64,000 bases of DNA from Deltaproteobacteria bacterium (GTDB taxonomy: Bacteria > Myxococcota_A > Polyangia > Polyangiales > JADJMO01). Made by a program: the position numbers and the translations under genes. The DNA lies in the NCBI GenBank assembly GCA_025363655.1, contig JANYDK010000121.1, forward strand, positions 186,001 through 250,000, in the 5' to 3' direction. How positions within the stretch are numbered: position 1 is the first letter of the stretch; each line of letters starts with the position of its first letter. Under the pieces are notes generated by a model that had not been told where the DNA came from, did not search any database, and saw nothing but the letters and a program-made list of their open reading frames with translations. Shown here one piece after another: positions 1 to 64,000 of the stretch.

Positions 1-1
1 C

Positions 2-643
2 GATCTGCAGCTCTGGTTCAACAACGGCAACCGTTGGGGATGTCAGGCGTACGACTCGGCGTACGGCGCCAACTATCACTTCGCGGTCGGCGCCGATCCG
101 CGGGCGCCGGGTTGGGTCGGGAACGCCAACGTCGTCGTCTCGCGCGCGACCTGCAGCGCCGGACCGTGCGACGCGGATCTCCGTCCGCTCGCGGGAGGGT
201 TCTCCTTCGACACGTGGGCGAGGCAGCGCGCGGCGATCACGGCGGCGTATTTCCAAGTCTGGAAGTCGGGGGTCACCGACTTCGACAATCCCGATCTGTG
301 GAAGCAGCTCGACGTGCAGGTGCACACGCGCATCGGCGAGGCCGGCACCTTCACCAGCAGCTACGTCTCCTTCGATCACCGCGTTGGCAACGACGCGCGC
401 TACGTGATCTCGCTGCGCGGGCTCGATCCGTTCGCCGGGCCGAGCGGCTATGGCGGCGTCGTCGTCACCAAGAAGGCCGACTGCCCGAAATTCCCGCTCC
501 GCAAATCGGCCGACGGCGCCTACGTCGAGACCGACCTCTTCTTCTACGTCACCGTCAACGGCGTCGAGCTGCGCCCCGCGCCGGGCGCGACGTACAAAGG
601 CACTTACAGCGAGTACGTCGGCAACTACGCGATCTGCCTCTGA
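2..643 (+). CDS. Truncated secreted or surface protein, C-terminal part
   Basis: An open frame runs from the left edge to a TGA at 641-643, so the start lies outside the window. The 213 visible residues are rich in aromatic residues and glycine and have four cysteines (two near residue 55-60, one late, one penultimate), as expected of an exported, disulphide-bonded beta protein. The N-terminal visible stretch, with tryptophans and the words GCQAYDS and YGANYHF, resembles DUF6209-type proteins of myxobacteria, but I recognise that only loosely. Codon third positions are mostly G or C, so coding is secure. Function is unknown. Confidence 0.75.
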   Translation, partial: DLQLWFNNGNRWGCQAYDSAYGANYHFAVGADPRAPGWVGNANVVVSRATCSAGPCDADLRPLAGGFSFDTWARQRAAITAAYFQVWKSGVTDFDNPDLWKQLDVQVHTRIGEAGTFTSSYVSFDHRVGNDARYVISLRGLDPFAGPSGYGGVVVTKKADCPKFPLRKSADGAYVETDLFFYVTVNGVELRPAPGATYKGTYSEYVGNYAICL

Positions 644-716
644 GGCCCGGTGTGGCGTGCATCCTTCTTCGACGTCGCGTCATCGGAGAGGGGCCGGTCT
701 CTTCCGGACACACGCC

Positions 717-1220
717 ATGCGCATCCTGGCCATTTGCGGCAGCCTCCAGAAATCCTCGGGCAATCGTGCCCTGCTCGACGAAGCCGCGCGACGCGTACCC
801 GGCGGCGTCACCGTCGAGCGCTACGAAGGTCTCGCCGAGCTCCCGCACTTCGATCCCGACCTCGAAGCGAACGGCACGCCACCCACGGTCGCCGGGCTTC
901 GTCGCGCTCTCGCCGCCTCCGACGCGGTCCTCATCGCCTGCCCCGAGTACGGACACAGCCTCCCCGGCGCCTTGAAAAATGCGATCGATTGGGTGATCGG
1001 CAGCGGTGAGCTCGAACGAAAGTTGGTCGCCATCACCGCCTCCGTCCCCCACTCCGAACGAGGTCGACGCGGCCTCGGCGCCCTCCGTCAAGCCCTCGCC
1101 GCCGTCAGCGCACAAGTCGCGTTCGACGAACCCATCGTCCGCGGTGAAGGCCAAGCGAGCGACCTCGACCGAGTCTTCGCGGCCCTCGTCGCAGCCGCGT
1201 CAGCTGCCCAATCGGAATAG
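717..1220 (+). CDS. NAD(P)H-dependent FMN reductase family protein
   Basis: A 167-residue flavodoxin-like reductase. The N-terminus has the FMN phosphate-binding loop (ICGSLQKSSGNRALL, about residues 6-20). The middle has CPEYGHSLPGALKNAIDW (about residues 81-98), the usual signature of the NADPH-dependent FMN reductase family (PF03358), which transfers hydride from NAD(P)H to FMN, azo dyes or quinones in the cytosol. Length is near the family norm. The ATG at 717 is chosen because the flavin loop starts directly after it and the upstream in-frame extension has no homology-like content. It lies 73 bases after the previous gene and probably has its own promoter. The physiological substrate cannot be told. 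Confidence 0.88.
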   Translation: MRILAICGSLQKSSGNRALLDEAARRVPGGVTVERYEGLAELPHFDPDLEANGTPPTVAGLRRALAASDAVLIACPEYGHSLPGALKNAIDWVIGSGELERKLVAITASVPHSERGRRGLGALRQALAAVSAQVAFDEPIVRGEGQASDLDRVFAALVAAASAAQSE

Positions 1221-1246
1221 CGAACGACTCGCCGACGCCTGCGCCC

Positions 1247-1735
1247 CTACTTCCCCTCGACGATCCTCTTCATCTTCATCTTCGCCGCAAACGCATTCCC
1301 CGGCCGATCAATCACCATGTGGTCCGCATCGCCGAACACGATGATCACCACATCCTTCCCATTCAACAACGTGCACTTCATCGCCCCATCCTCCCGCACG
1401 AAATAGGTCGAAGAAAGCACCTGCCCGGGCATGCTGATCTTGATCTGATCCTTCGTGTAGATGATCCGCAGCGCATTCGCTTCGTCCGACCCCATCTGCT
1501 GATTGAGCGCCGCCGCGCTCGCTGACCCCGCGGGGGTGGCGGCCTCGAAGCCAATCGCCTGCCAAGTGCCAATCAACATCTGCGCGGCACTCGGCGGCGC
1601 AGGGGTCTGCAGGTTCGGCGCGGAGCTCGATGGGGGGGTGGCGACGGCGCTCGCGACGGTCTTGGACGGTGCGCTGCCTTCCTCTTTGCAGGCGAGGAGC
1701 GACGACAAAACGACGAGCACGACGCACCGACGCAT
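1247..1735 (-). CDS. Small lipoprotein with lipocalin-like core
   Basis: A 162-residue protein with a short hydrophobic signal and a lipobox, LLAC, placing the lipidated cysteine at residue 16. A Ser/Pro/Ala-rich linker (about residues 17-52) leads to a domain opening with LIGTWQ and followed by short beta-strand-like stretches ending in a Lys-rich tail. The GTW opening is typical of lipocalin-like small beta barrels, but I cannot assign a family. It converges with the FMN reductase gene with 26 bases between stops. It is probably an envelope protein of unknown ligand. Confidence 0.75.
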   Translation of the reverse strand: MRRCVVLVVLSSLLACKEEGSAPSKTVASAVATPPSSSAPNLQTPAPPSAAQMLIGTWQAIGFEAATPAGSASAAALNQQMGSDEANALRIIYTKDQIKISMPGQVLSSTYFVREDGAMKCTLLNGKDVVIIVFGDADHMVIDRPGNAFAAKMKMKRIVEGK

Positions 1736-1759
1736 GCGCGCGACGGTAGCTGATTTGCG

Positions 1760-1811
1760 AGCGGGCGCGCGGGCGCAGGGGCGGGTGCGGGCGCAAACGC
1801 CGACGCGGGCA
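1760..1811. repeat. GGGCGC-rich low-complexity intergenic tract
   Basis: This gap between a lipoprotein gene and the DHH gene is built from imperfect 5-7 base steps of the type GCGGGC and GGGCGCA. Similar tracts occur at 49881-49908 and 50571-50613, also between genes. It may be a slipped-strand microsatellite or a dispersed genome-specific spacer sequence. It carries no recognisable promoter. Confidence 0.5.
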
Positions 1812-1836
1812 TCAACCCGTGGTAACCCGCGATCCC

Positions 1837-2805
1837 ATGACCTCCGTCGTCGTCGCCACCCACGGTCACTGCTTCGACGGGATGGCCTCGGCCGTCCTCT
1901 TCACCCACCTCGCGCGCGAGGTCGACGAGCTGGCGAAGGGGGCCACCGTCTCCTACAAAGGGCAGGCCTACGATCCGGGCAAAAACGGGGTCGATCCGCG
2001 AATCTTCGCCGGGGCGGCGGTGACGGCGATCCTCGATTTCCGGTACACCCCGACGGACGCGCTGACCTGGTACTTCGATCACCACGCGAGCGCGTTTCCC
2101 ACCGAGGCCGATCGGGCGCACTTCGAGGTGTTGGCGGGGAAGGGGCGCGGGTTCTACGACGCCAAGTGTGGGTCGTGCACGAAGCTGATCGCGCGGATCG
2201 CGGTCGAGAAGTTCTCGGTCGACATCTCGCGCTTCGACGAGTTGGTGCGTTGGGCCGACATGATCGACTCGGCGAGCTTCCCGTCGCCCGAGCTGGCGGT
2301 CGAACGGCGCGAGCCGGTGATGAAGCTTTTGGCGGTGATCGAGCAGCAGGGGGACGATCGCCTCCTCTCCGATCTCGTCGCGCGGCTCTCGCGACGGCCG
2401 ATCGCCGAGGTGGCCGCCGACGTCGATCTGGTCGAGCGCTATGCGCCGATCGATGCCCTCCACCAAGCCCAAGTGCAGCGCATCCGGGCGCATGAAGAGC
2501 GGCGGGGCCCGGTCGTCTTCGTCGACTTGCTCGACGCCGTCACCGAGACGGTCACCAAATTCGTCACCTACGCCGACGTCCCCGACGCGCCGTACAGCGT
2601 CGTGCTCTCGCGCACCGAGAAGCGTTGCAAAATCTCGGTCGGCTACAATCCGTGGTGTGGCTCTCCGCGAGCGCACGACATCTCGAAGATTTGTGAACGC
2701 TTCGGCGGAGGCGGGCACGCGGTGGTGGGCGCCATCGCGCTCGCGCCCGATCTCGAGCGATGCCGCCAAATCGGGGCCGAAATCGTCGCCGAGCTGAGCC
2801 GCTAG
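1837..2805 (+). CDS. DHH family phosphoesterase
   Basis: A cytosolic phosphoesterase of the DHH/DHHA1 superfamily (RecJ, NrnA/oligoribonuclease and cyclic dinucleotide phosphodiesterase relatives). It shows an N-terminal metal motif (THGHCFDGMAS, residues 8-18), an Asp in LDFRYTP, the eponymous DHH in YFDHHAS, and a C-terminal GGGGHAVVGA loop typical of DHHA1 substrate binding. The family hydrolyses phosphodiester bonds of short nucleic acids or dinucleotides with Mn2+. Length (322 residues) fits single-module members without RecJ's extra OB domain. The ATG at 1837 is preferred; an in-frame GTG at 1819 would add six residues. No clear Shine-Dalgarno is seen. Substrate is not predictable from sequence. 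Confidence 0.88.
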   Translation: MTSVVVATHGHCFDGMASAVLFTHLAREVDELAKGATVSYKGQAYDPGKNGVDPRIFAGAAVTAILDFRYTPTDALTWYFDHHASAFPTEADRAHFEVLAGKGRGFYDAKCGSCTKLIARIAVEKFSVDISRFDELVRWADMIDSASFPSPELAVERREPVMKLLAVIEQQGDDRLLSDLVARLSRRPIAEVAADVDLVERYAPIDALHQAQVQRIRAHEERRGPVVFVDLLDAVTETVTKFVTYADVPDAPYSVVLSRTEKRCKISVGYNPWCGSPRAHDISKICERFGGGGHAVVGAIALAPDLERCRQIGAEIVAELSR

Positions 2806-2933
2806 GCTCGCGATCACGCGAAACTAGCCGCAACGCGTCGTCGCGTGCGATTGCAGCCCGGACGCAGCTCGGGGTGAATGCGGGCTCCGACCGCACGTCA
2901 ACCCGTGTGTCAGAGTAGTTTCGCCGTTTCGCT

Positions 2934-2944
2934 GGAGGCCCTCC
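2934..2944 (+). promoter_or_regulatory. Ribosome binding site inside a short palindrome
   Basis: The sequence GGAGGCCCTCC places the Shine-Dalgarno core (GGAGG) opposite its own complement, one base away, with the ATG of the zinc peptidase starting two bases later. As RNA it could form at most a four-pair stem with a three-base loop, so any masking of the site would be weak. Confidence 0.45.
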
Positions 2945-2945
2945 G

Positions 2946-4145
2946 ATGTCGCTCCGTTCCATGATCCGCGCGTCCGTTTTCGCCGCCTCGCTCGCCGCGA
3001 CCGTTGGCCTCGCCGGCTCGGCCGCCGCACAGACGACGATTCCCTTCCCGATTCCGGGCACCGGGACGCCCTCGCCGATCCCCGGCCTGCCCTTCCCGGG
3101 CGGAACGCCGGGCGCCACGCCGATCCCGGGCCTCCCGCCCTTCCAGCTCCCTGCGCCGGGCGGCGCGCCGGGCATCCCCAACATTCCGGGGCTCCCGAGC
3201 AACATCAAGCTCTTCTCGCCGACGGGCTCGCTGCTCAGCAGCTTCATGCACGACGAGGCGAAGAAAATCTTCCAGAAGGAGAAGGACGCGCTCAAGGAGA
3301 AGGACAAGGCGGTCGTCGCCAACATCCCGCTCCAGACCGATCCGGCCAAGGACGAGATCAACGCGTTCGCCGGCTGCGACGACAGCGGCAAGACGTTCGT
3401 CGTGGTCACCGAGGGCCTCTATCAAATCCTCGATCTCGTCGCGCAGACCCGCGCCACCGACGAAGTCTTCGGCACCTCGACGTACGACGCGTACATCAAA
3501 GATCTCGCCGCGCAGCAGGAGGGCAAGGCCACCGTGCTCCCTCTTCCGCCGGGCCTCCTGACGCCGGGACAGTCGCTCGATCCACGCAAATTGAAGCGCC
3601 AGCGTGAGATCTTCGACGAGTCGATCGGCTACGTCATCGGTCACGAGCTCGGTCACCACTACCTCGGTCACCTCGGCAGCGCCTGCTCGGGCGGCGGTGG
3701 TGGCACCTTCAAGCCGGGCGACGTCGTCAACGTGCTGAAGAAGGTCGCGCCGTTCTTCAACCAGCCGAACGAGATCGCCGCCGACATCGCCGGCACCAAC
3801 AACATCCTCGACGCCGGTCAGAACGAGTCCGACTACAAGTGGAGCGAGGGCGGCGCGCTCCTCGTCGTCGACTTCTTCCAGAAGCTCCAAGACCTCCACC
3901 CCGGTTCGGTGCTCTTCACGTTCATCTCGACGCACCCGAACCCCAAGCTCCGCGCGGGCTTCATCAAGAGCACCGCCAACACCTGGCGCGTGTTCCACCC
4001 CGGCGCGAAGACCGGCAACGGCAACACCTCCGATCCGAGCCCGCTCCCCGGTGGCCTCCCCTTCCCGACGGGCGGCAACACCCCCGGCAGCGGCGGCGGC
4101 ATCCCTGGCCTGCCGCAGATCCCGGGCCTCCCGACCCCGAAGTAA
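2946..4145 (+). CDS. Secreted M48-like zinc metallopeptidase with Pro/Gly-rich flanks
   Basis: A 399-residue exported protein: signal peptide with Ala-X-Ala-like end near residue 28 (SAAAQ), a Pro/Gly-rich segment (about 30-85), a peptidase core, and a second Pro/Gly-rich tail (about 350-399). The core has HELGH at residues 233-237 and, about 40 residues later, NEIAAD with Glu276, matching the HExxH plus downstream ExxxD of M48/Oma1-type gluzincins. The Ala-less HELGHHYLGH version is also typical of that clan. A good ribosome site (GGAGG, 2934-2938) lies 7 bases before the ATG, inside a short palindrome. Probably a periplasmic or secreted protease; the target is unknown. It lacks the membrane helices of HtpX. 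Confidence 0.82.
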   Translation: MSLRSMIRASVFAASLAATVGLAGSAAAQTTIPFPIPGTGTPSPIPGLPFPGGTPGATPIPGLPPFQLPAPGGAPGIPNIPGLPSNIKLFSPTGSLLSSFMHDEAKKIFQKEKDALKEKDKAVVANIPLQTDPAKDEINAFAGCDDSGKTFVVVTEGLYQILDLVAQTRATDEVFGTSTYDAYIKDLAAQQEGKATVLPLPPGLLTPGQSLDPRKLKRQREIFDESIGYVIGHELGHHYLGHLGSACSGGGGGTFKPGDVVNVLKKVAPFFNQPNEIAADIAGTNNILDAGQNESDYKWSEGGALLVVDFFQKLQDLHPGSVLFTFISTHPNPKLRAGFIKSTANTWRVFHPGAKTGNGNTSDPSPLPGGLPFPTGGNTPGSGGGIPGLPQIPGLPTPK

Positions 4146-4248
4146 CTCGCAACTCGCAAGCCCTCGAGTCGCTCGCAGCACTCTCGGTGTAAGCTGCGCT
4201 CGTCGTCTGCGTTGAAGTTCTCACTCCAACCGAACCCCAGGACCCCTC

Positions 4249-4956
4249 ATGGCCTCGTCGCACTTCACCGTTCCCGTGATCGCTTCTGCCCTCGTCATCG
4301 GCACCCTCGTCTCGGCAGGCTGTGAGCCGCGCAAGAAGGCGAACACTGGGGGAACGGGGGCTGCGACGACGGCGGTCGCGGTGGCGACGACCACGACGCC
4401 TGCGACGACGACGGCACCTCCGGCGACGACCACCGCGCCGACGGGGACGACCGCTCCTCCGGCGACGACAGGCGGATGGCCGGCGATGCCGCCGGGTGGC
4501 ATCGATCCCAACGTCGTCGCCGATGTGCTCGCGAAGGCTGGTGCGGCGATCGGCATTCCTGCGGCGGGCGGTGCAGCCGTGCCGGGCGACACGCTGCAGA
4601 CCACCATCAACGCCAGCGCCGCGAAGAACGCGCCTGGATTTGCCGCTGTTTCGCCGGTCGGACGCGCCACGCTGAAGAACGGCGAGCATGGCGGGATGAA
4701 CTTCGACATGGAAGCGGGCAAGTGTTACGTCGTGCTCGGCGCCGGTGGCCCGGGCGTGACGCAGCTCGGTCTGCACATGCTCTTCCCGATCACGCCGCCG
4801 AACGCGGTGCTCGCTTCCGACACTGCCCACGGCAACGCGCCGTTCCTCGGTGGAGACGGCAAGCCGCTCTGCCCGCCCGTGAAGTCGTCGGTCCGCCTCG
4901 ACGTCGTCCCGATGGCCGGCGCAGGTCAGGTCGCCGTCCAGGTCTGGTCCAAATAG
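4249..4956 (+). CDS. Thr/Ala/Pro-rich lipoprotein of unknown function
   Basis: A 235-residue protein with a signal peptide and lipobox VSAGC (lipidated Cys25). Residues about 35-80 are a low-complexity Thr/Ala/Pro linker, common in myxobacterial surface lipoproteins as a flexible stalk. The remaining domain (about 85-235) has two cysteines, a GKCYVVLGAGGPGV stretch and LPLCPPV-like ending; I recognise no family. It follows the zinc peptidase on the same strand after 103 bases and may be transcribed with it or separately. Probably an outer-membrane-anchored lipoprotein. Confidence 0.75.
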   Translation: MASSHFTVPVIASALVIGTLVSAGCEPRKKANTGGTGAATTAVAVATTTTPATTTAPPATTTAPTGTTAPPATTGGWPAMPPGGIDPNVVADVLAKAGAAIGIPAAGGAAVPGDTLQTTINASAAKNAPGFAAVSPVGRATLKNGEHGGMNFDMEAGKCYVVLGAGGPGVTQLGLHMLFPITPPNAVLASDTAHGNAPFLGGDGKPLCPPVKSSVRLDVVPMAGAGQVAVQVWSK

Positions 4957-5006
4957 TCCCCGAAGACTTCCGTGACCGAGCAGAGCGAGATCATCGGAAG
5001 TGGTGA

Positions 5007-5012
5007 TACGCT
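5007..5012 (+). promoter_or_regulatory. TACGCT -10-like hexamer before the HD-GYP gene
   Basis: TACGCT fits the TANNNT pattern of a sigma-70-type -10 element and ends six bases before the GTG start. If used, the transcript would begin at or next to the start codon. No convincing -35 is seen. The same hexamer recurs before other genes of the window. Confidence 0.4.
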
Positions 5013-5018
5013 CGTCGC

Positions 5019-7010
5019 GTGACTGACGAACTTCCCGGGGGAGGAAGCGAGCGACGTCGCGGTGGCATTTCGCGCGTCGCCGATGCGATGGCCGCCGACG
5101 GACGCTTCGTCGCCGACGTCGTCACGCGCCCGCATCAGCGCCTCTTGATGATTCGTCGGGGCGACCACTTCGTCACCCTGGCACCGAGCGAAGTGTGGGA
5201 CGAAGAGCCCGCGCTCCTCCGCCCGCATCTCGAGAAGGTGGCCGAGGGCGAGGCCGTGCTGATCCTCCTCGATCGCCCGAAAGAGCCTGATTTGGGGGCG
5301 ATCCTCGAGCGTGGCGTCTTCTCGATCATCGCGCGCGATGCCGACGTCGACGCCCTCTTCGTCGCGCTCCGTGGCGCCTTCGAATACCTCTCGACGAAGA
5401 CCCGCGCCGAGTCGCGTGGCAAGTGGTTGCAGCGCTATCGCTACGAGCTCGGTGAGCTCATCGAGATCGCGCGCGCGCTCACCACCGAACGCGATCTCGA
5501 CAAGCTGCTGCCGCTCATCCTCGAGAAGTCGCGCTTCATCACCGGCGCCGACGCAGGGAGCATCTACGTCGTCGAGGGCGACGATCCCGATCCGAGCCGC
5601 CGCACGCTCCGCTTCAAGACCTCGCAGAACGACTCGATCGCCTACGAATCCAAGGAGTTCACGCTCCCGATCAGCAACCGCTCGATCACCGGGTTCGTCG
5701 CGCTCACCAAGCAGACGGTGAACATCGCCGACGTCTACGAGCTGCCGCCGGGTACGCCGTATCAGTTCGATCGCTCGTTCGATCAGCGGATGCAGTACCG
5801 CAGCCAGTCGATGCTGGTCTCGCCGATGGTCTCGGCGCAGGGAGAAATCATCGGCGTCCTCCAGCTCATCAACAAGAAGCGCGAGCCGAAGCTGAAGCTG
5901 GCGAGCCCCGACGACGTCGAGCGGCTCGTCGTCGCCTTCGACGATCGCAGTGAAGAGCTCCTCGGCACGCTCGCCGCGCAGGCCGGAATCGCCCTCGAAA
6001 ACGCCATCCTTTACGCCGAGATCAACCGCATCTTCGCCGGCTTCGTCACCGCCAGCGTCGAGGCCATCGAGCAGCGCGATCCGACGACGAGCGGTCACTC
6101 GCGCCGCGTCGCCAACCTCACGGTCGGGCTCGCCGAGGTCGTCTCCGGCGAGATGGCGGGGCCTTATCGCGAGGCCAGCTTCTCGCTCAACGAGCTCCGC
6201 GAAATCGAAATCGCCTCGCTCCTCCACGACTTCGGCAAAATCGGCGTCCGCGAAGAGGTGCTGACGAAGGCGAAGAAGCTCTTCGATCATCAGCTGGCGA
6301 CGATTCGCCAACGCATCGACTTCGCGACCAAGGCGCACGAGGTCGACGTCCTCGAGCGTCGCTGTCGCATGATCGAACGCGGCGCTCCCAAAGAAGAGCT
6401 GCAGGCGCTCGACGACGAGCTGCACAAGCGACGCGCCGAGCTCGAAGCCGCCTGGCAGGCGATCCTCGCCGCCAACGAGCCGACGGTGCTCAAGAGCGGC
6501 GATTTTCACCAAATCGAGTCGCTCTCGCGCGAGACGTACGTCGACGTCGCCGGCAACGTCCATCCGCTGGTGACCACCGCCGAGGTCGCCTCGCTCTCGG
6601 TCCCGCGCGGCTCGCTCACCCCGGCCGAGTACGACGAGATCCGCTCGCACGTCGTCCACACGCGCAGCTTCCTCTCGCAAATTCCCTGGGGTCGCGCGTT
6701 TCGTCGCATCCCGCTGATCGCCGGGTGTCACCACGAGAAGCTCAACGGCGCGGGCTATCCCGCGCGCCTGAAGGGCGAAGAGATCCCGCTGCAGTCGAAG
6801 ATGATGGCCATCTCCGACATCTTCGACGCCCTGACCGCGAGCGATCGACCCTATAAAAAGGCCGTTCCCGTCGATCGCGCGCTCGACATCCTCGGCTACG
6901 AAGTGAAGGACGGCGCGCTCGACGGCGAGCTCGTGCGCCTGTTTCGTGAGGCCAAGGTGTGGACGCGCCTGATGGGCGAGGGCCCGCCGATCAGCATGCG
7001 CTTTCGCTAG
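5019..7010 (+). CDS. GAF domain HD-GYP phosphodiesterase with large insertion
   Basis: A 663-residue cytosolic protein. Residues about 20-130 look like a degenerate receiver, 140-330 are a GAF sensor domain, and the rest is an HD-GYP domain. HD-GYP enzymes hydrolyse cyclic di-GMP to pGpG or GMP. Visible motifs: SGHSRR (about 357), the catalytic HDFGKIG (about 403), HVVHTR (about 543) and HHEKLNGAGYP (about 570). About 120 residues, partly a Glu/Arg/Leu-rich coiled coil (about 440-490), are inserted between HDFGKIG and the LTPAEYDEIRSHV helix, where usual HD-GYPs have about 15. The GYP motif has Asn where Asp is usual (HHExxDGxGYP). Start is GTG at 5019. Likely a c-di-GMP phosphodiesterase gated by GAF ligand binding. 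Confidence 0.85.
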   Translation: MTDELPGGGSERRRGGISRVADAMAADGRFVADVVTRPHQRLLMIRRGDHFVTLAPSEVWDEEPALLRPHLEKVAEGEAVLILLDRPKEPDLGAILERGVFSIIARDADVDALFVALRGAFEYLSTKTRAESRGKWLQRYRYELGELIEIARALTTERDLDKLLPLILEKSRFITGADAGSIYVVEGDDPDPSRRTLRFKTSQNDSIAYESKEFTLPISNRSITGFVALTKQTVNIADVYELPPGTPYQFDRSFDQRMQYRSQSMLVSPMVSAQGEIIGVLQLINKKREPKLKLASPDDVERLVVAFDDRSEELLGTLAAQAGIALENAILYAEINRIFAGFVTASVEAIEQRDPTTSGHSRRVANLTVGLAEVVSGEMAGPYREASFSLNELREIEIASLLHDFGKIGVREEVLTKAKKLFDHQLATIRQRIDFATKAHEVDVLERRCRMIERGAPKEELQALDDELHKRRAELEAAWQAILAANEPTVLKSGDFHQIESLSRETYVDVAGNVHPLVTTAEVASLSVPRGSLTPAEYDEIRSHVVHTRSFLSQIPWGRAFRRIPLIAGCHHEKLNGAGYPARLKGEEIPLQSKMMAISDIFDALTASDRPYKKAVPVDRALDILGYEVKDGALDGELVRLFREAKVWTRLMGEGPPISMRFR

Positions 7011-7714
7011 GGATTGATCTTCGTCGGCAAGGCCACCGGGCCGACGGGCTTCTTCGGCCCCGGCTTCCACACGACCTGTTTCGCTTCGACCGTGAATTTC
7101 TGCTCCATCACGAAGACGTCGTCCTGGCCCTTGAGGGTGAACGAGGCGATGGGGCTCTTCGGTCGCAGCTGTTCGGAGAGGTGCGTGTCGAGGGTGAGAT
7201 CGAACTGGGCGTCGCGCGGGAGGTTCTCGATGAGGACGTGCGCCGCGCCCGACGCATCGGTGCGCGCGACCTCGCGGCCGAGGTAGAGGACCGGCAATCC
7301 AGCGCCGTTGTCGGCACGCACGGCGACGACGATGGTGCGCGTCGCCTTTGGGCATGACACGTCGTACTCGGGCATTTCCGTGGGATCGGCGAGGCGACGG
7401 AGGGTGATGGTGAGCGTCTTGGTCGGCGATTCATAGCCGACCGGGCAGACCACGCTCACCTCGTAGACGTCGCCTTGCCTCCCCTTCAGCTCGAGGGCGG
7501 CGATGCCCTTGTCGTTGGTGGTGGCGATCGGTTTGCCCGAATAGGTGACGTCGGCGCCGGCGAGCCCTTTTCCTGGATCGCTCGTGACGTGGACGGCGAC
7601 GCGGAGGGGCGCCTGTGACTCAGGGGAAAGGCCCCGATCGCAGGCGACGAGCGCGGAGAGCGCCACGAGGCCAAATGCACTACAAACAAGGCCAAATCGC
7701 CGAAGGCCGGACAT
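7007..7714 (-). CDS. Lipoprotein with carboxypeptidase-regulatory-like beta domains
   Basis: A 235-residue lipoprotein: signal, then lipobox LVAC with Cys25. The body shows repeats of the form GLAGADVTYSGKPIATTNDKG and LPVLYLGREVARTDASG, the hallmark of carboxypeptidase-regulatory or PEGA-like beta sandwiches used as spacers and binding modules at the cell surface. Its stop codon shares a CTAG palindrome (7007-7010) with the converging HD-GYP gene. A TAGGCT hexamer lies eight bases upstream of its ATG. Function is unknown; a structural or carbohydrate-binding role is possible. Confidence 0.75.
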   Translation of the reverse strand: MSGLRRFGLVCSAFGLVALSALVACDRGLSPESQAPLRVAVHVTSDPGKGLAGADVTYSGKPIATTNDKGIAALELKGRQGDVYEVSVVCPVGYESPTKTLTITLRRLADPTEMPEYDVSCPKATRTIVVAVRADNGAGLPVLYLGREVARTDASGAAHVLIENLPRDAQFDLTLDTHLSEQLRPKSPIASFTLKGQDDVFVMEQKFTVEAKQVVWKPGPKKPVGPVALPTKINP

Positions 7715-7722
7715 CGCTTGCG

Positions 7723-7728
7723 AGCCTA
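7723..7728 (-). promoter_or_regulatory. TAGGCT -10-like hexamer
   Basis: Read on the minus strand this is TAGGCT, eight bases before the ATG of the lipoprotein gene. It fits TANNNT and the TANGCT pattern seen before five other genes here. The -35 is not clear. Confidence 0.35.
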
Positions 7729-7819
7729 GCACCCGGCTCGACGCAGTGCTCCGGGTGCCGCGCGGGTGTTTCGCGCGGTCTCCCTCGCCACTCGCGCGCG
7801 ACAGCGATAGAAGGCTCAG

Positions 7820-8539
7820 ATGGTCGAGGCGGGCGAGCCGGAGAACGTCGAAGGCGAAAAGCCGCAGACGTCGAGGACGCCCTCGATCCGCGCGATTCGT
7901 CGAGAGCGTCGCCGCAAGCTGACGCAAGACGCGTGGAACCTCCCCAACATCCTCACCTACACGCGCGTGGTGATGATCCCCGGCGTGCTCTTCCTCCTCG
8001 ATCGCGGCACGCGACGCGACGGGGCCTGGGCGGCGCTCCTCTATGCGCTCGCCGCCATCACCGACTTGCTCGACGGCTACCTCGCGCGTCGGCTCAACAT
8101 CGTCTCGGTGATCGGCAAGTTCCTCGATCCGCTCGCCGACAAGCTGATGGTGATGGCCTGTCTCGTCTGGATGGTGACGAGCGGGCGCATCCCGGCGTGG
8201 GCGGTGATCGCGCTCCTCGCGCGTGAGCTCTCGATCACCGGTCTGCGCGCCATCGCCTCCAGCGAAGGTTTCGTCATCGCCGCCGAAGAGACCGGCAAGC
8301 AGAAGACGGCGCTGCAAATGGTCGGGATTCTCTGCCTCATCATCGGCTATCCGTATCGCTTCGATCTGCTCATCTACGACTTCGGCATCGTCGATCTGGT
8401 GCTCGTCGGGCGCGGGCTCGTCTACGCTTCGCTCATCCTCTCGTTCGCCAGCGCGGCGCAGTACGTCGCGCTCTTCGCCAACGCCGTCGAGGCCAAGGAG
8501 AAGCGCGAAGACGCGGAAGATCACGGCGCCGAAGGCTGA
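7820..8539 (+). CDS. pgsA: CDP-diacylglycerol--glycerol-3-phosphate 3-phosphatidyltransferase
   Basis: PgsA condenses CDP-diacylglycerol with glycerol-3-phosphate to give phosphatidylglycerophosphate, the committed step to phosphatidylglycerol and cardiolipin. The 239-residue protein has the CDP-alcohol phosphotransferase signature D-x2-DG-x2-AR-x8-G-x3-D-x3-D (about residues 73-99, DLLDGYLARR then GKFLDPLADK) and several membrane helices, with NLPNILTYTRV before the first. An Arg-rich, charged N-terminal extension of about 35 residues precedes the usual start. AAGG sits five bases before the ATG. The next gene begins three bases after the stop, so it is likely co-transcribed with a cyclase and a kinase, which is unusual company for pgsA. 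Confidence 0.93.
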   Translation: MVEAGEPENVEGEKPQTSRTPSIRAIRRERRRKLTQDAWNLPNILTYTRVVMIPGVLFLLDRGTRRDGAWAALLYALAAITDLLDGYLARRLNIVSVIGKFLDPLADKLMVMACLVWMVTSGRIPAWAVIALLARELSITGLRAIASSEGFVIAAEETGKQKTALQMVGILCLIIGYPYRFDLLIYDFGIVDLVLVGRGLVYASLILSFASAAQYVALFANAVEAKEKREDAEDHGAEG

Positions 8540-8542
8540 GCG

Positions 8543-10273
8543 ATGGGCCTCTCGCTTCGAATCAAGTGGACCGCGGCGCTCCTCTTCGCCGGCGCCGTGC
8601 CGCTCGCTGCGCTCTCGATCGGCTTCCTTCGCATCCAGAAGAACGGGCTCGTCGCCGCCGAGTACACGATGCAGGCGGCGGTCGCCGATCACGTCATGAC
8701 CCTCGTGCAGTTCGAGCTCAAAGGCGCCGCCGACGCCACCCACCTGACGAGCGAGCTGCTCTTCTCCGACGACGTCGACGTGCAGGCGAAGCTCCATCGG
8801 GCCGAAGACGCGATGGCCGGATCGGCGCTCCTCGCCGAGGTCGCGATCTACGACAAGGACGGCAAGCTGGTCGACGCCATCCGTCGCAAGGACGCCGGAG
8901 AGACGCCAAAGAGCCCGGAAAACGTGCCGAACTTGGCGAAGACGTTGGAGCGATTGGGGGCTTGGACGGGGCCGTCCGACGACGCGACGGCGACGACGAT
9001 GCGTTGGGTCGAGACACGTTGGAAGGACGGCGTCCTCGAGGCGTACGTCGTCGGCACGCTCCGTCGCGAGACCATCGACGCGGAGGTGCGCACGCTTTCG
9101 AAGAACCGCTTCGGCGACGACTCCGAGGTGGTGGTGTTCGACGCGCGCATGCGGGTCTTCGCCGGTGGCCCGTTCGCGTTCGGCGCGCAGCTCGACAAGA
9201 AGGACGTCTTGACCTCATACCCGGCCGCGCTGGCGCAGCGAGGTCCGCGGCTCGTCGTCACCGGTGAGTTCCGCGCCGAGAACGGCGACGAGATGCTCGG
9301 CACCATTTTGCCCGATGAATCACGCGATTTCTTCGTCGCCGTTCGCCGTCCGACGAGCGAGGTATTCCTCTCGTTGCGACAGACGCGGACCGCGCTCTTC
9401 GCTGCCGCAGCCGTCTTCGCGGTGCTCGCCCTCGCGCTCGGCGTTTGGCTGGCGGCGCGGACGATTCGCCCGCTCCGTGCGCTCGTCGAGCTCTCGCGCT
9501 CCTACGGCAAGCGCGCCTTCGCCACCAAGTCGACGGTGAAGACGGGCGACGAGCTCGAAGGTCTCGGCGACTCGCTCGAATCGATGGCGGCCGACATCGC
9601 CGCCGGGGAAGCGGAAATCGCTCGACGGGCCGCGGTCGAAGCCGATCTCTCGCGATATCTCCCTGCCGAGGTGGCGAAGGCGATCGCCGCCGGCACCCAA
9701 AGGCTCGAGCTCGGCGGTGAACGTCGTCGCGTCACCATTCTCTTCGCCGACGTCGTCGGCTTCACGCCCTTCGCCGAGAGCGCCTCTCCCGAGCGCGTGG
9801 TCGCCTTTCTCAACGAGCTCTTCACGGTGCTCACCGAGGTCGTCTTTCGTCATGGCGGCACCGTCGACAAGTTCGTGGGCGACTGCGTGATGGCCATCTT
9901 CAACGCGCCGATGACGGTGCAAGATCACGAAGCGAAGGCGCTCGCGGCCGCCGAGGACATGCACCGCTTCGTCGAGGCCAACGCCGGCACCTGGAAGAAG
10001 AAGTACGATCTCGACGTCAAGCTCGGCATCGGGGTCGCCGGTGGCGAGGCGCTGGTCGGCAACCTCGGGAGCGAGACGCGCATGGAGTACACCGCCATCG
10101 GCGACGGCGTGAACGTGGCGGCGCGACTCGAAGCACTGGCGCAGCCGGGGCAGACGTTGGTCACCGCCGACATCGCGACGCTCGCCGGCGACGGCTTCAC
10201 CTTCCATCCGCTCGGTGAGCACCCGCTGCGTGGGAAGAAGCAACCCGTGCCGATCGTGGAGCTGGTGACGTGA
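8543..10273 (+). CDS. Membrane adenylate cyclase, class III, with HAMP domain
   Basis: A 576-residue receptor-type cyclase making cAMP from ATP. A first membrane helix (about residues 9-29) is followed by a periplasmic sensor (about 30-270), a second helix (about 272-296), HAMP (about 297-345) and a class III catalytic domain (about 390-570). Metal-binding aspartates are seen in FADVVGF (about 401) and GGTVDKFVGD (about 446). The Lys of DKFVGD and Asp of YTAIGDGVN are the adenine-specifying pair, so adenylate rather than guanylate cyclase is expected. It sits three bases after pgsA and overlaps the kinase gene by four bases (GTGA), so translation is probably coupled. Confidence 0.9.
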   Translation: MGLSLRIKWTAALLFAGAVPLAALSIGFLRIQKNGLVAAEYTMQAAVADHVMTLVQFELKGAADATHLTSELLFSDDVDVQAKLHRAEDAMAGSALLAEVAIYDKDGKLVDAIRRKDAGETPKSPENVPNLAKTLERLGAWTGPSDDATATTMRWVETRWKDGVLEAYVVGTLRRETIDAEVRTLSKNRFGDDSEVVVFDARMRVFAGGPFAFGAQLDKKDVLTSYPAALAQRGPRLVVTGEFRAENGDEMLGTILPDESRDFFVAVRRPTSEVFLSLRQTRTALFAAAAVFAVLALALGVWLAARTIRPLRALVELSRSYGKRAFATKSTVKTGDELEGLGDSLESMAADIAAGEAEIARRAAVEADLSRYLPAEVAKAIAAGTQRLELGGERRRVTILFADVVGFTPFAESASPERVVAFLNELFTVLTEVVFRHGGTVDKFVGDCVMAIFNAPMTVQDHEAKALAAAEDMHRFVEANAGTWKKKYDLDVKLGIGVAGGEALVGNLGSETRMEYTAIGDGVNVAARLEALAQPGQTLVTADIATLAGDGFTFHPLGEHPLRGKKQPVPIVELVT

Positions 10274-11757
10274 GCGACGACACTCGGCCTGGGTTCGCCG
10301 ACGCGCCACGTGACGCGCCGGCCTCGCCCTTCATGCAGTGTGCACACTGCGGCGAGGCGATGCGCCCGGAAAAACCGTGCCCTTCGTGTGGTCGCGCTTC
10401 CCCGAGCGCCCGCATCGGTCAGGTGCTCGCCGGCAAGTACCGCGTCGAGGCGGTGCTCGGACAGGGCGGCTTCGGCGTCGTCTATCGCGGCACGCACCTC
10501 TCGCTCGGCGGGGACGTCGCCATCAAGTTCCTCCTCACCGAGTGGACCGATCACGCGCACCCACGTGTTCGCTTCAAGCGCGAGGCCGAGGTGCTGGCGA
10601 AGCTGCGCCATCCGGGCATCGTCTCGGTCTTCGACTTCGGCGAGGATGGCGGCGATCTCTACCTGGTGATGGAGCTGGTGCGCGGCACGGTGCTCAGCGA
10701 CTTGCTCTCCGTCGAGCTGCCGCCGTTCTCCTTCGAGCGCATCGGCGGCATCCTCGTCCAGGTGCTCGAGGTGCTCGAGGCCGCACACGGCGCCGGCATC
10801 GTCCACCGCGATCTCAAGCCCGACAACATCATGCTGCTCGATGCAGGCGATGGCGTCGAGCGCGTGAAGGTGCTCGATTTCGGCCTCGCGCTCGATCTCG
10901 AAGCGGGGCCCAACTCGGTCAAGCTGACGGCGACGCAGACCATCAACGGCACGCCCAATTACATGTCGCCCGAGCAATGTCGCGGGCAGCGCGTCGATCC
11001 GGCGAGCGACATCTACACGCTCGGAGTCATCTTCTACGAGCTCATCGCCGGCGAGCGGCCGTTCATCCAAGACGAAGCGGCAGCGCTCTTCGCGCAGCAC
11101 ATGTTCGTCGACGCGCCGCCGCTGGAAGAGCGTGGCTACAAGCGCGCCGCGCCGCTCGCTCTCGCTGCGCTCGTCAAGCGCGCGATGGCGAAGAAGCCGC
11201 AAGAGCGTCCGACGGCACCGCAGCTTCGCGCCGCGCTCGAAGACGCCCTCCGCGGAATCGATCCGATTTCGCTGGCCGCGCGTGGCGCCGCCGATCGGGC
11301 AGCGGTGGGTGCGCTGAGCCGTAGCGAACGTGCAATCAAGCCGCAGGACGCAGGCGGGGCGGTGACGGTCGAGTCTCCGATGAGCCTGCAGCCGCGCATC
11401 GACGGTGAAGGTCCGTGTATCGCCTTGTGGGGCTTCTCCCCGAAGCGGCTGGAAGATCTGCGCGCGGTCCTCGCGGTCAACGGCGCCTCGCCCCACGCCT
11501 GCTCGAAAGACGAGACGCCGCCGTCGAGCTACGGGGAGGCCAAGGTCGCCGCCATTCTCCTCGCCGCTGGCCCCGACCTCGCCGCGTCTCTCTCCCGCGC
11601 GCGCACGGCCGGCGCGCCGATCTTGGTGGTCGGACTCGAGGACGCCTCGGCGCTGCCGTCGCTCATTCGTGCCGGTGCCGCCGACGTCGTCATGAACGAC
11701 GTCGACGACACCATCGTCTGCCAGAAGGCGTTTCGTTTGGTGAAGCGAAGACGCTGA
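10270..11757 (+). CDS. Ser/Thr protein kinase with zinc ribbon and receiver-like tail
   Basis: A 495-residue soluble kinase. Residues 24-40 form a C-x2-C-x9-C-x2-C zinc ribbon. The kinase domain (about 56-320) has GQGGFGVVY, Lys86 (AIKF), HRDLKPDN (179-186) and DFG (203-205), so it should be active. The last 115 residues have the size and beta-alpha rhythm of a response-regulator receiver but lack the acidic pair and the phosphorylatable Asp (AAGPD where LLDxMMP would be), so I call it a pseudo-receiver. GTG start overlaps the stop of the adenylate cyclase gene, implying coupled translation and a shared signal. Its stop is three bases from the converging MYXO-CTERM gene. Confidence 0.9.
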   Translation: MSDDTRPGFADAPRDAPASPFMQCAHCGEAMRPEKPCPSCGRASPSARIGQVLAGKYRVEAVLGQGGFGVVYRGTHLSLGGDVAIKFLLTEWTDHAHPRVRFKREAEVLAKLRHPGIVSVFDFGEDGGDLYLVMELVRGTVLSDLLSVELPPFSFERIGGILVQVLEVLEAAHGAGIVHRDLKPDNIMLLDAGDGVERVKVLDFGLALDLEAGPNSVKLTATQTINGTPNYMSPEQCRGQRVDPASDIYTLGVIFYELIAGERPFIQDEAAALFAQHMFVDAPPLEERGYKRAAPLALAALVKRAMAKKPQERPTAPQLRAALEDALRGIDPISLAARGAADRAAVGALSRSERAIKPQDAGGAVTVESPMSLQPRIDGEGPCIALWGFSPKRLEDLRAVLAVNGASPHACSKDETPPSSYGEAKVAAILLAAGPDLAASLSRARTAGAPILVVGLEDASALPSLIRAGAADVVMNDVDDTIVCQKAFRLVKRRR

Positions 11758-11760
11758 AAA

Positions 11761-14289
11761 TCAAGCCTGTTTGTCGTGCGAGCGGCGCCTACGGGCCCAC
11801 GCGAGACCGAGCGCGCCGAGCGCAGAGGCGACGTAGCCGAAGGTGTCACCCGAGGAGCTGGTGGCCGCCTTGCACGCGCAGCCGCCGCCTTCGATGACGT
11901 TGCCATCGCTCGACGCATCGAGCGCCGAGTCGTCAGCGCCATCGCTCGCGTCGCCGCCGCCGTCCCCGACGCTGACGTCCCCGCCGATGTCGCCGCTCGC
12001 GTCCGAGCCCGAGTCGACCGAGGTGTCGGCGCCGGCGTCGGTCGCGCCATCGCCAGAGTCGCCGGCGTCACCGGCGTCCGGTCCGGCATCGGTCGCGCCT
12101 GCGCCACAGGTGCCGCCGGTGCAGAGGGCGCTACGGCATTCTTCCGGTTTGCCGCACGCCGTGCCGTCGGGCTTGCCGCACTTGCCGTCCGACGCGCACG
12201 TCGCCGATCGACAATCGCCCCCTTTCGCGCACGGATCGCCGTTGAGCGCGCCGCACTTGCCGTCCTTGCCGCAGACGGCATCGCGACAGCTGGCCGCGGT
12301 CGCAGTGGTGCACGGACCATCGCCCGTCGCGAGCCCACAGAGATCGTCGGCGACGTCGCAGACGCCGCTCGCGCAGATGCGCTTGCCGATCGGGTCGGTG
12401 CACTTGTCGAGACCGGTGGGCGTCGTCGGGAGCGCCGTTCCATTGGCGATCTTGGCGACGCACGAGCCCGTCGCCGATGGCGCGGCGTTGCACCATTGGG
12501 TGGTCGCGTCGCAGTCAGCGTCGCTGCGACAGGTGCTCCCGCAAGCGCCGCTGGTGGCGTCGCAAATCGGTCCGAGGTGCGAGCCCTTGCAGTCGGCGCT
12601 GGTCGTGCACTTGCCGCAGGCGCCGGTCGACGTGCAGTAGGGCGAGCCGGCCGTCGGACACGGGTGTGACGACGTCGCGCCGTTGTCCCCATCGCACGCC
12701 GCGCACTTCACACCGGCGACGTCGCAGATCGGCTTGACCCCGCTGCACTGCGTGTTCGAAGTGCACTCGACGCAGGTGTTGACCGTGCTGCACGCCGGAA
12801 AGAACGTCGTCTTGCAGTCGGCGTCGATGACGCACGCCTCGCATTTTCCCGCCTTGGTGCCGCTGGTGGGGCAGATGGCGGAGCGACAGACGGCGGCGCC
12901 GGTGGTCGCGTCGCAAGGTCCGCTGTCGATGAGGTAGCCGCAGCGTCCGTCGGTGTCGCAGACGCCGGAGGTGCACGCGCGAGCCGCGGTCGCCGTCACG
13001 CACGAGCCGCCAGGGACCGCGACGCCGTTGTCGACCTTCGGCGTGCACGCGCCTCCCGCGCCGGGGGCCCCGAGATCGTTGCACCATCGTCCGCTGCCGC
13101 ACTCGGCGTCGCTGAAGCAGAGGCTGCTGCAGGCGCCGCTCGTCTTGTTGCAGAAGGGACCGGTGTGACCCGTGCCGCAGTCGGCGTCGCTCGTGCACTT
13201 GCCGCAACTGCCCGCGCTCGCGCCGGTGAGCGTGCAGGTCGGCGCCGCCGACGAAGCACACGCCGCGGTGGTGAGGCCGCCTACGTCGCCGTTGCAGGCC
13301 GCGCACGCGTGGCTCGCACCGCAGAGTGGCTTCGTCGCGGTCTTGCAGTCGGCGCTCACGCCGCACTCGACGCACGCGCCGGAGATGAGACACACCGGCG
13401 ACGCCGCCGAGGAACACGGGTGCGACGTCGGCTTGCCGTTGTCGCCGTCGCAGGCGACGCAGAGGTCGTGCGTCGGCGTGGTGTCGCAGACTGGCGTGAT
13501 CGAGACGCAGCCGCTCGTGCTGGCGCTCGTGCACTTGCCGCAGGTGGTCTTGGCGGTGTCGCAGAGACTGCCGCTGAGGTTGCCGACGCAGTGCGTGTCG
13601 CCGAGACACTCGACGCAGGTGCCGAGCGCCGCGCCCGAGGTCACGCAGGCCGGCTTGGCGAGGCTGCAGCCACCCGCCAGGCCATCACCGCCACACTTGA
13701 AATTGGCGGTTCCGGAGATTCCGGCGACCCACAGTCCGACCGGGCCGCCGTCGTTGAGGACGTGGAACTCGAGCTTGTTGGCGCCGGCGACGAAGTTGGC
13801 GGTGCTGGGGATGACGAACGTCTTCGTCGACGAGAACGTGTCCCAGGTGAGGCCGGTGGTGACGCCGTTGAGGAAGATCGTCGTGTGGTTGTCGGCGGCG
13901 ACGTTGAGCGTGAGGGTCGCCGTCTTCTCGTCGAGGTTCTTCAGGCTGAAGGGGAGCGTGAAGACGAAGGTGCCGGTGGCGGTGCCGTTGCCCGCATCGG
14001 CGCGCTGCGAGATCCATTTCACTGTCAGGCTGTCGGCGACCCAAGGGCCGGCCGGCGGCAGTGGATAGGCGGCGTTGGCGACGAATGCGCTCGGCCCTTT
14101 GAACGCCGCGTCGGGGCTGACGGTGAGCGCGTAGTGCGGATCGACGGCGCCATCGGCGAGGCCGATCGCCAGGGCGTCGACGCCGGTGGAGAAGAGCCCG
14201 GGGATCGCGTCGGCCTGCGCGGCGGCGGAGTACGACAGCGAGAGAGCGAGAGCACCGGTGACGGTAGCGATCGAAATGCCAAGCTTCAT
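11761..14289 (-). CDS. Large Cys-rich surface protein with MYXO-CTERM tail
   Basis: An 842-residue exported protein: signal peptide (about 1-26), a beta-sandwich-like domain (about 27-195), then roughly 500 residues of cysteine-rich repeats of the pattern CxxC/xxDADC, C(D/N)xxSGxC with phrases such as CKTATKP and GACGKCT, similar to furin-like or Stigma1/DUF-type repeats of myxobacteria. A stalk rich in Asp, Gly, Ala and Ser (about 720-800) precedes GGGCAC (801-806), a hydrophobic helix and an RRRR cluster. That tripartite end is MYXO-CTERM, which directs processing by myxosortase-like proteases and cell-surface anchoring. Probably an adhesin-like or enzyme-carrier surface protein. Confidence 0.88.
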   Translation of the reverse strand: MKLGISIATVTGALALSLSYSAAAQADAIPGLFSTGVDALAIGLADGAVDPHYALTVSPDAAFKGPSAFVANAAYPLPPAGPWVADSLTVKWISQRADAGNGTATGTFVFTLPFSLKNLDEKTATLTLNVAADNHTTIFLNGVTTGLTWDTFSSTKTFVIPSTANFVAGANKLEFHVLNDGGPVGLWVAGISGTANFKCGGDGLAGGCSLAKPACVTSGAALGTCVECLGDTHCVGNLSGSLCDTAKTTCGKCTSASTSGCVSITPVCDTTPTHDLCVACDGDNGKPTSHPCSSAASPVCLISGACVECGVSADCKTATKPLCGASHACAACNGDVGGLTTAACASSAAPTCTLTGASAGSCGKCTSDADCGTGHTGPFCNKTSGACSSLCFSDAECGSGRWCNDLGAPGAGGACTPKVDNGVAVPGGSCVTATAARACTSGVCDTDGRCGYLIDSGPCDATTGAAVCRSAICPTSGTKAGKCEACVIDADCKTTFFPACSTVNTCVECTSNTQCSGVKPICDVAGVKCAACDGDNGATSSHPCPTAGSPYCTSTGACGKCTTSADCKGSHLGPICDATSGACGSTCRSDADCDATTQWCNAAPSATGSCVAKIANGTALPTTPTGLDKCTDPIGKRICASGVCDVADDLCGLATGDGPCTTATAASCRDAVCGKDGKCGALNGDPCAKGGDCRSATCASDGKCGKPDGTACGKPEECRSALCTGGTCGAGATDAGPDAGDAGDSGDGATDAGADTSVDSGSDASGDIGGDVSVGDGGGDASDGADDSALDASSDGNVIEGGGCACKAATSSSGDTFGYVASALGALGLAWARRRRSHDKQA

Positions 14290-14521
14290 GTCTACGATTG
14301 TCCGTCACGCGTCGCGGGTGCGCATCCGCGATCTCGACGTTCCCGTCCGGGCTGTGAACGCGTCGTGACCGCGCGACATCTCGCCACGCGTCGTTGCAAA
14401 TGTCCTCGACCGTAGGCTTCTGCAACGCGAAAGCGCCTGCGCAGTCCGCTCGCGGCCCGTCGAAACGCGAGAGGAGTACCATCCCCGACGTGGCCCGACT
14501 CCCGCAAAGCGTCCCCCTCCG
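14290..14521. promoter_or_regulatory. Divergent promoter region (232 bases)
   Basis: This gap separates the MYXO-CTERM gene (minus) from the LysM/FecR gene (plus), so both promoters should lie here. I see no coding potential. A TGG-N10-GC arrangement at 14491-14506 has -24/-12 spacing but poor agreement with sigma-54 elsewhere. The plus-strand gene starts after CCCCCTCCG with no Shine-Dalgarno. Confidence 0.45.
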
Positions 14522-16708
14522 ATGAAGCGCTCCTTTCTTCGAGCAGTTCCCGTTTTTGCCGTCGCTGCGGTCGCCGCCGTCTCTGCCACGTCGGCGCGAG
14601 CGGACGACGTCCAGAGCTACACGACCGTCGAAGGTGACTCGTGCGAAGGGCTCGCGGCGAAGTTCTGGGGCGATCCGAAGGTGTACGCCAAGCTCCACGA
14701 GCTCAACCCGCAGATGGGTCCCGTACCCCATAAAATCAAGCCTGGAACGGTGCTCAAGGTGGCGAAGCCAGGGCCCGATGCGCGGGTGACCTTCATCCGC
14801 AACCACGTCGAGGCGGCGACGCCTGCCGTGCACCCGGCGGCGAACGGCGAGCCGCTGATGAAGGGGAACAAAGTCGACACGTTCGAGAAGTCGAACGCCG
14901 AGGTCACCTTCAAGGACGACAGTCGGTTGCAGCTCGCCGAGCAGACGCTGGTCATCATCCTCGGCAGCACCTTCAGCAAGGCGACGTTCGGCAAGACCGC
15001 CGAGGACACGACGCTGGTGAAGGGCAACCTCGCGGCGTTCCTCAGCGGCAGCGCGACCAAGAAGGTGGCGACGCCGTCGGGGAGCATCACCCTCGGTGGC
15101 GACGCGAAGATCGGCGTCGACGCGAAAGACGCCACGCGGCTCGCCGTCTACAAGGGCAAGTCGACGTTGAGCAACGCGGGCAAGAGCGTCGACGTCAAGG
15201 AAGGCTTCGGGAGCAAGGCCGAGAAGGGCAAGGCGCCGACGCCGCCGAGACCGCTCCCGATCGCGCCGACGTGGGTGAAGTCGATCGCGCCGCTGACGCT
15301 GACGACCGCGGGAGAGGTCGATCTCTCGGGCACGTTCGCGCCCGGCGTCGGCGGTCCGAAGGTCGTGTCGTGGCACGTGCAGCTCTCGCGTGACGCGTCG
15401 TTCAACGATCTCGTCCTCGACGCACAACACGCCGGCACGGCGACGACGTTCGACGCGCAAAAGCTCGCCGCAGGCCGTTATTTCGCGCGGGTCTCCGGCA
15501 TCGACGACGATTTCTTCGAGGGTCCTTGGGGCGCGGTGAGCACGTTCGACGTGGCGACGACGACGATCGTACCGGCGGCGGCCGGCAAGGGCGCCTCGCT
15601 CCAGATCACGCCCGGGATCTTCTGCGGCCTCGACGGCGCGCCACTCGTCGCGACCGCGTCGAGCGCATCGACTGGCAACGTCGGCCTCGCGCTCGCGCCG
15701 CTCCGTGCGCACAAGCTCGAGTGCGCGCTCGATGCTGCGGGCACCGGCGCCTCCGAGGTGTCGATCTCTGCCGAACAGTCTGGTCTCGCGACCGCGACCA
15801 CGGTGCTCGGCGAAGCGAGCTTCGACGGCGAGGCCGGCCATCGCGACGTGCGCATCACGCTCCTCGACCCCTCCGGCGCGCCCATCGTCGGCGCCCAAGT
15901 CGAGATGAAATCGACTGAATTTACCGTTGATCCGGTGAAGGCAGAGCCAGCCGGCGTCTACCTCGCGACGCTCCGCTGGAAGAGCGCATCCCCCGCGAGC
16001 AAGGTTCGATTCGTCGTCGAAGGCGTGCAGACGATCGACGTCGAGGTCCCCGCAGCGGGCCCCGACAGCGCACCACCGCCGAAGGCAGAGCCGACGACGC
16101 TGAAGCCGTTCCGCCTCGAGGTCGGCATCGTCGGGCTCGCGCAGCTCCCCTCTGACCCCCTCGGGGGCGGCGGCGGCATCGGGCTCGACCTCGGCGGGCG
16201 CTTCCTCGTGGGGAAGGGCGCCGTCACCGTCGGGCTACGGCCGATGTACGAACGTCACCTCGCGGGGAGCAGCCACGACATCGCCTGCAGCAGCGACGCG
16301 CCGGGCGACAGCGGCTGTCGTTTCGGCGCCGCCAACTACCGCTCGGCGATCGAGAGCGATCTCTTCTCGCTCGGCATCCCGATCACGTATCGCCTGAAAA
16401 ACGAGGCCAGTTCGTGGACGCCGTACCTCGGCGTGGTGCCGCAGCTGCTCTTCGATCGGACCAAGGAGGTCGTCGACGCCGGGCTCGGCCCGAGTGGTCA
16501 GCTGATCGGCGGTCAGAACGACGCTTCGTACGCCACCCGCTTCGCCCTCGCGACGATGCTCGGCGTTCAGGTGTCGACCAGCAGGGGCGGCCGAGGGTCC
16601 TTCTTCCTCGAGCTGGGATGGCGATTCGCCGCCCATCGCGAGGTCTCGGGGACGAACGCCGAGCCGAAGGGCCCGCTCGCCTGGCTGGGCTATCGCTTGG
16701 CCCTTTGA
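14522..16708 (+). CDS. LysM and FecR domain envelope protein with barrel-like C-terminus
   Basis: A 728-residue exported protein with a signal peptide (about 1-27). A LysM domain (about 31-80: YTTVEGDSC, FWGDPKVYAKLHELNP) binds peptidoglycan or related glycans. A FecR-like domain (about 85-225) carries repeated LVKGNLAAFLSG and GSITLGGDAKIGVDAK strands, as in FecR proteins that pair with LysM in Deltaproteobacteria. Fibronectin-like regions follow. The last 180 residues (from about 545) look like outer-membrane beta-barrel strands and end in a hydrophobic residue, LAL. It may tie an outer membrane barrel to the cell wall. Confidence 0.85.
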   Translation: MKRSFLRAVPVFAVAAVAAVSATSARADDVQSYTTVEGDSCEGLAAKFWGDPKVYAKLHELNPQMGPVPHKIKPGTVLKVAKPGPDARVTFIRNHVEAATPAVHPAANGEPLMKGNKVDTFEKSNAEVTFKDDSRLQLAEQTLVIILGSTFSKATFGKTAEDTTLVKGNLAAFLSGSATKKVATPSGSITLGGDAKIGVDAKDATRLAVYKGKSTLSNAGKSVDVKEGFGSKAEKGKAPTPPRPLPIAPTWVKSIAPLTLTTAGEVDLSGTFAPGVGGPKVVSWHVQLSRDASFNDLVLDAQHAGTATTFDAQKLAAGRYFARVSGIDDDFFEGPWGAVSTFDVATTTIVPAAAGKGASLQITPGIFCGLDGAPLVATASSASTGNVGLALAPLRAHKLECALDAAGTGASEVSISAEQSGLATATTVLGEASFDGEAGHRDVRITLLDPSGAPIVGAQVEMKSTEFTVDPVKAEPAGVYLATLRWKSASPASKVRFVVEGVQTIDVEVPAAGPDSAPPPKAEPTTLKPFRLEVGIVGLAQLPSDPLGGGGGIGLDLGGRFLVGKGAVTVGLRPMYERHLAGSSHDIACSSDAPGDSGCRFGAANYRSAIESDLFSLGIPITYRLKNEASSWTPYLGVVPQLLFDRTKEVVDAGLGPSGQLIGGQNDASYATRFALATMLGVQVSTSRGGRGSFFLELGWRFAAHREVSGTNAEPKGPLAWLGYRLAL

Positions 16709-16725
16709 GCACGGGCAGAGTGCGT

Positions 16726-16731
16726 TACGCT
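16726..16731 (+). promoter_or_regulatory. TACGCT -10-like hexamer before the receiver/kinase operon
   Basis: TACGCT lies 14 bases before the ATG at 16746. TTGAGC at 16705-16710 could serve as a -35 with 15-base spacing, overlapping the stop codon of the previous gene. Weak but better than most candidates here. Confidence 0.4.
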
Positions 16732-16745
16732 CCACCTCGAGGACC

Positions 16746-17126
16746 ATGTCTGTCAGGAGCGTGCTGCTCGTCGACGACGAGCCCGACATTCGTCGAATCG
16801 GTCAGCTCGCGCTCCAGCGCGTTGCCAAGTGGGACGTGCGGCTCGCGTCGAGCGGTCCCGAGGCCGTGCAGCTCGCCGCCGCGGCAGTGCCCGATCTGAT
16901 CTTGCTCGACGTGATGATGCCGGGGGTCGACGGTCCGACCACGCTCGTCAAGCTGCGCGAGCTCGAAGGGCTGAAGACGACGCCGGTGATCTTCATGACC
17001 GCCAAGGTGCAGCGTCACGAGGTCGATCGTTACCTCGCGCTCGGCGCCGCCGGCGTCATCGCCAAGCCCTTCGATCCAATGACGCTCGCCACCCAAATCG
17101 TCGAGTTGCTCGCGGCCAAGCCATGA
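16746..17126 (+). CDS. Single-domain response regulator
   Basis: A 126-residue receiver without an output domain. It has the acidic pocket (VDDEPD, 9-14), phospho-acceptor Asp55 in LLDVMMPG, the switch Thr in FMTAK and the conserved Lys in IAKPFDP. Such proteins shuttle phosphate between kinases and Hpt proteins or bind targets directly. It is a close sister of the receivers at 21055-21438 and 25397-25780 (shared DGPTTL after the Asp and GVIAKPFDP). The stop overlaps the ATG of the next histidine kinase (ATGA), so the two are translationally coupled and probable partners. Confidence 0.92.
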   Translation: MSVRSVLLVDDEPDIRRIGQLALQRVAKWDVRLASSGPEAVQLAAAAVPDLILLDVMMPGVDGPTTLVKLRELEGLKTTPVIFMTAKVQRHEVDRYLALGAAGVIAKPFDPMTLATQIVELLAAKP

Positions 17127-19426
17127 GCGCTCCCTTGCCGAGCGACGAGGAAAGCCGCCTCGCGCGGCTCCGTGCGCTCGCCGTCCTCGATACGCCGACC
17201 GAGCCCGAGCTCGACGACATCATCGCGCTCGCCGCCGCGGTCTGCGACGTGCCGATCGCGCTCGTCAGCCTCGTCGACGCCGATCGCCAATGGTTCAAGG
17301 CCCGCCGCGGTCTCGTGGCCACCGAGACCTCGCGCGACATCGCCTTCTGCGCTCACGCCATCCACGGCTCCGAGCTCTTCGTCGTCGAGGACGCGACCTT
17401 GGACGCGCGCTTCTCCGAGAACCCGCTGGTGCGCGGCGAGCTCGGAATCCGCTTCTACGCAGGCATACCGCTGCGCTTCGAAGGTGAAGAAGGGAGCGCC
17501 ATCGGGACCCTCTGCGTCATCGATCGAAAGCCGCGTATCCTCACCGAGTCGCAGCGTGACGCGCTGAGCGCGCTCTGCCGTCAGGTCGTCGCCCACCTCG
17601 GCGAACGTCGTCGCGGCCGGCTCCTCGAAGAGCGCACCGTCCAGCTCCAAGACATCCTCGACAACGGCAGCGACCTCATCCAGACGGTCTCGCCCGAAGG
17701 GAAATTTCTCTTCGTCAACCGCGCTTGGTTCGAGACGCTCGGCTTCACGCCGGCCGATCTCCCCCAGCTGACGATGTTCGACGTCATCGCGCCCGAGCAC
17801 CACGCGGCCGCGCGCAAGCTCGTCGCGAAGCTCGTCGCCGGAGAAGAGACGCCGCCCATCGACACTGTCTTCATCGGGAAAACCGGGCGCCGCGTGCACG
17901 TCGAGGGCGTGGTCGACTGCCACTTCGTCGACGGCAAAGCAGAGCACACGCGCGGCATCTTCCGCGACGTGAGCGAGCAGCGGGCGGCCGAGGTCGAGAA
18001 GAGCCTCTACGCCGAGATCACTCGCGCGCTCCCCCTCGCGCTCCGCATCTACCACCTCGACGACGAGGACGACGACGCCTCGTTGCGCCTCGTCTTCGAG
18101 AACCCGGCCGCCGAGGGCGACGCCATCGCCGCCGGGAGCGTCGGGCGAAAAATCGACGAAATCGTCCCGCAATTGCGCGCGCTCGGCCTCCCTGCACTCT
18201 ATCGAAGCATCGCCCTCGGCGGGCCTGCACGCACCGTCGACGGCATCGGGTTTCGCACCCGCGAAGGGCAGATGAAGACGTGGACCATCCGCGCCTTCCC
18301 GCTCCCCGGACGGCAGGTCGGCGTGCTCATCCAGAACACCACCGAGCGCGTGCTCCTCGCCTCACGCCTCGAGACGCTGGTGCGCGGCCTCCAATCGGCG
18401 GTGGTGCTGGTCACCGAAGAGGGGACGTTGCTCGCGAGTCGTCTCTTCTACGAGCTCCTGGGGCTCCCGAGGCCGAGCACGCTCCTCACCGAGTTCCCCG
18501 AAGCGCTCCGCCGCATCGCCGACGCCTGTCGCGACTCGGAGGGTTGCCGGGTGCGCGCCGCCAAGGTGCTGACCGCGCCCTCGGTGCGACAGACCGACGA
18601 GCTCCTCTTCGCCGATGGACGCGTGATCGAGCGTGATTACCTGCCGATTCTCGTCCACGATCGCGAGCACGGTCACCTCTGGATGTACCGCGACATCAGC
18701 GAGCGCAAAGAGCTCGAGCGCATGAAGGACGAGTTCGTCTCCACCGTCTCGCACGAGCTGCGCACGCCGCTGACGTCGGTCTCGGGCGCGCTCAAGCTCC
18801 TCAGCTCGGGGGTCGTCGGCGACGTCGTCTCCGAGCGGCTCGAGCTGGTGCGCATCGCCGAGGTCAACTGCGACAGGTTGACGCGTCTCATCGACGACAT
18901 CCTCGAGCTGGAGAAGCTGGACGCCGGACGTCTCGAGCTCCATCGCACCGCCCTCGACGCGCACCTGCTCTCGAGCAAGCTCACCGACGCGCTGCAGGCG
19001 ACCGCCAAGCTCGCCGAGGTGTCGCTGCTGGTGGAGGGCAAGGCGAGCGAAGACGTCCTCGCCGACGGACATCGCATCACGCAGGTGCTCGCCAACTTGG
19101 TGTCGAACGCCATCAAGTTCTCCCCGCGCGGCGGCAGCGTGCGAATCTGTCTCGCCGACCGACCAGGTCGCGTCCACTTCGCGGTGCACGACTCCGGGCC
19201 GGGAATTCCCATGGACAAGCGCGATCGCCTCTTCGTTCGATTCCAACAGCTCGATGCCACCGACGGGAGACCGAAGGGCGGCACCGGCCTCGGCCTCGCC
19301 ATCGCCAAGGAGCTGGTCGTGCAGCACGGCGGCGACATCGGCGTCGAGTCGTCGCCCGGCGCCGGCAGCGTCTTCTGGTTCGAGCTCCCGACGGTGCGCG
19401 CCGCGAATGGGGAGGTCACGAGGTGA
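17123..19426 (+). CDS. GAF-PAS sensor histidine kinase, soluble
   Basis: A 767-residue kinase with no membrane helices. A GAF domain (about 25-160; LVSLVDADRQWFKA) is followed by a PAS domain (about 170-285; DNGSDLIQTVSPEGKFLFVN), one or two further PAS-like regions (about 300-530), HisKA with His544 (TVSHELRTPL) and a HATPase domain (about 640-765; NLVSNAIKFS, GPGIP, GGTGLGL). It autophosphorylates on His and passes phosphate to an Asp on a receiver. It has no receiver of its own, and lies between one stand-alone receiver and a second soluble kinase, overlapping both by four bases. Signal is probably cytosolic or small-molecule. Confidence 0.92.
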   Translation: MSAPLPSDEESRLARLRALAVLDTPTEPELDDIIALAAAVCDVPIALVSLVDADRQWFKARRGLVATETSRDIAFCAHAIHGSELFVVEDATLDARFSENPLVRGELGIRFYAGIPLRFEGEEGSAIGTLCVIDRKPRILTESQRDALSALCRQVVAHLGERRRGRLLEERTVQLQDILDNGSDLIQTVSPEGKFLFVNRAWFETLGFTPADLPQLTMFDVIAPEHHAAARKLVAKLVAGEETPPIDTVFIGKTGRRVHVEGVVDCHFVDGKAEHTRGIFRDVSEQRAAEVEKSLYAEITRALPLALRIYHLDDEDDDASLRLVFENPAAEGDAIAAGSVGRKIDEIVPQLRALGLPALYRSIALGGPARTVDGIGFRTREGQMKTWTIRAFPLPGRQVGVLIQNTTERVLLASRLETLVRGLQSAVVLVTEEGTLLASRLFYELLGLPRPSTLLTEFPEALRRIADACRDSEGCRVRAAKVLTAPSVRQTDELLFADGRVIERDYLPILVHDREHGHLWMYRDISERKELERMKDEFVSTVSHELRTPLTSVSGALKLLSSGVVGDVVSERLELVRIAEVNCDRLTRLIDDILELEKLDAGRLELHRTALDAHLLSSKLTDALQATAKLAEVSLLVEGKASEDVLADGHRITQVLANLVSNAIKFSPRGGSVRICLADRPGRVHFAVHDSGPGIPMDKRDRLFVRFQQLDATDGRPKGGTGLGLAIAKELVVQHGGDIGVESSPGAGSVFWFELPTVRAANGEVTR

Positions 19427-21027
19427 CGACGAACGCCGGACGTCCGACGACGATGACCGCGCACGGTCGGCTGAAAGAGATGGCCGACGCGTCGCTCGAT
19501 CAAATCGTCGCCATGGCGGTCGCCGCGACGCAGGCCGATCTCGGCGTCGTCGCGCTCCTCGACGAACATCGTCGCGCCTGGGACGTCACCGTCGGCGCCG
19601 CCGGTGAGAGCCGCAAGACCCTCTCCTTCTGCAGCTACGCGCTCCTCCAACCGGGCCCCTTCTGCATCGGCGATCTTTCCGCCGACGAGCGCTTCGCCGA
19701 CGACCCGATCGCCGCGCTCGGTCACCGCTCGGTGATTGGCGTCGTCATCACCGATGCGCAGGGAAACAAGCGTGGTGCGCTCTGCACCTTCGCCAAGACG
19801 CCCCGCAAGCTCGACCCGGCGGTGGGCAAGACGCTCGGTCTCCTCGCCGCCCACGCGTCCTCGCTGATCGGCATTCGTCACGGCATGACGGCGCTGCGCG
19901 AGAAGCATCGCCAACACCTCGCGCTCCTCGACACGTTGCAAGGCGTGATGCGCGCCGCCGGCCGCCTCGCCATCGTCGGCACCGACATCGCTGGCACCGT
20001 CAACTCCTTCAGCATCGGCGCCGAGCGCACCTTCGGTCACGCCGCCGTCGAGGTCGTGGGCAGGGTCGCCTTCTGCACGCTCCTCTCGCGCACCGAGCTC
20101 ACCGAACGTGGTCGCTCGCTCTCGCCCGACACCGAGGCGATGGGTCCCTTCGAAACGCTCCTCGCACTTCGTCGTGCGCGGCTCGAAGGCGGCAGCGGCG
20201 CGTTCCTCAGCGACGAGTGGTTGGCCTTGAAAAAAGGCGGAACGACGCTCCCCGTCTCGCTCGTCGTCGAGCCGGTCACCAACGAAGAGGGCGCGCTCTC
20301 CGGCTACGTCGCCATCTTCCAGGACATCACCGAAAGGCGCATCGCCGACGAGCTCAAGAGCGAGTTCATCTCCACCGTCAGCCACGAGCTGCGCACGCCG
20401 CTCACCTCCATCCTCGGCGCGCTCGGCCTCCTCCGCGGGCAAATCGGCGGTCCGCTCCCGCCCAAGGCCGCCGAGCTCGTCGACATCTCGCACCGCAACG
20501 GCGAACGCCTGCTTCGTCTCGTCAACGACATCCTCGACCTCCAGAAAATCGAGTCGGGCCACGTCAAGCTCGCGCTCGCACCCCATGATTTGCGCGCCAT
20601 CGCCGCACGTGTGGTCGAGACCGATCGCCCTTACGCCGAGCGCTTGCACGTCACGCTCGCGCTCTTGGGCGATCCCGGCCCCATCCAGGTCGACGTCGAC
20701 GCCGAGCGCATCGCGCAGGTGCTCACCAACCTCATCTCCAACGCCACCAAATTTTCCCCCGAGGGCTCGCAGGTCGACGTCGTCGTCGAGGCCGATGGTG
20801 GCCGCGCGCGCGTCTCGGTTCGCGATCACGGCCCGGGCATTCCCGAGACGTTGCGCCCGCGTCTATTCGGCAAATTCGTGCAAGCCGATGGCTCCGAGAG
20901 ACGCCAAGGCGGCACCGGTCTCGGCCTCAGCATCGTCAAGGCGATCGTCGAGCGTCACGGCGGCGTCGTCGGCTTCGAGTCGACCCTCGGCCAGGGCTCC
21001 ACGTTCACGTTCGAGTTGCCCCGTTGA
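19423..21027 (+). CDS. GAF-PAS histidine kinase, soluble
   Basis: A 534-residue kinase with GAF (about 15-155), PAS (about 175-300), HisKA with His321 (TVSHELRTPL) and HATPase (about 415-534; NLISNATKFSP, GPGIP, GGTGLGLS). No membrane helix and no receiver. The N-terminal GAF lacks the KARRGL-type word of the upstream kinase, so the sensors differ. The GTG start overlaps the upstream kinase stop (GTGA). Co-expression of two soluble kinases with one receiver suggests either two inputs into one relay or heterodimer formation, which the sequence cannot decide. Confidence 0.92.
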   Translation: MTTNAGRPTTMTAHGRLKEMADASLDQIVAMAVAATQADLGVVALLDEHRRAWDVTVGAAGESRKTLSFCSYALLQPGPFCIGDLSADERFADDPIAALGHRSVIGVVITDAQGNKRGALCTFAKTPRKLDPAVGKTLGLLAAHASSLIGIRHGMTALREKHRQHLALLDTLQGVMRAAGRLAIVGTDIAGTVNSFSIGAERTFGHAAVEVVGRVAFCTLLSRTELTERGRSLSPDTEAMGPFETLLALRRARLEGGSGAFLSDEWLALKKGGTTLPVSLVVEPVTNEEGALSGYVAIFQDITERRIADELKSEFISTVSHELRTPLTSILGALGLLRGQIGGPLPPKAAELVDISHRNGERLLRLVNDILDLQKIESGHVKLALAPHDLRAIAARVVETDRPYAERLHVTLALLGDPGPIQVDVDAERIAQVLTNLISNATKFSPEGSQVDVVVEADGGRARVSVRDHGPGIPETLRPRLFGKFVQADGSERRQGGTGLGLSIVKAIVERHGGVVGFESTLGQGSTFTFELPR

Positions 21028-21034
21028 TCGTCCC

Positions 21035-21056
21035 AGGGGCGCCGGCGACGGCCCCT
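21035..21056. terminator. Possible two-way hairpin between converging genes
   Basis: AGGGGC and GCCCCT form a six-pair stem around a ten-base loop, directly after the histidine kinase stop and touching the stop of the converging receiver gene. There is no T run, so factor-independent termination is doubtful. Confidence 0.3.
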
Positions 21057-21438
21057 ACACTGCGTCGAGCATCGCCAGGATTTGGGTGGGGAGACCGACC
21101 GGGTCGAAGGGTTTGGCGATGACGCCGCGGGCGCCGAGTTGGCGATAGGCGATGACTTCGTCGCCCCAGACGCGCGCGGTCATGAAGATCACCGGCACCT
21201 TGGCGAGGTGTGGCGCGGCGCGGAGGTGCGTCAGCGTCGTCGGTCCGTCCATCTCCGGCATCATCACGTCGAGGAGGATGACGTCGAGCGCTTCATCCGC
21301 TTTGGCGAGCGCCTCGCGACCCGACCCGGCGAGCTCCGCGGCCCAACCGGCGAAGTCGACGAGGCACAGCTGGCTGATGCGACGTACGTCGGGATCGTCG
21401 TCGACGATGAGCACGCGTAGATGACGCACGCACTTCAC
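21055..21438 (-). CDS. Single-domain response regulator
   Basis: A 127-residue receiver: VDDDPD at 12-17, phospho-acceptor Asp57 (LLDVMMPEMDG), FMTAR switch and IAKPFDP Lys. It is a sister of the receivers at 16746 and 25397. The chosen start is GTG at 21438; an internal GTG three codons later is possible. It converges on the soluble kinase gene and diverges from a membrane histidine kinase gene, so it may be expressed separately from its relatives. No output domain. Confidence 0.9.
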   Translation of the reverse strand: MKCVRHLRVLIVDDDPDVRRISQLCLVDFAGWAAELAGSGREALAKADEALDVILLDVMMPEMDGPTTLTHLRAAPHLAKVPVIFMTARVWGDEVIAYRQLGARGVIAKPFDPVGLPTQILAMLDAV

Positions 21439-21677
21439 CTAGCAAGGACCGCGCGCGGGGCTTTCTCTCGCGCGAGGTCAGACACCGCAGGAGTCTCCGG
21501 GCGCTCGGCGTCGGTCGCGACCGTGCTCGGCTGTAGCAACCTGCGACGTGTTGCACTTTGCAGCAGTGCGCGAGCGGATGGCGACGCGAGCAAAACGGCC
21601 ATGAGAGACTCGGCGCCAGCAGCTGCCGAGGGTGCGGTTCGTGCAGCGAAGGGAAGCCCGGGAGGAAGTTGTCGGTC

Positions 21678-23363
21678 GTGCAAGCGGAGGCGAGAGTCGA
21701 GGCCGCGAAGGTCGACTTGGTCTACGGCCAGGTCCGGCTGGGCCTCGTCGTCAACGTCGTCAACGCCGGCATCTGGACGGCGGCCTCGTGGAGCACGATC
21801 CCGCACACGTGGATGATCGCTTGGTTCGTCGCGATCATCGTCGTCAATTTCGGTCGCTTCCTCCTCGCCCTCGCCTACGACCGACGATCGTCCGACGCGA
21901 AGCACGCAGCAGACTCGATCGCTCGGTGGCGCGATCGCTTCGTCGTCGGCGCCGCGGCCTCGGGCACCCTCTGGGGCCTCGCCGGCAGCCTCCTGCTACC
22001 CGAACAGGGCCTACTTTTCTCGATCGATCTCGCGGTGCTCCTCGGCATGGTCGCCGGCGCGGTGCCGCTCATGACGTCGGTGCTGCGCGCGTATCACGCG
22101 TTTCTCCTTCCGCTCTTCATCCCCCTCTTCGTGCGGCTCGTCTCCTTCGGCACCGGTCTCCACCTCGCGATGGCGGGCCTCAGCGCGATCTTCATCGCCG
22201 CCATGATCGGCACCGCGCGACGCATCCACGCGACCATCGACGAGTCGCTCGTCCTTCGCTTCCACAACCAGGCGCTCACCGCCGAGCGAGCCGAGGCCGA
22301 TGCCGAGCGCGCGCGCATCGGCAAGAAGCACGAGATGCACGTCGAGCGCACGCCGGTGGCGGTCATCGAGTGGACCCCGGAGCGTCGCGTCGCCTCGTGG
22401 AATCCGGCCGCACACGCCATTTTCGGCTTCACCCGCCAAGAGGCGCTCGGTGGCACCTCCGAGCTCTTCGTCGCCCCGGCCGATCGCGCCGCCGCCGAGG
22501 CCTCGTTCGCCTTGGTGCTCGAGGGTCGGGCCAGCACCGGCACCTGGCGCGCGCACACGAAGAGCGGAGCGGTGATCGTCTGCGAGTGGTTCGAGACGCC
22601 GCTCCTCGATGACGACGGCGTGGTCATCGGCGCCGCCAGCATCGCCCTCGACGTCACCGAACGGCACGCGCTCGAGCGGATGAAGGGCGAGTTCGTCGGC
22701 ACCGTCAGCCACGAGCTGCGCACGCCGCTGACGTCGATCCGCGGCGCGCTCGGTCTCATCGCCGGCGGCGCGGTCGGCGAGGTCTCCCCCGAGATCCTCG
22801 AGCTCGTCGAGATGGGCGCCGCCAACTGCGATCGCCTGGTGCGGCTGATCAACGACATCCTCGACTTCGAGCGCGTCCGCGGCGACGACGTGCCCCTCAC
22901 CCGACGACGCGTCGATCTCGCGAAGCTCCTCCTCGAGACGGTCGAAGCGGCGCGGGGCCTCGCCGTCGAGCAGCGCATCGAGCTCGTCACCGACACCCCG
23001 CAGGGTGGCGTCCCGGTGATTGGCGATCCCGATCGACTCGTCCAGGTGTTCACGAATCTCCTGGGAAATGCGGTCAAATTCGCGCCCTCGGGGAGCGACG
23101 TGCACGTCGATCTCGAGCACCACGAAGGCCGCGCCATCGTCCGCGTCCGCGATCACGGCCCCGGCGTACCGTCGTCGTTCCGCCAACACATCTTCCAGCC
23201 GTTCACCCAGGCCGACAGCTCCGATCGACGCGCGCGGGGCGGAACCGGTCTCGGGCTCAGCATCAGCAAGAGCATCGTCGAGCGTCACGGCGGCACCATC
23301 GGCTTCGAGAGTGAGGGAGGAGAAGGCGCGACCTTCTGGGTCGAGCTGCCCGCGGCGCCCTGA
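21678..23363 (+). CDS. Six-helix membrane PAS histidine kinase
   Basis: A kinase of 561 residues if GTG 21678 is used; GGAGG at 21661-21665 favours it, or TTG 21669. Upstream in-frame sequence is Cys-rich and unlike protein. Six membrane helices (about residues 10-185) form a MASE-like integral sensor with few periplasmic residues. PAS (about 215-330), HisKA with His345 (TVSHELRTPL) and HATPase (about 440-560; NLLGNAVKFAP, GPGVP, GGTGLGLS) follow. It has no receiver. An Hpt gene begins 16 bases after its stop, so the membrane kinase and the Hpt protein are probably made together. Confidence 0.88.
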   Translation: MQAEARVEAAKVDLVYGQVRLGLVVNVVNAGIWTAASWSTIPHTWMIAWFVAIIVVNFGRFLLALAYDRRSSDAKHAADSIARWRDRFVVGAAASGTLWGLAGSLLLPEQGLLFSIDLAVLLGMVAGAVPLMTSVLRAYHAFLLPLFIPLFVRLVSFGTGLHLAMAGLSAIFIAAMIGTARRIHATIDESLVLRFHNQALTAERAEADAERARIGKKHEMHVERTPVAVIEWTPERRVASWNPAAHAIFGFTRQEALGGTSELFVAPADRAAAEASFALVLEGRASTGTWRAHTKSGAVIVCEWFETPLLDDDGVVIGAASIALDVTERHALERMKGEFVGTVSHELRTPLTSIRGALGLIAGGAVGEVSPEILELVEMGAANCDRLVRLINDILDFERVRGDDVPLTRRRVDLAKLLLETVEAARGLAVEQRIELVTDTPQGGVPVIGDPDRLVQVFTNLLGNAVKFAPSGSDVHVDLEHHEGRAIVRVRDHGPGVPSSFRQHIFQPFTQADSSDRRARGGTGLGLSISKSIVERHGGTIGFESEGGEGATFWVELPAAP

Positions 23364-23378
23364 CAGCTCTTCCAGTCC

Positions 23379-23699
23379 GTGCTTTCCTTCGAGTGGAGGA
23401 AGTTCTTGGGATTCGACGAGGACCTCGAGGCCGAGCTCGCCGCAGCGCGCCGCAACTATGCGGCGAGCGTCCCCGAGTTGCTCGACACGATGTCGGCCGC
23501 GCTCGCTGCCGGCAACTTCGACGAGCTGCGCCAGATCGCCCATCGCGTCCGTGGCACGGCAGGCTGCTACGGCATGATGGAGGTGAGCGACGCGGCCGGC
23601 GCCATCGAAGACGTGCTCTCCGATACCTCCGATACGTGGGCCCCCTTCGATTCAGCCGCGCTGCACGCTCACATCATGACCGCGCGGAAGGCGCTCTAG
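23379..23699 (+). CDS. Stand-alone Hpt phosphotransfer protein
   Basis: A 106-residue helical protein with the Hpt signature IAHRVRGTAGCYGM; His55 is the phosphorylation site. Hpt proteins carry phosphate between receivers in multistep relays. Start is GTG, 16 bases after the membrane kinase. The last 48 bases overlap the 3' end of the converging kinase-receiver gene on the other strand. A second Hpt (25074-25400) with a different core (VHKLKGSTGSYGY) lies on the far side of that gene. Confidence 0.87.
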   Translation: MLSFEWRKFLGFDEDLEAELAAARRNYAASVPELLDTMSAALAAGNFDELRQIAHRVRGTAGCYGMMEVSDAAGAIEDVLSDTSDTWAPFDSAALHAHIMTARKAL

Positions 23700-25064
23700 C
23701 TCACGAATGAGCGGCATCAGCCGCTCGACGAAGCCATCGCCCTTGCCGACGAAGCGGTTGATGCCGAGCTGACGGAGGAGCTGCCGATCGTGCTCCTGCG
23801 CGCCGGCGCTGATCGGCACGATGGTGCACCGATCGGCGTGGTGGGTGCCGCGCAGATACATGCAGAGCTCGATGCCGTTCATGCGCGGCATCTGCAAATC
23901 GAGGAGCAGGAGATCGACCACCTGCACCTGCAGCCTCTCGAGCGCGCGTTCGGCGTCGTGGAGGACGTCGACCTGCGCCGTCGGCACCGCCCGGAGCACG
24001 CAATAGCGCACGAGCCGAGCGATGTCAGGATCGTCGTCGACCACGAGGACGCGGAACGGCTCGGTCGATTCGCGCGTCGGCGAGGTTTCGTTCCGCAGCT
24101 TCCGGAGGCGGAAGGCGACCGCATCCATGCCGCTCGGACGCTCGAACGGATCTTTCAGCAGCAGCTCGCGGAGGAGCGCCGTGAGCGCCCTCGGCACGTC
24201 GTCGCGATCGATCCTCGGCACCTCGTCTTCCACTTGTTTGCGGAGCACTTCGGCGGTGCTCCCGAGGAAGGGAGGCGCGAAGGTGAGCAGCTCGTAGAGG
24301 AGAATGCCGAGCGAATAGAGGTCGACCCGGAAGAGCTCGCGCGGATCGACCGCCGCCGTCATCAGCTCGGGCGCGATGTACTCCGGTGTGCCGGCGACGC
24401 TGGCCGGGACGCCGCGCGACTCCGAGTGCGAGAGACCGAAATCCATGAGGACGACGCGTCCGCCCGGCGCCAACATGACGTTGGCGGGCTTCAAATCACG
24501 GTGCGCGAGCCCCGCGCGGTGCAGCTCGCCGAGCGCATCGGCGAGGGCGAGCGAGACGTCGACGACCTCGGCGACCGACAGCGGCAGTCGGTCGCGCCGC
24601 CTTCGATCGAGGAACGTCCAGAGATCGACGCCATAGACGCGCTCCATCACCACGTACGGACGTCCCTCGACGCTACCGAGCGCGTGCACGGTGATCATCG
24701 AGGGGTGACGAAATGCCGCCAGCGCTTGCGCCTCGTCGCGCAGCGAGTCGGGATTGACGTGTGGCCAACAGAGCTTGATCGCCACGCGTCGTCCGAGGGA
24801 ACGATCGTAGGCCTCGTAGACCTGCCCCATCCCACCTTCGCCGAGCTTTTCGCGAACTTCGTAGACGCCGTCGAGCACCGTGCCCGGCGCGACGACGTCG
24901 GTAGCGCGCCCCGTGGGGCCCGCTACCGCGAGCTCTGGAACGGTGGCCTTGTCGAGGTTGTCGAGCGTATCCGCACGATTCACGTCGGTCTCGGGGTCGA
25001 AGGACGGCGAAGGCACCCCGTGGGGTCTGCACGATGCGTTCCGCGATGGCGAGCCCTGAGCCAC
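23652..25064 (-). CDS. Ser/Thr protein kinase fused to an intact receiver domain
   Basis: A 470-residue soluble protein. After a 60-residue tail comes a Hanks-type kinase (about 66-325): GEGGMGQVY, Lys97, HRDLKPAN (188-195), DFG (208-210), APE. A receiver follows (about 336-455) with VDDDPD, phospho-acceptor Asp389 (LLLDLQMP), Ser419 switch and Lys441. Both halves keep their catalytic residues, so His-Asp phosphorylation could control Ser/Thr phosphorylation. GTG start is nine bases after the stop of the upstream Hpt gene in a three-gene minus-strand operon (receiver, Hpt, kinase-receiver). The usual order in eukaryote-like kinases with receivers varies; a C-terminal intact receiver is uncommon. 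Confidence 0.92.
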   Translation of the reverse strand: MAQGSPSRNASCRPHGVPSPSFDPETDVNRADTLDNLDKATVPELAVAGPTGRATDVVAPGTVLDGVYEVREKLGEGGMGQVYEAYDRSLGRRVAIKLCWPHVNPDSLRDEAQALAAFRHPSMITVHALGSVEGRPYVVMERVYGVDLWTFLDRRRRDRLPLSVAEVVDVSLALADALGELHRAGLAHRDLKPANVMLAPGGRVVLMDFGLSHSESRGVPASVAGTPEYIAPELMTAAVDPRELFRVDLYSLGILLYELLTFAPPFLGSTAEVLRKQVEDEVPRIDRDDVPRALTALLRELLLKDPFERPSGMDAVAFRLRKLRNETSPTRESTEPFRVLVVDDDPDIARLVRYCVLRAVPTAQVDVLHDAERALERLQVQVVDLLLLDLQMPRMNGIELCMYLRGTHHADRCTIVPISAGAQEHDRQLLRQLGINRFVGKGDGFVERLMPLIRELERLPRGHDVSVQRG

Positions 25065-25073
25065 GAGCGCAGC

Positions 25074-25400
25074 TCAGGGCGGAACGGCCGGAATCGCGGC
25101 GCGGGCGGCGACGAGGAGCGCGTCGATGTGGCGCCATTGCTCGTCCGTCGGCGGGCGCTTCTCCTCGACGCAATCGTAGAGGAGCTCGTGCACCTCGGCG
25201 AGACGTGCCGAGAGAGCTTCGTACCCGTACGAGCCGGTGCTCCCCTTCAACTTGTGCACGTCGGTGAACGCGACCGCGACGAGGACCTCGGAGCCCTGCG
25301 CTGCTTTCAGTGAAGCTTCGACGGCGCCGAGCTTCTCCGGCAACGCCTCGAGGTAGCTGCGCCGCAGACGTACCAGCTTGTCCGTCGTCGACTCGCTCAT
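25074..25400 (-). CDS. Stand-alone Hpt phosphotransfer protein
   Basis: A 108-residue helical protein with VHKLKGSTGSYGY; His49 is the predicted phosphorylated residue. Its ATG overlaps the stop of the upstream single-domain receiver (ATGA), and its stop is nine bases before the kinase-receiver gene. This order suggests a relay receiver Asp54, Hpt His49, kinase-receiver Asp389, but pairing is inferred only from position. Confidence 0.88.
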   Translation of the reverse strand: MSESTTDKLVRLRRSYLEALPEKLGAVEASLKAAQGSEVLVAVAFTDVHKLKGSTGSYGYEALSARLAEVHELLYDCVEEKRPPTDEQWRHIDALLVAARAAIPAVPP

Positions 25401-25780
25401 CGCGGGTCCGCGGCGGCGAGGAGGGCGCGAATCTGCGTCGGGAGCATCACCGGATCGAACGGTTTGGCGATGACGCCGATGGCGCCGAGCGAGCGATAAC
25501 GCTGCACGTCTCGTTCGTGCACGTTGGCGGTGAGGAAGATGACGCGCGGTTTGGCGATGCCAGGCTTCTCCAGCAGCTTGCCCAACGTCGTCGGCCCATC
25601 CATCCCCGGCATCATCGCGTCGAGGAGCACGACGTCGATCGAGTCGTCGATGCGTGCGAGCGCTTCTTCGCCGCTGCCGGCCAAGACCACACGATCGCCG
25701 GCGACGTCGACGAGGCTCAGCTCCCCGATGCGCCGGATGTCGTCGTCGTCGTCGACGAGGAGGACGGTGAGGGCAGCCAC
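25397..25780 (-). CDS. Single-domain response regulator
   Basis: A 127-residue receiver: VDDDDD at 9-14, phospho-acceptor Asp54 (LLDAMMPGMDG), FLTAN switch and IAKPFDP Lys. Third sister of the receivers at 16746 and 21055. The GTG at 25780 is chosen because the receiver fold starts two residues later; longer in-frame sequence upstream overlaps the divergent activator gene and is Ser/Arg-rich noise. First gene of the minus-strand operon with Hpt and kinase-receiver. Confidence 0.9.
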   Translation of the reverse strand: MAALTVLLVDDDDDIRRIGELSLVDVAGDRVVLAGSGEEALARIDDSIDVVLLDAMMPGMDGPTTLGKLLEKPGIAKPRVIFLTANVHERDVQRYRSLGAIGVIAKPFDPVMLPTQIRALLAAADPR

Positions 25781-25855
25781 CCAGCGAGCCGTATCACTGC
25801 CTCGCGCCCGTCGGGAAGGATGGCAAGCCCTGGTCAGGCGCACCAGTGTGTGTGG

Positions 25856-25861
25856 TACGCT
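25856..25861 (+). promoter_or_regulatory. TACGCT -10-like hexamer before the NtrC-type gene
   Basis: TACGCT ends ten bases before the GTG at 25872 and lies inside the short palindrome GGTACGCTACC (25854-25864). TGGTCA at 25831-25836 could be a -35 at 19-base spacing. The palindrome could also be an operator half-site pair. Confidence 0.4.
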
Positions 25862-25871
25862 ACCGCCCCCA

Positions 25872-27269
25872 GTGGCCTCGCAATCACCCCAGCCGGCGGA
25901 GCACTCGTCGCGAGAACGAGCCCGCGTGCTCCTCGTCGAGGACGACGAAGCCGTCGGCGAGCTCCTCTCTGCGAGCATCGACGCCTTCGAAGTCGTCTGG
26001 CGTCGCTCGGCCGAGGACGCGCTCACCGCCATCGATCGCGAGAGCTTCGACGCGGTGGTGACCGACCTCTACATGCCGGGCATGAACGGCATCGAGCTGT
26101 GCGAGCGCATCGCGCAGAATCGCCCTGATTTGCCGGTGATCGTCCTCACCGCGCACGGCCGCCTCGACACCGCGGTCGCCGCCATCCGCGCTGGTGCCTA
26201 CGACTTCCTGGTCAAGCCGCCCGCCGAGCAAGCGCTCGCCCTCGCCCTCGAACGCGCCGTGCGTCATCGCGCGCTCCACGCCGAGGTGAAACGTCTCCGC
26301 GAAGGTGCCCGCGCCGCCTCTCCGTTCGACGGGGTCCTCGGTAAGAGCGCGGCGATGCAGAAGCTCTACGATCTCCTCGAGCGCATCGCCGAAGCCGAGG
26401 CCACCATCCTCCTCACGGGTGAATCCGGCACCGGAAAAGAAGCCGTCGCTCGCGCCATCCACCGCCGCAGCAAGCGCGCCGCCGGTCCCTTCGTCGCCGT
26501 CAACTGCGCGGCCATGCCCGAGGCGCTCCTCGAGAGCGAGCTCTTCGGTCACGCCAAAGGCGCCTTCACCGACGCCAAGACCGCGCGCACCGGCCTCTTC
26601 GCGATGGCCAACGGCGGCACGCTCTTCCTCGACGAAATCGGCGAGATGCCGATCGGCCTCCAACCAAAGTTGCTGCGCGCGCTGCAAGAGCGCGTCGTCC
26701 GGCCGGTCGGCGCCTCGAAAGAGCAGCCCATCGACGTCCGCGTCCTCGCCGCGACCAACGTCGACCTGCAGGCCGCGATGGCCGAGAAGCGCTTCCGCGA
26801 AGACCTCTATTTCCGCATCAGCGTCATCCAGGTCGAGCTCCCGCCCCTCCGCGCCCGCGGCAACGACGTGCTCCTCCTCGCCCAGCACTTCGTCGAGCAC
26901 TTCGCCGGCCGCACCGGCAAAGCCGTCAAAGGCGTCGCCCCCGCCACCGCGCAAAAACTCCTCGCCTACGCCTGGCCCGGCAACGTCCGCGAGCTGCAAA
27001 ACTGCATCGAGCGCGCGGTCGTCCTCACCAACCTCGACCAACTCGGCGTCGACGATCTCCCGGAAAAACTCCGCGCCGGTCCCTCCGCGCCCCTCCTCGT
27101 CTCCGGCGACGACGCCGGCGAGCTGGTGACGATGGAAGAGATCGAAAAGCGCTACATCAAGCGCGTCCTCGAGGTCACGGCAGGCAACAAGACGGTTGCT
27201 GCGAGGGTCCTCGGGTTCGACCGCACGACCCTCTATCGCAAGATGGAACGCTACGGATTCAGTAGCTAG
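25872..27269 (+). CDS. NtrC-family sigma-54-dependent response regulator
   Basis: A 465-residue transcription activator. Receiver (about 17-130): VEDDEA, phospho-acceptor Asp65 (VVTDLYMPG), LTAHG, LVKPP. AAA+ domain (about 150-385): Walker A GESGTGKE at 183-190, the sigma-54 contact motif GAFTDA at 230-235, FLDEIGEM as Walker B, and the R-finger region FREDLYFR. A Fis-type helix-turn-helix closes the protein (about 438-461, NKTVAARVLGFDRTTLYRK). Phosphorylation should allow ATP-driven opening of sigma-54 promoters. It diverges from the receiver/Hpt/kinase operon across 91 bases and is the natural transcriptional output of the cluster. Confidence 0.95.
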   Translation: MASQSPQPAEHSSRERARVLLVEDDEAVGELLSASIDAFEVVWRRSAEDALTAIDRESFDAVVTDLYMPGMNGIELCERIAQNRPDLPVIVLTAHGRLDTAVAAIRAGAYDFLVKPPAEQALALALERAVRHRALHAEVKRLREGARAASPFDGVLGKSAAMQKLYDLLERIAEAEATILLTGESGTGKEAVARAIHRRSKRAAGPFVAVNCAAMPEALLESELFGHAKGAFTDAKTARTGLFAMANGGTLFLDEIGEMPIGLQPKLLRALQERVVRPVGASKEQPIDVRVLAATNVDLQAAMAEKRFREDLYFRISVIQVELPPLRARGNDVLLLAQHFVEHFAGRTGKAVKGVAPATAQKLLAYAWPGNVRELQNCIERAVVLTNLDQLGVDDLPEKLRAGPSAPLLVSGDDAGELVTMEEIEKRYIKRVLEVTAGNKTVAARVLGFDRTTLYRKMERYGFSS

Positions 27270-27356
27270 AGGCCACGCCCGCGCGCCTGCAGCCGCGGCC
27301 TATTCCGGCCCCGTCCTTGCCTACCGCGCCCCCTAGCGATAAGGTCCCCGACCCGC

Positions 27357-27377
27357 TCGATTCCCCCGTGGAATCGA
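27357..27377 (+). promoter_or_regulatory. Hairpin in the leader of rpoZ
   Basis: TCGATTCC and GGAATCGA form an eight-pair stem with a five-base loop, ending 25 bases before the rpoZ start. TTGCCT (27317-27322) and GATAAG (27338-27343) could be a promoter with 15-base spacing, which would place this stem near the 5' end of the transcript, where it might protect the RNA or be an operator. It could instead help end the upstream NtrC-type transcript. Confidence 0.4.
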
Positions 27378-27402
27378 CGGTTCCCACAAGGAGACTACGT
27401 AT

Positions 27403-27642
27403 ATGGCGCGCGTGACCGTGGAAGACTGCCTCGAGCACGAGGACAACCGCTTCGCTCTCGTGATCCTCGCTGCGCAGCGCACCCGCCAGATCATGAAGGG
27501 CTCGGGCCCGCTGGTCGTGAGCAAGAACAAGGCGGCGGTGACGGCGCTTCGTGAGATCGCCGCCCGCAAGGTCTACTTCGAGCGCTCCTCCCACGAGGTC
27601 GTGGCCGAGTGGATCGAAGAGAACGCGAAGAAGAAAGACTGA
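27403..27642 (+). CDS. rpoZ: RNA polymerase omega subunit
   Basis: A 79-residue protein matching RpoZ: it opens with MARVTVEDCL, continues with NRFALVILAAQRTRQI, the helix that clasps the beta' C-terminus, and has ALREIAARKV near residue 50. Omega helps assemble and stabilise RNA polymerase. A strong ribosome site, AAGGAG (27388-27393), lies nine bases before the ATG. It is a single-gene unit bounded by a leader hairpin and a strong downstream hairpin. In other bacteria it sits beside gmk or spoT; that context is absent here. Confidence 0.96.
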   Translation: MARVTVEDCLEHEDNRFALVILAAQRTRQIMKGSGPLVVSKNKAAVTALREIAARKVYFERSSHEVVAEWIEENAKKKD

Positions 27643-27650
27643 TTCGCCGC

Positions 27651-27676
27651 GGGGAAGCGCCCTTCTGCGCTTCCCC
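27651..27676 (+). terminator. Strong hairpin after rpoZ
   Basis: GGGGAAGCGC and GCGCTTCCCC pair perfectly over ten bases around a six-base loop, eight bases after the rpoZ stop. No T run follows, so it is either an L-shaped terminator or a 3' end stabiliser. The best terminator-like structure I found in the window. Confidence 0.6.
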
Positions 27677-27708
27677 TCGCAGGCGATGTGTGCCACGACG
27701 CTCGGCCG

Positions 27709-29199
27709 ATGCTCCGGACAGCAGCGCGACGCGCCTTCGCTCAGGCCGTGCCGATTTTTCTCGGCGCGGCCGCGATGATTTTTTCCGCCTGCTTCCACAA
27801 CGGCAACGGTGACGCGCCGCCCGACCAGGATTTCTACTTCCCGGTCGGGCTCGCGCTCAGCGCGTCGGGGCAGCACCTCTTCGTCGTCAACAGCAACTTC
27901 GACCTCCGCTACAGCGCCGGCACTCTCCTCGCGCTCGACACGAAGAAGATCGAAGACGCGGCGAAGGCTTGCGCCGATGCCGATCCGACGGACGCGAGCT
28001 GCACGAAGTCGGCAGTGACGCCCTACGTCGATGCCTCGGTGCGCATCGGGGCCTTCGGTGCCGACGTCGTCGAGACGGGCGTCTACAAGGCCGCGACGCC
28101 GGGCGTGCGCGAGGGCCGTCTCCTCATTCCGGTTCGTGGCGACGCGACGCTCACCTTCGTCGACTACCGCGAGGCCGCCGATCTTCCGGGAGGCGTCGCC
28201 TTCTATTGCAACTCCACGGCTGCAGCTCCGGCCGGCGATTCGTGCGCAGCGTCTTGGCGCGTCGGCGCCGATCCCACCGCCAACAGTCGTCAGCTCGCGC
28301 TCGAGGGCGAGCCGTTCGCGGTCGCGGTGCCGACGTTCTGGCCGACGGCGGCCTGTTCGCCCACCGATCCGGCGAGCGCAGCCGATCCCCCGCGCTGCCA
28401 AGAGCCGCGCCTCAGTCGTGGCATCGCCGCCACCGTCCACCAAATCAGTGGTGACGTCAGCGTCTTCGTCGGCACCGCGATCGGTGAAGCAGGCTCGATC
28501 CCCGGGGCTCGATTGGCCTTCACGCTCACGGGCCTGCCCGGCGGCGGCACGTTCATCACGCCGCTCGACCTCACCGACGAGTCGCCTTTCACGCCGCGAT
28601 TCCTCGTCACCAATCGATCGCAAGCCGCGGTTTACGTGGTGTCGTACTTCGGCGATCGCGGCGTCGTCGATCGCGGCTTCCTCAGCGTCACCGACGTGGT
28701 GCCGATTCCCACGCAGTCGGGCGGCTTCGACAGCCGTGGCATCGTCGTCGACCCGCCGGGCCCGGACGAGACGCGGCCGATTCGCGTCTTCGTCACCAGC
28801 CGCTCGCCCGCCTCGCTGATCATCGGCGAAATCGATCCCAAGCTCCGCCGCCTGCACTTCATCACCAATCAGTCGCTCCCCATCGGCCCCTCGCGCATCC
28901 TCCGCGCCCGCCTGAAAAAGGTCATGCCCGATGGCACGGTGAAGACGCGCACCAAGCTCTTCATCACCTCGTTCGACACGCGCTACATCACCTCGTTCGA
29001 TCCCGACACCGGGCTCCTCGGCAACGTCGTGCGCACCGGCAAGGGGCCGTACGCGATGGCCGTGGACGAGACCAACGGGTACGCGTTCATCAGCAATTTC
29101 ACCGAATCGACGGTGCAGGTGATGGAGCTCGATCCGACGAGGCACCCGGACCTCGCCGACAAGATCATCTACACCGTCGGTGTTCCGAGGACGCCATGA
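27709..29199 (+). CDS. Secreted lipoprotein, beta-propeller-like
   Basis: A 496-residue lipoprotein; lipobox FSAC gives Cys28. The body contains propeller-like blades: FYFPVGLALSASGQHLFVVN at the start, RFLVTNRSQAAVYVVS, and PYAMAVDETNGYAFISN with VQVMELD near the end, like YVTN/YncE repeats. Central cysteines suggest disulphides. The ATG at 27709 is preferred over GTG 27688 because it gives a normal signal peptide. Its stop overlaps the ATG of the next gene (ATGA). The two proteins are probably made together and share the opening theme of a lipoprotein followed by YL/VVN repeats. Confidence 0.8.
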   Translation: MLRTAARRAFAQAVPIFLGAAAMIFSACFHNGNGDAPPDQDFYFPVGLALSASGQHLFVVNSNFDLRYSAGTLLALDTKKIEDAAKACADADPTDASCTKSAVTPYVDASVRIGAFGADVVETGVYKAATPGVREGRLLIPVRGDATLTFVDYREAADLPGGVAFYCNSTAAAPAGDSCAASWRVGADPTANSRQLALEGEPFAVAVPTFWPTAACSPTDPASAADPPRCQEPRLSRGIAATVHQISGDVSVFVGTAIGEAGSIPGARLAFTLTGLPGGGTFITPLDLTDESPFTPRFLVTNRSQAAVYVVSYFGDRGVVDRGFLSVTDVVPIPTQSGGFDSRGIVVDPPGPDETRPIRVFVTSRSPASLIIGEIDPKLRRLHFITNQSLPIGPSRILRARLKKVMPDGTVKTRTKLFITSFDTRYITSFDPDTGLLGNVVRTGKGPYAMAVDETNGYAFISNFTESTVQVMELDPTRHPDLADKIIYTVGVPRTP

Positions 29200-32180
29200 C
29201 GCGCGCTCGCAGTCTGTATCCCTTCCGTTCATTGGCGCTCGGCGCGCTCGCCACCGTCACCCACGCGCTCGCCGTCGGATGCAGCCAGACGCCGGTGCTG
29301 ACGCCGGTGCGCTCGATGGATCGTCCGCAGGACATCGCCTACCTCTGTCTGCAACTGCTGCCCGACGGAAAGTCGTGGAAGGGCGCGCCGCTCGAGAAGT
29401 GCGCGTACGAGCCGACGACCTTGATTCCGAGCAACCTCGATGCGACGTACCGACTGCACGCGGTCATCACGCAGGTGACGCGTGGTGAGCTCGCGGTCGC
29501 CGACCTCGGCAACTCGCCGCTCGACATCGCGACGGGCACGAACCAGCTCGTCAACGTCAACCCTGGGCTCCCGGGCTTCAATTTCCTGCCCGTCAGCACC
29601 ATCCCCACCGACGTCGTCGTCCACCCCGACGGGCGCGCGGTGTACGTCGCGAGCGGTCGCGACCGGCGCATCGACATCATCCCGTCCGAGCTCTTGCGCG
29701 GGCCGATTCCGAGCAGCCTCGAAGGCGGCGGTCCGGTCCCCTGGCCCCACGTCGATTTGGCGAAAGAAGACGGCCAACCAACTCGGCTCGCGGTCGGCGG
29801 CGACGGAGACAAGATCAAGCGCCTCTATGTCGTCCTCCCCGAGGCGGCCGGTGGCACCAAGCTCGCGGTCTACGATATCGCGGCCAACGCGATCGTTCCG
29901 CCGCGCCTCGCCGACATCCAGCTCGTGACGCGCACGCCCGACGTCGTGCAGGTGGCGCAGCTCGGGTGCGGACCGACCGGCACCAACGCGCCCTGGTGGT
30001 ACGACTATCGTCCGGGCGACCTCAAGTGCGGCGCGACGACGCACGCTCCCGCCCCACCGGCGCCGCTTCCTCCGGTGTTCACGCCGGCAACCCCGCACCT
30101 CACGGGCGTCGCCGTCGCGGGTGACTACCTCTATGCCGGCGACGACGGCGAGACGGTCGTCCACGTCTTCGATCTGCGCACCGGCATCGAGAGCGAACGT
30201 CTCTCGGTGGGCGGAAAAATAAGGCGATTGTCGGTCAGCGAGCCGGTCGCCGACGAGGTCGTTGGCAACAATTTCTGGGCCATCGAGGCCTGCGAGAACA
30301 ACGGTTGGGTCGGCGACGGCCAGGACCATTCGGCCAACACCAAGGTCAGAGACTCTCTCGGCGGATTGTGCCGTGCGCATCGCTACCTCTACGGAGTCGT
30401 TCCCGACGATTTTGCCGGCGGCGACGGCGCGCTCCTCGTCGTCGATCTCCCCGTCAAGTTCACCGGCATCACGAAGTCGGTGCGGCTGGGCACGTACTCG
30501 CACGCGACCGAGACCATCGATTTCGCGCACGCGAGCATTCAGCAACCGCTCGGCTGCGATGCGCCGCTCCTCAATCCGCAGCGCCTCCCGCTCGGCCAGT
30601 ACGGCCTCACCGGACTCAACGCCGTGCCGGCGCGCAGCGTCGCGTTCATGCGCTTCGACCCGCCGCAGGGCCCGCTCGGTGGGGAGCGATATGCGGCGCG
30701 CTGCGTCCCGGTCAACGACACCAGCTCCATCACCGGCGACACCAACCTCGACAACAGCATTCGCACGGTCGAGCAGGCGTGGCGTGGCACCGACGTGGCG
30801 AGCGGCGTCACCCCGCGGCGCTTCCGTGGCACCTTCGCTTTCGTCGCGATGACCAACGGTTCGATCAACGTCGTCGACATCGACGACTACGACTCGGCCT
30901 GTCGCGGTCCTTCCGCGGCCACCAGCCCGACCGCCCCGGGCACGGTCGTGACCGGCGGCTTCAACGGTCCGTCCTTCGACGAGCTTCCGTTGCGCATCAC
31001 CGCGCCGCAGCCGGCTGCCGACAATACGAGCACGACCACCGAAGAGTTCTTCAACCCGGTGCGCCGACATCACCCTCGTACGGGCCGTTTCTACACGGTC
31101 GACGTGCTGCCGACGGTGGTGAACTTCGCCGCCTCGGTGAAGGGCACGTCCATCGCGTTCCTTCCCATCGAGGGGACGAACACGGCGGCCACCGTCAATC
31201 CGCAGCTCATCCCCATCGGCTCCCCGGGCACGACGGTCAGCGCTTCGTTCAACCCCAACGAGCACATCGTCCCCGCCACCGACAACCCCTACGCGGTCAC
31301 CTCCGAGAGTTGGACCTCCACCTTCGAGGGTCCGATCCCCGGCTTCGGTACCACCGCAGGTTCGTTCCACCAAGACGGGGCCAACGCCATCTTCGAGGAC
31401 GAGGGTGGGGGTTTCTGCAGCCGTGGCGTCGAGGCGTTCGGCGACGTCAAGACGCACGACATCCTCTCGATCGTCGACGACCTCTGCGACGTCGCCAGCG
31501 GCGAGTGCACGCAGACGGTCTACGACGAGTGCAACCGCACCTTCACCGCGCTCGACACCACCGATCTGAACCAGATCCTCCCGCGCACGCGTGACTTCGT
31601 CATCGGCACCGCCACGCAGGGCAAGCTCGAGCTCGTGCAGCACTTCGAGCTCGACAAAAATCGCGCGATCCAAGCCGTCGACGGTGTCGACACCGCGGCC
31701 GTCAAGCGCTGCTTTCCCGGCCTCACGAAGTACACGATTCGTGCGCGCGACAAGTGGATCGTCGTCGGCGGGGCGACTGGCTACCTCCACAAGGTGAGGC
31801 CCGATGCCACTGGCAAGTGCTTCATCGACACCACGCTCCCCTCGACGTATCACGGGCGCATCACCGAGCTGCCGCCGACCACCACCGTCGCCTCGGTGCA
31901 GGCCAACGCCTGCCTCCGCTTCATCAACCCGGCGTGGCAGTGGGCGATTCGCTCCGGCACCACGGTGACGCAGCGCGATTTCCAAATCGCCTTCACCTCG
32001 CGCTTCAACTTCACGCCGCTCACGCTCGGCGGCGGCAACCTGCCGATGTCGGTGGCGCCGGTCGCGAAATACGTCGGCGGGCTCGACGTGCTCCGCTGGA
32101 ACCAGATGAGCGTCATCGACGCCGATTTCCGCGGCCTCACCATCTTCGGCTTCGACACCAGCGCCAAAGTCATCAACTAG
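29196..32180 (+). CDS. Very large secreted lipoprotein of unknown function
   Basis: A 994-residue lipoprotein with lipobox LAVGC (Cys29). Blade-like words recur (VVHPDGRAVYVASGRDRRIDI; VAVAGDYLYAGDDGETVVHVFD; FAFVAMTNGSINVVDID), so the N-terminal two thirds is probably a beta-propeller. Scattered cysteine pairs lie in the middle and C-terminal parts. I do not recognise a family or active site. The ATG overlaps the stop of the smaller propeller lipoprotein, and mutS starts 11 bases after its stop, so all three may be one transcript. A surface-scaffold or polymer-binding role is a guess. Confidence 0.8.
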   Translation: MTRARSLYPFRSLALGALATVTHALAVGCSQTPVLTPVRSMDRPQDIAYLCLQLLPDGKSWKGAPLEKCAYEPTTLIPSNLDATYRLHAVITQVTRGELAVADLGNSPLDIATGTNQLVNVNPGLPGFNFLPVSTIPTDVVVHPDGRAVYVASGRDRRIDIIPSELLRGPIPSSLEGGGPVPWPHVDLAKEDGQPTRLAVGGDGDKIKRLYVVLPEAAGGTKLAVYDIAANAIVPPRLADIQLVTRTPDVVQVAQLGCGPTGTNAPWWYDYRPGDLKCGATTHAPAPPAPLPPVFTPATPHLTGVAVAGDYLYAGDDGETVVHVFDLRTGIESERLSVGGKIRRLSVSEPVADEVVGNNFWAIEACENNGWVGDGQDHSANTKVRDSLGGLCRAHRYLYGVVPDDFAGGDGALLVVDLPVKFTGITKSVRLGTYSHATETIDFAHASIQQPLGCDAPLLNPQRLPLGQYGLTGLNAVPARSVAFMRFDPPQGPLGGERYAARCVPVNDTSSITGDTNLDNSIRTVEQAWRGTDVASGVTPRRFRGTFAFVAMTNGSINVVDIDDYDSACRGPSAATSPTAPGTVVTGGFNGPSFDELPLRITAPQPAADNTSTTTEEFFNPVRRHHPRTGRFYTVDVLPTVVNFAASVKGTSIAFLPIEGTNTAATVNPQLIPIGSPGTTVSASFNPNEHIVPATDNPYAVTSESWTSTFEGPIPGFGTTAGSFHQDGANAIFEDEGGGFCSRGVEAFGDVKTHDILSIVDDLCDVASGECTQTVYDECNRTFTALDTTDLNQILPRTRDFVIGTATQGKLELVQHFELDKNRAIQAVDGVDTAAVKRCFPGLTKYTIRARDKWIVVGGATGYLHKVRPDATGKCFIDTTLPSTYHGRITELPPTTTVASVQANACLRFINPAWQWAIRSGTTVTQRDFQIAFTSRFNFTPLTLGGGNLPMSVAPVAKYVGGLDVLRWNQMSVIDADFRGLTIFGFDTSAKVIN

Positions 32181-32191
32181 GCAGCGCCCGC

Positions 32192-34954
32192 GTGGAGTCG
32201 TCGCCGCCGCCGCGCAGCAAGAGGGACAAGGACAAGGACGTCTTCGTCGTCCCCGACCTGCCGGGGCTCGGCCTCAGCGAGGCGCAGCGCGCGTCGAAGG
32301 CGCTGCAAACGCCGTTCATGCGGCAGTGGTTCGCGGCGAAGGAGCGCTATCCCGACGCGCTCATCTTCTTCCGCATGGGCGACTTCTACGAGCTCTTCCT
32401 CGACGACGCCGTGCGCGGCTCGCATCTCCTCGGGCTGACGCTCACCTCGCGCAACAAAGGCGAGGCCGACGAGATTCCGATGGCCGGCGCGCCGCATCAC
32501 CAGGCGCACGTCTACGTCGGTCGCGCGCTCTCGCACGGGCTCTCGGTGGCGATTTGCGAGCAGATGGCCGACCCCGCCAAGTGCAAGGGCATCGTCCCGC
32601 GCGAGGTCGTGCGGGTGATCACGCCTGGGCTCGTGCTCGACGAGACCTCGCTCGATGCGCGACAAAATCACTGGCTCGTCGCCGTCGATCACGCCGAGAA
32701 CGCGCTCGGCGTCGCCGCGCTCGATCACTCCACCGGTGAGCTCCTCGTCAGCACCGTCGCCGACGGAGCGAGCGCCCTCGCGGAGGTCGCGCGGCTCGAG
32801 GCAAAAGAAGTGCTCCTCGCGCCAGGCACCGGTGAGCTCGCGGCGGCGCTTCGCGAGGTGCTGACGCGCGCGGCCATTCGCGACGACGTCGGGCCACTCG
32901 ACGACGTCGAGGCGCTGCGCATTCTCACCGAGCACCTCGGGACGAGCGAGACTGCGGTCTCGGCGCGGGAGACGACGCCGGTCGGTCGTCGCGCGGTCGC
33001 CCGCGTCCTTCGCTACGCGCAGGCCCGCACGCCCGGTGCACAGTTGCGCGCCTCGCGTCTGGTGGTGGTCGATGCCGTCGACACCGTCCAGCTCGACGAG
33101 TCGACGGCGAACCACCTCGAGCTGGTGCGTGCGCCCGACGGCGATGGCAAGACGACGCTCCTCGCGCAGCTCGACACCACCAAGACGCCCGCCGGCGCAC
33201 GTCTCTTGCGACGCTTTCTCCTCGCGCCGCTCTGCGACGTCGCTTCGATTCGGCGGCGGCACGACGCGGTCGAAATCTTTTTCCTCGATGCGCCGATGCG
33301 CGAACAGCTCCGCGCCGAGCTCGGGAGGGTGGGCGACCTCGAGCGCCTCTCGACGCGTGCGCTCCTCGGACAGGCCAATCCGCGTGATTTGGGTGCGTTG
33401 CGTGATGGGTTGGCGGTGTTGCCGCGCATCGCGCAGGTGCTCGGGAGCACCCGTGACGAGTCGGCGCGTGAAGCGCTCGGGCTCGCGCGGCCGCTCGACG
33501 TCCTCGCTGACGTGCACGCGCTCCTCGAACGCGCGCTCACCCCGTCGCCGCCTCCGCAAGCGCGCGATGGAGGCATTTTTCGTGATGGTTTCGACGCCAC
33601 CCTCGACGAGCTCGCCGAGCTCCGCCGCGACGGTGACGCGGTGCTCCTTCGCCTCGAGGGCAAGCTCCGGGAAGAGTCGGGCATCGCCAACCTCAAGCTC
33701 CGCTTCAACAAAGTCTTCGGCTGGTTCCTCGAGGTGAGCAAGTCGAACCTCGATCGCGCGCCTTCGACGTGGCGTCGCAAGCAGACGGTCGCCGGCGGCG
33801 AGCGCTACACCACCGACGAGCTCGACGCGCTCCAAGACAAGCTCCTCTCCGCCGAAGATCGGCACCGCGAGCGGGAAATCGAGCTATTTGCGGAGTTGCG
33901 CCTCGCCGTCGCAGCGCATGGTGAGCGGCTCCACGACGTCGGCGCCCGGCTCGCGCAGTGGGACGTACTCTCCGCGCTCGCCGACGTCGCCCACAAGAAC
34001 GACTACGTGCGGCCGACGGTCGACGACTCGCTCACGATCGAGCTCGAGGAGGCGCGTCACCCGGTGGTCGAACGCCTCGCGCCGAGCGGCGGGTCGGGTC
34101 GCTTCGTACCGAACGACCTCACCGTCAGCGCCGAGACCGACGCCGAGCGCCTCCTCGTCATCACCGGCCCCAACATGGCCGGCAAGAGCACGCTCATGCG
34201 CCAAGTCGCGCTCGCGTGTCTGATGGCGCAATCGGGCTCCTTCGTCGCCGCTCGTCGCGCGCGGCTCGGCGTCGTCGATCGGGTGATGACCCGCGTCGGC
34301 GCCAGCGACAACCTCGCGCGTGGCGCCTCCACCTTCATGGTCGAGATGCGCGAGGCGGCCGGTATCCTCCGTCGTGCGACGCGCCGCTCGCTCATCGTCC
34401 TCGACGAGATCGGTCGAGGTACGTCGACGTACGACGGGCTCGCCATCGCCTGGGCGGTCGCCGAGCACATCCACGACGTCGTCGCGGCGCGCTGCCTCTT
34501 CGCGACGCACTACCACGAGCTCTGCGAGCTCACGCAGACGTGCGCCGGCGTCGCCAATTGGTCGGTCGCCGCCAAAGAGATCGGCGACGAGGTCGTGTTC
34601 CTCCATCGCTTGGTCAAGGGCGGTGCATCACGTAGTTATGGAATTGCGGTGGCCCGGCTCGCGGGTGTCCCCGAGCCGGTGCTCGCCCGTGCACGCGCCA
34701 TCCTCGCGTCGCTCGAGAGGGGCGCGGCGCTTCCCAGCGGCGGCCACGCGAGCATGCGCGGTCGCACTTCGCGAGGCGGCGTCCAGCTCGACATGTTCGG
34801 CGCACCGGTCTCGACCGAAGACGACGCGAGCAAGGCGGCCCGGGCGGCGCGGGTGCATCCGGCGCTGGAGACGCTGCGGCAACTCGACGTCGATCGCCTC
34901 TCCCCCATCGAAGCCTGGCAGCTCGTCGCCAAGCTCAAGGGGCTCGCGCAGTGA
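32192..34954 (+). CDS. mutS: DNA mismatch repair ATPase MutS
   Basis: MutS recognises mispaired and looped bases and recruits MutL. The 920-residue protein has the mismatch-binding N-terminus with the Phe-x-Glu motif (RMGDFYELF, about residues 68-76), connector, lever and clamp domains, and the ABC-type ATPase with Walker A TGPNMAGKST (about 658-667), DEIGRGTSTYDG as Walker B/signature and THYHEL as the H-loop. The C-terminus keeps the LDMF and LDVDRLSPIEAW helices used in tetramer formation. The GTG at 32192 is the first plausible start, after an Arg/Lys-rich 25-residue tail not found in E. coli MutS. It follows a secreted lipoprotein by 11 bases. Confidence 0.96.
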   Translation: MESSPPPRSKRDKDKDVFVVPDLPGLGLSEAQRASKALQTPFMRQWFAAKERYPDALIFFRMGDFYELFLDDAVRGSHLLGLTLTSRNKGEADEIPMAGAPHHQAHVYVGRALSHGLSVAICEQMADPAKCKGIVPREVVRVITPGLVLDETSLDARQNHWLVAVDHAENALGVAALDHSTGELLVSTVADGASALAEVARLEAKEVLLAPGTGELAAALREVLTRAAIRDDVGPLDDVEALRILTEHLGTSETAVSARETTPVGRRAVARVLRYAQARTPGAQLRASRLVVVDAVDTVQLDESTANHLELVRAPDGDGKTTLLAQLDTTKTPAGARLLRRFLLAPLCDVASIRRRHDAVEIFFLDAPMREQLRAELGRVGDLERLSTRALLGQANPRDLGALRDGLAVLPRIAQVLGSTRDESAREALGLARPLDVLADVHALLERALTPSPPPQARDGGIFRDGFDATLDELAELRRDGDAVLLRLEGKLREESGIANLKLRFNKVFGWFLEVSKSNLDRAPSTWRRKQTVAGGERYTTDELDALQDKLLSAEDRHREREIELFAELRLAVAAHGERLHDVGARLAQWDVLSALADVAHKNDYVRPTVDDSLTIELEEARHPVVERLAPSGGSGRFVPNDLTVSAETDAERLLVITGPNMAGKSTLMRQVALACLMAQSGSFVAARRARLGVVDRVMTRVGASDNLARGASTFMVEMREAAGILRRATRRSLIVLDEIGRGTSTYDGLAIAWAVAEHIHDVVAARCLFATHYHELCELTQTCAGVANWSVAAKEIGDEVVFLHRLVKGGASRSYGIAVARLAGVPEPVLARARAILASLERGAALPSGGHASMRGRTSRGGVQLDMFGAPVSTEDDASKAARAARVHPALETLRQLDVDRLSPIEAWQLVAKLKGLAQ

Positions 34955-34992
34955 GCGGGCGCAGGTCGGGGGCGGGACGACCGCGAGGCGCA

Positions 34993-35556
34993 ATGCTATC
35001 TCGCCTCGCGATGCGCTTCTTGGCGTGCGCGCCGCTCCTCGCTGCGATCCTCGTGGCCGCCCCTTCGGCCTCGGCGAAGGACGCGTTGAAGCGTGTCGGC
35101 GTCACCGGCGGCTTCGCCGGTCTCGCGGGAAACGAAGGCGATTTCTCCGGCTACGGCGGCGGCATCCTCGGCAGCTACGGGCTCTCCGACGCGTGGTCGC
35201 TCGCGGGGAGCGCCTTCATCACCAGCAACCAGGTCACCAAGACCGGCGGTCGCAGTCGCGTCACCTCGCAGGCCCTCGGCTTCGTCTACGCGCTCGACGT
35301 CATCGAGTTCGTGCCCTACTTCGGCGTCTACGCCGGCCTCTACGAAATCGCCGGCGGCGGCGTGACCAAGGCCGACATCAAGCTCGGCGGCCAGCTGGCG
35401 ATCGGGCTCGACTACATCGTCTCGCGCGACCTCATCATCGGCCTCGATCTCCGCGCGCACGCGCTCCCCGCCGACTTCGCCAAGAGCCCCGACAATCCAT
35501 CACCTTTCTATGCAACGACGTTCCTCAAGGCCGAATACGCGTGGGGTTGGTTCTGA
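34993..35556 (+). CDS. Small outer-membrane beta-barrel protein
   Basis: A 187-residue exported protein with signal peptide ending SASA (about residue 28). The rest alternates polar and hydrophobic residues in short strands separated by Gly/Asp turns and ends in AWGWF, an aromatic C-terminus typical of OmpW/OmpX-like barrels. The ATG at 34993 is the likelier start; GTG 34951 overlaps the mutS stop but adds an Arg-rich stretch before the signal, and ATG 35011 is also possible. It probably follows mutS in the same transcript. Function is unknown. Confidence 0.75.
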   Translation: MLSRLAMRFLACAPLLAAILVAAPSASAKDALKRVGVTGGFAGLAGNEGDFSGYGGGILGSYGLSDAWSLAGSAFITSNQVTKTGGRSRVTSQALGFVYALDVIEFVPYFGVYAGLYEIAGGGVTKADIKLGGQLAIGLDYIVSRDLIIGLDLRAHALPADFAKSPDNPSPFYATTFLKAEYAWGWF

Positions 35557-35560
35557 GCCC

Positions 35561-35809
35561 GTGCTCGTGGTCACGCTGTACACGCGTGTCGATTGTCACC
35601 TCTGCGAAGAGGCCAAGGAAGTCATCGACGAGGTCCAGCGGGAACGCCCCTTCGAGCTGGTGGTGCTCGACGTCGACGATGATCCCGCGCTCTTGGCCCT
35701 CTACGATCACGAGGTGCCGGTCATCGCGGTCGATGGGCGCAAGGCCTTCAAGTTCCGGGTGAGCGCGGCGGCTTTGCGACGGAAGCTGGAAAAGGCGGAA
35801 GGGCGTTAG
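35561..35809 (+). CDS. Glutaredoxin-like protein (DUF836 type)
   Basis: An 82-residue thioredoxin-fold protein: strand VVTLYTRVDCHLC with the redox Cys-x2-Cys at residues 12-15, then EEAKEVIDEV helix, VLDVDDDP strand and EVPVIAVDGRK with the cis-Pro. These features match the glutaredoxin-like DUF836 family. GTG at 35561 is chosen because the domain starts there; an ATG at 35510 inside the previous gene is in frame. The last 62 bases overlap the C-terminal coding part of the converging FAD monooxygenase gene. Confidence 0.85.
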   Translation: MLVVTLYTRVDCHLCEEAKEVIDEVQRERPFELVVLDVDDDPALLALYDHEVPVIAVDGRKAFKFRVSAAALRRKLEKAEGR

Positions 35810-37067
35810 CGGCGGGGAGCGTCAGCGACTTGCTGAAGAAGCCGCGCTTGATGCCGCACATCGCCTCGATCATCTGACGGCGCACGAAAGGAATGCGGCT
35901 GCCGATGCCCATGAAGGCGTCGCGGAAGAAGCCGAGCGTCCGGTGATCGGACTGGAAGAACGGCGTCAGCCAGCGCGTCGCGAATTGGTAGAAACGCAGG
36001 TGCGACTTGCGTTTGCGGGAGTAGGCGGCGAGCGCCTCGTCGACCCGCTCGTGGGCGCCGAGGACGTCGGCGAGGACCATCGCATCCATCAGCGCGAGGT
36101 TGCAGCCTTGGCCGAGCTGCGGGCTCATCGCGTGGGCGGCGTCACCGATGTAGACGACGTCGCGCGTGTGCCAACGGGGCATCTGCACGTCGTGATAGGC
36201 GGCGAAGAGGAGATCGCTCGGCGCGTTGATTTGCGCGAGCACTCCCTCGCACTCGGGCATCAGCCGTCGCGCTTCGTCCTTCCAGTTGCCGAGGTCGCCG
36301 CCGCGGATTTCCTCGGCCCGATCGCGTCGCACGCTCCAAAAGAGGCTGACGTGCAGCGGGTCGCGCGCGCTCTCGGCGTTGCCATCGCCTCGCACCTCCG
36401 GTCTCGGTCCACGTCCGGTGGGGAGGAGGCCGAGCATGCGATGCGTGCTCTCGACGACCTGGTAGAGCTCGGCGCGTTCGCGGTAGCTCCCGTCGTGATC
36501 TTCGGCGACGAACCAGAGCGCGCCCCACGGGTAGGGCTTCACGCGCTTCTTCAACTCGCTGTCGGTGTCGTCGCGGAGATGCGACTTGGCGCCGTCGGCG
36601 ACGATGACGAGATCGAACGGTCCGTGCTCGTTGCCCTCCGAGTCGACGAGCAGCTGTTCACCCTTGGCCGTGCGCTTCACGTCCTCGACGCCGACCCCGA
36701 GGCGTAGATCGATCGACGACGATTTGACGCGAGAAAATAGGGCCTGAAAGAGGAGGCCGCGGTGGAGGCCGATGCCGAAGTGCTCGCCGCGGACCGCCGA
36801 GTAGAGGAGCTGCGCCAGTTTCTTGCGCCGGCTCGTCTCGATGCGCAGACCGTCGAGTCGCGAGCCTCGCGGGACGACGGTGTCCCAGAGGCCGAGCCGC
36901 GCGAGCACCGCTTGTCCCGTCGGCTGGAGGATGATGCCCGCGCCGACCGGACCTGGATCGGGGACGCGCTCGAAGAGCGTCACGCTGTGCTCTTGCTCGG
37001 CGAGGAAGAGCGAGACGGCCGGCCCTGCGGTTCCACAGCCGACGACCGCGATGCGACGCCTCTGCAT
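35748..37067 (-). CDS. FAD-dependent monooxygenase, PHBH fold
   Basis: A 439-residue flavoprotein of the UbiH/salicylate hydroxylase group. The N-terminal dinucleotide loop is GCGTAG (residues 10-15). VIVADGAKSHLRD is the DG motif that contacts FAD and NADH, and GDAAHAMSPQLGQGCNLALMD binds the FAD ribityl chain. These enzymes insert one oxygen atom into an aromatic or similar substrate using NAD(P)H. Substrate cannot be told. TATGCT lies eight bases before the ATG. It ends inside the converging glutaredoxin-like gene by 62 bases and precedes doxX in the other orientation of reading, 27 bases after doxX's stop. Confidence 0.9.
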   Translation of the reverse strand: MQRRRIAVVGCGTAGPAVSLFLAEQEHSVTLFERVPDPGPVGAGIILQPTGQAVLARLGLWDTVVPRGSRLDGLRIETSRRKKLAQLLYSAVRGEHFGIGLHRGLLFQALFSRVKSSSIDLRLGVGVEDVKRTAKGEQLLVDSEGNEHGPFDLVIVADGAKSHLRDDTDSELKKRVKPYPWGALWFVAEDHDGSYRERAELYQVVESTHRMLGLLPTGRGPRPEVRGDGNAESARDPLHVSLFWSVRRDRAEEIRGGDLGNWKDEARRLMPECEGVLAQINAPSDLLFAAYHDVQMPRWHTRDVVYIGDAAHAMSPQLGQGCNLALMDAMVLADVLGAHERVDEALAAYSRKRKSHLRFYQFATRWLTPFFQSDHRTLGFFRDAFMGIGSRIPFVRRQMIEAMCGIKRGFFSKSLTLPAANALPPFPASVAKPPRSPGT

Positions 37068-37075
37068 TCGAGCCG

Positions 37076-37081
37076 AGCATA
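37076..37081 (-). promoter_or_regulatory. TATGCT -10-like hexamer
   Basis: On the minus strand TATGCT lies eight bases before the ATG of the FAD monooxygenase. It fits the TANGCT pattern of the window, but overlaps the end of the DoxX-coding region's downstream gap, so co-transcription with doxX remains possible. Confidence 0.3.
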
Positions 37082-37094
37082 CGCGGATGCGCGC

Positions 37095-37499
37095 TCAGCC
37101 GAATCGGCCTTTGCCCTTCGTCACCGACAGCTCGCCCGGCCCGAGCAAGAGAACGGCGATGGCGCCGAAGAAATAGAGGAGCTGCAGCTCGATGGCGGAG
37201 CCGCCGGAGCGCCCGAGCTTGAAGACGTCGCTGGAGTGCGCGAGGCCGACGGCGACCACCATGTTGAAGGCGAACACCGCGCTCGCCCAGCGCGTGGCGA
37301 ACCCGATGATGATGAGGATGGGCGCCACCACCTCACCGAAGAGGACGCCGTATCCGACGAAGGCGGGGAGATGACCCTTCACCAAGCTGGGGATGGTCTC
37401 GAAGTGGCGGAGCTTCGAGATTCCGTGGAGCAACATCAGCCCACCGAGCGTCACGCGGAGAACGAGACGCCCGGTGTCTTCGAGTCGAGTCTGAGCCAT
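37095..37499 (-). CDS. DoxX family membrane protein
   Basis: A 134-residue, four-helix membrane protein of the DoxX/MauE superfamily. It has RLVLRVTLGGLMLLHGISKL at the first helix, EVVAPILIIIGFATR before the second, and a short cytoplasmic end. DoxX relatives are linked to quinone/thiol redox chemistry or membrane integrity. It lies 28 bases upstream of the FAD monooxygenase on the same strand and may be co-transcribed with it, which would fit a redox role. Confidence 0.85.
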   Translation of the reverse strand: MAQTRLEDTGRLVLRVTLGGLMLLHGISKLRHFETIPSLVKGHLPAFVGYGVLFGEVVAPILIIIGFATRWASAVFAFNMVVAVGLAHSSDVFKLGRSGGSAIELQLLYFFGAIAVLLLGPGELSVTKGKGRFG

Positions 37500-37574
37500 C
37501 TCCCGGCTCTAGCATCGCCTTCGATACGCGTCCGCGAGGCTCGACTCGACTTCTTTTCGTTTCGCCAAAACACA

Positions 37575-38099
37575 TTAACAGGCGAACACTTGCGGCCAGC
37601 GCGTGAGCGTCGGTGCGCGACGGAGCAGATCGCGCTCGGCGAGGGTCAGTCGACGCTTCACGTGCACCGACTGACGGCCGAGCCCGAACTCGGTGAGCTC
37701 ACGGCCGACGTCGCCGATTTCGTGGAGCGCGGCGCCGACGAGGATGCGCAGGTGCTCGACCGGCACGCTCGCGAGGGCCGCGCGCTCGTGCGTCGCGGTG
37801 AACGGATCGCGCACGAGGATGGTGAGCGAGGCGTGCCAGCGCTCTTCGCCCGACGTCAGCTCGACGGCGAGCACCGAAGCGAGATGGACGCCGTGCACCC
37901 AACGCTCGCGGCGACAAGCGTGGTCGGGGAGGTCACCGACGCGGACCGGATGACGGAGCGCCTGGTGATGACGCTCGGCGAGATAGGAGCACTTGCGAAC
38001 GTCGCCCTGGAGGCGAACGAGGTCACGGTGATTGCCGGTACGAAGGAGCTGACGGAGAGCGTCTGCCGTCGAAACGATCGATTCGATCTTGATTGCCAT
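37575..38099 (-). CDS. Uncharacterised protein
   Basis: A 174-residue protein with the strong G/C third-position bias of real genes in this region, so it is very likely coding. No signal peptide or membrane helix. Central beta-type segment (HASLTILVRDPF) and a C-terminal half rich in Glu, Arg and Leu (about 105-160) with VHVKRRLTLAERDLLRR; it ends with a cysteine. I recognise no family. A TATTCT hexamer lies four bases before its ATG. Confidence 0.7.
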   Translation of the reverse strand: MAIKIESIVSTADALRQLLRTGNHRDLVRLQGDVRKCSYLAERHHQALRHPVRVGDLPDHACRRERWVHGVHLASVLAVELTSGEERWHASLTILVRDPFTATHERAALASVPVEHLRILVGAALHEIGDVGRELTEFGLGRQSVHVKRRLTLAERDLLRRAPTLTRWPQVFAC

Positions 38100-38279
38100 G
38101 AAGAGAATATGCGTCCGCGATCGAGGGAACGCTACTCGACCATGGACAGTAAATGTCCGTTCAGTGTGGCGTATTTACATCAATAATTCGAGTAGTTACG
38201 ACAGATATATAGCCTCATGATGAACAAGATGCGTGATGCTGCGCGGAGTTGCCGGATCATGCGATACTCGCCCTCACTC
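38100..38279. promoter_or_regulatory. AT-rich promoter region with inverted repeats
   Basis: This gap between two divergent genes is clearly richer in A and T than its surroundings (for example GTATTTACATCAATAATTC). It holds a perfect 5-base inverted repeat GGACA-N5-TGTCC (38144-38158), and an 8-base pair CTACTCGA (38132-38139) and TCGAGTAG (38188-38195) placed 48 bases apart. TATATA lies at 38206-38211. It is the likely control region of the abundant OmpA-type gene, and the repeats could be operator sites. No -35 at standard spacing is seen. Confidence 0.5.
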
Positions 38280-40067
38280 ATGACGAAGCGATTCGCCACC
38301 CATGCTTCTGCGGTTGCCCTCGCCCTCTCTTCGGTCCTCGTCGGCGGCGGTGCGTCCGCGCAGACCGGCGGCTTCGCGCTCGACAAGTTCGACCCTTCCG
38401 AACGAGGCTCGCACTGGTTCGTGGCCGACTCGATGGACTTCCGCGGCAAGTTGCGCGGCGCCATCGGCATCGTCGAGAGCCTCGCCTACAAGCCGCTCGT
38501 CGCCTACAACCTCGACGGCAGCGAACGCTCGGCGCTGGTGAAGATGCAGCTCACGTCGCACCTCGGCGGCTCGCTCGTCGTCGCCGATCGCTTCCGCTTC
38601 GGCGTCGACATCCCCTTCTATTACCAGCAGGGTGACGGCGGCACGATCGGCGGCGTCAACTACGACTCCCCGAAGTCGACGGCGTTCGGCGACGTGCGCA
38701 TCGGCGCCGACGTCGGCATCATCGGCACCTTCGGCGATCCGTTCACGCTCGGCGCCGGTCTCCGCGCGTTCCTTCCCACGGGCAGTCGCGATGCGTTCGC
38801 GGGTGACGGCAAGCTGCGCATCGGTCCGCACGTTACCGTCGCCGGCACCGTCTCGTCGTTCGTCTACTCGGCCTCCATCGGCACCCTCTATCGCGCGCAG
38901 AACGACGGCTTCGCCGGCACGCCGACGGGAAGCGAGCTCTCGTTCCAGGCCGCGGCGGGTCTTCGCATCCTCGACACCAAGTTGGTGATCGGACCCGAGA
39001 TTTACGGCACCACCCTCGTCTCCGGCGACGCGTTGTTCAAGCGTCTGACGACGCCGGCCGAGGTCATCTTCGGCGGGCACTACACGGCCGGTGCATTTCG
39101 CGTCGGCCTCGGGTTCGGTCCCGGCCTCACGCGTGGCCTCGGTTCACCGCAGTTCCGCGCGCTCCTCTCGCTCGAGTGGGCGCCTCCCTACGAGGAAGCG
39201 GTCGCGGCGCCGAGCGTCGGCGATCGTGACGGCGACGGCGTGCTCGACGACGCCGACGCTTGCATCGACGTCCCCGGAAAGAAGACGAGCGATCCGAAGA
39301 CCAACGGCTGTCCGGCCGATCGCGACAAGGACGGCATCGAGGACGAAGAGGACTCGTGCCCCGACGTCCCCGGCGTGAAGACGAGCGATCCGAAGACCAA
39401 CGGTTGTCCGCCCGACAAGGACAAGGACAAGGACGGCATCGAAGATCAGGTCGACGCCTGCCCCGAAGTGCCAGGCCCGAAGGATCCCGATCCGAAGAAG
39501 AATGGCTGCCCGCCCGACCGTGACGGTGACGGCATCCAGGACGATCGCGACGCTTGCCCCGACGTGCCTGGCGTCAAGACCGACGACCCGGCGACGCACG
39601 GCTGCCCGCCCGACAAGGACAAGGACGGCGTGCTCGATCCCGAGGACGCTTGTCCGGACGATCCGGGGCCGAAGGATCCTGATCCGAAGAAGAACGGCTG
39701 CCCGGCGGTCATCATCGTCCAGGGTCAGCTGAAGATCCTCGAGCAGGTGAAGTTCAAGACCGGCAGCGCGGTCATTCTCCCCGAGAGCGACGCCATCCTC
39801 AGCGCGGTGGCGAAGACGCTGACGGCGCACGCCGAGATCACCAAGCTGCGCGTCGAAGGTCACACCGACAACAAGGGCTCGCCGGCCGCCAACATGACGC
39901 TGAGCAAGAACCGCGCGGCGTCGGTCATGGCGTGGCTCGTCAAGCACGGCATCGACAAGAAGCGCCTGACGAGCGCCGGCTTCGGTCAGGACAAGCCGAT
40001 CGACAGCAACACCACGGAAGAAGGGCGGAAGAACAACCGCCGCGTCGAGTTCCACATCGAGGAGTAG
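38280..40067 (+). CDS. OmpA family protein with thrombospondin type 3 repeats
   Basis: A 595-residue outer-membrane protein. Signal peptide (about 1-27, ending ASAQ), a beta-barrel of about 300 residues, then five Asp-rich type 3 repeats (DRDGDGVLDDADAC and relatives, about 315-465) that bind calcium, and an OmpA domain (about 485-590, GHTDNKG at the peptidoglycan-binding site, NRRVEFHI end). It should span the outer membrane and clip onto the cell wall. The ATG at 38280 gives a clean signal peptide; ATG 38217 or 38259 would add up to 21 residues. Probably an abundant structural porin-like protein. Confidence 0.9.
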   Translation: MTKRFATHASAVALALSSVLVGGGASAQTGGFALDKFDPSERGSHWFVADSMDFRGKLRGAIGIVESLAYKPLVAYNLDGSERSALVKMQLTSHLGGSLVVADRFRFGVDIPFYYQQGDGGTIGGVNYDSPKSTAFGDVRIGADVGIIGTFGDPFTLGAGLRAFLPTGSRDAFAGDGKLRIGPHVTVAGTVSSFVYSASIGTLYRAQNDGFAGTPTGSELSFQAAAGLRILDTKLVIGPEIYGTTLVSGDALFKRLTTPAEVIFGGHYTAGAFRVGLGFGPGLTRGLGSPQFRALLSLEWAPPYEEAVAAPSVGDRDGDGVLDDADACIDVPGKKTSDPKTNGCPADRDKDGIEDEEDSCPDVPGVKTSDPKTNGCPPDKDKDKDGIEDQVDACPEVPGPKDPDPKKNGCPPDRDGDGIQDDRDACPDVPGVKTDDPATHGCPPDKDKDGVLDPEDACPDDPGPKDPDPKKNGCPAVIIVQGQLKILEQVKFKTGSAVILPESDAILSAVAKTLTAHAEITKLRVEGHTDNKGSPAANMTLSKNRAASVMAWLVKHGIDKKRLTSAGFGQDKPIDSNTTEEGRKNNRRVEFHIEE

Positions 40068-40098
40068 TCGCTCGAACTGGGCGATCGGTGACGCCGAC

Positions 40099-40662
40099 TC
40101 AGACGTTCGTCGTCCAAGTCGGCGTGCCGATCATCTCGCGCAAGGACAACTCTCCGGCCTCGACTACGCCGATCCAGTGAGCGCGGTTGCGATCGACGCC
40201 TCGGCGTGCGGCAGGCCGAAGCTCGTGGAGTTGCCCGTGGAGCCACACTTCTTCGATCTCGGCGCGAGGATCGGCGACGAGCGTGCGCACGACCTCGGCG
40301 ACGTCGGCGCACGTGCCCTCGCGCTTCGCCAGGCGACAGCCCGTGATGTGGACGAGGAGCACCTCTTCGCCGAGCGTGCGCACGTCGACGGCGTAGCGAT
40401 AGTGCTGCCACGGCGCGCTGCCCATGTGGTTGTCGACCTCGTCGTCGGGCGCGAGGAGTTGCCGTAAGTGAAGGCATGCGACGTGGGCGTCGGCGCGACA
40501 ACGGACGGCGACCACGAGCGGCTCGCTCGCGCACCAGGATTCGAAGCCGCAATCGCGTTCGACGTCGCTCCAGAAACGCCGACCGATGCGCACGGTGCCG
40601 GCGATCGCGAGGTAGGTGAGGAGGCCGAGGAGGAGCTCCACGTTCGATGACTCCGATCGCAT
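40099..40662 (-). CDS. Uncharacterised protein with N-terminal hydrophobic segment
   Basis: A 187-residue protein with G/C-biased codons. One hydrophobic stretch (about residues 9-24, LLLGLLTYLAIAGTV) may be a membrane anchor. The rest is rich in charged residues and histidine, with words LVVAVRCRADAHVACLHL, HYRYAVDVRTLGEEVLLV and AEIEEVWLHGQLHELRP, and pairs of cysteines. I do not recognise a family. It converges with the OmpA-type gene with 31 bases between stops and diverges from an adenylate cyclase gene. Confidence 0.7.
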   Translation of the reverse strand: MRSESSNVELLLGLLTYLAIAGTVRIGRRFWSDVERDCGFESWCASEPLVVAVRCRADAHVACLHLRQLLAPDDEVDNHMGSAPWQHYRYAVDVRTLGEEVLLVHITGCRLAKREGTCADVAEVVRTLVADPRAEIEEVWLHGQLHELRPAARRGVDRNRAHWIGVVEAGELSLREMIGTPTWTTNV

Positions 40663-40747
40663 TCTCGCTTCGCCAAAGATGGCTTCGCAACTCTGGTCGC
40701 TGCCCGCTCGGAAAAAATCAGAGCGAAACGAAACCGCGCGGCTGACG

Positions 40748-40753
40748 TACGCT
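40748..40753 (+). promoter_or_regulatory. TACGCT -10-like hexamer before the second cyclase gene
   Basis: TACGCT lies 12 bases before the ATG at 40766, and the ribosome site GGAGA (40755-40759) follows it at once. If it is the -10, the transcript would start within or next to the ribosome site. Confidence 0.35.
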
Positions 40754-40765
40754 CCGGAGATCGCC

Positions 40766-42943
40766 ATGGGGGACGACGAAAACCGAACGGCGCGTCCGAT
40801 GCTCACGCTGCGTGGTGTCTTCGCGGGGAGCGTCCTCGTCGTCGCCGGCATCGTCGCCGCGGTCGGGTACGTCGCCCTCGATGGCACGCAGCGGACCATC
40901 CTCGAAGCGGCGCAGCAGCAGCGCGCGGCCGGCGCCGAGCACGTGGCGATCGGCGTGCGCAACGAGCTCGAGCGTGCCGAGCGGGCGCTGCGCGAGCTCG
41001 AAGCACCGATCGCGGCGGGGGCGTTCGACATCGGCGATCCGCGCGTCGTCGAGGCCGCGCTCTTCGCGCAGGTCGCGGCCGATTCGCGCATCGCCGAGGC
41101 GACCTTCACCGGTGCGCGACGCACCAGCTTCGGCCCCGACGGGATGAGCGTCCTCGAGCCGGCCGGTCGCTTCCAGGTCAGCGTGCTTCGTCAGGGGCTC
41201 GGCGGGGCCGAGCGCATCGTGACGCGTCGATTGACGATGGAGGCGGGCGCGTTCGTGCTCGACGTGCGCGAGCGTCCGCCGGGGAGCACGCTCTTCGAGG
41301 CAGCCTTCGCGCGCGGCGACGCTCCTCCCGATCCGACGCTGCACCTCACGTTCGCCACCACCGCGTCGCAACGGTTTCACCTGCGGGCGATTTGGAGCGA
41401 TTTGCAGTGGGCCGAGGCCGATCTCGCGCTGCCATCCGAGTCGCGACGCATCGAGGTGACGGTGCAGAAGGCCGTCGAGACGTCGGGCGGAGAGCTCCTC
41501 GGCGTCGTCCGCGTCGGCATGTTCACGGAAGAGGTCGACGCCATCGTCCGTCGTCACGAAGGGGTGAGCGATGCCCATCGCGTCTTTCTCTTCGACGACG
41601 AAGGTCGTTTGGTCACGCGCCTCGGCGACGCCGATCGTCTGACGGTGCAAGGCGACGACCTCCGCATCGCGCCGGCGACGCTCCCCGAGGAGATCGCGCG
41701 GGCGCTGGCGACGAAAGAGGCGCACGCGCTGACGCAAGATGGGATGCGCACGACGGTCGCGTTCGACGTCGGTGGTCGGCGCTACTTGGGCACGTTCCAA
41801 GCGCTGATGCGCCCGACCCATTGGAACGTCGGCGTGGTGGTGCCCGAGGACGCGTACACCGGTGAGCTCTCGCGGCAACGTCGACGCGCGATCGTCGTCT
41901 TCGCCGCGGTGCTCGCGCTCATCGCCGCGATCGGTCTCGTCACCATGCGCGCGATTCGTCGTGGCCTCGCCGAGATCGTCGACGGCACCGGTCGCGTGCG
42001 TGCGTTCGACTTCGCCGCGCGTCGCAGCACGAGCCCCTTCCGCGATGTCCAAGAGGCGATGGACGGGCTCGAGCGCGCCAAGACGGTGCTCCGCGCGATC
42101 GGGAAATACGTGCCGATTTCACTGGTGAGGCAGCTCTTCGAAGCGAACGAAGAGCCCGCGCTCGGTGGTGAGCCCGCGCGCATCGCGATGATGTTCACCG
42201 ACATCGAGGGGTTCACGTCGCTCTCCGAGGTCTTGCCGCCGACGGCGCTCGCCAAGGCGCTCGGGGCCTATCTCGAGGCGATGACCGACGCCGTCGAAGA
42301 GAACGAAGGGACCGTCGACAAGTTCATCGGCGACGCGGTGATGGCGATCTGGAACGCGCCGAAGACGTGCACCTCACCGGCGCGGAAGGCGTGCGAGGGC
42401 GTCCTCCGCTGTCTCGAGCGCACGCGCGATCTCTACGCATCCGATGCGTGGAAGGGGCTCGCGCCGATGATCACGCGCTACGGGGTGCACGAGGACGACG
42501 TGCTCGTCGGTCACTTCGGCGCGCCGACGCGCTTCTCCTACACCGCCCTCGGCGACGGCGTGAACCTCGCCGCGCGACTCGAAGGACTGTGCAAGCAATA
42601 CGGCGTCATCACCTTGGTGAGCGAGGTCGTCGCCAAGCAGGTGAAGGACGACCACTTGCTCCGTCACGTCGATCGCGTCGCGGTGAAGGGCAAGTCTCGC
42701 GCGGTCGAGGTCTACGAGCTCATCGGGCGACGCGGCGAGGAGGATGCGCGTGAGGCCTTCATCGAGCCCTACGAGCGCGCGCTCGATCGCTATTTCGCCC
42801 GTGATTTTGCCGGTGCGCTGGCGATCGTGGCGCCGATGACAGGCGACCCGCCGAGCGTCGTCCTCGCCAAGCGATGTCAGTCCCTCGTCGAGGTGCCGCC
42901 GCCCGAATCGTGGGACGGCGTCTTCGTCGCAAAGTCGAAGTAG
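40766..42943 (+). CDS. Membrane adenylate cyclase, class III, with large periplasmic sensor
   Basis: A 725-residue cyclase. A first helix (about 17-37), a periplasmic sensor of about 330 residues of double-Cache or CHASE type, a second helix (about 374-393), a HAMP-like linker, and a class III domain (about 470-660). Catalytic aspartates in MMFTDIEGF (about 478) and GTVDKFIGD, and the Lys/Asp adenine pair in DKFIGD and YTALGDGVN, predict cAMP. A C-terminal tail of about 60 residues follows. Sensor and tail differ from the cyclase at 8543, so the two respond to different signals. Start ATG has GGAGA seven bases upstream. Confidence 0.9.
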   Translation: MGDDENRTARPMLTLRGVFAGSVLVVAGIVAAVGYVALDGTQRTILEAAQQQRAAGAEHVAIGVRNELERAERALRELEAPIAAGAFDIGDPRVVEAALFAQVAADSRIAEATFTGARRTSFGPDGMSVLEPAGRFQVSVLRQGLGGAERIVTRRLTMEAGAFVLDVRERPPGSTLFEAAFARGDAPPDPTLHLTFATTASQRFHLRAIWSDLQWAEADLALPSESRRIEVTVQKAVETSGGELLGVVRVGMFTEEVDAIVRRHEGVSDAHRVFLFDDEGRLVTRLGDADRLTVQGDDLRIAPATLPEEIARALATKEAHALTQDGMRTTVAFDVGGRRYLGTFQALMRPTHWNVGVVVPEDAYTGELSRQRRRAIVVFAAVLALIAAIGLVTMRAIRRGLAEIVDGTGRVRAFDFAARRSTSPFRDVQEAMDGLERAKTVLRAIGKYVPISLVRQLFEANEEPALGGEPARIAMMFTDIEGFTSLSEVLPPTALAKALGAYLEAMTDAVEENEGTVDKFIGDAVMAIWNAPKTCTSPARKACEGVLRCLERTRDLYASDAWKGLAPMITRYGVHEDDVLVGHFGAPTRFSYTALGDGVNLAARLEGLCKQYGVITLVSEVVAKQVKDDHLLRHVDRVAVKGKSRAVEVYELIGRRGEEDAREAFIEPYERALDRYFARDFAGALAIVAPMTGDPPSVVLAKRCQSLVEVPPPESWDGVFVAKSK

Positions 42944-42968
42944 TCAGGCGAGCTCAGGCGCGTTTTAC

Positions 42969-43775
42969 CTACTTCCACCTCGCCAAAATCGTCTCCCTCT
43001 CGAACACCGAAATACACAACAAGACCAACCCGGCATCCACGACCAGCAGTCCGAGCGCGCGCGCGAGGACTCCGAGCACCGTCACCGAGACGGCGCCGAA
43101 GAGCTGGCCCATGCCGAGACCGATGACCGGGAGGACGAGGAGGCCGGAGATGCCTTGCGCCGATTGGAGATCGGCGGAGCGGGAGGAGACCATGAGGCCG
43201 AACGTGACGGAGAGGACGGCGGCGAGGGGGCCGACGAGGCCGACCGTGAGGAGGAAGCCGGGGGAGACGACGAGATGGAAGACGGCGGGGGGAGCGATGC
43301 TGGCGACGACGGCGACGTAGACCGAGAAGCCGAGCAGCGAGGGGATGAGGGCGGGGATGACGATGGCGACGAGCTTGCCGACGAGGAGCTCCCACGTGCG
43401 AATGGGGGTCGCGAGGAGGGGCTCGAGGCTGCGGGCCTGTTTTTCGCCGACGATCGAGTGTGCGGCCATGATCGAAGGGAGGAGCACCGGAACCATGGAG
43501 AACATCATGAGACCGGTGAAGACCATCATCATCAGCGTCGCTTCGCGCGGATCGGACGTCAGCGCGGCGATGTGCGCGGGGATGCTCTTCATCGTGCTCG
43601 GCTTCGGTTCGGCCTTGGCGAGGGCCTTGGCTGCCGTCAGCATCATCACCGAAGACACCGCCGTGAGGAGGACCGGCAGCGCGATGAAGGCGCCGAGGAC
43701 CGTCTTGTTGCGACGGAGGTCGAGCCACTCCTTGGTGACGATGGCGCGGACGCGATCGGCGCTCGGTGAGCTCAT
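42969..43775 (-). CDS. ABC transporter permease
   Basis: A 268-residue membrane protein of the ABC-2 / NatB type: RAIVTKEWLDLRRNKTVLG at the start, a long extracytoplasmic stretch after the first helix, then five or six further helices, and GEKQARSLEPLLATPIRTWELLVGK as the coupling loop. Six helices plus the soluble loop are typical of type-2 permeases that export or import across the inner membrane. Its ATG overlaps the stop of the ATPase gene (ATGA), so the two make one transporter. Substrate unknown. Confidence 0.87.
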   Translation of the reverse strand: MSSPSADRVRAIVTKEWLDLRRNKTVLGAFIALPVLLTAVSSVMMLTAAKALAKAEPKPSTMKSIPAHIAALTSDPREATLMMMVFTGLMMFSMVPVLLPSIMAAHSIVGEKQARSLEPLLATPIRTWELLVGKLVAIVIPALIPSLLGFSVYVAVVASIAPPAVFHLVVSPGFLLTVGLVGPLAAVLSVTFGLMVSSRSADLQSAQGISGLLVLPVIGLGMGQLFGAVSVTVLGVLARALGLLVVDAGLVLLCISVFERETILARWK

Positions 43776-45505
43776 GACTTTTTCTCCGGCTTCTCGCTCT
43801 TGCTCTCGCTCGCGCCCGCGGCGTCGGCTTCGACCTTGTCGCTGACGAGCTCGAGGTAGATCTCTTCGAGGGAGTGTTTGGCGTCGCCGACCGAGACGAT
43901 GTCGGCGCCGGCGCGGACGAGGGCGCGGACGAGGCCCGGGGTTTCGCTTGCGGGATCGTCGACGGGAATGGAGAGGAGACCGGCGTCCCACGTCGCGCGT
44001 GCAAAGAGCGGATCGGCGGCGAGCGCGGCGCTCAGGGCGTTCCCGGCGTTGCTCACGCGGACCTCCACCTGTTTGCCGAACATACGTGATTTCAAGCTCG
44101 AAACGGTGTCGAGCGCGAGCAGGTCGCCGCGGACGATGCCGACCAAGTCGGCGAGCTCTTCGGCCTCGGTGAGACGATGGGTGGTGAGGAGGATGGTGCG
44201 ACCCTGCTTCTTCAGCGAGAGAATCATGTCGTGCACTTCGCGTGAGGCGATCGGGTCGAGGCCCGAGGTCGGCTCGTCGAGGAAGAGCACCTCGGGCTCG
44301 TGGATGAGCGCGCGGACGATGGCGATCTTCTGTTTCATCCCTTTGGAGAAGCCGCTGACGGCGTCGTCGCGGCGCTCCCAGACGTCGAAGGCGCGGAGGT
44401 GCTTCTCGATACGCGCGCGTCGCGTCGCTTCGTCGAGCCCGTAGAGGCGCGAGAAGAGCTCGAGGTTCTCGTAGGCGGTGAGCCTCTCGTAGAGACCCGG
44501 GGTCTCGGTGAGGATGCCGACGTGCTTGCGCAGCTCGTCGTCGTCGCGCACGAGGAGCGCACCGGCGACGCGCGCGGTGCCGCTGGTCGGGGGAATGAGC
44601 GCGCAGAGCATGCGCACCGTCGTCGTCTTGCCGGCGCCGTTGGGACCGAGGACGGCGAAGACCTTGCCCGGCGCGACGTCGACCGTGATGCGATTGACCG
44701 CCGTGCGATTGGCGAACTCCTTGGTCAGCGCGCGCGTCGAAATCGCCTGCTTTTCGTCGGGTGGCGTTGCTTCGTCGACGTCGCCGGTGCCGCGCGCGCG
44801 CGCCCGAACGGCGAGGCCGCGCGCGTTGAGGATGATGACCAGCCCGAGCGCCGCGGCGAAGAGGGCGACGACCTCGGCCCACACCATGCCGCCGTGCTTG
44901 CTCACCCACACCACCATGCCGTCCATCAACGCGTGCAAGGCGATCGCGAGGACGAGGAGCGAGACCCGCCCGCGTCGGACCGCGCTCATGACGACGACCG
45001 ACATCGCGACGTGGAACGTGATCGCGAAGACGCGCTCGATGGCGCCGTAGAAGCGACCGAGAGGAGGAGCGTTCAACGTCGCCGTCGCCGCCGCGCGCAG
45101 CACCGGATCGTCCGTCTGCACCGAGAGGCTCCCGAGGAGCCCGGCGAGCACGAGGAGCCCGAGGATGATCGACTCGATGCCACCATGCCCGAGCCCGACG
45201 AGGAGCGACTCTTCGTAAGTACGCGCCTTCTTCAACCAGAAGCGATAGACGAGGTATCGCGCCGGCTCCTCGCAGAGCCCGGCGAAGAGGCCGAGGAGCA
45301 CGCACTGCGCCGCGAAATTGCGCGGAAAAAATGGCCCCAGCAACATCAGCAGGGGAACGTGGACGACCTGGCTGAGGATGAAGGCCGCCGCGCCGATGGC
45401 CCACATCGACCAAGGCAAACGAAAGCGCGCACGCAGATACGCCGCGAGCCCGAGCGGCCCGCCGATCATGAGAAGCGCTTGGATGAGCCCGAGTGCGACG
45501 CGCAT
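43772..45505 (-). CDS. ABC ATPase fused to a YhfC-like intramembrane protease domain
   Basis: A 577-residue fusion. Residues 1-230 form six to seven membrane helices with motifs of YhfC-type (PrsW/CPBP clan) glutamic intramembrane proteases: EEPAR (79-83), GLGHGGIE (104-111) and HALMD (191-195). Residues 255-470 are an ABC ATPase: Walker A GPNGAGKTT (287-295), signature SGFSKGMKQK (about 384), Walker B LFLDEPTSGLD (407-417). A regulatory tail closes it. Its stop overlaps the start of the permease gene. YhfC and NatA-type ATPases occur as neighbours elsewhere; their joining in one chain is the unusual feature. A protease-gated or antibiotic-resistance-type transporter are both possible. Confidence 0.87.
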   Translation of the reverse strand: MRVALGLIQALLMIGGPLGLAAYLRARFRLPWSMWAIGAAAFILSQVVHVPLLMLLGPFFPRNFAAQCVLLGLFAGLCEEPARYLVYRFWLKKARTYEESLLVGLGHGGIESIILGLLVLAGLLGSLSVQTDDPVLRAAATATLNAPPLGRFYGAIERVFAITFHVAMSVVVMSAVRRGRVSLLVLAIALHALMDGMVVWVSKHGGMVWAEVVALFAAALGLVIILNARGLAVRARARGTGDVDEATPPDEKQAISTRALTKEFANRTAVNRITVDVAPGKVFAVLGPNGAGKTTTVRMLCALIPPTSGTARVAGALLVRDDDELRKHVGILTETPGLYERLTAYENLELFSRLYGLDEATRRARIEKHLRAFDVWERRDDAVSGFSKGMKQKIAIVRALIHEPEVLFLDEPTSGLDPIASREVHDMILSLKKQGRTILLTTHRLTEAEELADLVGIVRGDLLALDTVSSLKSRMFGKQVEVRVSNAGNALSAALAADPLFARATWDAGLLSIPVDDPASETPGLVRALVRAGADIVSVGDAKHSLEEIYLELVSDKVEADAAGASESKSEKPEKKS

Positions 45506-45567
45506 GTCGAACTAGGGAAGATCGCAGATTTCGGGGACGGAGTGACGATGGAGATCGGGCGCGGGCG

Positions 45568-46266
45568 TCAGGCCAGTACGAAATCGAATCGGGCCTTCTT
45601 CGCCCCGTCGGCGGCGCTCGCCAGCGGCATGATCAGGCTCTTCTTGATGAACGGATCGATCGAGTTGTACGGATCGCCATCGAAGTAGAGCTGCGTGGTG
45701 AGAAGAGGATGACCCGGCGCCTTCACCTTCACGTGGACGTGGGCAGGGCGGTATTGCTCGCCGTTGAGGTAGTGGCCGGGGATGACGGTGTGGAGCTCGT
45801 AGGTGCCGTCGGGTTGGACGATCTGGTGGCCGCGGAATTTGTCGTCGAAGTAGGCGCCGGCGGCGTCGGCTTGCCAGAAGTCGACGACGGCGCCTGCGAG
45901 GACGACCCCGCATCCGGTGCCGAGCACGCGGCCGCGAAGGGTGAGCCGAACACCCTTCATTCCCGATTCGACGAGGTCGGCGCGGAGCGGTGATTTCGGC
46001 TTGAAATACGGGCCTTCGATGTTGTCGTCGGTGTCACGACACTCGGCGGTGGCGTCTCCTGCGACGAGCTCCGGAGGATCGCCGGCGCTCGTGCTCGCGC
46101 CGGTCGTCGGCTTGGGTGCGCCGGTGGCGGTGTCGTTGCCGGAGGGTGCTTCGATGTTCGGCGGTGCGCCTCGGCAGCCGAGGGCGATGGCCGCGAAGCC
46201 GAGCGAGGTGGCGCGGAGGAAGCGGCGACGATCTTCGACGGAGACGCGCGGGCGGGCGGAGCTCAT
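45568..46266 (-). CDS. Lipidated intradiol-dioxygenase-like protein
   Basis: A 232-residue protein with a twin-arginine-like signal (RRRFLRATSLGF) and a lipobox ALGC (Cys31), so it is likely exported folded and anchored in a membrane. The domain (about 80-232) matches intradiol dioxygenases, which cleave catechols between the hydroxyls using Fe(III). All four iron ligands are present: Tyr139 (GAYF), Tyr166 (PGHY), His176 and His178 (PAHVHV). It is smaller than PcaH and lacks the subunit-interface regions. It lies 62 bases before the transporter operon on the same strand. A role on surface phenolics or lignin-like substrates is possible. Confidence 0.88.
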   Translation of the reverse strand: MSSARPRVSVEDRRRFLRATSLGFAAIALGCRGAPPNIEAPSGNDTATGAPKPTTGASTSAGDPPELVAGDATAECRDTDDNIEGPYFKPKSPLRADLVESGMKGVRLTLRGRVLGTGCGVVLAGAVVDFWQADAAGAYFDDKFRGHQIVQPDGTYELHTVIPGHYLNGEQYRPAHVHVKVKAPGHPLLTTQLYFDGDPYNSIDPFIKKSLIMPLASAADGAKKARFDFVLA

Positions 46267-46335
46267 GTGCACTCAGCATGCGGCGCGCACGCGGAGTGGG
46301 AAGTAAAATCCGAGTAAGGCTGTGGCCAGCGACGC

Positions 46336-46369
46336 GCGACGACTCGCGACGACTCGCGACTACTCGCGA
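46336..46369. repeat. 10-base tandem repeat at the 3' end of pheT
   Basis: The unit GCGACGACTC is present three times (the third with one change, GCGACTACTC), followed by a GCGA start of a fourth. It begins in the gap and runs into the last codons of pheT, whose stop lies inside it. Probably a slipped-strand microsatellite. Confidence 0.7.
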
Positions 46370-48810
46370 ACTTTGGCTCCGACCTTGGTCTCGAGCGCGC
46401 GGGCGATGCGGTCGCGGATTTCGCGGCCCTCTTCCATCGTCAGAGTGCGTTCGCCCGCGTTGAGCTCGAAGCGGACGGCGATCGAGGCGTGGCCGGCGGG
46501 GACCTGCGGGCCGCGATAGACGTCGAAGACCTGGGCGCTGCGGAGGAGCTCGCCACCGCTCGCGCGGACCACTTGTTCGATGTCCCGCGCGGTCACGCCG
46601 TCGGCGACGACGAGCGCGATGTCGAGCATCGACGACGGTTGACGCGGGAAGTCCTTGAATTTCACCGGATCGGTGAGGAGATCGAGGAGCGCTTCGACGT
46701 CGAGCTCGCCGGCGACGACGGGGGCTTCGATGTCGAAGGCGCGGAGGACGAGCGGGTGCACCGTGCCGACGTGGCCGATGACGCGACCCTTCGAGGTCAG
46801 CTGGGCGCACGAGCCAGGCTGATAGGGCGCGTGATCGGCGGCGAGGGCGACGACCTCGGGCAGATGAAAGTGTTCGAGGACGCTGCTGGCGAGGCCGAGG
46901 GCGTCGAAGACGTCGGCGCCCGGGGCGGCTTCCTTGAGGCGCGGCGCCACCGCGGGACCGGAGGCGACGAACGCCACGCGATACGGTTCCGCAGGCAATT
47001 TCGAGCCCTTTTCGGCGGCCTCGGGGTGGACGACGATGCCGAGCTCGAAGATGCGCACGTGCGGATCGTGCTTGAGGTTGTGCGCAGCGACTTGGAGGAG
47101 ACCAGGCAGGAGCGAGCGCCGGAGCGCGACCTTGTCGGCGGCGATCGGGTTCTTCACGGTGACGAACGTCTCGTCCGGCGTGCTCGCGCGGCCGGCATGG
47201 AGCGCGCGATGCATCTCGACGCTGGAGAGCGAGTAGGTCATCGCTTCTTGCAGACCGAGGCGCACCATCAAGTCGCGCAAGCGCTCGCGACGGACGCGAC
47301 GAGGCTCACCCGAGTAGGGCGGGAGCGGCTCGAGCGGCATCGTCTCCGGGAGCTTGTCGAAGCCGACGGCGCGTGCGAGCTCTTCGAGGAGATCGTGCGC
47401 TTCGACCAGATCGCCGCGCATCGGAGGAATGCGCACGCGGACCTTCTCACCCTCGCGCGTGGCGTCGAGGCCGATGCGGACGAGCGCGGTGGTCATCTCG
47501 TCGACGGTGAAGGAGGTGCCGAGCGAGCCGTTGGTCCAGGCCGCGTCGAGGACGATCACGCGCGGCGGCGCGAGCGGGACCGCCGCGTGGCCCGAAGCGG
47601 TCACGGTCAGCGTCGGGCACGTTTCCCGCAGGATTTCCAGGATGCGCGCGATCGCCATCGGGCGACGCTCGGGCTCGACGCCACGCGAGTAGCGCGCCGA
47701 CGCCTGGGTGAAGAGCTTCATCGTCCGCTGCGCGCGACGCACGGCGATCATTTCGAAGGTCGCGCACTCGAGGACGATCGAGGTCGTGGTGGGCTGCACC
47801 GAGCGATCGCGTCCGCCCATCACGCCGGCGATGCCGACCGGAGAGTCTCCGGAGACGATGATCGGCAGTCCAGCCGGGAGCACCGTGGGCGCGTCTTCTG
47901 CTGCTTGCGAGAGCATGCGCAGGAGCTCGCCCTCGCGTGAACGCCGCGTCGCGAGGCCCTCGGGAACGAGCGTCGCGTCGTAGGCGTGCGTCGGTTGACC
48001 GAGCTCGAGGAGCACGTAGTTGGTGGCGTCGACGATGTTGTTGATCGGCTCGAGCCCCGAGAGGATGAGCCGACGCTGCACCCATTTCGGCGACTCGCGC
48101 ACGGTCAGCCCCTCGATGCGGAGCGCGTCGAAGCCGCTGCAGAAGTCTTGTCCGTCGATGCTCACCGCGATCGTCGCGGTCGGCTTCTCGGTCCACTCCG
48201 CGAGCGTGGTGGTGCGACGACGTCCGCCGCCGAGGGCCGCGATTTCGTAGGCCGCGCCGAGGATCGATTGGCAACGCGCGATGTTGGGGAGAATCGCGAG
48301 GGTGAGGATTTCGTCGGCGTTCCACCGCGTCGACGGCGTGATCACCGAGGCGAGCGGCGCGCCGGGCATGCCCTTGTCGAGGAGCACCACTCCTTCGTGC
48401 GCGTCGCTGATCCCGAGCTCGGCTTCCGAGACGCCGACGCACGAAGAGGCGACGCCTTGCATCGTCTTCGCAGCCACCTCGTAGGTGCGCGAAGTGCCGG
48501 GCTCGAAGATTTGCGCGCCGGGAAGCGCCACCGCGAGGCAGGCGCCATGCTCGAGGCCGACCACGTTGGGCGCGCCGCTGAGCGCGATGACGGGCGCCAC
48601 TTCGCCGACGTCGAGCGTCAGCTTGGTGAGCTTGGTGTTGGGGAGGGGCGTCGCGTCGACGACGACGCCGACGACGACGCGCGGGCTGAGCGCGCCGAGC
48701 TTGTCGATGGCCTCGACCTCGACGCCGGCGAGCGTGAGTCGCTCGGCGATGTCGTCGACAGAGGCAGCGAGATCGACGTAGTCACGAACCCAAGAGAGCG
48801 GCACGCGCAT
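46360..48810 (-). CDS. pheT: Phenylalanyl-tRNA synthetase beta subunit
   Basis: PheT is the large subunit of the (alpha-beta)2 enzyme that charges tRNA-Phe; it carries editing and tRNA-binding domains. The 816-residue chain starts with MRVPLSWVRDYVDL, holds the OB-type tRNA-binding domain (about 40-150), the B3/B4 editing region (about 215-395), a B5 domain (about 405-480), the catalytic-like core, and a ferredoxin-fold anticodon-binding end (about 720-816). Length is normal. It starts 21 bases after the pheS stop, in the usual pheS-pheT order. Confidence 0.96.
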   Translation of the reverse strand: MRVPLSWVRDYVDLAASVDDIAERLTLAGVEVEAIDKLGALSPRVVVGVVVDATPLPNTKLTKLTLDVGEVAPVIALSGAPNVVGLEHGACLAVALPGAQIFEPGTSRTYEVAAKTMQGVASSCVGVSEAELGISDAHEGVVLLDKGMPGAPLASVITPSTRWNADEILTLAILPNIARCQSILGAAYEIAALGGGRRRTTTLAEWTEKPTATIAVSIDGQDFCSGFDALRIEGLTVRESPKWVQRRLILSGLEPINNIVDATNYVLLELGQPTHAYDATLVPEGLATRRSREGELLRMLSQAAEDAPTVLPAGLPIIVSGDSPVGIAGVMGGRDRSVQPTTTSIVLECATFEMIAVRRAQRTMKLFTQASARYSRGVEPERRPMAIARILEILRETCPTLTVTASGHAAVPLAPPRVIVLDAAWTNGSLGTSFTVDEMTTALVRIGLDATREGEKVRVRIPPMRGDLVEAHDLLEELARAVGFDKLPETMPLEPLPPYSGEPRRVRRERLRDLMVRLGLQEAMTYSLSSVEMHRALHAGRASTPDETFVTVKNPIAADKVALRRSLLPGLLQVAAHNLKHDPHVRIFELGIVVHPEAAEKGSKLPAEPYRVAFVASGPAVAPRLKEAAPGADVFDALGLASSVLEHFHLPEVVALAADHAPYQPGSCAQLTSKGRVIGHVGTVHPLVLRAFDIEAPVVAGELDVEALLDLLTDPVKFKDFPRQPSSMLDIALVVADGVTARDIEQVVRASGGELLRSAQVFDVYRGPQVPAGHASIAVRFELNAGERTLTMEEGREIRDRIARALETKVGAKVRE

Positions 48811-48831
48811 GATGCACCTAGGCGAAGAGGC

Positions 48832-49857
<1,026 letters not shown>

Positions 49858-49880
49858 GAATGGAGGGGGAGGGCATAGCA

Positions 49881-49908
49881 TGCGCGCGGGCGCGAGCGCA
49901 GGCGTCAG
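49881..49908. repeat. GGGCGC-rich low-complexity intergenic tract
   Basis: GCGCGCGGGCGCGAGCGCAG resembles the tracts at 1760-1811 and 50571-50613. It lies between the pheS start and the stop of the nucleotidyltransferase gene, touching its last codon. Confidence 0.4.
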
Positions 49909-50363
49909 GCTCGAGGTCGGGCGCGTTCGAGCAGCTCGACGTCGATCATGTCTTGGGGGCGGCCTGCTGCCCGCTTGTTGGCGATGAGGTCGTCGAGGGC
50001 GATGACGCGCACGGGGTGGCCGCCCCAAGTCGTCTCGATGGAGCGCATGAAAATCGACTCGGTGTCGACGCCGTCGATGCGGCGGAGGAGGTCGATGCGC
50101 AGAGGCGGTTGGCCGAAGTAGGCGATGTCCGTCTCTCGGAGCTCGCGCACCGCGGCGACGACTTGGTTGGGAGCGCCGAAGCGAGCGAGGGCGTCGGCAG
50201 CACGGGCGAGATTTTCTGGCGATCCACGCAAGACGAGGTCGATGTCCTTGGTGGCGCGGGGCCTTGCGTGGAACGCGACGGCGTAGCCGCCGACGATGAC
50301 GAGCTCAACCCCGCTGAGGGCGAACTCCGCCAACAGCTCGCTGAAGTCGGGGGGGAGGTCCAT
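49905..50363 (-). CDS. Nucleotidyltransferase, AbiEii or DUF6036 type
   Basis: A 152-residue protein with the minimal nucleotidyltransferase signature: GG at 25-26 (VIVGGYAVAFHA) and the metal-binding D-x-D at 40-42 (ATKDIDLVL). Such small enzymes add nucleotides to tRNA or proteins and are the toxin half of many toxin-antitoxin pairs (AbiEii, MenT). It overlaps the small upstream gene by 59 bases on the same strand, the arrangement seen in two-gene toxin modules. Target unknown; a non-toxin role is not excluded. Confidence 0.8.
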   Translation of the reverse strand: MDLPPDFSELLAEFALSGVELVIVGGYAVAFHARPRATKDIDLVLRGSPENLARAADALARFGAPNQVVAAVRELRETDIAYFGQPPLRIDLLRRIDGVDTESIFMRSIETTWGGHPVRVIALDDLIANKRAAGRPQDMIDVELLERARPRA

Positions 50364-50547
50364 GATCACCCTTGAGATGGCGTAGCTCTTCCTGGAGTTG
50401 CCACACCGCGGCCACGCGTAGTTGTGGAGTCGCGGCGAGCCAGAACGCGAGGTCGGCGTCGTCCATTTCGGAGAAGGAGGAGACGACGCCTCCCGTCCAC
50501 GAGGCGCGCCGGGCGGCGGCACGGGCTTCGCGTTCGGAGGCGCTCAC
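50305..50547 (-). CDS. Small partner protein of the nucleotidyltransferase
   Basis: An 80-residue protein if GTG 50547 is used, 53 if ATG 50466. It has FSEMDDADLAFWLAAT, WQLQEELRHLKGDHG and a basic tail RLQRAVGGVRPQRG. This word order (DADxxFW, LKGxHG, RLxRxV) recurs in small genes directly upstream of AbiEii-like nucleotidyltransferases, so it is a candidate antitoxin or partner. It overlaps the nucleotidyltransferase start by 59 bases. Confidence 0.65.
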   Translation of the reverse strand: MSASEREARAAARRASWTGGVVSSFSEMDDADLAFWLAATPQLRVAAVWQLQEELRHLKGDHGPPPRLQRAVGGVRPQRG

Positions 50548-50570
50548 TGCGAGAGAATAGCATTGGCGGT

Positions 50571-50613
50571 AGGCAGGCGCAGGCGTGGGCGCGGGCGCAA
50601 GCGCGGGCGCAGC
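50571..50613. repeat. GGGCGC-rich low-complexity intergenic tract
   Basis: Steps of GGCGCA, GGCGTG and GGGCGC between the divergent small partner gene and a lipoprotein gene. It is of the same kind as the tract at 1760-1811. The promoters of the two flanking genes must lie in or beside it. Confidence 0.45.
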
Positions 50614-50634
50614 ACTTGGGATACCAATGATCTC

Positions 50635-52290
50635 GTGAATCGCACCCTTCTCGCCTTGGTCGTCTCTCTTGCCGCCACGAGCGGTTGTGATGGCTGCAAG
50701 AAGGGCGAAAAGAGCGGCGGATCGTCGTCGTCGTCGACATCGACGCAAGGGGCGGACACCAGCACGCCGGTGGAGAAGCCGGTGCCACCTCCGGTCGAGG
50801 GGCCCTCGCACGCGGCGCACATCCATCCGGCGAAGCACAAAGTCGGCGAGTGGAAATCGAAGCGTGATGCGTTTTCGTTCGAGAATTATGGCCCCGGCAA
50901 CGCCGATCTTTCGGCGGCCGAGCTGCGGCGGCTCTGTGGCGATACGACGTGCGCCGATCTCGATGGGGACGAGTGCGTGCTCACACCGGCGGCGGAGGCG
51001 TCACGCAAGTCGCTCAACAAGATGATGGATGGGGGGCACTGCGAGGGAATGGCGCTGCTCAGCGCGCTCCTTCAACGCGGCGTGATCGCGCCCGAGCGCT
51101 TCGGCGCCGCCAGCGCGGCGGAGATGAAGCTCGAGGGCAACGAGAGGCTGCAGCGCGAGATTGCCTATTGGTTCGCGACGCAGTTCATGGATCCGGTCAA
51201 CAAGATGACCGAGACCTCCGAGGACAAGTGGACGCCGAACGAGGTGGTGGCGAAGCTGAAAGAGGGCATCGCCAAGGACGATCCGCAGACGCTCGGCTTC
51301 TACATGCGCAACGGCGACGGCGGGCACGCGACCTATCCGTACGCGGTGGTCGAGAAGGAAGACGGCGTCGTCTGGATTCTCCACTACGACAACAACTATC
51401 CGGGGGAAGAGCGGCACATCGAGGTCGACACCAAGAAGAACACTTGGAAGTACACGACCTCGTCCGATCCGAATCAGCCCGAGCCCGACGACTACGAGGG
51501 TGACGCGAGCTCGCACTCGATCGATTTGACGCCGCTCTCGGCGCGCACCGGGCCGATCGTGTGCCTCACCACCGGCGACGTCGAGGGCGGCGAAGGCAAG
51601 ACCAAGGGCAGCGCGCGCATGATCGTGCTCGATGGGAAGGGCGATTTGACGCTCTCCGATGGGCAGAAGCATCAGCTCGGTTGGGTCGACGGCAAGCTCG
51701 TCTCCGACATCCCCGACGGTGGCTACATGATCGTCCCCACCGGACGCGCCGACGAAGAGCCGGTCTACTTCGCGCCGACGGGTGTTCCCCTCTCGGTCAC
51801 CATCGACGGCGCCAAGATGAAGGCCGACGAGTCGACGTCGATCACCTTGCTCGGCGCAGGCTACACGCTCGGCGTCGAGGACGTGATGCTCTCGCCCGGC
51901 GAAAAAGATCACCTCGAGCTCAGCGGCGACTTCCGCGAAATCGTCTACGAAACCGAAGAGCACGAGTCGCCCACGCTCGTCCTCGGCATCACCACCAGCG
52001 GCCCCGACTACGAGATTCGCGTGCAGGTTTCGGGCGAGAAATCAGGACAAAAACTGCACCTCGGGGTCGATTTGGCGAAGGGCGTGTTCACGCTCCTCGT
52101 CGACGGCGGCGATGGCGCGACGCAGTATTCGGTCGAGCTGACGCGCATCGACGACAAGGGCGAAGCGGTGTTCAAGCACAAGGCCTTGAGCGCGACCGAG
52201 GACAAAGCGGTCTCGTTCGGCTACGGCGCTTGGAAGGGAAACAAGACGCCGTTGAAGGTGGATGAGGCCGAGGTGGTGGACGAGGAGTGA
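50635..52290 (+). CDS. Lipoprotein with possible papain-like Cys-His-Asp active site
   Basis: A 551-residue lipoprotein: signal, then lipobox TSGC with Cys18, followed by a Ser/Thr/Pro linker (about 22-60). The N-terminal domain (about 65-290) shows Cys136 in GGHCEGMA, His231 in GGHATYPYAV and Asp252-Asn253-Asn254 in YDNNYPG. That Cys-His-Asp/Asn spacing and the words around it fit papain-like or transglutaminase-like hydrolases. The rest (about 300-551) is beta-rich, with Asp/Lys repeats. Start is GTG at 50635, which gives a short normal signal. A surface peptidase or amidase is possible but not proved. Confidence 0.8.
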   Translation: MNRTLLALVVSLAATSGCDGCKKGEKSGGSSSSSTSTQGADTSTPVEKPVPPPVEGPSHAAHIHPAKHKVGEWKSKRDAFSFENYGPGNADLSAAELRRLCGDTTCADLDGDECVLTPAAEASRKSLNKMMDGGHCEGMALLSALLQRGVIAPERFGAASAAEMKLEGNERLQREIAYWFATQFMDPVNKMTETSEDKWTPNEVVAKLKEGIAKDDPQTLGFYMRNGDGGHATYPYAVVEKEDGVVWILHYDNNYPGEERHIEVDTKKNTWKYTTSSDPNQPEPDDYEGDASSHSIDLTPLSARTGPIVCLTTGDVEGGEGKTKGSARMIVLDGKGDLTLSDGQKHQLGWVDGKLVSDIPDGGYMIVPTGRADEEPVYFAPTGVPLSVTIDGAKMKADESTSITLLGAGYTLGVEDVMLSPGEKDHLELSGDFREIVYETEEHESPTLVLGITTSGPDYEIRVQVSGEKSGQKLHLGVDLAKGVFTLLVDGGDGATQYSVELTRIDDKGEAVFKHKALSATEDKAVSFGYGAWKGNKTPLKVDEAEVVDEE

Positions 52291-52291
52291 G

Positions 52292-52324
52292 CGCGAGCTG
52301 AGACGCAGTGCGGCGTAGCTCGCG
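52292..52324 (+). terminator. Possible terminator hairpin
   Basis: CGCGAGCT (52292-52299) and AGCTCGCG (52317-52324) could pair over eight bases with a 17-base loop, directly after the lipoprotein stop. No T run follows. Confidence 0.3.
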
Positions 52325-52382
52325 ACCGAGACATGCTCATCTCGTGACCGTTCCCTGACGGGCGGAGCGTCAGTGTGCGCGG

Positions 52383-53114
52383 ATGCGGAACGCGGTGCTC
52401 GGACTCTACAGTTATGCCGAGTTCGGATTGGTGATGGCTGCGTTCTATCCGCTCTTGGGAATCGCGCATTGGCGTCATCGGGGAGATCCGACGCAGCGCG
52501 TGCCGGGGCAGTGGATGCGACGTCTCGGGCGCACCGCGGCGAGGCTCACGCCGCTGTGGAAGTTCTCCGTCGAGGGGACGATTCCGGCGGACATCCAGCA
52601 GCGTCCGTACGTCGTGATCGCCAACCACGAGTCGGTGGCCGATCCATTTCTGCTCTCGTTTCTCCCTTGGGACATGCGTTGGGTGGGAAAAGAAGAGCTC
52701 TTCAAGATCCCCTTCATCGGCACCATGATGCGTTGGTCGGGCGACATCGCGGTTCGTCGCGGCAAGGGCGAGAGCGTGCGCGAGATGTTCGAGGCCTGTC
52801 ACGAGACGCTGCGGGCCGGTCAGTCGGTGATGCTCTTCCCCGAAGGCACGCGCTCCGCCGATGGCGCCCTACAGAAATTCAAAGACGGCGCCTTTCAGCT
52901 CGCGATCGAAGCGCAGGTGCCGGTGCTACCTGTGGCCGTCAGCGGAACCCGCGAGTGCCGTCCCAAGGGCTCGAAGTGGTTCGGCGACGCCACCGCCTTC
53001 GCCCGCGTGCTCACGCCCATCGAAACCAAGGGCATGACCGTCGACGACGTCCCCAAGCTCCGCGAAGCCGCCCGCACCCAAATCGCCGAATCGCTCGGCT
53101 TGGCGGCCGACTGA
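52383..53114 (+). CDS. 1-acyl-sn-glycerol-3-phosphate acyltransferase family protein
   Basis: A 243-residue acyltransferase of the PlsC group. NHESVAD (81-87, NHx4D) is the catalytic motif and FPEGTRS (152-158) binds the phosphate of the acceptor. A hydrophobic N-terminus (about 5-30) anchors it in the membrane. PlsC makes phosphatidic acid; paralogues acylate other glycerolipids. It converges with the PNGase F-like gene with 16 bases between stops. Confidence 0.9.
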   Translation: MRNAVLGLYSYAEFGLVMAAFYPLLGIAHWRHRGDPTQRVPGQWMRRLGRTAARLTPLWKFSVEGTIPADIQQRPYVVIANHESVADPFLLSFLPWDMRWVGKEELFKIPFIGTMMRWSGDIAVRRGKGESVREMFEACHETLRAGQSVMLFPEGTRSADGALQKFKDGAFQLAIEAQVPVLPVAVSGTRECRPKGSKWFGDATAFARVLTPIETKGMTVDDVPKLREAARTQIAESLGLAAD

Positions 53115-53130
53115 GCGCTCGTCTCGTCTC

Positions 53131-54864
53131 TCACTCGTAGACGATGAGCCAGCTCGACAAATCGATGTTGCCCGAGCCGTCGGGGGGAACGTCGCCTGCA
53201 AACATCGCGCGGTACGAGACGTGCGCCGTTTCGCCGGGTTTGGCGACGGTGGTGACGTCGACGACGTAGGGCTCGACCTGTTCGCCGGGGCACCAGCCGC
53301 CGCGACCGAACCACCAGGTGCCGCCTTGGTTCGGGACCATGCCGTGATCGGCCTCGGTGATGCAGCCCTTCTCGGTGTTCGCCATCTTGTATTCGCGGAG
53401 GTACTTGCTCCCGTTGACCGTGAATTCGTGCTGATGATTGCAGAACTCGGCGCACTGGTTGGTGCCCGAGCCGTGGCCCGTGATGATCGACCAGAGCTCG
53501 ACCTTCTTCGCCGTCGCCGGAATCGCCACGTCGACGGGCGCGTGCGTGTCGGCGTATTTCGAGCCCAAATCTCCCCCTGACCAGAGGAACGTCGCCGACT
53601 TCGGGCGCACCGGCTTCTTCAAGTTGGAGAAGCGCAGCGACAACGTGGTGTTGGTCGGCTGCTTGTTCCAATCGGGCGCGTACTCCCAGCGGAACTTGCG
53701 GGTGCCGCCGGCGGCGAGGGTCGCGAGCATCGGCGTCGCGTCGACCACCCAGTGCGTCTCGCGATGGTAGCTGGTGATGAAGCGCGCGAGCTCCTGGGTC
53801 TTCACGCCTGCTGCGTCGTAGACCGAGAGCGCGGCGATGTAGTCCCAGGCGCCGCAATTGCTGAACTCGGCTTTGGTCGCGTCGGGACACTGCATGTCGA
53901 CCTCGACCTCCATCGTGTCGAAGGTCGCGAGCTGCTCGGGCGTCGGCAGCGTGATGTCTTTCTCGGCGAACCCCGAGAGCGTCTCACGGCTCCAGAACGT
54001 GACGACGGTGGCCTTCTCGGCGGCGAGCCGCGCCTGCGTCACCACCTCGGCCTCGAACATGTGCGGCTCGTAGGCCGCGAACGAGAGGTTCGACTCCCAC
54101 GGCCACAACCCCGCCGCGTTCAAATCGGTACGAAAACGACCGACGTCGGCGAGGTTGCCCATGCCACGAATGCGCTGCGTGCGATCGATGGCGAACCCCT
54201 GGTAACCGATGCCTCCGAGGACGTCTTTCAACCAACCGGTGAGCCCGGCCGCGCGAATCGAGACCACGTGCAGGCGGTCGCGCCAGTGCGTCGCGTCTTC
54301 TTCCGAGAGCCCATCGAGGAGCGCGTTCACGCGGTCTTGCATCGCGTTGGCGTTGTTCGTCGCGGTGGTGTCCGACGTGAAGCGCGAAACGAAGAAATAG
54401 TGCGCGTTTTTCGGCGAAATCTTCACCAGGCCGTCGAGGTCTTTCTCCCAAATCGAGTTCGTGTCCTTGCTCGACTTCTTCAACGTGTCGGGGATGAAGA
54501 CGTAGCTCTCGCAGCCGCTCCAATGCTCCTTCAGGCTCCACGTGTCGCCAGTGACCAGCGGCACCGAGAAGTCGGCGGCGAGGTCGTGACGATGGGTGCC
54601 CCCCGCGCCGGTGTCGAACGGGCGCTTCGGCTGCTTCAGCACCGCGCACACGTCTTCCGGCGGCGGCGTCGCGTCGGTCGTGTCTTCGGGCGGCGGCGTG
54701 GTGTCGTCGGCAGGCGTCGTGTCTACGCCAGCCCCGCTGTCGTCGACGACGACGGGCGCCGCGTCGTCCTTGTGACCGCACGCGGAGAGCGCGACCGCGA
54801 AGACGAGGAGCGGTGAGAGGGAGAGAGAGCAGCCGAAAGAGGGAAAAGCAAAGCGGTTTCGCAC
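53131..54864 (-). CDS. Secreted PNGase F-like peptide-N-glycosidase
   Basis: A 577-residue lipoprotein: lipobox LSAC (Cys29), an Asp/Thr/Pro linker (about 35-75), an N-terminal domain, then the two PNGase F beta domains. CGAWDY at 337-342 carries Asp341, the equivalent of the catalytic Asp60, and CAEFC at 471-475 carries Glu473, the equivalent of Glu206. GTWWFGRGGWCPG near the end is also conserved. PNGase F removes N-glycans from Asn and needs no metal. Such enzymes are rare outside Bacteroidota. GTG start; an inverted repeat ACGG-N6-CCGT (54863-54876) spans it. It may deglycosylate eukaryotic or prey glycoproteins. Confidence 0.88.
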   Translation of the reverse strand: MRNRFAFPSFGCSLSLSPLLVFAVALSACGHKDDAAPVVVDDSGAGVDTTPADDTTPPPEDTTDATPPPEDVCAVLKQPKRPFDTGAGGTHRHDLAADFSVPLVTGDTWSLKEHWSGCESYVFIPDTLKKSSKDTNSIWEKDLDGLVKISPKNAHYFFVSRFTSDTTATNNANAMQDRVNALLDGLSEEDATHWRDRLHVVSIRAAGLTGWLKDVLGGIGYQGFAIDRTQRIRGMGNLADVGRFRTDLNAAGLWPWESNLSFAAYEPHMFEAEVVTQARLAAEKATVVTFWSRETLSGFAEKDITLPTPEQLATFDTMEVEVDMQCPDATKAEFSNCGAWDYIAALSVYDAAGVKTQELARFITSYHRETHWVVDATPMLATLAAGGTRKFRWEYAPDWNKQPTNTTLSLRFSNLKKPVRPKSATFLWSGGDLGSKYADTHAPVDVAIPATAKKVELWSIITGHGSGTNQCAEFCNHQHEFTVNGSKYLREYKMANTEKGCITEADHGMVPNQGGTWWFGRGGWCPGEQVEPYVVDVTTVAKPGETAHVSYRAMFAGDVPPDGSGNIDLSSWLIVYE

Positions 54865-54876
54865 GGTAATTTCCGT
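54863..54876. promoter_or_regulatory. Inverted repeat over the start of the PNGase F-like gene
   Basis: ACGG and CCGT flank six A/T-rich bases and overlap the GTG start codon. It may be an operator or a small hairpin masking the start, or may be chance. Confidence 0.3.
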
Positions 54877-54975
54877 ACCATTCGCGCCTCACGCGGTCGA
54901 GCGGAGGCGAGGTCCGTTCTGTACGACGACCGCGTTTGTCGCGAAGACGGATCGTCGCGAAGGATGAGCTTGCCG

Positions 54976-55629
54976 CTACTCGAGCTTCTTCGCCGCCGCG
55001 CACCCGTCCTGGTCGCCGCCAGCGCAGCCCTTTTCCAGGTAGATTTTGCCCTTCACGAGGTCTTTGGGGACGCCCGAGCCGTAGACGTAGAAGTAGCCGA
55101 GGGAAGAGCAGGCACGCGGCTCACCGAGCTCGCAGCTGCGACCGAAGAGCTCGGCGGCGCGCTTGATGTCGGGCTTCACGCCGTGACCGTCTTGGTACAT
55201 CGCGGCGAGGAGCGCGCACGACGCTGCGCTCTTGTGCGTGCAGCCCTTCTCGCACGCAGCGGCCGCCAGCGACGAGTCCTGGCGCGCGCCCCTGCCTTCT
55301 TCGTACATCACCGCGAGCTCGCCGCAGGCCGTGCCCTGCCCGAGATCGCACGCGCGAAGATAGAACGTGACGGCGCGCTTTTCATCGAGCGCGACGCCGG
55401 TGCCCTCTTCGTAGGCGGCCCCGAGTCGGAAGCAGCTCTCGGCGTCGTTCTTCGCGCACATCGCCTCGCAATCGACCGGGTCGTTGCCGGAGCACGCGTG
55501 CACGCCGGGTGCAGGAGGCGGCGTCTCGGTCTTCGGAGTCGACGAGCCACAACCGATCGACGAAAGCGGCAGGAGCGGCGTGAGCACGAGCGCAAGCGCG
55601 AGGAGAAGATTCGCGCGCACGGGGTTCAC
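54976..55629 (-). CDS. Sel1-repeat lipoprotein
   Basis: A 217-residue lipoprotein with lipobox SIGC (Cys27) and about four Sel1-like (TPR-related) repeats: DAESCFRLGAAYEEG, GTACGELAVMYEEG, SAASCALLAAMYQDG, PRACSSLGYFYVYG. Sel1 proteins scaffold protein complexes. Each repeat has cysteines, giving disulphide-braced repeats typical of the periplasm. GTG at 55629 overlaps the stop of the PilZ gene (GTGA), so it is translationally coupled to it; GTG 55620 is an alternative. Confidence 0.85.
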   Translation of the reverse strand: MNPVRANLLLALALVLTPLLPLSSIGCGSSTPKTETPPPAPGVHACSGNDPVDCEAMCAKNDAESCFRLGAAYEEGTGVALDEKRAVTFYLRACDLGQGTACGELAVMYEEGRGARQDSSLAAAACEKGCTHKSAASCALLAAMYQDGHGVKPDIKRAAELFGRSCELGEPRACSSLGYFYVYGSGVPKDLVKGKIYLEKGCAGGDQDGCAAAKKLE

Positions 55630-55994
55630 TTGATGTCGCGGTAGATCTCGGCTTGGCGCGCCGCGATTTCGGCGATCTCCAAATCGAAGCCCTCGAGGGC
55701 TTTCTCGAACTGCACGGCGACGACGTACGGCCAAGTCGCGTCGCCTTCGCGGCGATCGACGCGCACCACCTTGGCGATCACGTCTTGCGCCTCTTCCGGT
55801 CGATCGTGGTGGATGTAGAGGCGAAGGTCGAGCGCGGTGCCGAGGGTCGGATGGAGCCGCGAGAGAAGTTGCGCGCCACTCACGCTCAAATCACGGATGA
55901 CGTTGATGTGCGTGTTCTGTCCGTCGTGCATCGCGACGTGGGCGGCGATGCAGGCGTGGTAGCGCGTCGAGGCCCGTCGATCTCCCTCGGTCAT
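55626..55994 (-). CDS. PilZ domain protein
   Basis: A 122-residue, single-domain PilZ protein that should bind cyclic di-GMP: RR at 6-7 with Arg11 and D-x-S-x2-G at 35-40 (DLSVSG). PilZ proteins act on motility, polysaccharide or enzyme partners. Its stop overlaps the Sel1 lipoprotein start, so the two may work together. An HD-GYP gene is also in the window (5019). Confidence 0.88.
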   Translation of the reverse strand: MTEGDRRASTRYHACIAAHVAMHDGQNTHINVIRDLSVSGAQLLSRLHPTLGTALDLRLYIHHDRPEEAQDVIAKVVRVDRREGDATWPYVVAVQFEKALEGFDLEIAEIAARQAEIYRDIK

Positions 55995-56035
55995 GACGGC
56001 ATGTTACGAGGTCCTTCGCCGGACGCGAAGTCATC

Positions 56036-56059
56036 GAATGCATGGAATGCGTGGAATTC
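56036..56059. repeat. Short direct repeats in a divergent gap
   Basis: GAATGCATG and GAATGCGTG stand in tandem, followed by GAATTC, between the divergent PilZ and DUF4091-type genes. They could be a binding site for a regulator of either gene. Confidence 0.35.
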
Positions 56060-56121
56060 GCCGTCGCGGAACGGTTCCGTCGAGCCTCCCGCACCTGTCG
56101 TGCTCGCGATACCCTTGCTCG

Positions 56122-58098
56122 ATGCGGCCTCTTCGCCTCGGCGCCTTCGGCGTCACGCTCGCGCTTCTCACGACGACCGGCCTCGTCTCCGCCGCCGACC
56201 TCACCGTCGGCGCGCTCGGACCCGACCTCAAGGTGCGACAGGCCGACAAGCCGACCACGACGCCGACGATCGCGCTCGAGGCGGCGAAGAACGAGTTCGA
56301 ATCGTTTCAAATCGTCGTCACCGCGGGCGCTGCGTCGGTCACGGGCATCACCGCCAAGGTGAGCAAACCGTTCATCGGACCCGGCGGTGCGACGATCCCC
56401 GCCGCCAACGTCGTCCTCTATGCCGAGGCCTATTACGACGTGAAGGTCGCCTCCAACGACGAGGGCGGGGCGGGAAAATGGCCCGATCCGCTGATTCCCG
56501 ACGTCGACACGTACTTCGGCGAGAAGCGCAACGCCTTCCCCATGACCGTCGCCGCCGGCCAGTCGGGGGCGATTTGGATCGATCTCCTGGTGCCGCAAGC
56601 GCAAGCCGCCGGCGACTACAGCGGCGAGATCGAAGTCGACGTCGGTGGCGCGAAACAAGGGGCCATCGCCGTCACGCTCCACGTCGGCAGCTTCGCCTTG
56701 CCGTCGACCTCGAGCCTCGCCTCGGCGTTCGGCATGGGTTGGGACGCAGCCCCGGCCGCCCACTGCGTCGGCACGACGTTTCCCTACTGCGGCGATGGCA
56801 CGGGCGACAAGGCGAACGCGATTCGCGCGCTGTATCTCCGCGCCGCGCTCGAACATCGCTTCACCGTCAGCGACACCGATTTCCAGCCGCCGTTCGGGGG
56901 CGATCAAGCGCTCTACGAGAAGCACGTGATGCCGCTCATCGACGGCAGCTCGGCGGCGCGGCTCCCGGGGGCGAAGCTGACGGCGATTCGTCTCGACGGA
57001 GGCGACGCCGACGTCGGCAAGTGGATCACCTACGCGAAGAGCAAGGGCTTCTTCGATCGGCTCATCTTCTATCCCACCGACGAGCCGGGCTCCGACACGA
57101 AGACCTGGTCGGACTACGTCACGCACGCCGGCGCGCTCCACAAAGCCGACCCGGCGGCGTCGATCATCATCACCTCGACGATCACGGATGCGCTCAAATT
57201 CTCGGCCGATGGTGTCACCGACGTCTTCGTGCCGGTGATCGACGAGCTCGAGGGCAGGCCGGGCTCGACGTTCGCGGGTGATCAGCGATCGAAGTACGAC
57301 GCGTGGCAGACGGCGAAGGCGTCGCGTCGCGTCTGGGGTTACCAATCGTGCGACGAGCACGGCTGCGGCAGCTGCCACACGCCTTCGCCCGGCGTCGACT
57401 ACACCGGTTGGCCGAACCGGGTCATCGACTCGAGCGCGGTGCAAGATCGCGCGTTTCCTTGGCACGCGTTTCGTCTTCGTCTGAGCGGCGAGCTCTACTT
57501 CGAAACCACGTACCAGTTGAAGACGGCCTGGGACGCCGATGGTCAATGCGCGTTCAGCGGCTCGGGCGACGGGACCGTTTTCTATCCTGGAACACCGGCG
57601 AAAATCGGGGGGACGAAGGACATTCCGATCGAGTCGATTCGCATGAAGATGATCCGTGAGGGCATGGAGGACTACGAGTACCTCGCGCTCGTTGCGAAGA
57701 AAGATCCGGCCAAGGCGAAGGCGATCGCCGACGGGCTCTTCCCTCACACCTACGACAGCGCGAAGCCACCGAAGGCGCTCGAAGATGCGCGGCACCAGCT
57801 CTTCGTCCTCCTCGATTCGCCGACGACTCCTGGAGATGCAGGACCGACCGATGGCGGGCCGGGAACCGACGGCGGCGCCACCGATTCTGGACTGACCCCC
57901 GACGGTGGACCTTCGATCGACGGTGGACCGGGAACCGATGGCGGAATCGTCGATGACAGCGGCAGTGGAGGCGGGTCGCCGACCGACAGTAGCGGCTGCG
58001 GCTGCGCGCTCCCCGGCGGCGTTTCCCCCTCGGGCTTCGGTGTGTTCGCGCTCGTCGGGCTCGCCCTCTCGCTCGTGCGACGCCGCCGTCTCGGGTGA
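56122..58098 (+). CDS. Surface DUF4091 glycoside-hydrolase-like protein with MYXO-CTERM-like tail
   Basis: A 658-residue exported protein with signal peptide (about 1-24). An N-terminal beta domain (about 25-190) is followed by a barrel-like region, and a C-terminal segment with ETTYQLKTAW, GDGTVFYPG and SIRMKMIREGMEDYEYL, the signature of DUF4091 proteins, which accompany or resemble glycoside hydrolases. A Gly/Asp/Thr-rich stalk (about 580-630) leads to GCGCALPGG, a hydrophobic helix and RRRR, a MYXO-CTERM-like sorting tail. It is likely anchored on the cell surface and acts on polysaccharide. TACCCT lies six bases before the ATG. Confidence 0.85.
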   Translation: MRPLRLGAFGVTLALLTTTGLVSAADLTVGALGPDLKVRQADKPTTTPTIALEAAKNEFESFQIVVTAGAASVTGITAKVSKPFIGPGGATIPAANVVLYAEAYYDVKVASNDEGGAGKWPDPLIPDVDTYFGEKRNAFPMTVAAGQSGAIWIDLLVPQAQAAGDYSGEIEVDVGGAKQGAIAVTLHVGSFALPSTSSLASAFGMGWDAAPAAHCVGTTFPYCGDGTGDKANAIRALYLRAALEHRFTVSDTDFQPPFGGDQALYEKHVMPLIDGSSAARLPGAKLTAIRLDGGDADVGKWITYAKSKGFFDRLIFYPTDEPGSDTKTWSDYVTHAGALHKADPAASIIITSTITDALKFSADGVTDVFVPVIDELEGRPGSTFAGDQRSKYDAWQTAKASRRVWGYQSCDEHGCGSCHTPSPGVDYTGWPNRVIDSSAVQDRAFPWHAFRLRLSGELYFETTYQLKTAWDADGQCAFSGSGDGTVFYPGTPAKIGGTKDIPIESIRMKMIREGMEDYEYLALVAKKDPAKAKAIADGLFPHTYDSAKPPKALEDARHQLFVLLDSPTTPGDAGPTDGGPGTDGGATDSGLTPDGGPSIDGGPGTDGGIVDDSGSGGGSPTDSSGCGCALPGGVSPSGFGVFALVGLALSLVRRRRLG

Positions 58099-58101
58099 GA
58101 G

Positions 58102-59475
58102 ATGATACTAAGGCGCTCGATGCGCTCGATGATTCTCCGCGATCCCGTCCACGATCTGGTCCGATTCGAAACGGAAGAAGAGGCCATCGTCACCGAGCTG
58201 CTGCAGTCGCGCGAGGTGCAGCGCCTTCGTCGCATCAAGCAGCTCGGCGCCACGCACCTCGTGTTTCCGGGCGCCGAGCACAGTCGCTTCACGCACGCGG
58301 TCGGCGCCGCCCACGTGATGACGAAGCTCGTGCGCCGGCTCCGCGAGCTCCACGAAGAGCTCCCCTTCTGGCAACGCCTCGCCACCGATCGCGCGCGTGA
58401 CGCGCTCGCCGCTTCGCTCCTCCACGACCTCGGCCACGGCCCCTATTCGCACCTCTTCGAAGAGGCGATTCCGGGCGCGCCGAAGCACGAAATCTGGTCG
58501 CAGCGCATCGTCGAAGATCCGTCGACCGACGTGCACAAGACGCTCGCCGCGCACGATGGCTCGCTCCCCGATCGCGTCGTCTCGCTCATCGCCGGCAGCG
58601 ACGCGAAGACGCCCTATCCGCTTCCCTATCTCGCGCACGCGGTCTCGGGCACGCTCGACGTCGATCGTTGCGACTACTTGATGCGCGACGCGCACATGAC
58701 GGGCGTGCGCTACGGCCTCCTCGATCTCGACTGGCTGCTGCGCTCGCTCCGCTTCGGGCCGACCCTCGGGGGACACGCGCCGCGCCTGGCGATCGACGGA
58801 ATGAAGGGCCTCCCGGCGATCGAGGGCTTCGTCATCGCGCGTCGGTTCATGTTCGAGCAGGTCTATCTGCACAAGGCGACGCGCGCGGCCGAGGCGATGA
58901 TCAAGGCCGTCTTCGCCCGCGCCGCCAAGGTCATCCTCGATGGCACGCGGCTACCGGCGGTGCCCGAGGCGATTCGACTCGCCGCGCACGGAGAGCCCGT
59001 TCCGCTCGGCGTCTACCTCGCGCTCGACGACGTCATCGTCGGCGCTGCCTTCGCGGCCTGGGAAACGGCGTCCGATCCGGTCCTCGCCGATTTGTGCGAT
59101 CGCGTGCGACGTCGACACTTGAGCAAGACGCTCGAGCTCGTCGGTGATGCATCGACCCCGCGCGTTTATGGCGCCCTCGTCGACGAAGCCCGCGCGCTCA
59201 CCGTCGCCGCCGGGCTCGACGCCGACGCCCACGTCTCCATCGACGTCGCCGAAGCATCGATCGCCATCGAACCGCCCGACGACGGCGAGACCGACGATCC
59301 GACCGTCGACCGCCTCGAGGTCATCCTCGGGGATGGCGTCGCGAGGCCGCTCGCGTCGGTCTCGGGAATCCTCGCGCAGCTCCCCTCGATGCCGGTTCGC
59401 CGCGTCCGACTGGTGGTCCCGCCGGAGATTCGCGACGCGATGAAGGCGCGTGTCCTCGCCGCGTCCCGAGGATAG
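58102..59475 (+). CDS. HD domain phosphohydrolase
   Basis: A 457-residue cytosolic HD-superfamily protein, similar to YwfO/SAMHD1-like dNTPases: RDPVHDLVRFE at the start, SRFTHAVG (61-68) and LLHDLGHGPYSH (107-118, metal-binding His108-Asp109), and DVDRCDYLMRDA for the fourth ligand. Such enzymes hydrolyse nucleotides to nucleosides and triphosphate. The C-terminal 150 residues are divergent. ATG 58102 is used; 58120 or 58129 would fit the family N-terminus as well and have AAGG ahead of 58120. It follows the DUF4091 gene by three bases, perhaps in one transcript. Confidence 0.88.
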   Translation: MILRRSMRSMILRDPVHDLVRFETEEEAIVTELLQSREVQRLRRIKQLGATHLVFPGAEHSRFTHAVGAAHVMTKLVRRLRELHEELPFWQRLATDRARDALAASLLHDLGHGPYSHLFEEAIPGAPKHEIWSQRIVEDPSTDVHKTLAAHDGSLPDRVVSLIAGSDAKTPYPLPYLAHAVSGTLDVDRCDYLMRDAHMTGVRYGLLDLDWLLRSLRFGPTLGGHAPRLAIDGMKGLPAIEGFVIARRFMFEQVYLHKATRAAEAMIKAVFARAAKVILDGTRLPAVPEAIRLAAHGEPVPLGVYLALDDVIVGAAFAAWETASDPVLADLCDRVRRRHLSKTLELVGDASTPRVYGALVDEARALTVAAGLDADAHVSIDVAEASIAIEPPDDGETDDPTVDRLEVILGDGVARPLASVSGILAQLPSMPVRRVRLVVPPEIRDAMKARVLAASRG

Positions 59476-59544
59476 CGACGGGAGAAATCTCCAGCGAAAC
59501 ACGGTGTCGGAGAGACGCGCACTTTCGGCCGCGCCTGGCCTCGT

Positions 59545-59557
59545 GATACCTAGTATC
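59545..59557. promoter_or_regulatory. Inverted repeat upstream of an uncharacterised gene
   Basis: GATAC-CTA-GTATC lies 35 bases before the ATG at 59593. It includes TAGTAT (59551-59556), a possible -10, so the repeat may be an operator overlapping the promoter. Confidence 0.3.
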
Positions 59558-59592
59558 GTGGCGTCCGTGTCGCCGAACCCGAGAAACGCGCG

Positions 59593-60528
59593 ATGAAACC
59601 TCCCTCACCGCTGCTCGGATTCAACAACAACTTCAAGCACAAGGGCCAGGTCTACCACATCCAGACCGAGGACTCGGGCGTCAAGCATCCGCACATCATC
59701 ACGCACCTCTTCGCGGATGGCGGGCGCATCCTCAAGTCGATCAAGACGAGCTACGCCAGCGTCGTCGAGGACGCCGGAATGGCCGACATCGTCCGCGCGA
59801 TGATGAAGGAGCAGCACAAGGCGATGGTCATCGCCCTGCGCGACGGCCAGTTCGATCCCGGCGGCGCGCGCGAGGTGAAGCTGCCGACCTCCGGTCCCTT
59901 CGTTCACGCGCAGACCACGCTGATGCGCTCGAAGACGGGCACTGCAGGCGGCGCCGAAGCCCCCGTCACCGCCGCCGTCGTTCCCGCCGAAGCGGTCGCC
60001 GTCCCGGTCGCCCATGCGCCGACGACGCCCGCGCTCGTCATTCCTCCCCTTCCGCGTCCTCCTTCGTCGCCGCCCGCACCTGCGCCTGCCGTTCCGACGG
60101 GTTCGGCACCGGTCCCGGCGACGGCCAGCCCTTCGCGCCCGCTCGGATCTCCCAAGGTCCCCGCGCTCGACCTCGGCGACCGCGTCCTCGATCCGAGCGA
60201 TCTCCCGCCGCCTCCCGCCAACGTTCTCGGCGGCGTCAAACCACAAGGCGGCTACACGCACACCGGGGCGCCTCCGACGAAGCGTCAATCGATGCGCCCA
60301 CCCGGCAGCGCAAGCAAGGGCCGTTCGGTGCCGCCCCCGTCGGGTCAATCGAACCGCCCCGGCGCGGGCTCGCAGGGCCGCTATGCAGCGACGCGGCCGG
60401 CGAGCATCTTCGCCACCAACAAGCCCGCGCAAGGCTCGATTTTCGGGGAAGACTTGATCAGCGAACGCTCGCTCGACGAAGTGATTCTCAGCTACCTCGC
60501 GGAAGATCTCGAAGGCGAGAAGAAGTGA
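59593..60528 (+). CDS. Uncharacterised protein with conserved N-terminus and Pro-rich body
   Basis: A 311-residue protein. The first 95 residues are well ordered (FNNNFKHKGQVYHIQTEDSG, ITHLFADGGRILKSIKTSY, MMKEQHKAMVIALRDGQFD) and resemble a domain that I have met in several Myxococcota proteins without a known function. The remainder is rich in Pro, Ala, Ser and Gly and ends in ISERSLDEVILSYLAEDLEGEKK, a helical tail. It has no signal peptide. The pattern (small folded head, flexible body, helical tip) fits a cytosolic adaptor. Confidence 0.7.
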   Translation: MKPPSPLLGFNNNFKHKGQVYHIQTEDSGVKHPHIITHLFADGGRILKSIKTSYASVVEDAGMADIVRAMMKEQHKAMVIALRDGQFDPGGAREVKLPTSGPFVHAQTTLMRSKTGTAGGAEAPVTAAVVPAEAVAVPVAHAPTTPALVIPPLPRPPSSPPAPAPAVPTGSAPVPATASPSRPLGSPKVPALDLGDRVLDPSDLPPPPANVLGGVKPQGGYTHTGAPPTKRQSMRPPGSASKGRSVPPPSGQSNRPGAGSQGRYAATRPASIFATNKPAQGSIFGEDLISERSLDEVILSYLAEDLEGEKK

Positions 60529-60540
60529 AAATTCTCGCTC

Positions 60541-62316
60541 TCAGGGCCCTGCCATCATCTTCGAGACGACGACGCGGACGATGGTCTCGAGAGACGCCTT
60601 GCTGAACGTGATCGCCGCATAGGGCCCGACCGGCGACTTGCCGATCGAGAGCAGGATCGGATCGGTCGGCGGCGAAACCTTGGGGACGACGGTGCCGGTG
60701 GTCATCGGGAGGATGCGCGTGGGGAAGACTGCGAGCGCGCCGTTGAGCGTCTCGCCGAGGTCCTTCACCTGCGTGCCGAGGGAAGCGTCTCCGCCGAGCG
60801 ATTTGCTGGCGTCGGTCTTCGCGTCGACGAGCTGTTGCAGGAGATCTTTCGCTCCGACGCCGGCGCTGACGAGGACCTCGCTGCCGCTGGGGGCGAAGAC
60901 GATCTCGGCGCGCTCGGGCTCGCCGGGCGCAGGCTTCTCTCCGGCCTTGTGAGGAAGTGCGATCGTGTAAACCGTCGCCGCGAGGCCGGCGATCTTCTCG
61001 CTGCTCGACTTCGGCGCGTCGATCCCCTGCTTTTTCAGGCCTCCCGTCACTCCTTTGATGGAAAGGACGGCGTCGAACGCGTCCTTCATCAGCTTGGCGA
61101 GGACCGGCGCGTCTTTCGCTTCGAGGCTGAGCGCGACGCCGACCGCGAGCGGACCTTGGTAGACGACGCCGCCGCTCGTCTTCGGGCCGCGGCTCTTGTC
61201 CCACGCCGAGAGAAAACCTTCGAGCTTGGTCTTCTCGGGCGCGCCGACGTCGGTGGGGAACGACTGCGCGAGCATCTCGATGAGATCGTGCGAGGCCTCG
61301 GCGCGTGATGCGTCACTCGTGCGCGCACCGAAGGCGAGGAACGACGTCGCTGGCACGCCGAGCAAATCGCCGGCGCCGCCGAGCGGCCAGCTCGCGATTT
61401 GTTTGCCGAACGCGCTCTCGGCCGACGGCATGCCGAGCTCGGCGCGCAGGGAAATCGAGCCGTTCGTGGTGGTGGCGACGAGGCGCGCGTCGCCCGCGTC
61501 GGAGAGCCAATCGACGAGCCGAGCGTTCTGACGAGCGGTGTAGTCGCTCAGCGCATCGAGCGCAGACGTCGGCGGCCCTCCGGCGGCCGTCTTCTCGGCC
61601 ATCGTCTTGCGCGCCGCCGCAGCGGCATCGAAGAGCTGCTTCAGCGTGTCGCGCACCTTCGTCCGTAGCGCCGCCTGCGGGAGCGTGAGCACCAGATCTT
61701 CGGCCGGGAGCGGCTTGGTCGGCATCGTTCGCGTCAGGTACGGCGCGAAGCTCTTGAGCGCCTCGACGCTCGCGGACGCGATGAGAAAATTGCGACGCAG
61801 CCCGAGCACCTGCGTCTTCGGCGTCACTTGCGATTCGAAGACGGTCATCGCCGTCTCTTTGTCGTCCGACTTCTTGAACCCCGGCGCCTTGCCGAGGAGC
61901 TCGGCGACGTGCGCCGGATCTTTCAGCGTCACCGCGAAGACGAACGCGCGCTGTCCCTGCGGCGGCTCGAGCACCGCGAGGTAACACGGCTTCTGCCCGT
62001 CGATCTCCGCGCCGACCTCGGCCGGAACGGCGAGGATCTTCGCCAACGTCGGACCTGCTTTGTCGGGCACGAAGAGCGAGACCTTGTGCAGCGATTCGAG
62101 GATCGCATCGGGCGCGCGAATCACGCCTTCGACGAGGAGACCCGCAGGCGCAGGCACCGGCGTCTCGACGGCGACGGGCGTCTCTTGTTGCACCGGAACC
62201 GGGGGCGCCTCTTTCTTCTTGCAGCCGATTCCCGCAGTCGGAACGGCGAAAGCGAAGAGCGCAGCAACGGCGGCGAGGCGAGCCAAGGAAGCCAAGACGG
62301 AGTGAAACGAGCGCAT
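60541..62316 (-). CDS. Lipoprotein of unknown function, repetitive Ala/Lys-rich
   Basis: A 591-residue lipoprotein (lipobox AGIGC, Cys32) with a Pro/Glu/Val linker (about 35-55). The body has ILESLHKVSLFVPDK and two halves with similar Ala/Lys/Asp-rich helices and short strands (FVFAVTLKDPAHVAELLG; GVALSLEAKDAPVLAKLM), hinting at an internal duplication. I recognise no family. It converges with the uncharacterised gene at 59593. A surface role is inferred from the lipid anchor only. Confidence 0.75.
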   Translation of the reverse strand: MRSFHSVLASLARLAAVAALFAFAVPTAGIGCKKKEAPPVPVQQETPVAVETPVPAPAGLLVEGVIRAPDAILESLHKVSLFVPDKAGPTLAKILAVPAEVGAEIDGQKPCYLAVLEPPQGQRAFVFAVTLKDPAHVAELLGKAPGFKKSDDKETAMTVFESQVTPKTQVLGLRRNFLIASASVEALKSFAPYLTRTMPTKPLPAEDLVLTLPQAALRTKVRDTLKQLFDAAAAARKTMAEKTAAGGPPTSALDALSDYTARQNARLVDWLSDAGDARLVATTTNGSISLRAELGMPSAESAFGKQIASWPLGGAGDLLGVPATSFLAFGARTSDASRAEASHDLIEMLAQSFPTDVGAPEKTKLEGFLSAWDKSRGPKTSGGVVYQGPLAVGVALSLEAKDAPVLAKLMKDAFDAVLSIKGVTGGLKKQGIDAPKSSSEKIAGLAATVYTIALPHKAGEKPAPGEPERAEIVFAPSGSEVLVSAGVGAKDLLQQLVDAKTDASKSLGGDASLGTQVKDLGETLNGALAVFPTRILPMTTGTVVPKVSPPTDPILLSIGKSPVGPYAAITFSKASLETIVRVVVSKMMAGP

Positions 62317-62404
62317 TCGTGCCTGCGTAGCGCTGTCTGCGAAAGGCGCAAACCCACCCCCTCGCTTGCGGCCACCCTCTTCGGAGGCTACTTCCGCCGA
62401 TCCC

Positions 62405-63814
62405 ATGGACATCCCCGCGGCTGCCGGCACACGCGTCGACACCAGTGGACACCCCTTCGGCATCATCCTGAAGCTGGCCACGCCGACGATGATCGCGATG
62501 CTGTCGCAGAGCATCGTCAACGAAGTCGACATCGTCTTCTTCGCCAACCTCCCTTCTCCCGAGTCGTCGAACGGCCAGGCGGCGCTCGCCCCCAGCCTGA
62601 TCGCGCTCTGGGCCTTCGGCGGCTCACTCTCGGCGATCAGCGTCGGTACGCAGGCGCTCACCGCGCGTCGTTTCGCCGAAGGAAAGAAGCATGACGCGGG
62701 AGGCGTCCTCACCAACGCCGCGTTCTTCGCGCTCGCGGCCGGCGCGATCTTCACCATCGTCGGCTACCTCCTGCTCAGCCCGCTCATGCACGTGATGCTG
62801 CGCAAGCACCCGGAGGCCGCGGTCTACGCCATCGACTACTCGCGCTATCGATTCCTCGGCATCGCCTCGATGGCGATGACCTTCGCCTTCAAGGCGTTCT
62901 TCGACGGGCTCGGCAAGACGCGCGTGCACATGGTGAGTGCGGTGGCGATGAACGTCGTCAACATCGGGCTCTGTTTCCTCCTCATCTTCGGCAAGCTCGG
63001 CTTCCCGCGGATGGGTCCTGCAGGTGCGGGTCTCGCCGCGCTCATCTCGACGTGGGTCGGCCTGGCGATCATGATCGGCTACGGCTTCCAGAAGGAAACG
63101 CGCGCCTTCGGTTGGCTCGATCGCTCGAAAATCAGCTGGCCCCTCACCTGGCAAATTCTCCGCCTCGCGATCCCCGGTGGCATCGCGACGATGGCGGTGA
63201 TGGGTGGCTTCGGCTTCTTCCTCTTCGTCGTCGGCCGGCTCGACGAGCACGCCACCACGGTCTCGGGCGAAGCCGTGAACAACGCAGCGACGATGACCGT
63301 CATCGGCGTCCTCAAGCTGACGTTCACCGCCTGCCTCGCCTTCGGCACCGCCACCGCGACCTTGGTCTCGCAATCACTCGGCGAAAAAGACGGGGAAAAA
63401 GCCGCAAAATTCGGGTGGGCGTCGGTGCGGCTGGGCCTCATCATCTTCGGCATCCTCGGCCTCTTCGAGGGCGTCTTCTTCACGCCGCAGATCCTCCGCT
63501 TCTTCTCGCACAGCGAAGCGGTGCAGCAGGCGGCGCTGATGCCGATGCGCTTGATGGGCATCACGACGCCGGTGATCGCCGTGGCGATGATCCTCACGCA
63601 AGCGCTCTTCGGCGCCGGCAACAACCGCTACGTGATGATCGTCGAGCTCATCCTCCACTTCACGTGCCTGATGCCGCTCGCCTGGCTCTTCGGCATCACG
63701 CTCAAGGGCGGTCTGCCGGGCATCTGGGCGTCGGTCATCGTCTATGCGCTCGGCCTCGCCGCGGCGATGGCGTGGAAGTTCGCCAGCGGGACGTGGAAGA
63801 CGATCAAGATCTGA
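62405..63814 (+). CDS. MATE family efflux transporter
   Basis: A 469-residue membrane protein with twelve helices in two halves. Features of MATE exporters include GTQALTARRFAEG after helix 2 and ATLVSQSLGEKDGEKAAK in the second half. They export drugs or metabolites using H+ or Na+ gradients. ATG 62405 is chosen because the first helix starts about 25 residues later; an in-frame ATG at 62366 is possible. It is divergent from the lipoprotein gene across 88 bases. Confidence 0.9.
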   Translation: MDIPAAAGTRVDTSGHPFGIILKLATPTMIAMLSQSIVNEVDIVFFANLPSPESSNGQAALAPSLIALWAFGGSLSAISVGTQALTARRFAEGKKHDAGGVLTNAAFFALAAGAIFTIVGYLLLSPLMHVMLRKHPEAAVYAIDYSRYRFLGIASMAMTFAFKAFFDGLGKTRVHMVSAVAMNVVNIGLCFLLIFGKLGFPRMGPAGAGLAALISTWVGLAIMIGYGFQKETRAFGWLDRSKISWPLTWQILRLAIPGGIATMAVMGGFGFFLFVVGRLDEHATTVSGEAVNNAATMTVIGVLKLTFTACLAFGTATATLVSQSLGEKDGEKAAKFGWASVRLGLIIFGILGLFEGVFFTPQILRFFSHSEAVQQAALMPMRLMGITTPVIAVAMILTQALFGAGNNRYVMIVELILHFTCLMPLAWLFGITLKGGLPGIWASVIVYALGLAAAMAWKFASGTWKTIKI

Positions 63815-63817
63815 CGG

Positions 63818-64000
63818 ATGTCGACCTTCCGCGAGCCCGATCTGCGCGAGGTGGTGGTCTCGCTCGGTCACGAGCTCGAGACGTTGCGCGCCGAGAACGA
63901 GGCGTTGCGCACCGAGATCGACGCCAGCCCGAACTCGTTGCCGCGCACGTCCGAGCAGCTCGCGCTCGAGGCGGAGAGGCGGCGAAAAGCGCAGGACGCG
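63818..64000 (+). CDS. Coiled-coil protein, cut by the window edge
   Basis: The first 61 residues of a gene that runs off the right edge. GHELETLRAENEALRTEI is a heptad-like coiled coil, and a Glu/Arg/Lys-rich stretch follows. The ATG lies three bases after the MATE stop (TGA at 63812-63814), so the two are probably co-transcribed. Function cannot be judged from this part. Confidence 0.65.
   Translation, partial: MSTFREPDLREVVVSLGHELETLRAENEALRTEIDASPNSLPRTSEQLALEAERRRKAQDA

Follow-up and report, generated by a model that had tools for sequence, protein, structure and literature searches.

The window, that is, the whole stretch of 64,000 nucleotides that was analysed, encodes a protein in which a Hanks-type Ser/Thr kinase domain is followed by a C-terminal receiver (kinase-REC; Table 1), surrounded by genes for histidine kinases (HK), single-domain receivers (REC) and stand-alone histidine phosphotransfer proteins (Hpt). 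The kinase-REC open reading frame is complete, with a GTG start at 25064, a stop at 23652 and 470 amino acids. The Pkinase match of Pfam covers residues 68-316 (E 1.8e-41, 142.7 bits versus a cut-off of 31.7) and the Response_reg match residues 339-441 (E 9.4e-18), in agreement with an earlier note on this DNA that had described a Ser/Thr kinase with an intact C-terminal receiver. The catalytic residues of the kinase are intact, namely the glycine loop, Lys97 (AIK), Glu111, H188-R-D190, D208-F-G and APE, as are those of the receiver, VDDD 342-345 with the acidic pair D343/D344, the acceptor Asp389, S419 and K441; the residues quoted in the earlier note (Lys97, HRD, DFG, VDDD, Asp389 and Lys441) were all correct. 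K97, E111, H188-R-D190 and D208-F-G are invariant among 24 aligned homologues, and the residue check covered 41 homologues. Judged by these features, the protein is a predicted Hanks-type Ser/Thr protein kinase, and its receiver, with acidic pair, Asp, Ser/Thr and Lys in place, is predicted to be phosphorylatable. Kinase-REC does not follow the typical response regulator layout of an N-terminal receiver and an output domain; as in hybrid kinases, the receiver comes last in the chain.

The AlphaFold2 model of kinase-REC has a mean pLDDT of 84, with both domains mostly above 90 and low confidence for residues 1-50; the underlying alignment contained just two distant fusions, so the arrangement of the domains is left without interpretation. 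The nearest solved structures to the kinase domain found by Foldseek are the PknB/PknA kinases, at 30-33% identity. Among the best 25 NCBIfam models, none was reached at its cut-off.

Table 1. The kinase-REC gene and neighbouring two-component genes, with positions in the window
Feature	Position	Strand	Basis
REC0, single-domain receiver	16746..17126	+	56% identity to REC2 over 106 aa
HK1, GAF-PAS histidine kinase without receiver; ATG overlaps REC0 stop	17123..19426	+	Pfam, sequence
HK2, GAF-PAS histidine kinase without receiver	19423..21027	+	Pfam
REC1, single-domain receiver, between HK2 and HK3	21055..21438	-	Pfam; 62% identity to REC2 over 105 aa
HK3, membrane-type PAS histidine kinase	21558..23363	+	Pfam HisKA, HATPase_c, PAS_4; hydrophobic segments in first 215 residues
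Hpt1, stand-alone histidine phosphotransfer protein, His55 (AHRVRG)	23379..23699	+	Pfam Hpt, E 3.8e-12
Kinase-REC, predicted Hanks-type Ser/Thr kinase (aa 68-316) with C-terminal receiver (aa 339-441)	23652..25064	-	Pfam, residue checks, AlphaFold2, Foldseek
Hpt2, stand-alone histidine phosphotransfer protein, His49 (VHKLKG; HxxKG motif)	25074..25400	-	Pfam Hpt, E 7.6e-8
REC2, single-domain receiver, GTG start, first gene of predicted operon	25397..25780	-	Pfam Response_reg, E 2.8e-20 on longer ORF; start from sequence
NtrC-type response regulator (REC, sigma-54 AAA+, Fis HTH), start uncertain	25848..27269	+	Pfam; candidate starts

The REC2 and Hpt2 genes overlap by 4 nt, Hpt2 ends 9 nt ahead of the kinase-REC start on the same strand, and the three genes form one tightly packed predicted operon on the minus strand. 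Hpt1 is convergent with kinase-REC, the two gene ends overlapping by 48 nt, and HK3 lies 15 nt upstream of Hpt1. Both Hpt matches are above the Pfam cut-off and each protein keeps its phospho-histidine, which bears out the two Hpt genes that the earlier note had placed on either side of the kinase gene. On the plus strand, REC0, HK1 and HK2, and then HK3 and Hpt1, point toward the kinase-REC operon. REC0, REC1 and REC2 are paralogous (56-62% identity), and none of the three histidine kinases has a receiver of its own according to Pfam. The gene for the NtrC-type regulator is divergent from the operon, and this regulator is a possible branch partner of the relay. Histidine kinase, intermediate receiver, Hpt and terminal receiver are thus all encoded within 9 kb (window 16746-25780), and kinase-REC is the sole multidomain receiver protein in this set, which holds all the parts of a predicted His-Asp-His-Asp phosphorelay whose last receiver is part of a Ser/Thr kinase.

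Several further genes were observed in the window. A gene for a HAMP-adenylate/guanylate cyclase overlaps another Ser/Thr kinase gene (10270-11757) by 4 nt (window 8543-11757), and a FecR-domain protein with an Invasin_D3-like match is encoded just upstream of REC0 (window 14522-16708). Downstream of the NtrC-type gene there are two large overlapping open reading frames that have no Pfam match (window 27688-32180).

Genes for Hpt proteins are few in the genome to which the window belongs (9.0 Mb; 15 Hpt matches, spread over about ten genes, and at least 155 kinases), and kinase-REC is flanked by two of its few stand-alone Hpt genes. Judging by its size, kinome and gene content, this genome is probably that of a myxobacterium. 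This genome encodes four kinase-REC fusions, and the family is widespread in relatives. No Hpt was found within 6 kb of the other three fusions, nor within 4 kb of any other listed non-fusion kinase of the same genome. In seven genomes, six of which had been chosen for a partner gene near the fusion, an Hpt lies within 2.6 kb of 15 of the 31 fusions versus none of 119 other kinases. Because of this choice, a second count was made in 20 unselected genomes. Here an Hpt gene lies at most 2.6 kb from 13 of 49 fusions (0.30 expected under random placement) versus 0 of 26 other kinases. Any HK, Hpt or REC gene within 2.5 kb was found for 35/52 fusions versus 3/41 kinases taken as controls in those genomes (P 1.4e-9). 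The genomes are related to one another, and P values treat them as more independent than they are. The linkage is seen across several families of the order and in differing gene orders. Chance placement of Hpt genes next to the fusion was considered and is ruled out by the rarity of these genes together with the counts in the seven and in the 20 genomes. The Hpt link is not obligatory, because 17 of the 52 fusions are without any such neighbour and the other three of this genome are without a nearby Hpt.

The pairing of kinase-REC fusions with Hpt or HK genes recurs in dozens of related genomes. In four of these loci (L160, L169, L170 and L171), a Pfam-confirmed HK-REC-REC-Hpt gene immediately precedes the fusion in the same orientation, and these simpler two-gene systems leave the predicted wiring unambiguous. 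Other arrangements include fusion, REC and HK-Hpt in this order (L161, L162 and L164), HK followed by the fusion (L174, L176 and L177), and an Hpt gene directly after the fusion (L058). L165 reproduces the layout of the window itself, the fusion being preceded by an Hpt gene and facing a convergent pair of REC and HK genes. On an Acidobacteriota contig (L080), the kinase-REC fusion converges on a gene whose product is an HK-REC-Hpt protein with a beta-propeller sensor. The phospho-histidine is kept in all 27 Hpts detected. We also observe an Hpt-REC-GGDEF gene (L077:3673-5355) in whose cluster there are histidine kinases as well as a kinase-receiver fusion.

In a tree of kinase domains (167 rows, with no fungal sequence included), fusions of this order fall into two supported clades, one of 34 rows with 33 fusions and the other of 23 rows, all fusions. 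The Acidobacteriota fusion L080 and a kinase-REC-HD protein of Planctomycetota (L085) are placed outside both clades, and the fusion must therefore have originated repeatedly or be ancient; these two were the only fusions among the matches listed in a motif scan of genome contigs. The Planctomycetota protein (Gemmata-like; L085:5710-7914), with its HD_5 domain, possibly unites three signalling types. The acceptor Asp, the second acidic residue, the Ser/Thr and the Lys are all intact in the receivers of 51 of the 52 fusions (acceptor Asp in 51, Lys in 52 and Ser/Thr in 52). For comparison, ~10% of bacterial receivers are without one of the five residues (PMC8510515). The sole degenerate receiver belongs to a protein with two kinase domains (L175:5464-8589), in which the acceptor Asp is Glu and the second acidic residue is Pro. 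In a close relative whose kinase is 53% identical (L047:246-1595), the chain stops behind this domain, a natural loss of the receiver. A chance fusion or a decayed receiver is ruled out by the conservation of the residues and by the kinase tree.

We propose, with a probability of roughly 0.7, that a multistep phosphorelay ends in kinase-REC, with a Ser/Thr kinase as its output. One or more of HK1-3 would autophosphorylate on His. The phosphoryl group would then go to one of the single-domain receivers, either REC2, which belongs to the same operon, or its paralogues REC0 and REC1; from there it would move to Hpt2 (or Hpt1) and on to Asp389 of kinase-REC. The phosphorylated receiver would alter the activity or the partner access of the attached kinase, which might then phosphorylate Ser/Thr targets. 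The parts, the active-site residues, the operon and the recurrent linkage are observed, and from these we infer the flow of phosphate, its order and the control of the kinase. The wiring cannot be read from the genes because the window has two Hpts, three histidine kinases and three single receivers, and it is a caveat to the relay reading that two-component genes cluster in any case. The coupling of a predicted His-Asp phosphorelay to kinase-REC is well supported by gene content and linkage, which suggests that this relay may switch a Ser/Thr kinase rather than a transcription factor. The earlier note had proposed that phosphorylation of Asp through an Hpt sets the activity of the kinase. The Hpt link in this proposal has gained strong support from comparative genomics (13/49 versus 0.3; an HK-REC-REC-Hpt gene in four relatives; receivers intact in 51/52), and an effect of receiver phosphorylation on kinase-REC activity is what we infer. 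It also seems fairly probable, somewhat less so than the relay at this locus, that there is a widespread and hitherto undescribed class of bacterial phosphorelays whose final receiver resides in a Hanks-type kinase, such that His/Asp signals would be converted to Ser/Thr phosphorylation in one protein; its predicted members come from one order, where several families have them, and in single cases from Acidobacteriota, with the adjacent HK-REC-Hpt gene, and Planctomycetota.

The receiver might instead serve for docking. Receivers as a rule bind Hpts and HKs, and many two-component genes surround kinase-REC, so the receiver might bring the Ser/Thr kinase to such partners, with an HK, an Hpt, a REC or the NtrC-type regulator being phosphorylated on Ser/Thr and Asp phosphorylation merely tuning the binding. 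Phosphorylation of response regulators by Ser/Thr kinases is indeed documented (PMC12189002). Mere docking, however, would need neither the Asp nor the Lys, which are yet kept in 51/52 receivers, whereas the Asp was lost in some lineages of fungal Rim15 receivers (PMC8510515), and we consider docking unlikely.

Less likely still is a phosphate sink or branch, in which the receiver would drain phosphoryl groups from the Hpt and so tune a main pathway that leads to the NtrC-type regulator, the output of the kinase being separate. The divergent sigma-54 response regulator gene and the several single receivers would fit such a role, but the fusion is often the sole multidomain receiver protein beside an HK or Hpt gene in relatives (L160, L169, L170, L171, L174, L176 and L177) and therefore looks like the end point of a relay. 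An ordinary mosaic, that is, a chance joining of receiver and kinase with no regulatory role in a genome rich in both, might be expected where there are at least 155 kinases; it is disfavoured by conservation and appears very improbable, given that the fusions form two supported clades and are not scattered, their residues are conserved, and Hpt and HK neighbours recur.

Two-component systems and Hanks-type kinases are commonly seen as distinct signalling routes, connected by cross-phosphorylation. If the relay reading holds, a conserved family that has both domains, with genes for Hpts and histidine kinases alongside, would act as a dedicated link that converts one kind of signal into the other. 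Receiver control of a kinase is a question shared with fungal Rim15, the role of whose receiver is stated as not yet studied (PMC8510515). In the open-access literature, a scope that excludes the myxobacterial kinome of Perez et al. (2008), no experimental work was found on any Hanks kinase from bacteria that contains or is controlled by a receiver. Kinase-receiver fusions are probably already listed in domain censuses, and their Hpt linkage appears to be the new part. The kinase-REC family would offer a compact, purifiable system in which the control of a eukaryote-like kinase by a receiver can be studied directly.

The closest precedents for kinase-REC are fungal Rim15, which is not known to have an Hpt gene linked to it, and Pseudomonas PA3346. 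Among other known systems, PknB and PknA of Mycobacterium tuberculosis have the closest solved folds to the kinase domain of kinase-REC and are without a receiver. They are transmembrane proteins regulated by ligands and dimerization. In the split phosphorelay Spo0F-Spo0B-Spo0A, a single receiver, a separate phosphotransferase and a terminal receiver are employed, as proposed here, with the difference that Spo0B is outside the Hpt family and the terminal output is DNA binding. In SypE of Vibrio fischeri, a single chain holds a Ser kinase and a phosphatase domain of opposing action, both under the control of a receiver, but the kinase belongs to the RsbW/HATPase type and not to the Hanks type. 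Pseudomonas aeruginosa PA3346 (HsbR), which adjoins hptB and is served by that Hpt, resembles the proposed scheme in that phosphorylation of a receiver controls a Ser/Thr-directed enzyme; unlike kinase-REC, it has an N-terminal receiver and, in place of a Hanks kinase, a Ser/Thr phosphatase as output. In particular, phosphorylation of its receiver stimulates the phosphatase (PMC12189002). Fungal Rim15, a PAS-kinase with a C-terminal receiver whose Asp is kept in basidiomycete and mucoromycete members and lost in ascomycetes, belongs to the eukaryotic Greatwall family, whereas the kinase domain of kinase-REC is nearest to bacterial PknA/PknB; like kinase-REC, it combines a Ser/Thr kinase and then a C-terminal receiver in one chain, and its hosts have a Ypd1-type Hpt (PMC8510515, PMC2566311).
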